Source: an uncultured bacterium (GTDB lineage Bacteria > Bacillota > Clostridia > Peptostreptococcales > Anaerovoracaceae). From it: DNA of 38,728 nt. The notes under the pieces are model-generated. The model saw only the letters and a program-made list of their open reading frames with translations. It did not search any database and was not told the DNA's origin. Positions 1 through 38,728 of this stretch are shown in pieces. The stretch spans positions 1 through 38,728 of the forward strand of contig CAJMLL010000022.1 in assembly GCA_905214225.1 (NCBI GenBank), written 5' to 3'. Position 1 is the stretch's first letter; every line of letters starts with the position of its first letter. The position numbers were made by a program, and so were the translations under genes.

Positions 1-93
1 TCCTGCCATGGATCTTTTAGTTATTCAGGTGTCCAACTTCATTTTACAATCAACGCTTTTTTCTTTTATCATAAGGAAGAAATGCACCGACAG

Positions 94-105
94 CAATTAT
101 GCGAA
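94..105. repeat. 12-bp direct repeat, left copy (CAATTATGCGAA)
   Basis: An exact copy of the 12-mer found at 1229-1240. The two copies are in the same orientation and flank the parB gene. A related TATGCGAA core occurs again at 1306-1313. This could be a binding site or the scar of an insertion. Confidence 0.5.
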
Positions 106-170
106 TGAAGGCAGCAAGTGGAAAATTATTTTTTCCTGCAGCCGATCCATGTAAATATGCTTCTAATGTC

Positions 171-1121
171 TTAACGAGAGTGCTTCGCCCGTTCCCGCCT
201 TGCCCTGTACTTGCCATAGTGATCCAGTGCTTTGATAATGTATTCTTCGCGCTGTGAAGCCGGAAGGTCCTTCGGAAGATATGTCCTGATCGTGTCTGTT
301 TTCAGAATGACCCGGTCTCTCTGATTCGGCTTTTTCTCACCCAGCAGTTGATAGACCAGCTCTCTGGTGAGGCTGCTGCTTTCGGCCAGCTTTCTTAATT
401 CCTTCGCCTGAGTGTGGCTGGGCGTTCGTTTCTGATAATGGACGGCCGCAACAACAACTTCCTGCCATTCTCGTGGAAGATAGGACAGCTCCACGGCAGG
501 ACGCAAGGCGATCTTTCGGTCATCCACCATCCGCAGGAGAGATGGAATGAGTTGGGTCAGGCGGATGTAACGGCGAACTTGTTCGGAACTTTCACCGATT
601 TGCTTGGCTAAAATATTCCGAGAAGTTTGTTGCTCCAACTTCTGCTCCAGTGGTGCAGAAGTTAAATCGGATCGTTTTCCCTGCCGTTTCATGGCATCCA
701 GGCGCATCTTATATGAAAAGGCTTTCTCACTGGGAAGGATTTCTGTTCTCTGCAGATTGCTGTCCACCATGAAGATGACGGCTTCATCATGATTCAGCTC
801 TACGATTTTGCAGGGGAGGGTGCTGAGTCCTGCAATTTCGCAGGCCCGTTTCCTCCGGTGGCCGGACAGCAGTTCATATCTTCCGTCTTCTTTTTTCCGG
901 ACGGCGGCTGGAGTGAGCACACCGTTCATCCGGATGCTGTCCACCAGAGCTTTCATATCCTCGTCCTCCCTGATATGGAACGGATGCTTGGGGAAGGGAT
1001 CGATCTCGCTGATCGGAATACAATGGATTATCTTCTGACCAGCATCGTTCTTGTCATCAGGTAAGGTTAACGGCTCATCTATTAACAGTGGATTGGTTTT
1101 CTGATCTATTTCATCGGGCAT
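171..1121 (-). CDS. ParB/Spo0J-family DNA-binding protein (orphan, plasmid/ICE type)
   Basis: A 316-residue protein of the ParB family, which binds centromere-like DNA sites for segregation or acts as a Noc/RepB-type regulator. The N-terminal ParB nuclease-like domain (about residues 33-125) shows the box II motif GHRRKRACEIAG near residue 87 and the DSNLQR motif near residue 120. A helix-turn-helix region follows (about 168-190: NILAKQIGESSEQVRRYIRL). The start is supported by AAGGAG 8 bases upstream. No ParA gene lies in the window and the adjoining housekeeping genes are unrelated, so this is not the chromosomal parAB locus; an integrated element or plasmid remnant is likely. ParB family membership is secure; partition function is inferred. 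Confidence 0.9.
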   Translation of the reverse strand: MPDEIDQKTNPLLIDEPLTLPDDKNDAGQKIIHCIPISEIDPFPKHPFHIREDEDMKALVDSIRMNGVLTPAAVRKKEDGRYELLSGHRRKRACEIAGLSTLPCKIVELNHDEAVIFMVDSNLQRTEILPSEKAFSYKMRLDAMKRQGKRSDLTSAPLEQKLEQQTSRNILAKQIGESSEQVRRYIRLTQLIPSLLRMVDDRKIALRPAVELSYLPREWQEVVVAAVHYQKRTPSHTQAKELRKLAESSSLTRELVYQLLGEKKPNQRDRVILKTDTIRTYLPKDLPASQREEYIIKALDHYGKYRARRERAKHSR

Positions 1122-1224
1122 CCGGTATCATCTCCTTAATATCTTTAGAATGTTTGATCTGTAGCAGCTGCCGGGCCTGTCTCAGATCTTTTTTATACTC
1201 AGATATTAAGGACTGAAAGGGCAC
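1111..1224 (-). CDS. Possible 37-aa remnant or small ORF overlapping the parB start
   Basis: A short frame from a GTG codon, rich in Lys, Arg and Gln, ends in a TGA that overlaps the parB start region. It reads as a plausible amphipathic helix (SEYKKDLRQARQLLQIKHSK). It may be the tail of a decayed gene upstream of parB or a small sigma-like peptide as found in conjugative elements. There is no clear ribosome binding site for the GTG, so this could be chance. Confidence 0.25.
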   Translation of the reverse strand: MPFQSLISEYKKDLRQARQLLQIKHSKDIKEMIPDAR

Positions 1225-1228
1225 GCTT

Positions 1229-1240
1229 CAATTATGCGAA
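1229..1240. repeat. 12-bp direct repeat, right copy (CAATTATGCGAA)
   Basis: Partner of the copy at 94-105, placed just upstream of the parB transcription unit. Confidence 0.5.
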
Positions 1241-1307
1241 ATCCCACAATCGCTCCCAACAGGTGTGACCACCCCGCAGCTTCAAGTTCCACGGACTCTC
1301 AAAAATA

Positions 1308-1319
1308 TGCGAATTCGCA
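1308..1319. promoter_or_regulatory. 12-bp perfect palindrome TGCGAATTCGCA upstream of parB
   Basis: A perfect palindrome containing the GCGAA core of the flanking repeats. It is a candidate operator or ParB-binding site. It does not match the canonical parS of chromosomal ParB (TGTTTCACGTGAAACA). Confidence 0.4.
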
Positions 1320-1350
1320 CATTTTCTCCCATCAAAAACCTCAAAAAACA

Positions 1351-1386
1351 TGCCGTTATATACCGTTGTATGCGGTTATATGCGGT
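1351..1386. repeat. Tandem 10-bp repeats (3.6 units)
   Basis: Units TGCCGTTATA, TACCGTTGTA, TGCGGTTATA and the partial TGCGGT follow one another with a period of exactly 10 bp, about one helical turn. This spacing is typical of cooperative protein-binding arrays (iterons, operators). The array lies between the tRNA-Ser terminator and the parB gene. Confidence 0.6.
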
Positions 1387-1449
1387 GCAAAACCGGAGGC
1401 TCTGAAACCCGCAACCCCTTGCAATCACCGGATCCCTTGGAATTGCACG

Positions 1450-1480
1450 AAAAAAGAGCAGCTTCGAAAAGCTGCTCTTT
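1450..1480 (-). terminator. Rho-independent terminator of tRNA-Ser
   Basis: On the minus strand AGAGCAGCTT-TTCG-AAGCTGCTCT forms a 10-bp stem with a tetraloop, followed by a T-run. It starts immediately after the encoded CCA end of the tRNA. Confidence 0.9.
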
Positions 1481-1481
1481 C

Positions 1482-1569
1482 TGGCGGAGGACATGGGACT
1501 CGAACCCACGGGGCTGTTACACCTTACTCGCATTCCAAGCGAGCTCCTTAGCCACTCGGTCAATCCTCC
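1482..1569 (-). tRNA. tRNA-Ser (anticodon GGA)
   Basis: A class II tRNA. The acceptor stem pairs GGAGGAT with GTCCTCC, the discriminator is G and CCA is encoded. The anticodon arm is CTCGC-TTGGAAT-GCGAG, giving anticodon GGA. A long variable arm is present and the T-arm is GTGGG-TTCGAGT-CCCAT. tRNA-Ser genes are frequent targets of integrative elements, which fits the parB-type gene immediately downstream of it. I did not find a duplicated 3' tRNA end inside the window. Confidence 0.95.
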
Positions 1570-1696
1570 AAATGTCTATGACTTTTTCATATTTTGTTAT
1601 CGCTCCGTGCGACATGTATTAATTTAACACAGATGCCGCACGGATGCAAGTAATTTTTACAGATTCTTGAATGTTTTTTTGAAAATGGCCTTTCTG

Positions 1697-2920
1697 CTAT
1701 TTCCTGGAAGGTGCGAGGTACATGACTTCGACCTGTCCATTGGTCTGCATGAGCTGCTGGAAGAGCTGCATTTCCTGGGCTGTGGTACTGGTACCGGAGG
1801 CGGAGGAAGATGCTGCTGAGGATGCAGATGTGTCTGAAGATGAGGATGTTCCGCTGACTCCGGAGCTGCTGCTTCCGCTGAGCTTTGACTTCAGTCCCAG
1901 AAGATCCAGGAGGCTGAGGCTGCTGTCCTGTCCTTCCTGAATGTCCAGTACCGGAACCTGGCTGAGTCCTTTTTCTGAACTCGTCATCTGTGATTTTGCC
2001 TGGTCAAATGTGCCGATGTCGTCGATCAGGTCGAGCTTTTTCGACTGCGCTGCGGTGTAGACACGCCCGTCTGCAATCTTGCAGACTTTTTCTTTTGTCA
2101 TGCCGCGGTTCTCAGCAACGATTCCGACAAAGCGGTCATAGGCATCGTCAATCAGGCCCTGGAGAATACGTTTCTGCTGGGCGGTCAGCTTCTGGGTGTA
2201 GCTGCCCATGGTCTTGTTCTTTCCGGCGTGAATGGTATTGGCCTTGATGCCGAGCTTCTTCATCAGCCCGGTCAGGTCATAGATGGTGCCGGAGGTTACG
2301 CCGATGGAACCTGCCCAGCCGTCGCGATTCATGATGATCCGGTCTGCCGCACAGGAGATGTAATAGCCGCCTGATGCGCCTTCTGACGCGATATAGGCGT
2401 AAACCGGACGTTTGGTCTCTTTTTCGTAATCTTTCAGTGCGGTGTACATCTCATCGGTGGCGTAGGAGCTTCCTCCCGGTGTGTCGACATACAGGAGAAT
2501 ACCGCGGTTGTTAGAATCGTTCTTCATTTCCTTAATGCGGGCCAGAAGCCAGGTCTGGTCGTAGGACGTTGTTACGGACTGGCTCTGGGCGATTTCTCCT
2601 TCGATGTGAAGTTCACCGATATACGGGCTGCTCTGTTTCAGCGTGTCGCTTCCGTATAGGGTGACCTGATTTTCTCCGGTCTGAACACCGTGCCCCAGGT
2701 CTCCGGTGAAGATCATAAACGCAAGAACAATCAGCGCGATGACCAGAATAACCGCCAGAACAATCCACTTTCTGTTTTTACGCTTCCGCTGCTTTTCCAG
2801 TTCGCTGGTGATATAGAGATTGACAAAATTATCCCGCAGGGAGGGATCCATCTGGCTGACGTATTCCGCGAAGTAATCCTGCGTCTCCTTCTCTATTTTT
2901 CCATTCTTTCCGATTTTCAT
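1697..2920 (-). CDS. sppA: Signal peptide peptidase SppA (membrane serine protease)
   Basis: A 407-residue protein of the SppA/S49 family, which degrades cleaved signal peptides and short membrane peptides. It has a cytoplasmic N-terminus of about 50 residues, one membrane helix (about 51-71) and an extracytoplasmic protease domain (about 95-320). Visible motifs are DTPGGSSYATDEMY near 146, the nucleophile region ASGGYYISCAADRI near 182 and GSIGVTSG near 204. A Lys-bearing stretch near 232-238 (HAGKNKTMGS) is the candidate general base. The last 85 or so residues include a Ser/Thr/Ala-rich tail not typical of the family. It follows the LCP gene by 16 bp, so they form one operon, and GAAAGGA precedes the start. 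Confidence 0.93.
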   Translation of the reverse strand: MKIGKNGKIEKETQDYFAEYVSQMDPSLRDNFVNLYITSELEKQRKRKNRKWIVLAVILVIALIVLAFMIFTGDLGHGVQTGENQVTLYGSDTLKQSSPYIGELHIEGEIAQSQSVTTSYDQTWLLARIKEMKNDSNNRGILLYVDTPGGSSYATDEMYTALKDYEKETKRPVYAYIASEGASGGYYISCAADRIIMNRDGWAGSIGVTSGTIYDLTGLMKKLGIKANTIHAGKNKTMGSYTQKLTAQQKRILQGLIDDAYDRFVGIVAENRGMTKEKVCKIADGRVYTAAQSKKLDLIDDIGTFDQAKSQMTSSEKGLSQVPVLDIQEGQDSSLSLLDLLGLKSKLSGSSSSGVSGTSSSSDTSASSAASSSASGTSTTAQEMQLFQQLMQTNGQVEVMYLAPSRK

Positions 2921-2936
2921 GGATTAAATCCTTTCA

Positions 2937-4325
2937 CTACTGATTTCCGTTCTGTCCGGCTTCCGTTCCGCTGCCGCCTTCAGCTTCCCCTGTGCTGCCG
3001 GAAGATGCCGTTCCTCCGGCTGAAGCTGCGGAATTTCCTGTTGTTTCTCCTGCCGTTGAGGACGGACTTCCGTTTGAAGAATTTCCGGATGCCGTGCTGT
3101 TTCCGCTGCGGGAAGTTCCTGCATTACCAGAATTTCCGGAAGATGCAGCGGAAGAAGAATGATTACCGCCGTTATTGGATGCCTTTGCGTTCGATGAGGA
3201 ACCGGATGTCGATCCTGTGCTGATGATGGACGCAAGCTTTTCTGCGATTTCCTTCACCGTGCTCGTCGGCGTGTAGTTTTTCTGGCCAAAAAGCTTCTTA
3301 TGCAGTTCTATTACATTTTCTTCCAGATTATCCGGGAAAACGACTGCCTGTTGGTCGGCATATCCTTCCGTTACTTCGAACGGCCAGCCGACACTCTGCT
3401 TGATTTTCATCTTGGAGAGCTTCATGGCCAGGCTGAGCATATCCTCGTTGGACAGGCTCGTCTCACACTGCTTCAGGCAGACATCCATGATCTTGTTCAG
3501 TCTGGTAACGCTGGAACCCTTGACCTTCTGCATGACCTTTTCAACAACGACACGCATCCGGCTCGTTCTCTTGTAATCGTCGCCGACGCCCTTTCTGATG
3601 CGTCCGTAGGAAACGGCCTGGACACCTTCAAGCTTCTGTTTTCCAGGCTTGGTGACCAGCTTGTATTTCTTCTGGCCGATGTTATTTGCCGTCTGAATCG
3701 TATACTTGTTCAGCTGCTGGATCTCATAGGATTTAACATCAACGGTAATTCCGCCGACCTCGTCAACCAGGTTTGCAACCATTTTAAAGTTGAACAGGAC
3801 ATAGTTGGAAATGTCCAGATCCATCGACTCGTTCAGACTCTGCATGGTCTGCGCTGCCCCGCCGTTCTGGAAGGCGCTGTTGATCTTTCCGAAATTGCCG
3901 TCGTCATCCACCGGAAGAAAGGTATCACGGTAAACGGACAGCAGACTGACCTCGTTGGTCTTGGTGTTCAGACTGATGATCATGATGCAGTCCGTGTTAT
4001 TATCAGACAGGTTGCTCTTATTCATCTTTCTGGAGTCGACACCCAGAAGCGCAATATTTACATATCCTTTTACATCCACGCAGGAAAGCTCGCTTTTCTT
4101 TACGGTGGTATGCTTGACTTTATTCAGCTTGGAGTTGATGTAGTGACGCGCGGCAGCATATCCGCCTCCGGCAAGAAGCGCGATGACGATCAGCGTGATC
4201 AGAAGCCGCCTTGGCCATTTTTTCTTTGTCGGTTTCCCCGGCCCGCTTGTGCCTGCTGCAGCCTTCTGGTATCCGCTGCTCTTTCTTTCCTGTTCGACTA
4301 AATCATTATATTTCTTACTGCGCAT
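2937..4325 (-). CDS. LytR-CpsA-Psr (LCP) family cell-wall glycopolymer ligase
   Basis: LCP enzymes attach teichoic-acid-like or capsular polymers to peptidoglycan from polyprenyl-phosphate carriers. With the ATG at 4325 the protein has 462 residues. This start is chosen because AGGAG lies 8 bases before it, whereas the longer frame (to 4406) has no such site. There is a short basic cytoplasmic N-terminus, one membrane helix (about 41-60) and an LCP domain (about 88-270). The domain has NIALLGVDSR and the catalytic-type VYRDTFLPV (Arg133, Asp134) motifs plus SYGRIRKGVGDDYKRTSRMR. About 85 C-terminal residues are almost pure Ser/Gly/Asn/Thr/Ala, probably a wall-spanning disordered tail. It is the first gene of the operon with sppA. 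Confidence 0.93.
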   Translation of the reverse strand: MRSKKYNDLVEQERKSSGYQKAAAGTSGPGKPTKKKWPRRLLITLIVIALLAGGGYAAARHYINSKLNKVKHTTVKKSELSCVDVKGYVNIALLGVDSRKMNKSNLSDNNTDCIMIISLNTKTNEVSLLSVYRDTFLPVDDDGNFGKINSAFQNGGAAQTMQSLNESMDLDISNYVLFNFKMVANLVDEVGGITVDVKSYEIQQLNKYTIQTANNIGQKKYKLVTKPGKQKLEGVQAVSYGRIRKGVGDDYKRTSRMRVVVEKVMQKVKGSSVTRLNKIMDVCLKQCETSLSNEDMLSLAMKLSKMKIKQSVGWPFEVTEGYADQQAVVFPDNLEENVIELHKKLFGQKNYTPTSTVKEIAEKLASIISTGSTSGSSSNAKASNNGGNHSSSAASSGNSGNAGTSRSGNSTASGNSSNGSPSSTAGETTGNSAASAGGTASSGSTGEAEGGSGTEAGQNGNQ

Positions 4326-4467
4326 CAACATTTCTCCTACCGAATTTACGGTCATCCCGGGCCCATCCCGGGAGTTCTTCCTGCGTCTCAGAGATTTACA
4401 GTACAAAAAGCACCGATTGTTCCACTAAAAACGCTCGATCCCTCTCATGTGTAAACGATGTAGAATA

Positions 4468-4476
4468 TGGTATGAT
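4468..4476 (+). promoter_or_regulatory. Candidate extended -10 element (TGGTATGAT) for maf
   Basis: TGnTATGAT resembles an extended -10 hexamer on the plus strand, about 200 bases before maf. No good -35 is visible. The transcript would include the inverted repeat at 4505-4561. Confidence 0.3.
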
Positions 4477-4504
4477 AACAATATAAACATTATGTGCCAT
4501 CTGG

Positions 4505-4561
4505 CATCTCCATTTGTGCTCAATAGGTGAGATAAACAACTCACATATACCACATGGAGAT
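4505..4561 (+). repeat. Nested inverted repeat upstream of maf
   Basis: Outer arms ATCTCCAT-TTGTG and CACATGGAGAT pair almost completely. An inner hairpin GTGAG (4527-4531) / CTCAC (4540-4544) lies between them. There is no T-run directly after it, so it is more likely a leader structure or operator than a terminator. Confidence 0.5.
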
Positions 4562-4672
4562 ATCTAGATTATAGCAAATTTTTTCGAACGGGAAAATATA
4601 TTACACCCGAAACCCATGGAAAATACACATTACTCCTGTAAAATAGAAATTATGTGATAGGAGGAACGTATT

Positions 4673-5422
4673 ATGACGAACGATAAAAAAGTCATTCTGG
4701 CGTCCGGTTCTCCGCGGCGCCTTGAAATTTTAAGAAGGCATAGCATCAACCCGGTAATTATGCCGGCTTCTGTTGATGAAACACTTCCAGAAGGGATCTC
4801 TATGGAAGATGCTGTGATGTTTCTTTCCTTTAAGAAAGCCCGCGCCGTTGAAGGGCAGCTGATGCTGACCATTCCGGACCTGAATCCGGAAGACCAGGAC
4901 TCCAACGACCTGATCCTGGAAGAAGAGCAGGAAGATGAAGACAGCGATCCTCTGGATGAGGAACACACACCGGAATCCCGGGCACAGCTCCTTGCCGAGC
5001 AGGACGGCCCGCTTCTGATTCTGGCAGCAGACACCGTGGTTTATGATCCAGACCTGGGGATTCTCGGAAAACCACAGGACCACGATGACGCCTTCCGCAT
5101 GCTGTCCAGCCTCCGCGGAAAGAGGCATCAGGTCGCAACCGGCTGTTCGCTGATTTTATGCGGCATGCCGGCAAGAAGAATTTTCTGCGAGGTTACCGAT
5201 GTCTACTGTAAAAACTACACAGATGATGACATCGAATCCTATATCGCGACTGGCGAACCCTTCGACAAGGCCGGAGCATATGGCATCCAGGGTGCCTTCG
5301 GTCAGTACATTGACCATATTGAAGGTTCCTACGATAATGTCGTCGGCCTTCCTTACGAACGCCTTGCCGGAGAAAGCGAAATTCTCGATGCTTACTACCG
5401 CAGAGATGCCGGCCTGAACTAA
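4673..5422 (+). CDS. maf: Maf-family nucleoside triphosphate pyrophosphatase
   Basis: Maf proteins hydrolyse non-canonical or modified NTPs to NMP and PPi and are linked to septum control. The 249-residue product shows the N-terminal signature ILASGSPRRLEIL (8-20), the AADTVV motif (118-123), LRGKRHQVATG (147-157) and DKAGAYGIQG (198-207). The ribosome binding site is AGGAGG 8 bases upstream. The protein is about 50 residues longer than usual because of a strongly acidic insertion at about 61-112 (clusters such as LEEEQEDEDSDPLDEE) between the first and second motifs. The catalytic motifs look intact. The stop is 55 bases before the next gene, so the two may be co-transcribed. Confidence 0.93.
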   Translation: MTNDKKVILASGSPRRLEILRRHSINPVIMPASVDETLPEGISMEDAVMFLSFKKARAVEGQLMLTIPDLNPEDQDSNDLILEEEQEDEDSDPLDEEHTPESRAQLLAEQDGPLLILAADTVVYDPDLGILGKPQDHDDAFRMLSSLRGKRHQVATGCSLILCGMPARRIFCEVTDVYCKNYTDDDIESYIATGEPFDKAGAYGIQGAFGQYIDHIEGSYDNVVGLPYERLAGESEILDAYYRRDAGLN

Positions 5423-5477
5423 AACCGGCACATTCTCAGGAAGCAGCATTCACCCTGTCAGGAATAAGGAGTTATCT

Positions 5478-7673
5478 ATGAAACAACATTTGCAGAATGC
5501 AGAAAACAACCGTATTTCCTTGAAAATACTGATTCTGCTGATTGCTTTTTGTCTGACTGCCTCGATGATCCCCGTCTTCAGCGGGTCGTCCTCATCCTAT
5601 GCGGCATCTAAGAAGACGACAAAAAAGACATCAACCTCCGCGTCCATCAAGAAGAAAACGGGCGATCTGAGCCGCATCAGCAGAAAACAGGCCCAGCCGC
5701 AGAAGGCCACCGCCTCCGCCGCACTGAAAGCCTATCGCTCTGCCACGCGCTCCTCTTCCAGGGGAAGTGTCCTGACCTCCAGCCAGTGGACAAAGGGCAG
5801 TTCAAAGGACTACTATTATCAGCATCTGACGACGCGCCAGAAAAAACTGTACAACGCTATGCTGACGCTGGCCCAGGACCCGTACTCGGAAAACATCGTC
5901 GTTTACACTTCGACGAAAAACGCTTCCGATGACAATACCACAGGAACCGACTGGTTTCTCGCCTACCAGAGCCTGATTTACGACCACGCTGAACTTTTCT
6001 GGCTCTGGATGGACGGCGGCGACTCTGCCTTCGTATACGATCCGGTGCAGATCGGAAACAGCTATAAATGGGTCATGTGGATGGACCTTTCCGCCTCTGG
6101 ACAAACTACAACGTCCAGGCAGGAAATGCCGCTCCGCCTGTTCAATTCGGAATCCGGTTACAAACAAGTCAAATCCGAATTTAACAGCGCCGTGAATAAT
6201 TTCCTCAGCGACATTGACCGCAATCATTCCGATGCTGTCGTTGCCATGGAAATCCACGACAAACTCTGTAAACAGATTACCTACAACGACGCGGCAAACG
6301 CCTCCGACGCATTCTTCTACGATCCGTCGCACACGGCGTACGGAGCACTGGTCAACGGAAAAGCCGTCTGCGATGGCTACGCCCTTGCTTATTCGTATCT
6401 GCTGAAAAAGTGCGGAATCAGCTCCGCCGTTGCACTGGGATACGTCGGCAGCAATGCGCAGACCGGCGGACACGCCTGGAATCTGGTAAAACTTTCCGGT
6501 TCCTGGTATGAAGCAGATGCCACCTGGGATGATAATGACACGAACAACAGTTACGGTCACGATTTCCTGTTCATCACCACAAAGCAGATCAGCAGCCAGA
6601 TGCCGGGAATCAAGGCCAATACGGTGCACCACCGCGACTCTGCCGAGCCTTATAAGAGTCTGAGCAGACTTCTTCCGACCGCGACAGCGACACACTTTAA
6701 TCCGTCTTACATGTCAAAGTCTGGACAGACACTGAGCGACAACACCGATTCTGAAGGCAAGGCTGTCAGCCTCGGCGCTGTCTACAACAATAAAATTTAT
6801 CCGTTTACCGCGGCACCTTCTGCATCAAACGGGAAATGGACACTCAAGATCGTGACTTCGAACCTGAAGTCCGACTCCAATGTCTATAAGGCGGAAGGCG
6901 TATCCGCATCGGATTCTTCCCTGCTCGCCGTTCCGACCTGGAGTTCCGCATCCCGGACGCTGACCCTGAAGCTGAAAGACAGCAGTTCCTCGTCCGCTGC
7001 AGCTTCTGACACTGCCGGCAGCAACGCAGTCAAGGTAAAAGTCGAATATGACAACGGCGCAACGGGAACCATTACTGCCAATCTCACCGTCAAGGCCAAT
7101 GTCCTGGCGGCGCAGAGAACCTACACCGGAAAGACACGCTCCGCATCGTTTGTCGTGACAACCCTGAACGGCGCAATCGTCCCGTCCTCCGCATACACCG
7201 CAGTCCTTTACAGCGGCGCAGTGGAACCGGGAATCTATTCCAATCTTGTTACCTTCAAGGACGGAACGCTCTACTCCGGAAACGGCACTAAGCTCGTCTG
7301 GATGACCGTAGTTCCACGCACCGCCAGCATTACCGGCGCATCCCAGTCCGGCAAAAAACTCACGGTCAAGTGGACAAGCGTCAATAATTCCGCCAGCGGA
7401 TACCAGGTCGAAGTCTCCAGCAGCAAGTCCTTCTCCGCGTCTTCTACAAAAACCTATACCGTGAACGGCTCCTCGGCCAGCAAGCTGGTCAAAGCCCTCA
7501 GCAAATCCGGAAAATACAAGTACGTCCGCATCCGCGCCTATGCCATCGGAAGCTGGCACGGCCTCTCGGCAAGCAGCGAGAGCATGAAGAAAGACGGCAG
7601 CGCAGCGACCCTGTATTCCAAATGGTCCTCCGCAAAAGCAATTTCCGGCGCGGCTTCTTCAAAGGCAGCGTAA
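5478..7673 (+). CDS. Secreted transglutaminase-like (cysteine protease fold) protein
   Basis: A 731-residue exported protein. The signal peptide covers about residues 18-43, followed by a Ser/Lys/Thr-rich basic segment. A transglutaminase-like domain spans about 230-390 with the triad Cys298 (GKAVCDGYALAYSYLL), His332 (GGHAWNLVKL) and Asp347 (YEADATWDD). Such domains in bacterial surface proteins act as peptidases or cross-linkers. The C-terminal half is beta-rich, and the last 120 residues resemble Fn3 (SGYQVEVSSSKSF...YKYVRIRAYA). The start has AAGGAG 7 bases upstream. A clean terminator follows at 7757. The substrate is unknown; a cell-wall or surface protein target is inferred from export and Fn3 content. 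Confidence 0.88.
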   Translation: MKQHLQNAENNRISLKILILLIAFCLTASMIPVFSGSSSSYAASKKTTKKTSTSASIKKKTGDLSRISRKQAQPQKATASAALKAYRSATRSSSRGSVLTSSQWTKGSSKDYYYQHLTTRQKKLYNAMLTLAQDPYSENIVVYTSTKNASDDNTTGTDWFLAYQSLIYDHAELFWLWMDGGDSAFVYDPVQIGNSYKWVMWMDLSASGQTTTSRQEMPLRLFNSESGYKQVKSEFNSAVNNFLSDIDRNHSDAVVAMEIHDKLCKQITYNDAANASDAFFYDPSHTAYGALVNGKAVCDGYALAYSYLLKKCGISSAVALGYVGSNAQTGGHAWNLVKLSGSWYEADATWDDNDTNNSYGHDFLFITTKQISSQMPGIKANTVHHRDSAEPYKSLSRLLPTATATHFNPSYMSKSGQTLSDNTDSEGKAVSLGAVYNNKIYPFTAAPSASNGKWTLKIVTSNLKSDSNVYKAEGVSASDSSLLAVPTWSSASRTLTLKLKDSSSSSAAASDTAGSNAVKVKVEYDNGATGTITANLTVKANVLAAQRTYTGKTRSASFVVTTLNGAIVPSSAYTAVLYSGAVEPGIYSNLVTFKDGTLYSGNGTKLVWMTVVPRTASITGASQSGKKLTVKWTSVNNSASGYQVEVSSSKSFSASSTKTYTVNGSSASKLVKALSKSGKYKYVRIRAYAIGSWHGLSASSESMKKDGSAATLYSKWSSAKAISGAASSKAA

Positions 7674-7756
7674 GCGCAGGAGAGATGCCGAAAATACAGC
7701 GATTTCACCGCCTGCGGTAAGTCTGTTATCGAAAATCTGTCTACACGTTTATTGGG

Positions 7757-7796
7757 AACTCCCGAAGGCCTGGAAAATCAGCCTTCGGGAGTTTTC
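7757..7796 (+). terminator. Rho-independent terminator after the transglutaminase gene
   Basis: A perfect 13-bp stem AACTCCCGAAGGC / GCCTTCGGGAGTT with an 11-base loop is followed by TTTCC. It lies between two convergent genes and could work for both, although the T-run is better on the plus strand. Confidence 0.85.
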
Positions 7797-7820
7797 CATC
7801 TTCATCGGACGATGGGTGCT

Positions 7821-9272
7821 CTACTTCAGCTTCAATTTCTTTACGACAGACATCTTTCCATTCGTTTTTCCATTCTGAGCACGAACCTTAACGTAAATGG
7901 TCCTGCCTTTTTTCGCGGTAAAGCTATGGCTGAGTTTCTTCGTCTTCACAAGCTGCTTGTACTTTCCATTTTTCGAGGTTCGAACGTAGAGGCGGTAATA
8001 TTTTGCGTTTCTGACCTTCTTCCAGCGTACAGTTATCTTTCTCTTATCTTTGACGTATTTATTTCCTTTACGGTATTTTACCGCTTTTATGGAAGTAAGC
8101 TTACCCCTGCCGACGGTGATTTTTTCCGGCCTGGAAACCTGTGATTCCTTCGACTCGATTTCGCGGAGGTTCGCTTTTGCGATGGCGAGGTCTGCGATGG
8201 CCCTTCTGAGATCCTGTTCTGCTTTCTTCTGTACAGCCTTTGCCTCTTCAAGCGCTTTTTTCTGCGCCGTGCGGTCCGCCGGAACAGTTACTGTATGGCT
8301 GCCACAGCTGTTTCTGGCATTCTGGTATTTCTTCATTGCCTGCGAAAGTTCTGGATAATTCTTATAGCTTTCCGGATTGTTCAGGGAAATCTTGTTTGCT
8401 GCATCAGCAGAAGCCGCGGCCTTCTGAAATGCTTTCTCACTGTAAAAAACATCGATTTTCAACAATCTGACCGCATCTTCAGCCCAGTTCAATTCAAGTT
8501 CTGCATTATCAGAAGTTTCCTGCCATCCTGCTACAGCTTCTTTTGCGGTTTCAAGAACCTCTGCCTTTAAATATTGTTTGTTTACCGCCTTCTTCAGGTT
8601 CTCTTCTGCCGCCTTAACATCTTCCTCACTTTTCTGACCATCCGATTTTACCTGATTCAGTTTTTCCTGTGCGTCCTGAACTGCTTTATCCGCTTCGGAT
8701 TTCTGCTCTCTCACTTTCTTCAGCGCTCCTTCTGAAACAGATAAATTTTTCTCTGCATCTGCTGATGCCGCTGCTTTTTCCTCCAGCTTTTTCTCTGCCT
8801 TCTGCTGTTTTTCTTCTGCCTGCTTCTGCTTTTCTTTCGCATCTTTCCTGGCTGCCTCGGCATCGGCCTTTATTCCTGCCAGAATATCTTTTGCCTTCTG
8901 ATAATATGGAGCCGGATCTGTACCGTAAGAGATTGTTCTGGTCGTATCCTTCACGGCATCGAGTGCTTTCTGGGCGGCAGCAGTCTTCTGGACAGCCTGA
9001 TCTCTGGCGGTCTGCCTGCGTTTCACTTCCTCCTGCGCCTTCGAATACGCTTCTTTCGCTTCTGCTTTATTCGCAGGCTTCACCGCAGCTGCAGCAGCGG
9101 CCTTCACCGAAGCAGATCTTCCGCCTGCTGCAGACGAATTGTCCGCACCTGGCGTCGTATCCGCAAACACCGGTGCCGCGGATCCCGCTGTCCCGGCTGT
9201 CACCATCACACCCGAAAGCACTACGGCTGCTGCAGCGTTTTTTCTGTTCCTCTCCATCCTGTTTTTCTTCAT
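7821..9272 (-). CDS. Secreted coiled-coil protein with C-terminal Fn3-like domain
   Basis: With the ATG at 9272 the product has 483 residues. The start is chosen because GGAGAGGAGTTAAGG directly precedes it, while the longer frame to 9320 has no ribosome binding site. A signal peptide (about 1-33, ending PVFA) is followed by a long Ala/Lys/Glu/Gln-rich coiled coil (about 45-395) and a C-terminal Fn3-like domain (about 410-483: RKITVRWKKVRNAKYYRLYVRTS). It is a shorter paralogue of the protein at 15229-18633: the N-terminal KNAAAAVVLSGVM segment, the coiled-coil heptads and the C-terminal domain match, but the CAP domain is missing. It is probably a surface adhesin or wall-associated stalk; function is inferred. 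Confidence 0.85.
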   Translation of the reverse strand: MKKNRMERNRKNAAAAVVLSGVMVTAGTAGSAAPVFADTTPGADNSSAAGGRSASVKAAAAAAVKPANKAEAKEAYSKAQEEVKRRQTARDQAVQKTAAAQKALDAVKDTTRTISYGTDPAPYYQKAKDILAGIKADAEAARKDAKEKQKQAEEKQQKAEKKLEEKAAASADAEKNLSVSEGALKKVREQKSEADKAVQDAQEKLNQVKSDGQKSEEDVKAAEENLKKAVNKQYLKAEVLETAKEAVAGWQETSDNAELELNWAEDAVRLLKIDVFYSEKAFQKAAASADAANKISLNNPESYKNYPELSQAMKKYQNARNSCGSHTVTVPADRTAQKKALEEAKAVQKKAEQDLRRAIADLAIAKANLREIESKESQVSRPEKITVGRGKLTSIKAVKYRKGNKYVKDKRKITVRWKKVRNAKYYRLYVRTSKNGKYKQLVKTKKLSHSFTAKKGRTIYVKVRAQNGKTNGKMSVVKKLKLK

Positions 9273-9775
9273 CCTTAACTCCTCTCCGTTATGACTGATA
9301 ATGATTGGATCGAAACCCATTTCTAATAATATGAATACTCGCTATTTTTCGATTACTAATATCTGCATTCATATTACCGTCGTTATTTTTGTTACCTCTA
9401 AATAGTAATTTTTGGGGTTCTATTTTGCTTTGCGTGCCGTCCAATCCGTGTCTGTCCGCATATCATGCGCCATTTTCGTGCGAAGATCAACACGAATAAA
9501 TATTAAGTCGTTAAATTCATCATGAAGACACCGGATTTTATATGGGAATTTTATTTACCGCTGCTTTCTTCGGATGGGAACGCTTTTTTCTCCTCATCCG
9601 AACTTTTCCTGCTCTTCATATGCAGACGGAATGTACTCCATGCGCCCATCCGAATCACATATAAGAAGAGCCGGGCAGGAGTTTTCATTCGCTCCTGCCC
9701 GGGCTGCTGTCTGCTAACTATATGAAACTGAATGCTGCCTCACTCACCTCCCATCCTCATCCTGCTGCAAGTCTG
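9273..9775. other. 503-bp intergenic region between two minus-strand surface genes
   Basis: No convincing gene is present. It contains an A/T-rich leader for the coiled-coil gene (9273-9420), a weak inverted repeat with TTCGGATG/CATCCGAA arms (about 9573-9602) and the hairpin at 9671-9702. No copy of the TGAACCT promoter element is seen here. Confidence 0.6.
9671..9702 (-). terminator. Hairpin, probable terminator of the gene at 9776-11431
   Basis: A perfect 11-bp stem CCGGGCAGGAG / CTCCTGCCCGG with a 10-base loop lies about 75 bases after the upstream stop codon. On the minus strand it is followed by CTCTTCTTATA, a weak T-rich tail. Confidence 0.65.
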
Positions 9776-11431
9776 TTACGCGGCATCCTTCAGCGAAACG
9801 CCGGAATCTGTTTCCGCGCCGGCTCCGGAAGAATCACTGGAATCGGTGTAATCTGCCCACTTGCTGGTCCAGTTATCGAAGCGGGTATCATCTGTCCGGT
9901 ACTGTGCGAGATTGGAATCTGTGTAGTAGTCATGATGATGATCCGTATCCAGAGAATTTAATTTCCCGTAGCTGACCATGAAGTACTTCCAATTAACCCG
10001 CGTTCCGTTATCCATCCATGTAGTGTCGACATTGTACCAATTTCCATCGATCTTAACAATATTCCACGCGTGATCGCCTGAATCGTACAAAATGGTCTTC
10101 ACCGGAACATTCAGATCTTCCAGAATGTATGTATAGGCTTTTGCATATCCTTCACAGATTGTTTTCGGATTATCGTCCAACAGAGTGTGTTTGAGGCTGA
10201 TATCCGCTTTTGTATAGTCTCCAGAATTATATGTATCATAGTCATAGCTGGTATGCTTGACCATCCATTCCGCAGCGAGCCTGGCCTTCATCAGATCCGA
10301 CGAGCTGTCGGTAATTCCCATCTCTTCCTTGATCTGGTCAACTTTTTCATCCAGCGCCGGATCTTTAACATGAATCGTAATCGTATAGCTTTCCCTGCCA
10401 GAAGGCCCTTCATCGAACAGTGTGTATGTACTGTCTCCCTGCTCCTGCGCTATGATGTAGAGAACTCCGGGTTCAGTTGATTTCCCACATACTATAGCAT
10501 TAGCATGATAATGTTCCCAACCGGCTTTCTTTCCTTTCCACCCTTCAATATATTTACAGGAAATTTTTTTCGTTTCTCCAATATTCAGAGTTACGGACTG
10601 CGTTCCGATTTCATAATGCCCGTATTCCGGCTTCATGTAATAGCTTTCAGTCTCGGACCAGTTCCCGGCCTTGTCACCGTTCAGCGCCCTTACCTTGACA
10701 AGGATGGTTTTGTCGTATCCGGTCGGAAGTGTGTAACCGCTGCAGCTGTCGACATCCGCGGTCTGCCAGTCGTCATCGCCGATCTTGTAGCTCATCTCGT
10801 AAGAGGTCACCCTCCCGGACGGCTCATCCCAGCTGACGGTCACTGTGCCATCGCTGCTGCCTTCCATGCTGATGCCGGACGGCACGCCAGGGGTCTGGCT
10901 GTGCGTGTTCTCTCCGCTGTCTTCACTTGTATCGGAAGCATTATCCTGAGAACCGGAATTGCTGCTCTGCGCGGTAACCGTCTTGAAAACAGACGATACA
11001 GCGCCGGCTTTCTTTGTGCTGCCTCTGCGGTTATAGGCGCGGATCTTTACCTTCAGCAGCTGATGGTATCCCACATCAATCCGGACTGTTGCTGATGAAG
11101 TAAGTCTGGTCTTCCAGGATCTGCTGCCGATCTTGTAATAGACTTTATAAAGCGCAGATCCGGTCGTATTAGCTGGTCTGTTCCAGCTGACGTAAACAAT
11201 TCTTCCATATTTTGAGAAGGCAAGGTGTTTTACCGTGCCCGGTGTTTTCAGACTCGTCTTCTTTCTACTTGATCTGGCGACTTTTACAGAATTCGCCTGG
11301 TGGATTTTATTTGTCACTGCGGTCGCTGCTGAAGCGGTCATGGCCGACTGCGGGAGCAGCAGACAAAGCGCAATCGGCAAGGTAAATACAAATATTGCGG
11401 TTCTCCGCCATATTGTTTTTGATTCTGTCAT
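9776..11431 (-). CDS. Secreted Fn3-transglutaminase-like protein (paralogue 1)
   Basis: A 551-residue exported protein. After the signal peptide (about 9-36) come two Fn3 domains (about 62-150 and 180-270), an Ig-like domain (about 275-355) and a transglutaminase-like domain in the C-terminal third. The triad is Cys426 (ICEGYAKAYTYIL), His454 (GDHAWNIVKIDG) and Asp469 (YNVDTTWMD). GAGGAGAG precedes the start. It shares architecture and long stretches of near-identical sequence with the neighbour at 12234-13823, so the two arose by duplication, with the small gene at 11514 between them. Likely a cell-surface enzyme acting on proteins or peptides in the wall or environment; substrate unknown. 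Confidence 0.88.
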   Translation of the reverse strand: MTESKTIWRRTAIFVFTLPIALCLLLPQSAMTASAATAVTNKIHQANSVKVARSSRKKTSLKTPGTVKHLAFSKYGRIVYVSWNRPANTTGSALYKVYYKIGSRSWKTRLTSSATVRIDVGYHQLLKVKIRAYNRRGSTKKAGAVSSVFKTVTAQSSNSGSQDNASDTSEDSGENTHSQTPGVPSGISMEGSSDGTVTVSWDEPSGRVTSYEMSYKIGDDDWQTADVDSCSGYTLPTGYDKTILVKVRALNGDKAGNWSETESYYMKPEYGHYEIGTQSVTLNIGETKKISCKYIEGWKGKKAGWEHYHANAIVCGKSTEPGVLYIIAQEQGDSTYTLFDEGPSGRESYTITIHVKDPALDEKVDQIKEEMGITDSSSDLMKARLAAEWMVKHTSYDYDTYNSGDYTKADISLKHTLLDDNPKTICEGYAKAYTYILEDLNVPVKTILYDSGDHAWNIVKIDGNWYNVDTTWMDNGTRVNWKYFMVSYGKLNSLDTDHHHDYYTDSNLAQYRTDDTRFDNWTSKWADYTDSSDSSGAGAETDSGVSLKDAA

Positions 11432-11479
11432 ATTGATCTCTCCTCATGATATTAAGTGCAGGATAAGGTATTATCTGAT

Positions 11480-11500
11480 GCAGGAGAAGCGCTCTCCTGC
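11480..11500 (-). terminator. Short hairpin after the gene at 11514-12173
   Basis: GCAGGAG / CTCCTGC forms a 7-bp stem with a 7-base loop 13 bases after the stop codon. There is no strong T-run, so it may be a weak terminator or an mRNA-stabilising hairpin before the next gene. Confidence 0.45.
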
Positions 11501-11513
11501 ATCACCAGCCGGC

Positions 11514-12173
11514 TTATCTGGAAAGCTGCTTCATGATCTGACTGTAGGTCTTTCCGGTGCGGATGTCGCCGTTATCCGTAAGCTGAATGCAGGTCAGTCC
11601 ATGATATCCACGCTTTTTCAGAGCTTCTTTTCCTTTCTTGTACTGTTTTTTCCCTGTTTTCACCAGCGCCGTGCCCGATGAATTGATTTTGTAAAATTTT
11701 TCATCAATATACTGCGGACGGTCCAGACGCTCGTAGCTATCTAAGGAAATTGATCTGTAACACAGTTTATTCTGCTTTGGAATATATTTCCAGTTAAGTG
11801 AGTAATCCATCATGACAATGTCCCTGATGAGGCGGTGAACTTTCCCGTTCGCGTAAGAATAAACACGCAGAGTCTGGTCATTAGGGCTGACAACGAGTTC
11901 CGGGGTGCTGTCGTTATTGATATAGACCAGTTTATAACGCGGAGTACTATACTCTGAATCGGCCTTATAGTGATTCTTGATCACTTTTTTATATGCGCTT
12001 TTATAGGCCGGAAGGGAACTGCTGTCCGAAGTGCTGCGCTGCATGGCGAAGGCTGGCATCACGCTGAATGCGGATACCATGACGGTAACTGCTGCGGTTG
12101 CGATACTTACTGCTGCAATGGATTTCTTGTTCGTGATTCCACTCATGTTCATTTCTTTTTCTCTCATTTTCAT
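11514..12173 (-). CDS. Small secreted protein of unknown function (VCBS-like strand motif)
   Basis: A product of about 219 residues. The start at 12173 (or 12167) is preferred because GAAAGGA lies just upstream; the frame extends to 12215 without a site. A signal peptide (about 10-42, ending PAFA) is followed by a globular domain. The segment YKLVYINNDSTPELVVS resembles the calcium-loop strand of FG-GAP/VCBS-type proteins, with the acidic loop degenerate. I do not recognise a named family. It sits between two transglutaminase paralogues on the same strand, 60 bases after the stop of the upstream copy, and is probably co-transcribed. Confidence 0.75.
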   Translation of the reverse strand: MKMREKEMNMSGITNKKSIAAVSIATAAVTVMVSAFSVMPAFAMQRSTSDSSSLPAYKSAYKKVIKNHYKADSEYSTPRYKLVYINNDSTPELVVSPNDQTLRVYSYANGKVHRLIRDIVMMDYSLNWKYIPKQNKLCYRSISLDSYERLDRPQYIDEKFYKINSSGTALVKTGKKQYKKGKEALKKRGYHGLTCIQLTDNGDIRTGKTYSQIMKQLSR

Positions 12174-12233
12174 TTGTCCTTTCTTGTTTATTCTGCTTTC
12201 TTTAAACGTCTTCATTATGTATCAGTGCCTCAG

Positions 12234-13823
12234 CTACTCGGTGTAGTTTGCCCAGTCGTAATTATCGTATTTGGTATCGTCACTGCGGTATTGTACAAGA
12301 TTAGGATCGTTATAATATGCATGCGGAGATTTCTCCCAGAATTTATCCATAGAAACCATCTTGGTATAGCTTGTCATAAATTCATCCCATTGACGTACTC
12401 CATTGTTTACTTTCTGATCGTCGTCCATCCAGGTGACATCTACGTTATACCAATATCCGTTAATTTCTACCTGGTTCCATTCATGATCTCCTGCCATATA
12501 AGAAATATTTCTTACCGGGACTCCGAGCTGGGTCAGAATATAATTATAAGCTCTCGCATATCCAGCGCACAAAGTTGCCGGGTTATCTGTTAAAAGCGTA
12601 TATTTAACATCGGCCGATCCATTGCGGCTGTAACTGAAATGTCTGCATTCCCATTCCGCAACGAGTTTGGCCTTCATCAGATCAGACATGCTGTCCTTGA
12701 TACCCATCTCATCCTTGATCTTATCGACCTTTGCCTCCAGCTCTGCATCTAGTACAGGATCTATTACACGTATAACAATGGTGTGTGCCTGCTTACCCGA
12801 TTCATTTTCTTCATAGAGAATATATTTTCCTACACTTGCTTGCTTTCCTGTAATATGAAGAAGCCCGTCTTTCAGATATACAATAGAATTAGCACCTTCA
12901 AATCTAGATCCTGCCTTTTTTCCTTTCCATCCTTCAACGTACTTACATGGAATCGTCTTCGATTCGCCGATCTTCACGGTTACAGAATCCGTACCGATGT
13001 CGTAGTATCCGTACTCCGGCTTCATGTAATAGCTCTTGACCGCGGACCAGCTGCCGGCCCTGTCGCCGTTAAGCGCCCTTACCTTGACTAGGACGGTTTT
13101 GTCGTATCCTGTCTGAAGTGTGTATTCACCATGGATGTCAACATCCGCAGTCTGCCAGTCGTCATCGCCGATCTTGTAGCTCAGCTCATAGGAGGTCACA
13201 TCTTCAGGCGGTTCACCCCAGCTGACGGTCACTGTGCCATCGCTGCTGCCTTCCATGCTGATGCCGGACGGCACGCCAGGTGTCTGGCTGTGCATGTTCT
13301 CTTCGCTTGTATCGGAAGCATTATCCTGAGAACCGGAATTGCCGGCCGACGCGGTAACCGTCTTGAAAACAGAAGATACTGCACCAGCTTTCTTTGTGCT
13401 GCCTCTGCGGTTGTAGGTGCGGATTTTTACCTTCAGGACCTGATGGTATCCCACATCGATCCGGACGGTTGCTGATGAAGTGAGTCTGGTCTTCCAGGAT
13501 CTGCTGCCGATCTTGTAATAGACTTTATAAAGCGCAGATCCACTTGTTTTTGCTGGTCTGTTCCAGCTGACATATACAATCCTTCCATTTTTTGAGAAGG
13601 AAACGCGTTTTACTGTGCCCGGTGTTTTCAGATTCGTCTTCTTTCTACTTGCCCTTGCGACCTTGACGGAATTCGCCTGCTGGATTTTATTTGTCCCTGC
13701 GGTCGCTGCCAAGGCGGTCATGGCCGACTGCGGGAGCAGCATCATGACGGATATTACAGTGAGCAGGATGACGATGCTTATCCGCCTTGCGAGATTATTT
13801 TTCGTGTACGATTTTCCCATCAT
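12234..13823 (-). CDS. Secreted Fn3-transglutaminase-like protein (paralogue 2)
   Basis: With the start at 13823 (AGGAGG, then ATGATG) the protein has 529 residues. The longer frame to 13865 lacks a ribosome binding site. Signal peptide, two Fn3 domains, Ig-like domain and transglutaminase-like domain occur in the same order as in the gene at 9776. The triad is Cys419 (LCAGYARAYNYIL), His447 (GDHEWNQVEING) and Asp462 (YNVDVTWMD). The Fn3 blocks are nearly identical between the copies, while the Ig and catalytic parts have diverged, which suggests different targets or gene conversion in the Fn3 part. Confidence 0.87.
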   Translation of the reverse strand: MMGKSYTKNNLARRISIVILLTVISVMMLLPQSAMTALAATAGTNKIQQANSVKVARASRKKTNLKTPGTVKRVSFSKNGRIVYVSWNRPAKTSGSALYKVYYKIGSRSWKTRLTSSATVRIDVGYHQVLKVKIRTYNRRGSTKKAGAVSSVFKTVTASAGNSGSQDNASDTSEENMHSQTPGVPSGISMEGSSDGTVTVSWGEPPEDVTSYELSYKIGDDDWQTADVDIHGEYTLQTGYDKTVLVKVRALNGDRAGSWSAVKSYYMKPEYGYYDIGTDSVTVKIGESKTIPCKYVEGWKGKKAGSRFEGANSIVYLKDGLLHITGKQASVGKYILYEENESGKQAHTIVIRVIDPVLDAELEAKVDKIKDEMGIKDSMSDLMKAKLVAEWECRHFSYSRNGSADVKYTLLTDNPATLCAGYARAYNYILTQLGVPVRNISYMAGDHEWNQVEINGYWYNVDVTWMDDDQKVNNGVRQWDEFMTSYTKMVSMDKFWEKSPHAYYNDPNLVQYRSDDTKYDNYDWANYTE

Positions 13824-13899
13824 AAACCTCCTGAAAAGATGTTCATACAACATTGACAGATGCAAATTAATATATTATCACTTTCTCAATAAAATATAA

Positions 13900-14643
13900 T
13901 CAGATTTGCTCTATTCCATATACATTATCGACTTTCTTTCTGACCATGCTGATCATAAATACGGCGATAATTCCGAGGGAGATCCACTGGGAGGTGCTGA
14001 AGCACAGGAAGAATCCGCGTACTTCGTCTCCCCGGAAGAATTCCAGGAAGAAGCGGAATGTGCTGTATGAAAGCAGGTAGGTCCAGAGCAGGGCCTGTCC
14101 GGATATTTTCTTTCCGAGGTAAATCAGCAGGATGACCAGCAGAAAATCGAAGCCGGCTTCCAGCGGCTGGGTCGGGAACAGGGTCACGCCGTTCGGAGCA
14201 ATCAGGGAATGGTGGTAGACGATACCGAATGACCAGATTCTGCCATGGCAGCAGCCTGCCATGGTGCATCCGATTCTGCCCATTCCGGCGATCAGCACGC
14301 CTCCCGGCAGGATTGCGGGAATATATTCCCAGGGATCCAGCCAGAAATAGCGGGTGATCATGGCGGCTCCGGCCAGTCCTCCCAGCAGGCCGCCGTAAAA
14401 GACCATTCCTCCTGCCAGCAGTGCTTTCCACTGTCCGGCCTGGATCAGGCTCACTGCTTCCGGCAGGGAAACAGCCAGATAAAGCAGTTTGGCGCCAGCC
14501 AGAACGCCTATGCAGGTGAAGGTCAGAATATAAATTGTATCGTCTGCGTCTACGTGATAACGGAAGCGGGCGAGCAGCATCGACATGACTGCTGCCCCGA
14601 GGAAACCCGATACCATCATCAATCCATATAATGTAATATGCAC
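13900..14643 (-). CDS. lgt: Prolipoprotein diacylglyceryl transferase-like membrane protein
   Basis: Lgt moves diacylglycerol from phosphatidylglycerol to the lipobox cysteine of prolipoproteins. The GTG at 14643 is the likely start (AGGAGG 6 bases upstream; N-terminus VHITLYGLMM), giving 247 residues with about six to seven membrane segments. Family-like motifs are VFYGGLLGGLAG near 85 and GRIGCTMAGCCHGR near 125, and EFFRGDEVRGF near 210. In canonical Lgt the second motif reads GRxGNxxNxExxG; here Asn is Cys and a CC pair follows, so this belongs to a divergent Lgt-like branch and may not be the housekeeping Lgt. It is 46 bp after the DUF4190-type gene, likely one operon. Confidence 0.82.
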   Translation of the reverse strand: MHITLYGLMMVSGFLGAAVMSMLLARFRYHVDADDTIYILTFTCIGVLAGAKLLYLAVSLPEAVSLIQAGQWKALLAGGMVFYGGLLGGLAGAAMITRYFWLDPWEYIPAILPGGVLIAGMGRIGCTMAGCCHGRIWSFGIVYHHSLIAPNGVTLFPTQPLEAGFDFLLVILLIYLGKKISGQALLWTYLLSYSTFRFFLEFFRGDEVRGFFLCFSTSQWISLGIIAVFMISMVRKKVDNVYGIEQI

Positions 14644-14689
14644 TTGATTCCTCCTGTTCTGTTCCTGTCGTATATGAGATTTCTGATTT

Positions 14690-15127
14690 TTAGCTCCAGG
14701 ATGAGCCGAGTGCGGCAAGGGACCCCACGCAGGCTACACAGGCAATAAACACCAGCGCTCCTCCGATCAGTCCGACCAGCGAAAGGACAAATCCGGCTGT
14801 ACGGGTTCCTCCATTAAATCCTGCTTTCTTGGACTTGGACGCGAGGACCAGACCGATGATTCCGAAGAGGATGGAAAGGAGGCTGGAATACTGGAAGAAC
14901 CAGCACACAACGGCGATGATTCCCAGAACAAGTGAAGCGGTTGCAGCTCCCTGTCCCGGGATTTTACCGTTTCCTGAATACTCATTTCCTGCGTTCTGAT
15001 AGGTGTTGTAATCGTCATAACTGTCCTGTCTTCTCATTTCCGGAAATGTGTTGTTTTCCATGTTTGTGTTCTCCGCATTTCTCTCAGTGCTGTTTACGTT
15101 TCTGTTCTGAAAATCTCTGTTATCCAT
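14690..15127 (-). CDS. DUF4190-type small membrane protein
   Basis: A 145-residue product from the ATG at 15127, supported by AAGGA 9 bases upstream; the longer frame to 15175 has no site. The N-terminal 70 residues are Asn/Glu-rich and hydrophilic. Two membrane segments follow (about 72-95 and 110-135) with the DUF4190-like pattern ASLVLGIIAVV...LFGIIGLVLASKSKK. These proteins have no established function. It is the first gene of a two-gene unit with the Lgt-like protein. Confidence 0.8.
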   Translation of the reverse strand: MDNRDFQNRNVNSTERNAENTNMENNTFPEMRRQDSYDDYNTYQNAGNEYSGNGKIPGQGAATASLVLGIIAVVCWFFQYSSLLSILFGIIGLVLASKSKKAGFNGGTRTAGFVLSLVGLIGGALVFIACVACVGSLAALGSSWS

Positions 15128-15158
15128 TGTGTTTTCCTTTCTTTTTTCATGAATGGTG

Positions 15159-15190
15159 TCCGGCATCCGGTGCATTCTGCGGATGCCGGA
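15159..15190 (-). terminator. Hairpin between the giant CAP gene and the DUF4190 gene
   Basis: A perfect 10-bp stem TCCGGCATCC / GGATGCCGGA with a 12-base loop lies 39 bases after the stop codon of the upstream gene. T-runs are poor on the minus strand and modest on the plus strand. Confidence 0.5.
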
Positions 15191-15228
15191 CGGATTGCTG
15201 TTATTTGTTTATTTATGATGAATATCGC

Positions 15229-18200
15229 TTATTTTGCTTTTACGATCTTTACGGAAGAGGTCTTTCCGAGCTTCTTTCCGTTCAGCGCGCGGACCTTTGC
15301 GTAAATGGTTGTACCCTTCTTTACGGTGAAGCTGTAGCTGGTCTTGCTGGTCTTAACTGCCGGCTTGTACTTTCCGTTCTTGGAGTAACGGATGTACAGT
15401 TTGTAGCTCTTGGCGTTCTTGACTTTCTTCCAGCGTACGGTCACTCTGCGCTTATTGCTGACGATTTTTCCGCCCTTGCGGATTTTCGCCGAGGTCATGG
15501 ATGTGATCATGCCCTTTCCCAGTGCGGCTTTTGCATTCAGGCTGTCCAGGGCGTGATTGACAATGGTCAGGTTGGCGATGGCTTTGCTCAGATCCTGCTG
15601 TGCCTTCTGCTGGGCGGCTTTGGCTTCCTCCAGTGCCTTCTTCTGGGCGGAGCTGTCTACAGGGCTGGTGACCGTGTGGCTTCCGCCCTTCTTTACAGCA
15701 TCCTGGTACTGCTTCATGGCGTCTGCGATGTCGGAATAAGCGGCGTAGCTGCTCTGGTCATCCAGGCTGATTTTATTCACTTTTTCTGCTTCTGCCTCTG
15801 CTGCGCTGCAGGCGGCATCTGCCTCTTCAAGCGCTTTCTTCGCTGTCGTTACAGCCTTCTGCGCATCGGAGACGGCCTGTTTCGCGGAACTCAGAGCCTG
15901 CTCTGCGGAATCCTGTGAAGACTTCGCGTCCAGAACTTTCTGGTTTGCGGCTGTATCTTTCTCCAGAACGTCCTGAGCAGTTCTCACTGCCTGGGCGGCG
16001 GCATCTGCCTTCTGCTGGGTGTCCTGCACAGCTTTCTCGGCTTCTGCTGCCTTTGCGGATGCAGCATCCTTCTGCTCCTGGGCGGATGCGGCTTTCTGCT
16101 GAGCGGCCTGATCGGCGCTCTCTGCCTGATCCAGCGTATTCTTCGCCTGCTCCACTGCGGTCTTCGCTGCCGTGACTTTCTGGTTCAGGGAAGAAATCGT
16201 CTCGTTCGCGTGGCTCAGTGCATCTTCCGCCGTGCTAAGGGCATCCTGGCTGGACTTGACGGAAGCGTTCGCATCGGACAATGCAGTTGCTGCCTTGCTC
16301 TGTTCAGCCTTTGTCTGCTCCAGTTCTGTCTGGGCGGTCTTCACACTGGCTGCGGCCTGATCGGCAGCTTCCTGATTCTGCGCAACTTCATCGCTGAGCT
16401 TCTGGTATGCGGTCTGGGCCTTCTGATAATCTGACTCAGCCTGCGTGACCTCTGCCTGGACGGTCTTCAGTTCAGTGGCCTTGGCGGCGGAATCTTTCTG
16501 ATTCTGCTCGATCTCCTTCTGGACGGCTGCCGGGGCCTTCTGGGCCTCTGTCAGAGCAGTATTGGCGTCATTCAGGGCGGTCTGTGCCTCGGTCACATCG
16601 GACGGTGCAGTTTTCAGCGCCTCCAGCTGGGCCTGCGCCTTGCTGACCTTGGCCTTTGCCGCGGTGACGTAAGCGTCCAGGTCTTTTCTGACTGCCGCTG
16701 TATCCACGCCACCCTTCTTATACGTAGTGACCAGATTTGCGGAAGTACTGTATCTGGAATCCTGAAACTTTGTATTTACCTGTGTGATAGCTGCCGAACT
16801 GTTAGTGGCATTTTTAATATTTAAGTAGTGACCGACTTTCTGGTATTCTCTTTCTCCTCCATCGTATTTCTCCTTTTCTGCCGTATACCATCCGGCAAAC
16901 GGGTCCTTATAGCCGAAGCTCAGATTTTCACACTTCAGCGGGCAGCCGGCATTCGACATATAGGTCTTGACAGCAGCATCATTAAATACAGAGTGGTACA
17001 AGGTGTAAGAACCCACCGCTGAGCTGTAGGCGGAGAATGCCATCAAGTCGTAGCTGAAGGTCAGAGGTGTGGTCAGTCCTTCCTGATTTCTGTACTGGTT
17101 CAATTCATCCACATACGCAATTCCCTTCTTAAGATTGTCAAGGGAGTACGCCGCATTGACCAGGCTCTCAATTTCATCTTTATGCTGAGCATACAGGGCC
17201 TTCAGCGTGGTGGTAACTTCTTTATTATTCTCGTCCGTGTATGTAAAGGTGTTCTTGTCTTCATTGGCAATCAGGTTTCTGATATCACTGATCTTCAGTC
17301 CGTCCTTTGCTTTGCTCTCGATGAAGTTCTTCCCGGCATTGTTGTAGGCATCCTGGGCCTCGGCCAGCGCGTTCTGGGCGTCTGTCTGGGCCTGTTTCCA
17401 TTTCTGATTGGCGGCGTCCAGGTTTTTCTGAGCCTGAGTGACTGCCTGTTTTGCAGTTTCCACGCTGGCATTGGCTTCTGCAAGCCTGGTCTTTAACTGC
17501 TCAGCTTTCTGTGTGAGGGTGCTGCTTTCCTGCTGGACCTTATTTAATTCTGTCTGCTTGGTGTTCAGCGTGCTCTGCGCCTGATCGGCCTTTGTTTTTG
17601 CTTCCGCTGCAGCTTTCTGCTGAGCGGTGTAGCTGCTCTGTGCCTGCTTCGCCTGATCCAGCTTAGTCTGGGCTGCCTGAACGGCGCTGTCGGCCTTTGT
17701 CTTGTTCGCCTCTGCAGTCTGAACTGCAGCCTGGGCGCTGGCAAGATTCTGCTCCGCGGTCTTTACCGCGGCCTTTTTATCGGAAACGGAAGAGTCGTTT
17801 TCTGCCTTGCTGAGTTCGGCCTTTGCCGAGTTATAGTCGGTCTGCGCCTTCTGGTAAGCGCTTTCCGCCGCTGTCTTCGCGGCTGCGGCCTCTTTCGCTT
17901 CTGCCTGGGCGCTGGTCAGTGCCTGCTGGGCCAGGGTAAGGGAATCGTGCACATTTTCTGACGTATTCTCCGCTTTCTGCAGGGCCTGATCTGCTTCGCT
18001 CTGTTTCTGCTGGGCATCAGAGAGACTGGCCTTATCGTTTTCCAGCTTCTGGGCGGCGTTTGGATTTTCCTTCAGCGCCTCTTCATAAGCCTGCTTCGCC
18101 TGGTCGCGGTTCTTCACGGCCTGATTGTAGGCATCCTGCTTGGCCTTCAGATCTGCCTGGGCTTTCTGCTGATTTTCCTGCGCCTGCTTCTGCGCATTCT

Positions 18201-18633
18201 GTGCTGTGTCCTGTTTCGTCTTCGCGTCGCTCTGCATTTTCGCGAGTGTATCCTTCGCCTTCTGATAATACGGCGCCGGATCGGTTCCGTAGGTTGTGGA
18301 TGTCGTGGCGTCCTTTACGGCATCGTAGGCTTTCTGTGCCGCCTCAACATTCTGGTCGGCCTTAGCCTTGGCGGCCTGCTTCTCCGCTACATCAGCCTTC
18401 GCTTCTTTCACGGCCTTCTGAGCTTCTTTCTGCGTGGCCGGTTTGGCGGAAGTCTTCACTCCGGTCTTTTTCACAGCCGGTGTCTTGCTGCCCGCTGCCT
18501 TGCCGGCTGCCGCGCCAGTGTCTGCGAATACGGAGACGGCAGATGCCGCAGCTCCTGTTGCTGCCATGACTCCGGACAGTACGACGGCTGCCGCGGCGTT
18601 TTTCTTGTTGATCTTTTCACTGTTCTTTCTCAT
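15229..18633 (-). CDS. Giant secreted coiled-coil protein with central CAP domain and Fn3-like C-terminus
   Basis: A 1134-residue exported protein. A signal peptide (about 1-38) precedes a very long coiled coil (about 60-440) of Ala/Gln/Lys/Glu heptads. A CAP/SCP domain lies at about 445-645 (YVDELNQYRNQEGLTTPL, then CENLSFGYKDPFAGWYTAEK and the typical VGHYLNIKN). A second coiled coil (about 650-1040) and an Fn3-like C-terminal domain (about 1060-1134: RRVTVRWKKVKNAKSYKLYIRYS) follow. CAP proteins are secreted modules with roles in adhesion, lipid binding or proteolysis. GAAAGGAG precedes the start. It sits 21 bases after a 31-codon gene, downstream of the TGAACCT-type promoter at 18778-18812, so it is a predicted target of the membrane sigma factors. 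It has no sortase motif. Confidence 0.9.
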   Translation of the reverse strand: MRKNSEKINKKNAAAAVVLSGVMAATGAAASAVSVFADTGAAAGKAAGSKTPAVKKTGVKTSAKPATQKEAQKAVKEAKADVAEKQAAKAKADQNVEAAQKAYDAVKDATTSTTYGTDPAPYYQKAKDTLAKMQSDAKTKQDTAQNAQKQAQENQQKAQADLKAKQDAYNQAVKNRDQAKQAYEEALKENPNAAQKLENDKASLSDAQQKQSEADQALQKAENTSENVHDSLTLAQQALTSAQAEAKEAAAAKTAAESAYQKAQTDYNSAKAELSKAENDSSVSDKKAAVKTAEQNLASAQAAVQTAEANKTKADSAVQAAQTKLDQAKQAQSSYTAQQKAAAEAKTKADQAQSTLNTKQTELNKVQQESSTLTQKAEQLKTRLAEANASVETAKQAVTQAQKNLDAANQKWKQAQTDAQNALAEAQDAYNNAGKNFIESKAKDGLKISDIRNLIANEDKNTFTYTDENNKEVTTTLKALYAQHKDEIESLVNAAYSLDNLKKGIAYVDELNQYRNQEGLTTPLTFSYDLMAFSAYSSAVGSYTLYHSVFNDAAVKTYMSNAGCPLKCENLSFGYKDPFAGWYTAEKEKYDGGEREYQKVGHYLNIKNATNSSAAITQVNTKFQDSRYSTSANLVTTYKKGGVDTAAVRKDLDAYVTAAKAKVSKAQAQLEALKTAPSDVTEAQTALNDANTALTEAQKAPAAVQKEIEQNQKDSAAKATELKTVQAEVTQAESDYQKAQTAYQKLSDEVAQNQEAADQAAASVKTAQTELEQTKAEQSKAATALSDANASVKSSQDALSTAEDALSHANETISSLNQKVTAAKTAVEQAKNTLDQAESADQAAQQKAASAQEQKDAASAKAAEAEKAVQDTQQKADAAAQAVRTAQDVLEKDTAANQKVLDAKSSQDSAEQALSSAKQAVSDAQKAVTTAKKALEEADAACSAAEAEAEKVNKISLDDQSSYAAYSDIADAMKQYQDAVKKGGSHTVTSPVDSSAQKKALEEAKAAQQKAQQDLSKAIANLTIVNHALDSLNAKAALGKGMITSMTSAKIRKGGKIVSNKRRVTVRWKKVKNAKSYKLYIRYSKNGKYKPAVKTSKTSYSFTVKKGTTIYAKVRALNGKKLGKTSSVKIVKAK

Positions 18634-18654
18634 TGTTTTCTCCTTTCTATGAGC

Positions 18655-18750
18655 TTACAGTTCAGTTTTCCATTTTCTTCCTTTAACAACCTTCAGTACC
18701 ATGGCGGTAATAAGAAGGAATGCAATAGCGATTCTGGTTTTCTTTGTCAT
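18655..18750 (-). CDS. 31-aa hydrophobic small protein in the leader of the CAP/coiled-coil gene
   Basis: A short gene with an excellent ribosome binding site (GGAGG, 9 bases before the ATG) encodes a basic N-terminus (MTKKTR), one hydrophobic helix (about residues 7-20) and a basic C-terminus (VVKGRKWKTEL). The predicted transcript from the promoter at 18778-18812 has a leader of about 27 bases ending exactly at this gene. It then runs into the giant CAP gene 21 bases later. It may be a small membrane peptide or a translational leader. Confidence 0.65.
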   Translation of the reverse strand: MTKKTRIAIAFLLITAMVLKVVKGRKWKTEL

Positions 18751-18777
18751 CTTTCTGACCTCCTTTTTCTCACCTTT

Positions 18778-18812
18778 CACTTAATAGATGCAGGCGGTCA
18801 GGCCGAGGTTCA
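18778..18812 (-). promoter_or_regulatory. ECF-type promoter, site A (TGAACCT-N15-CATCTATTAAGTG)
   Basis: On the minus strand a -35-like TGAACCT (18812-18806) and a -10-like CATCTA (18790-18785) are separated by 15 bases, with an A-rich tract upstream. Sequence and spacing equal sites B, C and D. It faces the 31-aa gene and the giant CAP/coiled-coil gene. Confidence 0.75.
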
Positions 18813-18992
18813 TTTTATTTTTGCTTTTTTTGAAATTTTTTTGAAAACCCATGATTTTTCCGCGGACAAAAACTGAACTCTGCAAGGAGACAGCTTGAAA
18901 ATGGCTGAATTCCAACGGTTTTGCGAAGCACCAGTAAATTATAAAGTTCTACAGATTTCCCGAAAAAAATCTGAGAAATAAATGAACTTCGA

Positions 18993-19250
18993 TTACTCCC
19001 GAAAAAAACCGCGTACAGATAAGTGAGATCGATGTTAAAACAGACCGATGGATATGCCAGTAAACACGGCCGAAGTTGAGGTATAAGCAGATTGCTTCCG
19101 GAATAATCCTCACACAGGTGGGCCGGGCCGTGGCGGAGTTAAGGTGGGCCGGATTACTCCTGAGAATAGTTCTTACATAGATAATCCAGACCTGCGGACG
19201 AGGTATACTGTATTACCCCGGGAAAATCACTACACAGACAAACCGAACAT
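18993..19250. repeat. Four degenerate direct repeats (ATTACTCC...TACACAGA type)
   Basis: Units starting near 18993, 19097, 19151 and 19212 share a GATTACTCC-like head, about 15 bases of variable sequence and a TACACAGA-like tail followed by CC. Spacing is irregular (54 to 104 bases) and identity is modest, so these may be decayed copies of one element. Confidence 0.35.
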
Positions 19251-19468
19251 ATGTTCAAAATATCAGATAATTACTGAAAATCCAGCAAATGAGCCGGGAC
19301 TGCAGTCTAGGTATACCGTATACACATATTCTGGTTCTGACTTTTCATCCATTCTCTCCTGCATTCCCGCTGATTTGTTAATTCTGCAGATGAAGGTATA
19401 GTTGTAATCGTAATATTCTGTATAAAACATGTATGTATATGAATTACATGATAATTTCCGGCCCCGAG

Positions 19469-19554
19469 GTCGGGAATATCTTCCTGAATCCATCATTTCC
19501 CGACTCGATTTTTTTCCAGTCGGGAAATTCAACTGAACAGGGCGTTTTCCCGAC
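19469..19554. repeat. Inverted-repeat cluster 1 (four alternating GTCGGGAAa / TTTCCCGAC sites)
   Basis: GTCGGGAAT at 19469, TTTCCCGAC at 19496, GTCGGGAAA at 19519 and TTTCCCGAC at 19546, with spacers of 18, 14 and 18 bases. Each neighbouring pair can form a hairpin, so alternative foldings exclude one another. Confidence 0.75.
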
Positions 19555-19788
19555 TTTGTATCTATCTGATTGTACACTAAAATATGCATTGTGGATATAT
19601 ATTAATTTATATGCATGTTTACTTGTGTATTCTGTATAATAAACACGGTTAGTCTATATGCATCGCTGGAAACGGTCACGGGTGTTGTGTCATAATCCTT
19701 CTTGAACAAAAGTTCTGATGATCAGATGCCCCATATTCGGAAATTGACTGCCGCAAGGCGTTTTTCCGAAATTCCTGGGCCAGAAAAA

Positions 19789-19874
19789 GTCGGGAATTCG
19801 ATGGTCACAAAGAGCTTTCCCGACCTTCATTTTGTGCAAGTCGGGAAAGCCCCACCTCTTAGTCATTTCCCGAC
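19789..19874. repeat. Inverted-repeat cluster 2 (same layout as cluster 1)
   Basis: GTCGGGAAT at 19789, TTTCCCGAC at 19816, GTCGGGAAA at 19840 and TTTCCCGAC at 19866, with spacers of 18, 15 and 17 bases. The cluster repeats cluster 1 exactly 320 bp further on, although the sequence between the 9-mers has diverged. A further hairpin with TTCGGAAA/TTTCCGAA arms precedes it (19737-19769). Confidence 0.75.
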
Positions 19875-20072
19875 TATTTTCGGTCATTTTCTACGAAATC
19901 AGTCTGAATAAACCATGTATAAGTATATTGTATACACGTGTTTCCGATTTCTCAACTTTCTGTTTTCCTGGTTTCTGTTTTTCGAGTCATATCGTTCGTC
20001 TTATTCCTATTCATCTTCAGCGGATCGAAAACATCAGTTGTCTGAAAACAGCATTTATCGGAAGATAGAAAA

Positions 20073-20104
20073 CCGGCAGCCGGAGAATCTTCTCCGGCTG
20101 CCGG
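20073..20104 (-). terminator. Strong terminator of the first sigma operon
   Basis: A 15-bp perfect stem (CCGGCAGCCGGAGAA and its complement) with a 2-base loop. On the minus strand it is followed by TTTTCT. It lies about 120 bases after the sigma gene's stop codon. Confidence 0.85.
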
Positions 20105-20152
20105 CTCATTATTCTACATATTCCGCGGACTCTGACAGGTCCGTTTTCCTGC

Positions 20153-20180
20153 GGAAAACCGCCTTTCTCTGCGGTTTTCC
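20153..20180 (-). terminator. Second hairpin downstream of the first sigma gene
   Basis: GGAAAACCGC / GCGGTTTTCC makes a 10-bp stem with an 8-base loop, 45 bases after the stop codon. It may back up the stronger terminator at 20073. Confidence 0.55.
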
Positions 20181-20224
20181 ATTACTATATCGGATATCTT
20201 CCGTACACCCTGAAACTCACAAGG

Positions 20225-22807
20225 CTATTTGCAAAGCTTCTCGATAAAGCTCTTTGCTTCTGCCTCGGAATGAATTCTGGTCCAGCCGCTGAGTTCCTGG
20301 AAGCTTCCGGACTTTGCTTTGCTCTCCATCTGACTGTAGGCCTGATTACCTCCGGAATTTTCTTCAAAGTTCAGCATGCCCTTCGCCGTGTTTTCTGTTG
20401 AACCATCATCTGTACTGTCAGGTGTATAGCTCTTCGCTGCCGCTTTGACAAGTTTCATTCCGGATGAAGTCAACTGGAGTTCATAAGCACCAACAGGTGC
20501 ATTCGCTGTTGTTACCTGTTCTGCAAGAGTATAAGTTCCGTCAGCTATAATATATCCATTGTTATTCACATACATCTTTCCATCCGCAACCAAAGTCGGG
20601 GTTCCAACAATGCGCCCATTTAAATATGTGACCATGTAAATATTATTGCCATTAACGGTTCCCTCCTGATCCCTAAAGAATATTTCCGGAACGCCATCGT
20701 TATTAATATCTTTTGCAAGCAGATCAAATTCTCCATTCTGATCAATCTGCTTGATTGTCTCATCTGGATCAACGTCGATATCATTGGTTTCCGGATCGCC
20801 GGTTTCAACTCCCGCTAGTGGAAAATCACCTTCCGTAAAGAATTTCAGATAAGCATCTTTCCAATTATCAGCATCAACGTCCTTCTTTATATTAACACCA
20901 GAAAGCATCAGCAGATTTTTCAGCTCACTCGTATAGGTATACGTTTTTTCACCTTTAGAATCCTCATCGCCGCTCAGATCCGTGACCCGGAAAGCATGGG
21001 ACGGACTTACATATTTACGTTTCACCTCCGAAGGTTCATCACTTGAACTGGAACTGGATGCTGCCTGATAAATCATAGTTTTATGATCATTATTGGATTT
21101 ACTGTACTTATATTCCGTTCCGCCATAGTATCCGTCACCCGATGAATCCTCCGCCATGTAGGCAATCCGGATAGTCTTCAGATCCTTCGTCGCCGTTACC
21201 ACCCACGGATCATTAACCGTACCCTGGTGGATATCGGTGATGACCTGCACATTATCCGGCGTGCGGACGACAATATAGGTGGTAGCACCGGAACTATCTG
21301 TCGAATAATTTTTGGCAGAAAAGACGATCATATCCGGAGTGCCATCACCGTCAAAATCCCGGGCAATGTACGGCGCATCTATAGACGACAGATCATAATC
21401 TGTTCCAGCATCATCTGATGACATCTCATAATTACTCTCCGCTGAGGCCATTTTAGTATACAGCGGTGTTAACACATCGCTGTAGCTGCCCATGATTTCG
21501 GCCTTGGACAGATTGGACTTCACATCCAGCGTCTCTGTTCCGGAATTTTTGCTGACTTTCCGCTCGATCGCGTTCTTGATCGGGGTTTTATGATGGGCGG
21601 CGTAGAATGTGTATCCGCCGAATCCGCCTCCGGCAACCAGTGCCGCCGCGATAACACCGGCGACGATTTTTTTCGCGGCGCCGCTGCCGGCCGCTTTTCC
21701 GGCTGCCGCTGCCGCGGATTTTCCAACGGTTTTACCGGCCGTACCGGCGGCATCCTTTACAGCGCCTTTCGCAGCTGCTCTTCCGGTATGTCTGCCTGCA
21801 CTCTGGGCGCCCTGCGCTGCGCTTTGTCCTGCGCTCTGCCCGGCACCATGTCCCGCATTCTGCCCTGCGGCATTTCTCGCCGCGCGGCTGGCATGGATGG
21901 CCTGCTGCCTCTGTTCCATTGCAGAATTTCTCACCATGCGGTCCGCCAGATCCGGCGTGGAGCTTCCGCTCCCGCCCCGTACGGCATGGGACGCTCCGCC
22001 GACGGCCCGGCTTTCAATTCCTTCTGCGGCTCTTCCTGCAGCTCCGGCCGATGCAGCGCCCGCTCCGAGCGCGGATGCTCCGGTAATCGCCTCCGCCGCT
22101 TTGGAAAGGGCAGACTGGCATCCTCTGTAAACCGCATGGGATGCGGCACTGCTCATCTGGAAATCCTTCGGCAGATTTGCCAGAGACTTATGCAGCAATG
22201 CAAACGGAAGTGCCAGAACGTGCAGACGAACATCGTACTTCTTCTCGTATGCTTCGATTTTTGCCCGAATGGCCTCTCTGGCCTTAAACAGACGGCTCTT
22301 TACCGTTCCCTCACTGATCTGCAGATAGGTAGCGATATCCGCGACCGACATCTCATCCAGATAGTAGAGGCAGACAACTACCCTCTGCTTTTCCGGAAGT
22401 TCTCTGACCACCTCGCGGATAATTGCGCGGACTTCCTCCCTGTCCAGTTCATTTCCCGGCATCAGCGATTCATCGTCATCTTCCATGCGGTCAAAGAAAT
22501 CCGCACCCTCTTCATCGTCATCCTTGGTTACGGTTATTTCCTTTCCGTTTTTCCGGTAAAAGGCGTAAATCTTGTTTCTCAGAATCGTCTTTCCCCATGG
22601 AATGAACTTATCCGGATCATCCAGACTGCTGATCGAGTTGATGATCTGAATGTAGGTATCCTGGATCGCATCATTGATCAGCTCCTCATCTTTTCCCGCC
22701 ACCATGCAGGCATAGCGGTAGAAGTCATCCTTGCTGCGGATAAAGATCTCATCAAACGCATCCGGTTTTCCGTTCTGATACTGAACGACATAATCTCTCA
22801 GTTCCAT
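20225..22807 (-). CDS. Membrane-anchored ECF-type sigma factor with extracellular FG-GAP-like region (paralogue 1)
   Basis: An 860-residue fusion. Residues 1-190 are an ECF sigma-70 factor: region 2 (about 22-90, with DAIQDTYIQIINSI and the promoter-melting segment WGKTILRNKIYAFYRKNGK) and region 4 (about 132-185, with LPEKQRVVVCLYYLDEMSVADIATYLQISEGTVKSRL split over its HTH). A conserved segment (190-230) leads to an Ala/Gly/Ser-rich linker (230-378), one membrane helix (about 381-402) and an extracellular part of about 450 residues with DFDGDGTPD (483-491) and DINNDGVPE calcium-loop-like motifs. The sigma part must lie inside and the sensor outside. It is the last gene of an operon with FHA and zinc-ribbon genes. 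Release by proteolysis or action at the membrane is inferred. Confidence 0.9.
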   Translation of the reverse strand: MELRDYVVQYQNGKPDAFDEIFIRSKDDFYRYACMVAGKDEELINDAIQDTYIQIINSISSLDDPDKFIPWGKTILRNKIYAFYRKNGKEITVTKDDDEEGADFFDRMEDDDESLMPGNELDREEVRAIIREVVRELPEKQRVVVCLYYLDEMSVADIATYLQISEGTVKSRLFKAREAIRAKIEAYEKKYDVRLHVLALPFALLHKSLANLPKDFQMSSAASHAVYRGCQSALSKAAEAITGASALGAGAASAGAAGRAAEGIESRAVGGASHAVRGGSGSSTPDLADRMVRNSAMEQRQQAIHASRAARNAAGQNAGHGAGQSAGQSAAQGAQSAGRHTGRAAAKGAVKDAAGTAGKTVGKSAAAAAGKAAGSGAAKKIVAGVIAAALVAGGGFGGYTFYAAHHKTPIKNAIERKVSKNSGTETLDVKSNLSKAEIMGSYSDVLTPLYTKMASAESNYEMSSDDAGTDYDLSSIDAPYIARDFDGDGTPDMIVFSAKNYSTDSSGATTYIVVRTPDNVQVITDIHQGTVNDPWVVTATKDLKTIRIAYMAEDSSGDGYYGGTEYKYSKSNNDHKTMIYQAASSSSSSDEPSEVKRKYVSPSHAFRVTDLSGDEDSKGEKTYTYTSELKNLLMLSGVNIKKDVDADNWKDAYLKFFTEGDFPLAGVETGDPETNDIDVDPDETIKQIDQNGEFDLLAKDINNDGVPEIFFRDQEGTVNGNNIYMVTYLNGRIVGTPTLVADGKMYVNNNGYIIADGTYTLAEQVTTANAPVGAYELQLTSSGMKLVKAAAKSYTPDSTDDGSTENTAKGMLNFEENSGGNQAYSQMESKAKSGSFQELSGWTRIHSEAEAKSFIEKLCK

Positions 22808-22865
22808 ATCTTTTCAGGTTTCCCCTTGTCTCCTTTTCTTTTCGTCAAAATCAATACAATCCCTG

Positions 22866-24203
22866 CTATTTCAAGGAATACATCGTATACTTCACGCTAT
22901 ATTCGGAGCTGTCCGTCAAGTCATCTACGGCCTTGTCCGGCGAAGTGAATTCATAACAGAACATTGTGTAGGCATCTGCCTTCGGCTCCAGGGACGTGGT
23001 CATGTTCACATCGGTTTCCTGCTCAATATCCGCATCATTATAGGTAAAATCGGTGACGGTAGAATTAAACGGCCCGACGAGGACGCGCACATACCTGGTT
23101 ACACTGGAGTCCAGAGTATCTCCGTCATCATCCGTATAGACGTCCGGATCCGTCTGCATCTTATAGATCAGAACCAGGTAATCCGCCTTATTCTTCCCAT
23201 CCGCCTTCGCGAAGTAGGAGGAATACAGGCTGCCTGATTTATATTCCGTGAAATAACCATCGGAATTTTGTATTTCTTTCGATACAACCTTCTCCGCATT
23301 GGATATGAACTGCGCGCCCTTCTGCTTCGCTTCTGTCCCGTCGGCATAACGCACGTCCAGTCCTTTCACGGTGAAGGATTTGCTCTTATTCAGTCCGACG
23401 ATCCGGATGTGCAGGTCGCTCTGCAGCCGGCGGAGCTTCTGATTGTCATAGTGCGTTTTGATCGTCACCTGCAGGGAGTCTCCGTTAGCGATATTCTTCT
23501 TCTTGCTGTAGGTCATATAAAGACTGTTTTCAAACTCCGTCCACTCCGTTTCTTCCCGGGATGCACTGAATTCGCTGGTTTCCGACTTTTTCACTGTCTG
23601 CGGCGTTTTGATACTGTCCACAGCTTCCTGTGCGATCTTCGCCTCACCGCTGAATCCCTCGATGGAGCCCGTCTGGAAATGCAGATTCTTATCCAGGTCG
23701 ATTTTCTCCCGCGTGAAATAGGAATGCGCGTACATACCGCCTCCGATGGCGGCAGCGGCCAGCACGATGATCAGGACGATCATGAGAATTTTCTTCGCCA
23801 GCCGGCGGTTCCATTCCTTTGACTCGGCCGGTGCGTCATAATCATACAGATCCTTCTGCGGCGCCGGCTCCTCCTTCAGGGCCTCGCGGATGATGGAGGG
23901 ATGCGCCTCTCTGCGCACTTCCCTCTGCTCTTCCTGCTCTTCCCGGTGGTCCGGCCCCACAGCCCTTCCGCCGAGGAAATCCCTGTTTTGATTCTTTACC
24001 GCGCGGTTTTCCAGATTATCGGTGTTTTCCGCAGATCTGCCAGACAAAAAATCCCCGCCAAGGTCCTGGCCTGGATGCTGGCCGGCCGGGCTTTCATCAT
24101 GGTCTTGCGCATTGTTTTTTGTCCGGGGTGTGACAACGGCTCCGCAGTAGATGCAGTAGGTCGAGTTGTCACGAATTTCTCTTCCACAATTTCTGCAAAT
24201 CAT
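22866..24203 (-). CDS. Zinc-ribbon single-pass membrane protein (sigma partner, paralogue 1)
   Basis: A 445-residue protein. The N-terminal zinc ribbon has Cys3, Cys6, Cys17 and Cys20 (CRNCG...CIYCG). A hydrophilic charged linker leads to one membrane helix (about 138-159), then about 285 extracellular residues starting with the segment KNLHFQTGSIEGFSGEAKI. The same order and an equivalent SIEGFNGDAKI segment occur in the gene at 30035, also directly upstream of a membrane sigma factor. The repeated pairing suggests a partner or anti-sigma-like regulator, but it has no recognisable anti-sigma domain. It starts 8 bases after the FHA gene and ends 58 bases before the sigma gene. Confidence 0.82.
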   Translation of the reverse strand: MICRNCGREIRDNSTYCIYCGAVVTPRTKNNAQDHDESPAGQHPGQDLGGDFLSGRSAENTDNLENRAVKNQNRDFLGGRAVGPDHREEQEEQREVRREAHPSIIREALKEEPAPQKDLYDYDAPAESKEWNRRLAKKILMIVLIIVLAAAAIGGGMYAHSYFTREKIDLDKNLHFQTGSIEGFSGEAKIAQEAVDSIKTPQTVKKSETSEFSASREETEWTEFENSLYMTYSKKKNIANGDSLQVTIKTHYDNQKLRRLQSDLHIRIVGLNKSKSFTVKGLDVRYADGTEAKQKGAQFISNAEKVVSKEIQNSDGYFTEYKSGSLYSSYFAKADGKNKADYLVLIYKMQTDPDVYTDDDGDTLDSSVTRYVRVLVGPFNSTVTDFTYNDADIEQETDVNMTTSLEPKADAYTMFCYEFTSPDKAVDDLTDSSEYSVKYTMYSLK

Positions 24204-24211
24204 GATAACTC

Positions 24212-25258
24212 CTATCGCATGCCGATTCTGACGGTCATTTCAATGTTTCCGAGACGGATCTGGTCGCCGTCCATCAGGTAATACTGCTGATTTTCCGGAA
24301 GACGGTGTTCGCTTAAGTAGGTTCCCTTGACGGAGCCCAGGTCCATGATGGCCAGCTGTCCGTTCACGCGGTCGATTCTGCAGTGGACCGGAGAGATGCT
24401 GGAATCCGGAAGGTCGTAGGCTGCCTCGTGCGGGTCGCTTCCGATGGTTGCCGGGAAGCGCATGATGCCGATGGAGAAGCCGTCTCCTTCAAGGCGGAGC
24501 GCCGGGGCACTCGGCATGACGCCGCCCTCACTGCGGGATCTTCTCGGTGCTCTCTGCGTCTGCGGTCTTTCATAGTGAACGGCTGGTCTGGAAGCAGCGA
24601 CTTCATAGACGTGCGGGACCCAGCCCGGCTTCTTGAATCCGGTGGAATCGAATTCCATGATTTCTGCCGGCAGGTTGATCTGGTTCTTATCCAGAAGATG
24701 GATGATCCACGGGGCGATGATTCCGATGAGGAAGATAATGAATATAAACTTCATTCCAATTCCGCCGTGAAGAATATCTAATAGAGCATCTGTTATTGAA
24801 GCAGTTAAATAGTTATCAGACGAATCTTTTGGTGTAATTGCAACAATACCAATAAAAATTACTACCCAGGTCGCAATGATCATGCCAAAATCAACCCACA
24901 GCCACCTCCTGGACAGCCTGCAGAATTCATCCTGATTATGATTTAAAAACAGATACATCAGCGCGATCGCGATTCCGATGATCATGACATATGGAAGAAC
25001 TGCCAGAATATAGAAAAACACTTCTATCGTCAGGTAAGCTCCACCCGTACTCGCGTTATCAAATTCCATTCCGAGCAATTCATTCGCGTCAGTGACTAGT
25101 CTATGGACTATAAAAAGACCTTTTGCGCCAGTGACACTCTTTGCTCCTGCAAATACTTCCGATTCTATGCTCAGCCACGGCATAAATAAGAATGCGATGG
25201 CGATCAGTCCGTCGATGATCATCATTCCGATTGTCCGGATGTCGAATCTCCTGTTCAT
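24212..25258 (-). CDS. Membrane protein with C-terminal FHA domain
   Basis: A 348-residue product. Four hydrophobic segments (about 10-28, 75-105, 122-145 and 168-190) are followed by a cytoplasmic FHA domain (about 258-346) with the signature IGSDPHEAAYDLPDSSISPVHCRI and DLGSVKGTYLSEHRL. FHA domains bind phosphothreonine peptides, so a Ser/Thr kinase input is expected, but none is in the window. AGAGAGGAAAG precedes the start. It is the upstream member of the FHA, zinc-ribbon, sigma operon; the second sigma operon has no FHA gene. Confidence 0.87.
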   Translation of the reverse strand: MNRRFDIRTIGMMIIDGLIAIAFLFMPWLSIESEVFAGAKSVTGAKGLFIVHRLVTDANELLGMEFDNASTGGAYLTIEVFFYILAVLPYVMIIGIAIALMYLFLNHNQDEFCRLSRRWLWVDFGMIIATWVVIFIGIVAITPKDSSDNYLTASITDALLDILHGGIGMKFIFIIFLIGIIAPWIIHLLDKNQINLPAEIMEFDSTGFKKPGWVPHVYEVAASRPAVHYERPQTQRAPRRSRSEGGVMPSAPALRLEGDGFSIGIMRFPATIGSDPHEAAYDLPDSSISPVHCRIDRVNGQLAIMDLGSVKGTYLSEHRLPENQQYYLMDGDQIRLGNIEMTVRIGMR

Positions 25259-25315
25259 TTTCTTTCCTCTCTTTTTTATTCTTGCTTGATGCTAGATGTT
25301 ATTTGATAATTCCTG

Positions 25316-25347
25316 AAGCGGCCAGCCGGAGAAGCTTCCCCGGCGCC
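25316..25347 (-). terminator. GC-rich hairpin between the secreted 196-aa gene and the FHA gene
   Basis: GCGGC-cag-CCGG pairs with CCGG-c-GCCGC around an AGAAGCTTCC loop. No T-run follows on the minus strand, so it may only attenuate transcription into the FHA/sigma genes. Confidence 0.45.
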
Positions 25348-25378
25348 GCCTTCTGTTTTCCTTTATTTTCTCATTCCT

Positions 25379-25969
25379 CTAGAACTGTACATCCTGCACG
25401 CTCCAGCCGTTCTCGCCTTCCACATCAAAGTTGTATGCGTGGTTGATCCGGTGCTTGTAGTTTTTCATTGCTCTGCTGCATGGAACGCCGGCATTGCACT
25501 CTGCGATCAGAAGGTAATACTTCTGGAATCCGTTCGTGAGTTTTACCAGCTTTACTCCGTGATAAAACTGTGCGTTGACGACTGCCTCTCTGCGACTGCC
25601 AAATGTCTGAATATATGTGGACGCGCTGCCGTATGTATCCTTTCTGCTATAGCAGGACTTCGGATTAATTCTGATCGAACTGTCATATCCACGGCTTCTG
25701 GTAATGTAATAGGATCCTGAGAATTCCGGGTCAATATAAACGACTGCGTGATGGTCAATGTCGATCTTTCCCAGATCCTTTCGATATTCATAGATCGTGG
25801 TATGGCTGATATGATCTCTCTGAATCACTTTTTTCCCGGTTATCGCATGTGCCGGGATCAATGACATGGAAAAGACCATGATCATGACCAGGATTACGGC
25901 CAGTCTGCGGATTCTTCCTGCTGCGTTTTCTTTTCTGTTTTCCTCTGTGCTGATCTGTGTGAACTTCAT
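25379..25969 (-). CDS. Secreted 196-aa protein of unknown function
   Basis: The signal peptide covers about residues 20-42 (hydrophobic core then PAHA). The mature part has about 150 residues, is Tyr/His/Arg-rich and has Cys pairs (one at SCYS.., two in ECNAGVPCSR), which could form a disulfide. I recognise no family. GAGGAG precedes the start. It lies just downstream of promoter-like sites B and C and upstream of the FHA, zinc-ribbon and sigma genes, so it probably heads that transcription unit. Confidence 0.75.
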   Translation of the reverse strand: MKFTQISTEENRKENAAGRIRRLAVILVMIMVFSMSLIPAHAITGKKVIQRDHISHTTIYEYRKDLGKIDIDHHAVVYIDPEFSGSYYITRSRGYDSSIRINPKSCYSRKDTYGSASTYIQTFGSRREAVVNAQFYHGVKLVKLTNGFQKYYLLIAECNAGVPCSRAMKNYKHRINHAYNFDVEGENGWSVQDVQF

Positions 25970-26036
25970 TTTTCTGCTCCTCTCTTCTTCTGAAGTATTG
26001 ATTATCGTATTTCATGCAAGGCTTTTTCCTTCCTTA

Positions 26037-26071
26037 CACTTAATAGATGCATGCCGGAAGCTGCAGGTTCA
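26037..26071 (-). promoter_or_regulatory. ECF-type promoter, site B
   Basis: TGAACCT (26071-26065), 15 bases, then CATCTATTAAGTG (26049-26037) on the minus strand, preceded by a run of eight A. It would give a leader of about 60 bases before the secreted 196-aa gene and could drive the first sigma operon. Confidence 0.75.
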
Positions 26072-26128
26072 TTTTTTTTGGAAATTTTTTCGCAGTTTTT
26101 TTCCGGTTCTGAGGAGCAGTAAAAATAA

Positions 26129-26173
26129 CTGCCCCTCACCTCTCATTTAATAGATGCAAGAGGTGAGGGGCAG
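26129..26173 (-). terminator. 15-bp perfect inverted repeat with a T-rich tail, overlapping promoter site C
   Basis: Arms CTGCCCCTCACCTCT and AGAGGTGAGGGGCAG pair fully around a 15-base loop. On the minus strand the stem is followed by TTATTTTT, so it fits a terminator of the NPCBM gene. The loop holds the CATCTATTAAATG element of promoter site C. Confidence 0.75.
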
Positions 26174-26178
26174 GTTCA
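26144..26178 (-). promoter_or_regulatory. ECF-type promoter, site C (inside a hairpin)
   Basis: TGAACCT (26178-26172), 15 bases, then CATCTATTAAATG (26156-26144). It is the second, tandem element upstream of the 196-aa gene. Its spacer and downstream flank are complementary and form the hairpin at 26129-26173. Confidence 0.65.
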
Positions 26179-26206
26179 CTTTTTCTTTAATTATTTTTCA
26201 AATAAA

Positions 26207-26992
26207 TTAGTCGGCAAAGTAAAGCATAGCTTTTCCAAGTCCAATTTTTCCATATGTATAACCCTCGGCTCCCTGAATTAATAATCTGTTTACTCCACGA
26301 AGATCAATTTCAACCTTCTGCGGAAAAGCCGCACTTACACATGAGACAGTTTTAATAAGGTTATTATGGTTGTTGCCGTCACTGGAGTAGAATGAAATAC
26401 TGCGAGTATTCCCTGGATCATGACCATCAAGATATCCGACATAGCATGTCATCTTTGAATATTTCCCATGCAGATTAAAATATGCATAACTATTATCTTC
26501 ACCATACATATAGAATCCAGGAGCATAATTGTCACCAGCCATAGTTAACTCTGAAGATTCCCATCCAAATTCACTATATTTATATGGAGCCTGATTGACA
26601 TCCTTAGGAGAAACAGCTTCGTTTAATGGAATATAACCAGTATTGGACAGTGAACCATTGCGTCTGCTGTTATACCCACGTACCCGGAAAGAATACCCCT
26701 TTCCCAAGGTTAAACCTGAAATCGTATAGTACCTCTTACTTGTGGTCTTGATCAGGCTGTAGCTGCCGCCGCTCGCTTTCATATAGAGTTTGTAGCCGGA
26801 TGCGTACTGGGATTTTCCCCACTTAACCTTAATGGTTGTCGCTCCTTTTCTAAAAACAGTCAGATTTACTGTTGTCGGCTTCTTGGCCTTGGACGCTGCA
26901 TGTGCGGATTCCGCAGTGGCCGGGATCATGGCGATGAGAAGTGCCGCTGCCAGCAGCAGGCAGGCTGCTGCTCTGCTGATTTTTCTAGTCAT
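26207..26992 (-). CDS. Secreted Fn3-NPCBM carbohydrate-binding protein
   Basis: A 261-residue protein with a signal peptide (about 5-32), one Fn3 domain (about 40-125: TVNLTVFRKGATTIKVKWGKS...YKLYMKASGG) and a C-terminal NPCBM-like domain (about 135-261). The NPCBM part shows FYMYGEDNSYAYFNLHGKYSKMTC, CYVGYLDGHD and VEIDLRGVNRLLIQG, split here for brevity. NPCBM domains bind glycans on secreted glycosidases; here no catalytic domain is attached. It is probably a surface lectin-like protein. It ends in the hairpin at 26129-26173. Confidence 0.83.
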   Translation of the reverse strand: MTRKISRAAACLLLAAALLIAMIPATAESAHAASKAKKPTTVNLTVFRKGATTIKVKWGKSQYASGYKLYMKASGGSYSLIKTTSKRYYTISGLTLGKGYSFRVRGYNSRRNGSLSNTGYIPLNEAVSPKDVNQAPYKYSEFGWESSELTMAGDNYAPGFYMYGEDNSYAYFNLHGKYSKMTCYVGYLDGHDPGNTRSISFYSSDGNNHNNLIKTVSCVSAAFPQKVEIDLRGVNRLLIQGAEGYTYGKIGLGKAMLYFAD

Positions 26993-27053
26993 AATTTTTC
27001 ATCCTTTCTCTCTAATTCTTTATTTGAAATAAATGACTGACATATGTTTCTTT

Positions 27054-27074
27054 TCTCCTGAAGCATTCAGGAGA
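27054..27074. repeat. 9-bp hairpin overlapping the stop codon of the 51-aa gene
   Basis: TCTCCTGAA / TTCAGGAGA pair around a 3-base loop. No T-run follows on the minus strand, so this is not a clear terminator. Confidence 0.45.
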
Positions 27075-27222
27075 CCATATCGGGCTGAATGTAATCGGCT
27101 TCGATGCAGTCTTCCCCGGCAAGATCGCGGATGTCCAGCATCCGCAGAATGACGCCGAGCATGTCGTCATCTCCCTGCATAAAGCAGTGTACCGCCCACG
27201 CAAATTTCTGGTCTTCAGTCAA
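27067..27222 (-). CDS. 51-aa acidic small protein, TTG start
   Basis: A short frame begins with TTG, 8 bases after GGGAGG. It encodes a well-balanced acidic protein (TEDQKFAWAVHCFMQGDDDM, then LGVILRMLDIRDLAGED and a short tail). The composition is protein-like, with an amphipathic helix pattern. No family is recognised. It lies 74 bases upstream of the NPCBM gene on the same strand and could be co-transcribed with it. Confidence 0.6.
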   Translation of the reverse strand: MTEDQKFAWAVHCFMQGDDDMLGVILRMLDIRDLAGEDCIEADYIQPDMVS

Positions 27223-27560
27223 GACGACCACCTCCCGTTTTCCTTTTCTCTGAATTTTTTCAGATGCGGAAGAAGGGAAAATGTATTTTCCTTCCTTTCA
27301 GAACGCTGCCGAAGACCAGACTTTCTCCCATCCGATTATTCGGTAAAACTCCTTGTTCTCTACACGTTCCGATCATAATTTTACACGAAGTTCAATACAC
27401 TTCTTATTTTGTACCCTTCTCCCATAAATATCAAGGTAAAATAATATATTTTACACAGATCGGATAAGGATATCCTACTGTGCAGAATAATCATCCAATC
27501 AGCTACTTCGCATCAATATAGTGCTCAGATGAATTTCAAGTATTCTATTTTCTCTGTATC
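27223..27560. other. 338-bp intergenic region downstream of the second sigma gene
   Basis: No gene is seen. It is AT-rich and contains the palindrome GTAAAATAATATATTTTAC at 27436-27454. Directly after the sigma stop codon (27563-27525) 12 in-frame codons resemble the paralogue's continuation (see findings). No GC-rich terminator is visible. Confidence 0.55.
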
Positions 27561-29993
27561 CTAGCAGTCAAATCCTGAATCCTGCAGCAGTGAACGGAGT
27601 TCATCACAGGATTTATAAGAATGCACGTCTTTGGCTTCCGAATCACCGTCCCATTCTAAGCAAATTCGATGTGCATATGGCGCATTGACATATTTCTCCT
27701 TAATTGCAGAAGAAGAATCGGAGTCTGTACCGGAAGACTTCAAGTAGATCATGGTCTTGTGATCATTCGGCGAAAGCTGATATGTATATTCTCTTCCTTC
27801 TGAGTAGGTCAATTCAGACGATCCGCTGTCACCAAAAAATGCCAGACGGACGGTTTTATTATCAGAAGTAACAGAGATTCGTTCACCTGTATCATTATTA
27901 TAAATCGGATGCTTATCCCGAATTACCTGCACACCACTTGGAGAATTCAAAATAACATTCGTTGTAGCCGTACCATCTGCATCATAGTTCTTTGTATCAA
28001 TTGCGATCAGATCTGGCACTCCGTCACCATCATAATCCTTTGCGAAATAAGACTGTGGCGTTGTAACAGCAGTATTACTTCCATCATCTGGATCTACTTC
28101 ATCTGGATGTTCTTCCTTATAGTCGTTTTCCAGCTTTTCCTCATTGCTAAGCAATTCACTGATTGCCTTGTCGTATTGATTCATGACGCTCTGATTATCC
28201 GATGAAGAGCTGTCGGACTGGCTGTTCTCGGACGTCTGGCTATCCGTCTGCTGGCTGTTCTTCTGGGCCGGCTCATTTTTGTCTGTCTTCACGGCAGAAT
28301 GCTTGCCTGCCGATACAACGCCCTGCTTCGGATGAGTCTTGGCGTTACTGTAGGCATGCCAGAGATAACCGCCGAATCCGCCGCCGGCTGCCAGGGCCAG
28401 AGCGATCACGCTGGCGATAATTTTCTTTGCTGCGCCGTTTCCGGCCTTTCCGGCTGCCTTCGCGGCTCCCTTCGCCGCTGTCTGACCGGCTCTTCCGGCT
28501 CGTTTTGCGGCTTCGCGTCTCGCTGCCCGGCCGACGGTCACGTGTTCAGGCGCAGGGACTCCGCCGGATTCTTTCATCAGGCGGCTGACGGTTTCCGGGG
28601 CTGACTCGTGAGCGCCCGCCGGATTTCCTGCTGCGAATCCGCCCTCTGCATGGCCTGCATAGGAGCTGCCCTGCATGGAAGCTGCATCCGGGGTCTGCGC
28701 GGAATCTCCCGTCCAGCGGTCTTCGGAAGACGGCGCTGCGTTACTGGAGTCCGCGGCATGGCCTGCAGCATATCCGGCTCCGGCCGCCGGCTCTGCTTTT
28801 CCTGCCGATCTTCTGATCAGCTGGTCTGCTGTCTCTGGCTTTGTGCCTGCTCCGGCAGATCTGCCTGCAGGACCGGCCTGAATGTTCTGTTTCGGCGCTT
28901 CTGCAGATCTTTTCACCAGACGGTCTTCCGGCGAAGGCGAAGCCGTTTTTCCTGCGGTATGAGAAGGTCCGCCAACGGCTCTTCTTTCCAGAATATCCGA
29001 GGAGTTTCTTTCCGGCCTTCCTGAAGACGGTTTATGTTCGGTATTCACGACTCTGTGTTCTGCAGGATGCTCTGCCGCGTGGCCCGCCTTTACCGCCTTC
29101 TGTGGTCCTTCTGCGGCCCTGTGCGCCGGATGCTCTCCTGCGTGATGTACGGAATTTCCTTTTCCAGCCGCATCAGATTTTTTACCGGCAGCACTTCTGT
29201 GGGCTTCTGCCGCGCCTCTTCCCGCAGCTCCTGCAGCTGCCGCGCCGGCCCCAAGGGCGGAAGCGCCGGCCGCCGCTCCCGCTTTCTTTCCAAGGGACGA
29301 CTTGCAGCCATGATAAACGGCATGGGATGAGGCATCGCTCATCTGGAAATCTTTTGGCAGATGGGTAAGAGACTTATGCAGCAGTGCGAACGGAAGTACG
29401 AGAGCGTGCAGACGGACGTCGTATTTCTTCTCGTATCCTTCGATTCTCGCCCGGATGGCCTCTCTGGCCTTATAGAGACGGCTCTTTACGGTTCCCTCAC
29501 TGATCTGCAGGTAGGCGGCAATGTCCGCTACAGACATTTCATCCAGATAATAGAGGCAGACCACCACCCTCTGCTTTTCCGGAAGACTGCGGACAACATC
29601 CCGGATAATCGAACGGACTTCCTCCCTATCCAGTTCATTTCCCGGCATCAGCGACTCATCCTGATCTTCCAGACGGTCGAAGAAGCTGGCGCCCTCTTCA
29701 TCCTCGTCCTGAGTCATGGTCAATTCTTTTCCGTTTTTCCGGTAGAAGGAATAAATCTTATTTCTCAAAATTGTCTTTCCCCAAGGGACAAACTTATCCG
29801 GATCATCCAGCCGGTCGATAGAATTCAGAATCTGGATGTAGGTATCCTGCATCGCGTCGTTAATCAGTGTTTCATTCTTTCCTGCCACAAAATAGGCATA
29901 GCGGTAAAAATCATCCTTGGTGCGGAGAAAGATTTCATCAAAGGCATCCGTTCTTCCGTTTTTATACTGCTCTACATAATCTCTCAGTTCCAT
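27561..29993 (-). CDS. Membrane-anchored ECF-type sigma factor (paralogue 2, C-terminally truncated)
   Basis: An 810-residue paralogue of the protein at 20225. Sigma region 2 (about 22-90: DAMQDTYIQILNSI, WGKTILRNKIYSFYRKNGK) and region 4 (about 132-185: LPEKQRVVVCLYYLDEMSVA, DIAAYLQISEGTVKSRLYK) are strongly conserved. The Ala/Gly/Pro/Ser-rich linker is about 290 residues, much longer than in paralogue 1. One membrane helix (about 524-548) and an extracellular part with DYDGDGVPD (about 655-663) follow. It ends at GFDC, about 190 residues before the paralogue's end, losing the second calcium-loop-like motif. It follows the zinc-ribbon gene by 41 bp in an operon headed by promoter site D. Confidence 0.9.
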   Translation of the reverse strand: MELRDYVEQYKNGRTDAFDEIFLRTKDDFYRYAYFVAGKNETLINDAMQDTYIQILNSIDRLDDPDKFVPWGKTILRNKIYSFYRKNGKELTMTQDEDEEGASFFDRLEDQDESLMPGNELDREEVRSIIRDVVRSLPEKQRVVVCLYYLDEMSVADIAAYLQISEGTVKSRLYKAREAIRARIEGYEKKYDVRLHALVLPFALLHKSLTHLPKDFQMSDASSHAVYHGCKSSLGKKAGAAAGASALGAGAAAAGAAGRGAAEAHRSAAGKKSDAAGKGNSVHHAGEHPAHRAAEGPQKAVKAGHAAEHPAEHRVVNTEHKPSSGRPERNSSDILERRAVGGPSHTAGKTASPSPEDRLVKRSAEAPKQNIQAGPAGRSAGAGTKPETADQLIRRSAGKAEPAAGAGYAAGHAADSSNAAPSSEDRWTGDSAQTPDAASMQGSSYAGHAEGGFAAGNPAGAHESAPETVSRLMKESGGVPAPEHVTVGRAARREAAKRAGRAGQTAAKGAAKAAGKAGNGAAKKIIASVIALALAAGGGFGGYLWHAYSNAKTHPKQGVVSAGKHSAVKTDKNEPAQKNSQQTDSQTSENSQSDSSSSDNQSVMNQYDKAISELLSNEEKLENDYKEEHPDEVDPDDGSNTAVTTPQSYFAKDYDGDGVPDLIAIDTKNYDADGTATTNVILNSPSGVQVIRDKHPIYNNDTGERISVTSDNKTVRLAFFGDSGSSELTYSEGREYTYQLSPNDHKTMIYLKSSGTDSDSSSAIKEKYVNAPYAHRICLEWDGDSEAKDVHSYKSCDELRSLLQDSGFDC

Positions 29994-30034
29994 TGTTTTC
30001 TGCGGGCTTCCCCCTGCTCCTTTCCGTTCTTTAT

Positions 30035-31531
30035 TTAATAGATATCATTTGGCATTTTATAAAGGGTATACTGATAACTCAATTCATCCCCGTTATGGAG
30101 TGAGTGGAGTACATCCTTCTCGCTGTCGAATTTCATGACATAGGCGTTCATATGACTATCAACTGGATCCTGTGATTCTGATTTTGCATCTATTACAAAA
30201 TCCTCATCATCAACAGACAGTTTAGAATACGAGGTATCACTGACACTGGTATTAAACGGCCCAACCAGGACACGCAGATATACCGGATCATCCAAATCGC
30301 TGTCCCGCTCCTTGGCTTTGTAAATCAATACCAGAAAATCGACGGCATCCTTCTCCTTATTCTTTGCGAAATATGTGGATACCAGCTTCGGATTCGCGTA
30401 GTACTGATAGCCGAAGTACTTTTTCTCCTGGAAAAACCTCTCCATATTCGTCCTTGCATCCTCAGCAAAGGAACCTCCATCTTTTTCCGCCTGCTTTCCA
30501 TTCTTGTATCTTCTCGGAATGCTGGTTATCTTTTCTTTCTTTGTCTTACCGATTCCGACAAAACGGACATGGAAATCATCTTCGACCTGTTTCACTGCCT
30601 CTTCGGAGTAGTGAGTATTCAGGGTCATCTTGATGGTATCCCCGTTTTTCAGATTTTTCTTTTTGTCGATGGTGACGTAGAGACTGTCCTTAAAATCACT
30701 CCACTCGGCCTCATTCTTAAATTCACTGTAATAGCCGGAAGAATCCAGACTTCCCATGGTCTTCGGATTCTTGACCGTGAATTTTGCCCCTCCTGTAATC
30801 TTCGCGTCACCGTTGAATCCCTCGATGGACTTCTGCGGAATCGTCACGGTGCTGAGAATGTCAATCCGCTGGCGGGAGAAATAGTCGTAAGCCCTGACAC
30901 AGGCGATAATTCCCGCAATCAGCACGCAGATGATCACGATGATGGTGATGATGCGCTTCCGCGGCTCCATAGCACGGAAACGGTTTACCAGCACCAACCC
31001 GGATGCCGCCGCTGCCCGGCTCCGGCTTTCCATCCGGCTCTCCGGCTCATCCCAGTCCCCCTCAAAGAGGCGGCCCGCGCTCTGCTTCTGCCCTGCTTTT
31101 ACGCTGCGATCGGCATCAGGGTTTCCGTCAGTCCGCGCATTTCCGCCGGCATTCCCGTAAGCCCTTCCGTTCCCGGCATTCCGGCCCGACTGTGCATCCC
31201 GCTCTGCATTCTCGTAGTGAGCACTCCGATTCGCACGCACATAGTTTTCCGCTGCCGGATGGCCGCTCTGCGGTTCTTTCTTATGAGAATCATCAAAAAC
31301 TCCATCAGTTTCCTGATTATCGATGTATTCTTCCCAGCTCTCAGGATGACGATTTTCCATCTTCTCTGCTTCCAGATTTTCTTCGGGCGCCGCTGTGCTC
31401 TGATCGGTCGTATCTGCTGCAGACTTATTCTGATCCGCACTTTCCGGCTGATCATCCCCAATTAATGCTCCACAGTATATGCAAAATGAAGAGTGATCCG
31501 GGATCTCCATTCCACAGTTTTTACATTTCAT
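30035..31531 (-). CDS. Zinc-ribbon single-pass membrane protein (sigma partner, paralogue 2)
   Basis: A 498-residue paralogue of the gene at 22866. The zinc ribbon uses Cys3, Cys6, Cys17 and Cys20 (CKNCG...CIYCG). A long acidic then Arg/Gly/Asn-rich linker (about 25-190) leads to a membrane helix (about 193-215) and an extracellular domain with SIEGFNGDAKI and a segment VLVGPFNTSVSDTSY that corresponds to VLVGPFNSTVTDFTY in paralogue 1. It is the first gene of the second sigma operon, about 57 bases after promoter site D. Confidence 0.82.
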   Translation of the reverse strand: MKCKNCGMEIPDHSSFCIYCGALIGDDQPESADQNKSAADTTDQSTAAPEENLEAEKMENRHPESWEEYIDNQETDGVFDDSHKKEPQSGHPAAENYVRANRSAHYENAERDAQSGRNAGNGRAYGNAGGNARTDGNPDADRSVKAGQKQSAGRLFEGDWDEPESRMESRSRAAAASGLVLVNRFRAMEPRKRIITIIVIICVLIAGIIACVRAYDYFSRQRIDILSTVTIPQKSIEGFNGDAKITGGAKFTVKNPKTMGSLDSSGYYSEFKNEAEWSDFKDSLYVTIDKKKNLKNGDTIKMTLNTHYSEEAVKQVEDDFHVRFVGIGKTKKEKITSIPRRYKNGKQAEKDGGSFAEDARTNMERFFQEKKYFGYQYYANPKLVSTYFAKNKEKDAVDFLVLIYKAKERDSDLDDPVYLRVLVGPFNTSVSDTSYSKLSVDDEDFVIDAKSESQDPVDSHMNAYVMKFDSEKDVLHSLHNGDELSYQYTLYKMPNDIY

Positions 31532-31593
31532 AGCTGCTCCTCTCTTTTCTTCAGCATGACAGTCAGTCTCTTTTTCCTCTGCCTGTCCCCTTA

Positions 31594-31628
31594 CACTATA
31601 TAGATGCAGCCAGTCAGCCGGAGGTTCA
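31594..31628 (-). promoter_or_regulatory. ECF-type promoter, site D
   Basis: TGAACCT (31628-31622), 15 bases, then CATCTATATAGTG (31606-31594) on the minus strand, with eight A upstream. It faces the zinc-ribbon/sigma operon, which suggests autoregulation. Confidence 0.75.
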
Positions 31629-31887
31629 TTTTTTTTAAAAGAAAAATGGAATTATTTTTTCGTTCATATATTGATTACATTTATATAACCCTGTAATCAA
31701 ATTCTTCACTTTTTCACCATATAGTACATATGATCATCTTCTTTTTGTATTATGTCAAGACGTTTCGGGATTTTCGGGGAAAGGAAATACGGATATGCCC
31801 TTAACAGAATGCCATAGGCTGCAGATATGTTATGGAAAGATGACTGTACAAATGGAAAAGAGATAGGGTATGCTGAGCACCCAACGA

Positions 31888-31944
31888 CCGGATAGAAGAC
31901 GTTGTCGGCATCAGGCAGCCGGATAGAAAACGTTGTCGGTATCA
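31888..31944. repeat. Two 26-bp direct repeats with a 31-bp period
   Basis: Copies at 31888-31913 and 31919-31944 differ at two positions (cores CCGGATAGAAGACGTTGTCG and CCGGATAGAAAACGTTGTCG). Function unknown. Confidence 0.75.
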
Positions 31945-32028
31945 AGTATACAACATACCGAATCCAGATGTACAGGTATATTGTTTTCAAACTCGTTCAT
32001 TATTTGATTATCGTTCGGAAGCCGGATG

Positions 32029-32820
32029 GAATCGGACGATTTTCCGACACTGAAATTTTCCTGTCGGAAAATCGGTCATTCGGGGGAGATTCCCGAACGT
32101 GTGCCGCCCTCGTGAAATTCTAATGTTCGGGAATCTCCGCATGATCGGGCGGTTTCCCGAAGCTTTCCTCGTCTTCGAGTTCCCAAATTCGGGAAACCGG
32201 ACCGCTGAGAGGGAATCTCCGAACTAGTGTATTTATACATGAACATTACAAAACTCCAGAATTCCGTATACCAGTATACGCTACAGCCTTCTTATATCTT
32301 TATGTATTTATCGTTGGAGATTCCCTGATATCAATCGATTTTCCGACACTAAATTTTTTTCGTCGGAAAATCGGTCATTTGGAGGAGATTCCCGAACGTG
32401 TGCCGCCCTCGTGAAATTCTAATGTTCGGGAATCTCCGCATGATCGGGCGGTTTCCCGAAGCTTTCCTCGTCTTCGAGTTCCCAAATTCGGGAAACCGGA
32501 CCGCTGAGAGGGAATCTCCGAACTAGTGTATTTATACATGAACATTACAAAACTCCAGAATTCCGTATACCAGTATACGCTACAGCCTTCTTATATCTTT
32601 ATGTATTTATCGTTGGAGATTCCCTGATATCAATCGATTTTCCGACACTAAATTTTTTTCGTCGGAAAATCGGTCATTTGGAGGAGATTCCCGAACGTGT
32701 GCCGCCCTCGTGAAATTCTAATGTTCGGGAATCTCCGCATGATCGGGCGGTTTCCCGAAGCTTTCCTCGTCTTCGAGTTCCCAAATTCGGGAAACCGGAC
32801 CGCTGAGAGGGAATCTCCGA
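32029..32820. repeat. 299-bp tandem repeat, about 2.6 copies, rich in long hairpins
   Basis: The same sequence recurs with a period of exactly 299 bp (for example GTGCCGCCCTCG at 32101, 32400 and 32699). Copies 2 and 3 are almost identical; copy 1 differs by a few bases near its start. Each unit has three hairpins: GATTTTCCGAC/GTCGGAAAATC, the 14-bp GGAGATTCCCGAAC/GTTCGGGAATCTCC and CGGTTTCCCGAA/TTCGGGAAACCG. Wider-spaced GGGAATCTCC/GGAGATTCCC arms and a small CGTATAC/GTATACG hairpin complete it. The last copy stops at about 32820, 36 bases from the recombinase stop codon. I see no protein gene. Confidence 0.93.
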
Positions 32821-32855
32821 GACACGCCGCGCTCCTCCTTGCCGGGTGTGTTTTG

Positions 32856-33941
32856 TCAATGGCGGCGTTCAGCGGGAACGGCCCCGCCCTCGGCCTCTGC
32901 AATCGCAGTCTCCACCAGCTCGGCGGTTTTCCTGTGGCTGGATTTCAGCACGTCGGTGTAGACGTCTGCGGTCACGCGGATGCTGGTGTGGCCCAGGTGC
33001 TCGGACACGATTTTCAGGTCCACGCCCTGGTTCAGGAGCAGGGTGGCGTTGGTGTGGCGCAGGCAGTGGGGCGTCATAAAATGAAAGGGCGTGCCGTTCA
33101 CGCGTTTTTTCATGGCATGCCAGACGGCGGAATCACAAATGTAATCGCCGTGTTTTCTGGAGAAGACCAGGTCCGGATGGTGCAGAGGCTCGCCGGTCTG
33201 TTCCGCCTCCTTCTGCTCCTGCGTATGCAGCTTCCACTGATGCTGAAGCAGCTGAAGGACCTGTTTTCCGAAGGAAATCTTACGCGTTGACCCCTTGCTT
33301 TTCGGCAGGCCTACAGCGATTTTGCCTTTTGCCATATAAATCGAACGGCGTATCATGATTTCCCCGCCGGCGATGTCCACGTCCTGCCACTGCAGGGCAC
33401 AGGCCTCCCCCACCCGCATGCCGGTCAGCAGCAGAAAAGGAACCAGCGTGTCGATCGTCTCGTTTTTCTGGAACAGGGCGAGGAAGCCCGGGATCTCCTC
33501 CATCGTCAGATAGCGGCGCTTTTCCTCCGGAAGGCCCTTTTTCGGCAAAATAACCAGGCTGCAAGGGTTCGCCTGTAAATAGTGCATCCGCACGCCGAAT
33601 TTCATGACGCTGCAGAGGGCGTGGAAGGCGTTCCGGGCGATTGTCGGACGGTCTTCATAGAACTTGCAGAAATACAGGGACAGAATCCGGTTGTCGATCT
33701 CGGACAGCTTCATCTTTCCGAAGGCCGGCAGTACGTGGTTTTTCAGATTTACCTCATACACCCGCATGGTGGATGGTTTCAGCTCATAAGGTGCGTAAAC
33801 TCTCATGAACTCACGATAGAGATCGTCCAGCTTCATGGAGTTCTGCCCCTGCATATCCCAGCGGCGGCGTTCTTCTTTCAGCACCCTGCGGATTTCTCGC
33901 TGCTTTCTCTGTGTTTTTCCTGCATCTGTTCTCTTCATCAT
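32856..33941 (-). CDS. Tyrosine recombinase / phage-type integrase
   Basis: A 361-residue tyrosine recombinase. It has an Arg/Lys-rich N-terminus, a SAM-like core-binding domain (about 38-125) and a catalytic domain (about 145-335). The active-site residues are visible: Arg176 (LLTGMRVGEACAL), Lys216 (KSKGSTRKI), His292 and Arg295 (PHCLRHTNATLL), His318 (HLGHTSIRVT) and Tyr328 (DVYTDV). GAGGAGG precedes the start. No excisionase, relaxase or phage gene accompanies it. The 299-bp hairpin array abuts its 3' end, so the array may hold its sites; this is inference. Confidence 0.93.
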   Translation of the reverse strand: MMKRTDAGKTQRKQREIRRVLKEERRRWDMQGQNSMKLDDLYREFMRVYAPYELKPSTMRVYEVNLKNHVLPAFGKMKLSEIDNRILSLYFCKFYEDRPTIARNAFHALCSVMKFGVRMHYLQANPCSLVILPKKGLPEEKRRYLTMEEIPGFLALFQKNETIDTLVPFLLLTGMRVGEACALQWQDVDIAGGEIMIRRSIYMAKGKIAVGLPKSKGSTRKISFGKQVLQLLQHQWKLHTQEQKEAEQTGEPLHHPDLVFSRKHGDYICDSAVWHAMKKRVNGTPFHFMTPHCLRHTNATLLLNQGVDLKIVSEHLGHTSIRVTADVYTDVLKSSHRKTAELVETAIAEAEGGAVPAERRH

Positions 33942-34280
33942 GCTGCCTCCTCTTCTTCAAAGAAAAATTACTTACTCACATACTTCCATGTTATCCATTG
34001 TTTATGCAGACATCGCAAGCGATACAGCGCAGCAGATTTTATGAAATTTACCAACAGCTTTCCGGTAATTCTCAGCCTGTTTGAAACGGACGTATTCCAA
34101 ACAGAAATTCTTAATGGCAGCGTGGGAAATAATTTACAAAGCAAAGACGGTCAATGCCGGGAAAGTCACGGACTGAGGATTGATATTTTGACAATAAAAA
34201 AGAGGTCATCGCCCTATGCTCATTCAATCTTAGTGCAACGGCCCCTTAATGCCTGATTGTTAAAGTTACCCTGAATACTA
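33942..34280. other. 339-bp intergenic region between the recombinase and the AlbA_2 gene
   Basis: No supported gene. A plus-strand open frame passes through (ending at 34256) but has no start signal and no recognisable motif. No strong repeat or terminator was seen. Confidence 0.5.
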
Positions 34281-35543
34281 TTATCCAATTCTCACATATC
34301 GCGTACTTCTTCCGCCGCCTTCGACACGCACGTATCCTTTCTCTTCCAGAGACTTGAGAATCTTTCTGATCTTATACCGGCTCATTGAACTGCGTTCCGC
34401 GATCTGAGTCATGGACAGGGCCTCAGCATGATCCAGTAAGTCATACAATTTCTCTTCTTCCCTTGAAAGTGGAGTTTTTGTCGGAATGACGGGAAGTGCA
34501 ACACGGATTACATTTTCCGAAATATGAAATGCCGGCTGGACTATCCTTCCGGCATAAGCCTCGCGAATTCGCGGAATTCCTGTTCCCAGGATTTCCACAA
34601 GGTGCAGACGGAAAAACACATTGCTCAGAATCGGATTCCGGAGAGAAGAAAACTGGCCCTGCAGATACTGTTCCCTCGAAATATCTCTCGGAAGACCGCC
34701 CGGGGAAACAACTTCCGCCCGATCAGGAAAGAAATACATCCGGATTGGCTGCGCAGAATCCCATGTCCGGTGCATCAGCGCATTGGCAATCACTTCACGG
34801 AATGCATCTTCAGGAATTAATTCGACTTTATCTCTGTACATTCCTCTGATTTCTTCATACTGATAAGCATCCTGATACATTTCCACCGCTTTATCCAGAA
34901 TAGAAAGCACAGATTGATGATCGACAATTTTACGTTTGAGAATGATATTGATCGATTCCCCGAACTGTGCCGCATCAATTCCAGGGAATGAATTTTCGTC
35001 GGACAGCAGTTCCGCTGTGTTGTTGAATCCATGATGATCCGTGTACAGATTCAGGGTTTTCAGCACCGGCTCAGTTGCCGCAACACCGATTTCACGCTGC
35101 AGCATACGTTCCAGAACAGAAAAATGCAGCTCCTGATTTCTGGCCGGCAGTTCTTCAAAGCGAAGATGTTCACCCTGCAGAATCAGCCTCTTTAGTTCAA
35201 TTGTGTCAACTTCAATCGTCGCTGAATCGTTGCGTTTATATGCTTTCGATTTATACAGATATGGTGTGTGTACACCCTTTCGAACCTCCAGTGTCACCGT
35301 CTGATTCTCATCGTTTACCGACAAAGTGTAATCTGGCTGAGGGGAAATACTGTCGTTGATACGATTCTCAATATCCAGACAACTTTGACGAGGATCCGCC
35401 AATCCAGCTGTTTTTCCACTGTCATCAACACCAAAAACAATTTTCCCTCCATCGTAGTTCGCAAAGGCACTGACTGTTTTCAGGAATGAATTCGTAATGT
35501 TTTCTTTAAACTCCAGACTTTTCGTTTCCCGAAGCATACACAT
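34281..35543 (-). CDS. AlbA_2 / HATPase_c_4 / winged-helix regulator
   Basis: A 420-residue protein of the Schlafen-AlbA_2 type of putative transcriptional regulator (often annotated RecG-like). The N-terminal AlbA_2 domain (about 5-115) shows ETKSLEFKENI and SAFANYDGGKIVFGVDDSG. A GHKL-ATPase-like domain lies at about 245-340 (FREVIANALMHRTWD, VVSPGGLPRDI, ILGTGIPRIREAY), and a C-terminal winged helix at about 355-420 (LSMTQIAERSSMSRYKIRKI). Such genes occur widely on mobile elements and near defence islands; the regulated target is unknown. AGGAAAGGCAGG precedes the ATG at 35543; an alternative ATG lies two codons in. Confidence 0.87.
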   Translation of the reverse strand: MCMLRETKSLEFKENITNSFLKTVSAFANYDGGKIVFGVDDSGKTAGLADPRQSCLDIENRINDSISPQPDYTLSVNDENQTVTLEVRKGVHTPYLYKSKAYKRNDSATIEVDTIELKRLILQGEHLRFEELPARNQELHFSVLERMLQREIGVAATEPVLKTLNLYTDHHGFNNTAELLSDENSFPGIDAAQFGESINIILKRKIVDHQSVLSILDKAVEMYQDAYQYEEIRGMYRDKVELIPEDAFREVIANALMHRTWDSAQPIRMYFFPDRAEVVSPGGLPRDISREQYLQGQFSSLRNPILSNVFFRLHLVEILGTGIPRIREAYAGRIVQPAFHISENVIRVALPVIPTKTPLSREEEKLYDLLDHAEALSMTQIAERSSMSRYKIRKILKSLEEKGYVRVEGGGRSTRYVRIG

Positions 35544-35626
35544 ACCTGCCTTTCCTCGTTATTTTTAGTTTCTATATCTTAATTCTACTATTCTGTGCGA
35601 ATTATTTCAATACGAATAATTTTCTA

Positions 35627-35644
35627 TTCGATATTCATATCGAA
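35627..35644. promoter_or_regulatory. Palindrome TTCGATATTCATATCGAA between divergent genes
   Basis: 8-bp arms around a 2-base centre, located between the AlbA_2 regulator gene and the Ig-repeat gene. It is a candidate operator, possibly for the neighbouring winged-helix protein. Confidence 0.45.
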
Positions 35645-35697
35645 ATTATTAGGAAAAAACGCATTCGTTACGTTTACTTTCGACACGGTTAATTTTT

Positions 35698-35751
35698 CTG
35701 TTCGATATTTTTCGGCACGAACAGGAATTACACCAAATTGTATGTAATTCC
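35698..35751 (+). promoter_or_regulatory. Two adjacent hairpins in the 5' leader of the Ig-repeat gene
   Basis: CTGTTCG/CGAACAG (35698-35724) and GGAATTAC/GTAATTCC (35724-35751) abut each other, 65 bases before the start codon. Such leader hairpins can stabilise mRNAs of abundant surface proteins. Confidence 0.5.
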
Positions 35752-35816
35752 CGATGGGAAACGGTGTTTGTACATCCACGACATTAAATCTCATTTTTAT
35801 TTTATGGAGGTATAAC

Positions 35817-37730
35817 ATGACAAGAACGAAAAGCTCTAGAGCGCTTCTCAGTGTTGTACTTGCAGTACTGATGGTCGCAGCTTTCATGCCTGCACTGACG
35901 TATTCCTCCTTCGCTGCAACAGCAAAGAAGGCTACTAAGGTTACAAAGCTGACCCACACCGGTGCCAAAGTTTATGGTAAGGTTGGAAACAAGTACGTAC
36001 TGAAGTACAAGCTGAGCCCGAGCAAGCTGACTTCCGCAGCAAAGAAGACAGTCTGGAAGTCCAGCGACAGCAGCATTGTTAAGGTTTATTCCACAAAGAG
36101 CAACCGTGCAGCTGTAAAGGCAAAGGCAGAAGGAACAGCAAAGGTAACTGTTTACACAAAGGCAAACAAGAAGGCTAAGACAACCTGGACATTCAAGGTT
36201 ACTAAGAAGGCCGAGACAAAGACAACTCTGACAGGCGTTACAGTTTCTGCTCCGAACGCTGCAGATCCTGCAAAGGAAGTCAAGGTTGGAACAACTCTGC
36301 ACGCAAGTGTTGCTCCTACAGACGCTAAGGACGTTACATACCAGTGGTATGCAAACGACACAGCAATCTCCGGAGCTACATCTGCTGATTACACAGTAAC
36401 TGCTGCTGAGTCCGGAAAGACAATCACAGTTAAGGCTACAAGCCAGAACGAAGTTGCTTCCACAGCTACAGCTAAGGTTGCTACAGTAACTCTGAAGAAT
36501 GTTGCAGTAAGTAAAGTAACAAAGGATGCATCAGGAAAGGAAACTGTTAGTAAAAATGCTATTTCTACACTTGCAGTAGGAGATGTTCTGAGAGCAGTTC
36601 CTGAAACTGATCCTGAAAATGCTAAGCTTTCCGATATCGCTGACGTTCAGTGGTATAGAGTAAGCAAGGCTGGAAACGATCAGAAAGTTGACACAGCAAT
36701 CTCCGGAGCTACATCTGCTGATTATACTGTAACTGCTGCTGATAAGGACTATAGCCTGAAAGTAAAGGTTACTCCGAAGGCTGGTGTCCTGGGAATCGCA
36801 CGTACAGCATTTGCCGGAACTGAAGCTGTAAAAGTATCAAATTCTGCTAATGTAACAGCAACACAGAAGGATTCTACTGCTACAGTAGGAGATACTCTGC
36901 AGGTTGTTACAAACCCGACAGCTGCTTCTTCTGCACTGACATATCAGTGGGCTTATAGAGCAAAAGATTCCGATCCATACACAGCAATTTCTGGTGCAAC
37001 ATCTGCAACATACAAGGCTGACAAGGCTGGATCTTATATCGTTTATATTGCTTTGAGCAAGTCAGAAACATATTATAAGTATACTGGCGATGCTTCCCTT
37101 ACTTTCACAGTAAAGGATGCACCGAAGGCTCAGCTGCCTGCAGTATCTGTAGTTAACAGTGCTGCTGTAAAGGAAGCACGTTCAACTACTCTGGTAGGAG
37201 ATCAGCTTACAGTAAGCGTACCAGGACTGGCTGCTGGTAATGATTACACAGTTAAGTGGTACATCAAGGGTGGAAACACTGACGGAACTGATAAGGAAGT
37301 TACCGCTGATGCAAACACTAATGGTGCTTCTTACACAGTAAAAGATGCTGATAATGGTAAGACTATTTATGCAAAGGTTGTAGGCAAAGGCGGAAACTAT
37401 GATGGAGCCAAGGCTACAACATCTGAGTATAAGGTAACTGGTAAGAAACTGACTGGTACAGTTACTATTACAGGAACAACTAGTGTTGGCAGCACACTGA
37501 CACTGAATGGTGTTAATGCTTCCAATATTGGTGTTGCTTACTCAATTGATTGGACAATTGTTGATGCCAATGGAACAAAGATTGCTGATATCGCAGACGG
37601 TGCAAACAAGACAAATGTTACGGTACCTGCAACTGCAGCTGGATATAAGATTAAGGCTACTGTAACTGGTATGGGAGACTATGCTGGTTCTACACTGACA
37701 GCTACAACAGCTAATGCAATCGGTGCTTAA
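35817..37730 (+). CDS. Abundant-type secreted Ig-like repeat surface protein
   Basis: A 637-residue exported protein. The start at 35817 is chosen for TGGAGG 7 bases upstream; the longer frame to 35754 lacks a site. A signal peptide (about 8-33, ending SFAA) is followed by a Lys/Thr-rich N-terminal domain resembling bacterial Ig-like group 2. Several Ig-like modules then share TYQWYANDTAISGATSADYT-type sequence (also near residues 300 and 390). There is no sortase signal or S-layer homology domain. Codons are biased to AAG, GCT, GCA, ACA and GTT, unlike the GCC/CCG-rich neighbours, as expected for a highly expressed gene, and a strong terminator follows. An S-layer-like or matrix role is inferred. 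Confidence 0.87.
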   Translation: MTRTKSSRALLSVVLAVLMVAAFMPALTYSSFAATAKKATKVTKLTHTGAKVYGKVGNKYVLKYKLSPSKLTSAAKKTVWKSSDSSIVKVYSTKSNRAAVKAKAEGTAKVTVYTKANKKAKTTWTFKVTKKAETKTTLTGVTVSAPNAADPAKEVKVGTTLHASVAPTDAKDVTYQWYANDTAISGATSADYTVTAAESGKTITVKATSQNEVASTATAKVATVTLKNVAVSKVTKDASGKETVSKNAISTLAVGDVLRAVPETDPENAKLSDIADVQWYRVSKAGNDQKVDTAISGATSADYTVTAADKDYSLKVKVTPKAGVLGIARTAFAGTEAVKVSNSANVTATQKDSTATVGDTLQVVTNPTAASSALTYQWAYRAKDSDPYTAISGATSATYKADKAGSYIVYIALSKSETYYKYTGDASLTFTVKDAPKAQLPAVSVVNSAAVKEARSTTLVGDQLTVSVPGLAAGNDYTVKWYIKGGNTDGTDKEVTADANTNGASYTVKDADNGKTIYAKVVGKGGNYDGAKATTSEYKVTGKKLTGTVTITGTTSVGSTLTLNGVNASNIGVAYSIDWTIVDANGTKIADIADGANKTNVTVPATAAGYKIKATVTGMGDYAGSTLTATTANAIGA

Positions 37731-37759
37731 TCAAAGTAATATCAGTTGTGATATCCATT

Positions 37760-37785
37760 CCGGGCGGTTTTCCGCCCGGTTTTTT
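37760..37785 (+). terminator. Rho-independent terminator of the Ig-repeat gene
   Basis: CCGGGCGG / CCGCCCGG with a 4-base loop is followed by a run of six T after the closing pair, 30 bases after the stop codon. Confidence 0.92.
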
Positions 37786-37877
37786 AGTGTGCAAAAATGC
37801 TGGCACGAAGCAACGGATTATATAACTTTGTAAACGAGTTAGATCCTGCTAACTATTGTGACTGTAGACACAGAAAA

Positions 37878-37908
37878 ACCCCGGAAGACGCAGGGCATCT
37901 CCCGGGGT
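37878..37908 (-). terminator. Minus-strand terminator-like hairpin
   Basis: ACCCCGG / CCGGGGT with a 17-base loop; on the minus strand it is followed by TTTTTCTG. No intact minus-strand gene reaches it, so it is probably left from a lost gene. Confidence 0.65.
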
Positions 37909-37945
37909 GTAACATCACCATTCTCTGGGAATCTTACTTTACAAT

Positions 37946-37967
37946 GTAAGCGTCAAAGCTAATGCAC
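37946..37967 (+). mobile_element. IS66-like terminal repeat, copy 1
   Basis: A 22-bp sequence starting GTAAGCGTCAAAGC is identical to the one at 38674 and in the same orientation. GTAAGCG is the conserved outer end of IS66-family elements. No transposase gene follows, so this copy marks a deleted or decayed insertion. Confidence 0.6.
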
Positions 37968-38301
37968 CTAACATACACTGTTAAAGTTTGAGAAAATACT
38001 CCCATGAGGTGATCGATCATGACCGCCTGTGGGAGTATTTGACTTTAGCAGTAATATGTGTTTGCTCCCTCAGTCAGCAGCAGATCACCAAGAAAGACGG
38101 TAAGCGGTATACTGTAATGTCTGCTACTCCAGTCAAGAGCCCTGTAAAATGCTGTCAACAAAATGTTACAAGAATTTACAGGGTGATGTGAAAGGGGCAT
38201 ACAGAGCTAACAGCCAGCCCGCATCTGTAGATTTGATAACCCGCTAAATTCCGCGATTGGCAGCAGCTAAGATGTCCAGTTTTCATAAGATTCTCTGAAC
38301 G

Positions 38302-38433
38302 TTATTTATGAATCACATATTCATGGATTACACGATTTACCGTAAGCTGTTTCGCCTCTATTAAAACGTCCATGATCTGACTCGCTTGCATGTCCAGGAA
38401 CTGCCCGATACAATGTCCATAGAAACCTGAACT
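38302..38433 (-). pseudogene. Possible 43-codon gene fragment
   Basis: A minus-strand frame without start signal encodes a protein-like sequence (FYGHCIGQFLDMQASQIMDV, then LIEAKQLTVNRVIHEYVIHK) ending in TAA, with a stop codon directly upstream. It may be the tail of a lost gene. No family recognised. Confidence 0.25.
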
Positions 38434-38509
38434 TCATTTTTCAAAAAAGAAAAGACCCCAGAGAGTAACATTCTAAACCCATCGTTTCTCTCTGAGATCT
38501 CCTCAAACC

Positions 38510-38677
38510 ATGATTATTGTATCAAACTATCGGCTCCGCCGCAACCAGAATAATTCCACATTCACCGTCATATCTCTGGAAAAATCGATTTGCCCTTTCT
38601 GCGGAGGCGAACTGGTCTACCGCGACCGGCGGCGCAGAATCATGCGCGGATATTCGGAAGAGGTTGATTTCCTGTAA
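38510..38677 (+). pseudogene. DUF6431-like gene truncated by an IS66-like insertion
   Basis: The first 55 codons read as the N-terminus of a DUF6431-type zinc-finger protein (MIIVSNYRLRRN, then ICPFCGGELVYRDRRRRIMR). The frame is cut where the IS66-like end begins; the stop codon TAA comes from the GTAAGCG of the insertion. The first Cys pair of the zinc site is present; the remainder would lie beyond the insertion, outside the window. Confidence 0.6.
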
Positions 38678-38728
38678 GCGTCAAAGCTAATGCACGTTGA
38701 CTGCAGCAGTATTTACTGAGAAACTAAT
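38674..38728 (+). mobile_element. Left end of an IS66-like element (continues beyond the window)
   Basis: It begins with the same 22-bp sequence as at 37946 and runs off the right edge of the window. The transposase genes are not visible, so the family assignment rests on the GTAAGCG end only. Confidence 0.6.

Follow-up and report, generated by a model that had tools for sequence, protein, structure and literature searches.

ECF sigma factors with a predicted membrane helix and a shared TGAACC-type promoter-like element in two related clusters of a clostridial contig

The window, i.e., the whole contig of 38,728 bases analyzed here, carries on its minus strand two related gene clusters (open reading frame map), running from ZnR1 to S2 and from an FHA gene through ZnR2 to S1. 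We consider it likely that S1 and S2 are ECF sigma factors tethered to the membrane, one-component envelope sensors that drive an autoregulated regulon from promoters of the type TGAACC-N15-GCATCTAT. In the proposed mechanism, the sigma part would lie in the cytoplasm, a single Gly-rich helix would cross the membrane, and the outer part would sense a surface condition. On signal, most likely through a cut in or beside the helix, the sigma part would become competent to work with core RNA polymerase and would start transcription at the TGAACC-N15-GCATCTAT promoters. Since such sites precede both ZnR1-S2 and the genes running up to S1, self-amplification would follow. The sigma parts of S1 and S2 are alike while their outer parts differ, so that two inputs would act on a single regulon. 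The genes and flanking elements considered are the following.

30035..31531, minus strand: ZnR1, architecture of the ZnR2 type (PF13240, 1.1e-7), hydrophobic segment at residues 187-205
27561..29993, minus strand: S2, paralogue of S1 with a longer linker and a shorter outer part (810 aa)
25379..25969, minus strand: 196-aa protein, secreted-looking by sequence, which precedes the FHA gene and has two promoter-like sites directly upstream
24212..25258, minus strand: FHA-domain protein (PF00498, 1.4e-14; FHA at residues 271-337) with four N-terminal hydrophobic segments
22866..24203, minus strand: ZnR2, N-terminal zinc ribbon (PF13240, 1.6e-7), one hydrophobic segment (139-157) and a long C-terminal part
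20225..22807, minus strand: S1, ECF sigma, Ala/Gly linker, one predicted membrane helix and an outer part of ~460 aa (860 aa)
20070..20107, minus strand: strong hairpin of 17 pairs 3′ of S1, resembling an intrinsic terminator
15229..18633, minus strand: 1134-aa protein with an N-terminal hydrophobic segment (hydropathy), proposed regulon member

Both sigma genes lie exactly where the first-pass annotation had placed them. The duplicated ZnR-sigma pair is common to the two clusters, the FHA gene being confined to that of S1. Intergenic gaps are 8 nt (FHA/ZnR2), 58 nt (ZnR2/S1), and 41 nt (ZnR1/S2); the operon limits in both clusters are putative. A Pfam scan of the 1134-aa protein at 0.001 returned no match. 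Within S1 and S2, we distinguished the following parts.

22541..22723, minus strand: S1 sigma region 2, residues 29-89 (PF04542)
22271..22426, minus strand: S1 sigma region 4, residues 128-179 (PF08281)
22106..22255, minus strand: S1 segment after sigma region 4, residues 185-234, partly conserved, two extra helices in the model
21671..22105, minus strand: S1 variable Ala/Gly-rich linker, residues 235-379 (sequence)
21611..21667, minus strand: S1 predicted membrane helix, residues 381-399, with K380 in front and a GG pair inside (hydropathy, conservation)
20228..21610, minus strand: S1 predicted outer part, residues 400-860 (sequence, model)
21332..21358, minus strand: S1 loop DFDGDGTPD at residue 484 (motif; weak PF01839)
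20684..20710, minus strand: S1 loop DINNDGVPE at residue 700 (motif)
28365..28421, minus strand: S2 predicted membrane helix, residues 525-543 (hydropathy)
28011..28037, minus strand: S2 loop DYDGDGVPD at residue 653 (motif)

Sigma regions 2 and 4 are intact in both proteins, as first proposed, with matches above the Pfam cut-offs for Sigma70_r2 (2e-7 in S1 and 1.2e-9 in S2) and Sigma70_r4_2 (2.1e-16 and 4.7e-16, respectively). Both also pass the cut-off of TIGR02937 (ECF), with E-values of 6.1e-27 and 3.9e-28. Having regions 2 and 4 only, in the ECF arrangement, S1 and S2 are ECF (group 4) sigma factors. The sigma domains were matched in all 54 rows of an alignment of S1, S2, and 52 relatives in which a helix follows the sigma part (hereafter sigma-TM proteins), and the profile of these rows matches solved chains of SigW, sigma-E, and AlgU across approximately residues 1 to 186. 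The segment that follows region 4 is partly conserved in the alignment (YEKKxGxKLxxxxPxxLL type). S1 and S2 are 60% identical across S1 residues 1-387 (83 to 85% in the sigma parts alone) and 34% identical across the helix and outer part. The predicted structure of S1 1-234 (pLDDT 81.9) has SigW bound to RsiW as its top structural match (TM 0.62, rmsd 5.7), versus TM 0.41 and rmsd 27 for polymerase-bound sigma-E; we gave little weight to the autoinhibited sigma state that this proximity to SigW-RsiW might suggest, the comparison having been made without a soluble-ECF control model. The idea that S2 is a frameshifted copy was discarded, as P0004, with a different sequence, has equal length and the same end.

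A long Ala/Gly linker followed by a single membrane helix had also been proposed, and one Kyte-Doolittle segment was indeed found in each protein, with a Gly-rich and only moderate 19-residue peak (1.76 in S1 and 1.74 in S2). Peak hydropathy at the same position of the 54 aligned rows has a median of 2.09 (range, 1.39 to 2.74), in a set whose 52 relatives were picked because the helix exceeded a hydropathy threshold of 1.6. The column of K380 holds K in 45 of 52 rows, and Gly occurs at G393 in 42/54, at G394 in 40/54, and at G398 in 42/50 rows, so that a GG pair lies inside the helix in 40 of the 54. The linker, measured from L195 to K380, spans 42 to 329 residues across rows (185 in S1 and 329 in S2). 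In 39 of 54 rows the inner flank has the higher charge, in 10 both flanks are equal, and in 5 the outer flank exceeds the inner. S1 and S2 are thereby predicted, on sequence grounds, to insert into the membrane with the sigma part inside.

The plan of sensor and sigma in one chain across the helix proved common to a whole group of relatives. A protein search restricted by length to long proteins (E ≤ 1e-5; 7,993 scored candidates) returned 36 matches including S1, and the hydropathy rule called a helix in 35; only P0001-P0004 are close. We also scanned genomes by alignment and used the best 80 of at least 550 loci. A helix follows the sigma part in 52 of these 80, i.e., in every frame longer than 248 residues, the other 28 frames having 248 residues or fewer. 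In a midpoint-rooted tree of 82 rows, the 54 sigma-TM proteins and 4 short rows fall on one side of the root and 24 soluble ECFs on the opposite side, with support of 89/63 for the sigma-TM side and 93/83 and 96/87 for the next forks. Three of the four short rows within the sigma-TM group are cut at the end of the DNA record; in the fourth, a stretch of N breaks the frame and another frame with a helix comes after it. The five label changes in the tree are thus due to incomplete records. S1 and S2 cluster with UBA3738 (support, 99/95), the nearest relative. By record title, sigma-TM loci belong to Bacillota, mostly Clostridia, except for one labeled as uncultured bacterium (L046). Close relatives are sparse, with hits in 8 of 197 genomes of the UBA3738 family at E ≤ 1e-20 and in 2 of 393 genomes of its order at 1e-35; plasmid and phage collections yielded 5 and 2 records, respectively, which match the sigma part alone. 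Architecture and grouping of the sigma-TM proteins are established at this level of sequence comparison.

The proposed lack of a classical anti-sigma factor was borne out in the window, where no anti-sigma family was matched among the seven proteins scanned with Pfam. No anti-sigma zinc-finger domain was matched in S1/S2 at E ≤ 1, nor was it among 25 of the 29 families of the 54 sigma-TM rows. Likewise, no anti-sigma family occurs among 25 of the 91 families from 93 immediate neighbors of sigma-TM genes, where the most frequent are Zn_Ribbon_1 (6), SLH (5), and DZR (5), followed by LRR_5, RCC1, Big_2, and fn3 (3 each).

Many ECF sigma factors have a −35 element with an AAC core ahead of their own operon. 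In the window, the pattern TGAACC-N15-GCATCTAT occurs four times, always on the minus strand, and never in 100 shuffles, a figure that expresses rarity and is no blind test, as the pattern was defined from the sites themselves. The four sites were located by pattern search.

31600..31628, minus strand: promoter-like site 68 nt upstream of ZnR1
26150..26178, minus strand: second promoter-like site 180 nt upstream of the 25969 gene, inside a terminator-like 14-bp inverted repeat
26043..26071, minus strand: promoter-like site 73 nt upstream of the 25969 gene, ahead of FHA-ZnR2-S1
18784..18812, minus strand: promoter-like site 150 nt upstream of the 1134-aa protein gene

Via the 18784 site, the gene of the secreted-looking 1134-aa protein would belong to the same regulon. 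A possible frame of 31 to 41 aa lies between this site and the gene. The inverted repeat was rejected as a promoter component, being clear in only one of eight sites (four in the window and four in UBA3738). In the 2 Mb of UBA3738 (G001), TGAACC-N15-GCATCT occurs five times, four of them within the 17.6-kb region that holds its sigma-TM/zinc-ribbon/FHA/kinase cluster, and 0 to 3 times per genome in the other 348 genomes of the family. These four sites (C41 5916, 7237, 15903, and 23465) all point into genes: they precede, respectively, the gene of a secreted-looking protein, a TPR-TM-like/zinc-ribbon/FHA-ABC gene row, the sigma-TM row (with overlap of the end of the preceding gene), and a zinc-ribbon gene row. 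A wider pattern was less sharp, with four matches in G001 (three on C41) versus at most three elsewhere (G012, three) among 34 genomes.

Among the relatives, 15 of 66 sigma-TM genes have TGAACC in the 400 bp upstream, versus 5.2 expected from shuffling (reversed motif, 1; antisense, 5), and the remaining 51 lack it there. One relative (G023) has TGAACC-N15-ACGCCTATATAG upstream of its sigma-TM gene. Shorter cores were not clearly enriched at the 66 genes (TGAAC, 27 versus 21.9 expected; GAACC, 24 versus 19.6; GAAC, 49 versus 53.1). TGAACC combined with a loosened −10 was found at 7 of the 66 genes versus 0.11 expected, the −10 pattern having been set after inspection of the TGAACC-bearing upstream sequences. 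Across 63 loci, this pattern has 14 matches: the seven sigma-TM genes, two in UBA3738, one ahead of a zinc-ribbon membrane protein gene (L034), and four others. Of the patterns fixed earlier, a first relaxed one matched 2/52 versus 0.2 expected (39/10,400 random windows), and a generic ECF pattern matched 4/53 versus 1.2 (shuffles) or 2.2 (random windows) expected. Autoregulation via predicted TGAACC sites is thus well supported in the window and UBA3738 and suggestive in several other relatives; no such signal was seen at most of the 66 sigma-TM genes.

Support for the calcium-loop-like sensor of the first-pass annotation is weak, and as a hallmark of these proteins it is not supported, being one among many outer modules. 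The DxDGDGxPD-type motifs do occur, as two loops in S1 and one in S2, but FG-GAP scores (18.9 and 11.5 bits, respectively) fall below the 22.1-bit Pfam cut-off, i.e., neither protein has FG-GAP/VCBS repeats above it. Nor is the motif a family trait, since it is present in 15 of the 36 protein-database matches, S1 included, and in 3 of the 52 helix-bearing relatives. Structure prediction, the suggested check, gave a mean pLDDT of 40 for the S1 outer part (AlphaFold2, 5 sequences), on which we base no claim of fold. A database search with S1 residues 405-860 matched only P0001-P0003, S1 included. Pfam families in the outer parts of the 54 rows are Big_2 (7), LRR_5 (2), RCC1 (1), DUF6273 (1), and PdaC (1). 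Resemblance of the outer part to a neighbor's product was rejected as a general rule: among the 52 relatives it was found only in L013 (35 to 41% identity to the adjoining 1299-aa protein), besides L011, whose outer part matches a second sigma-TM protein.

The pairing with zinc-ribbon membrane and FHA proteins held in part. Each sigma gene of the window is preceded by the gene of a zinc-ribbon protein with one hydrophobic segment (ZnR1 and ZnR2 are 30% identical). This gene order, the promoter-like sites, which also lie upstream of zinc-ribbon genes in two other genomes (UBA3738 and L034), and fusions support the pairing, but it is not general. The fusions are four-cysteine ribbons at the sigma N terminus in L030 (= L088), L031, and L106 (= L115); as Zn_Ribbon_1, only that of L030 scores above the cut-off (32.2 bits, versus 16.2 in L115 and 13.2 in L031). 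Zinc-ribbon genes within two genes of the sigma gene (13/164) were not significantly more frequent than farther away (14/312; Fisher p 0.14), and none lies beside the 28 short-frame ECF loci (0/94), a control that mixes phyla and includes four cut records. Within ~10 kb of a sigma-TM gene, 25 of 122 zinc-ribbon matches in 12 genomes were counted, several being two ribbons of one gene. We rejected this count as independent evidence, because all 25 come from five genomes (G001, G002, G008, G009, and G011) whose zinc-ribbon/FHA neighbors were already known; the other seven genomes gave 0. For FHA, the nearest relative, UBA3738, has such genes after its sigma-TM gene (a zinc-ribbon-FHA protein and a double-FHA protein, together with a protein kinase with TPRs), but in the window FHA occurs in the S1 cluster alone. 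In Lachnospiraceae NC2004, several sigma-TM genes share one region with a PASTA kinase and with zinc-ribbon membrane proteins; in the window, no kinase turned up. As partners in the gene cluster, the zinc-ribbon and FHA proteins would probably modulate the activity of sigma or connect it with Ser/Thr phosphorylation.

How the sigma part would act can be read in several ways. At roughly even confidence, we favor its release by a cut within the helix or close to it, rather than activity of the membrane-bound form; no protease gene beside the sigma genes and no conserved cleavage site were found. Regulators of the ToxR/CadC type act while tethered in the membrane, and a sigma part that acts uncut, its long flexible linker reaching core RNA polymerase and promoters close to the membrane, is a rather unlikely alternative here. 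The lack of a noticed neighboring protease gene would suit it, as does the wide range of linker lengths, which fits reach better than a fixed cleavage site. Against it, the GG pair in 40 of 54 helices would suit an intramembrane-protease substrate (and also helix packing), and IutY, the one ECF fusion tested according to the part of PMC8999054 consulted, is cut. An actual anti-sigma role of the zinc-ribbon membrane protein, which would hold sigma at the membrane by its ribbon and free it on signal while the sigma's own helix merely co-localizes the pair, is also unlikely in our view. The ZnR-sigma order seen twice in the window and the N-terminal ribbons of L030 (above the Pfam cut-off) and of L031 and L106/L115 (cysteine pattern plus subthreshold match) speak for such a role, but Zn_Ribbon_1 in just 6 of the 93 immediate neighbors means that it is not general, and ZnR2 has few close relatives (four matches, including itself). 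The CxxC-CxxC ribbon of the window is, moreover, presumably different from the HxxxCxxC zinc domain of anti-sigma factors.

S1 and S2 are predicted to use the TGAACC-N15-GCATCTAT sites themselves. It is improbable that they instead serve another sigma factor as promoters or represent a terminator element or dispersed repeat. The 26150 site does sit in a perfect inverted repeat of 14 bp with T-rich DNA behind it, but this repeat marks one site in eight, the eight 15-base spacers are mutually dissimilar at exact spacing, the sites point into genes, and identical blocks recur at the related cluster of another species. Least credible is that the hydrophobic segment stays out of the membrane and that S1 and S2 are soluble, their long tails lying in the cytoplasm. 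Their Ala/Gly-rich helix of moderate hydropathy would allow this, but all 52 frames above 248 residues have a helix at this place, often a more hydrophobic one, and in some of them modules common in secreted proteins come after it (Big_2 in 7/54 and LRR_5 in 2/54 rows).

More tentatively, the membrane-tethered sensor reading may extend to a large clostridial sigma-TM ECF group of one-chain sensors with interchangeable outer modules, no anti-sigma domain, and autoregulated promoters of the TGAACC-N15/16-[CT][AG]TCTA type, in which some lineages would be wired to zinc-ribbon and FHA/Ser-Thr kinase proteins and some would transcribe in the membrane. If S1 and S2 work as proposed, one protein and one predicted promoter would make a simple two-part system of clostridia from gut and rumen, and the pair of paralogues, alike in promoter type but unlike in their outer parts, would offer a clean case of two inputs and one regulon. 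With a promoter predicted, the targets can be tested directly in vitro.

Among known systems, sigma-I and its sensor RsgI are separate proteins, in contrast to the one chain here, and sigma-I is not known to be an ECF sigma factor; the ECFs linked to Ser/Thr kinases are not known to be membrane-fused. sigma-I/RsgI of Clostridium thermocellum resembles S1/S2 in clostridial envelope sensing by several paralogues, RseP cutting within the helix (PMC12203970, part consulted). The kinase-linked ECFs (ECF43 EcfP and others; PMC8999054, part consulted) offer a possible likeness in phospho-control, via the FHA protein of the window and the FHA and kinase proteins of UBA3738. In the consulted parts of the literature, envelope sigma factors are most commonly controlled by a separate anti-sigma protein (PMC8999054), and ECFs with extensions are spread across many groups (PMC8103513). 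The actinobacterial ECF52, ECF53, and ECF48, e.g., SCO4117 (described in PMC5826349), share with S1/S2 an ECF sigma, a membrane segment (called in S1/S2 by hydropathy alone), and an outer part in one chain. In the parts of the sources consulted, fusion to a membrane part that carries a zinc-finger domain is expected for these groups (PMC8999054), ECF52 is confined to Actinobacteria (PMC5826349), and release by proteolysis is a proposal (PMC8999054, PMC5826349). Their zinc-finger anti-sigma-like domain lies between sigma and membrane, whereas S1/S2 lack any Pfam match to it at E ≤ 1. IutY of Pseudomonas putida (ECF243), the single fusion called experimentally characterized in the consulted part of PMC8999054, likewise joins sigma to a membrane part, but this part is an anti-sigma factor that answers xenosiderophore, in contrast to the single helix and varied outer parts of S1/S2. 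A literature search by title returned no work on clostridial sigma-TM factors among the matches listed; the group may already carry an ECF group number. S1 and S2 would work like the ECF52/ECF53/IutY fusions, with no detectable anti-sigma domain, and what appears to be new here is the promoter-like element TGAACC-N15-GCATCTAT shared by both clusters and the 1134-aa protein gene.

Linkers between the sigma part and the membrane helix, counted between L195 and K380 in S1 numbering, ranged from 42 to 329 residues across the 54 aligned sigma-TM sequences (52 relatives, S1 and S2). The sigma parts of S1 and S2 are 85% identical, yet their linker lengths lie far apart (185 residues in S1 versus 329 in S2).

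A perfect 14-bp inverted repeat, followed by a T-rich tail, overlaps the promoter-like site at 26150-26178; a single element may therefore serve both as the end of one gene and as the start of the following one. Elsewhere in the window, ∼1.4 kb (18812-20185) carries no convincing gene; TTTCCCGAC/GTCGGGAAA words recur in this stretch. Other features of the window are as follows:

1482-1569, tRNA-Ser, left end
5478-7673, 9776-11431 and 12234-13865, three transglutaminase-core proteins, near the sigma clusters
32856-33941, phage-integrase-family gene (PF00589, 1.4e-27), right end

One of the three transglutaminase-core proteins also has a weak fn3 match. With tRNA-Ser at its left end and the integrase-family gene at its right, the contig may contain the border of a mobile element.

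Two loci of relatives in other genomes contributed the following features:

L001:7537-7974, + strand, 145-aa protein, between an amidase-like gene and the sigma-TM gene
L115:1938-4187, - strand, relative with an N-terminal ribbon

The 145-aa protein had no match in Pfam at 0.01, and its longer frame resembled the adjoining sigma factor in phmmer (2.2e-6); it is perhaps a decoy or degenerate sigma factor that modulates its neighbor. At another such locus (L013:7965-14082), the sigma-TM outer part and an adjacent 1299-aa protein are alike, with 35 to 41% identity. Finally, FG-GAP-like matches in the L115 outer part fell slightly under the cut-off (21.9 of 22.1 bits), resembling those of the S1 outer part.
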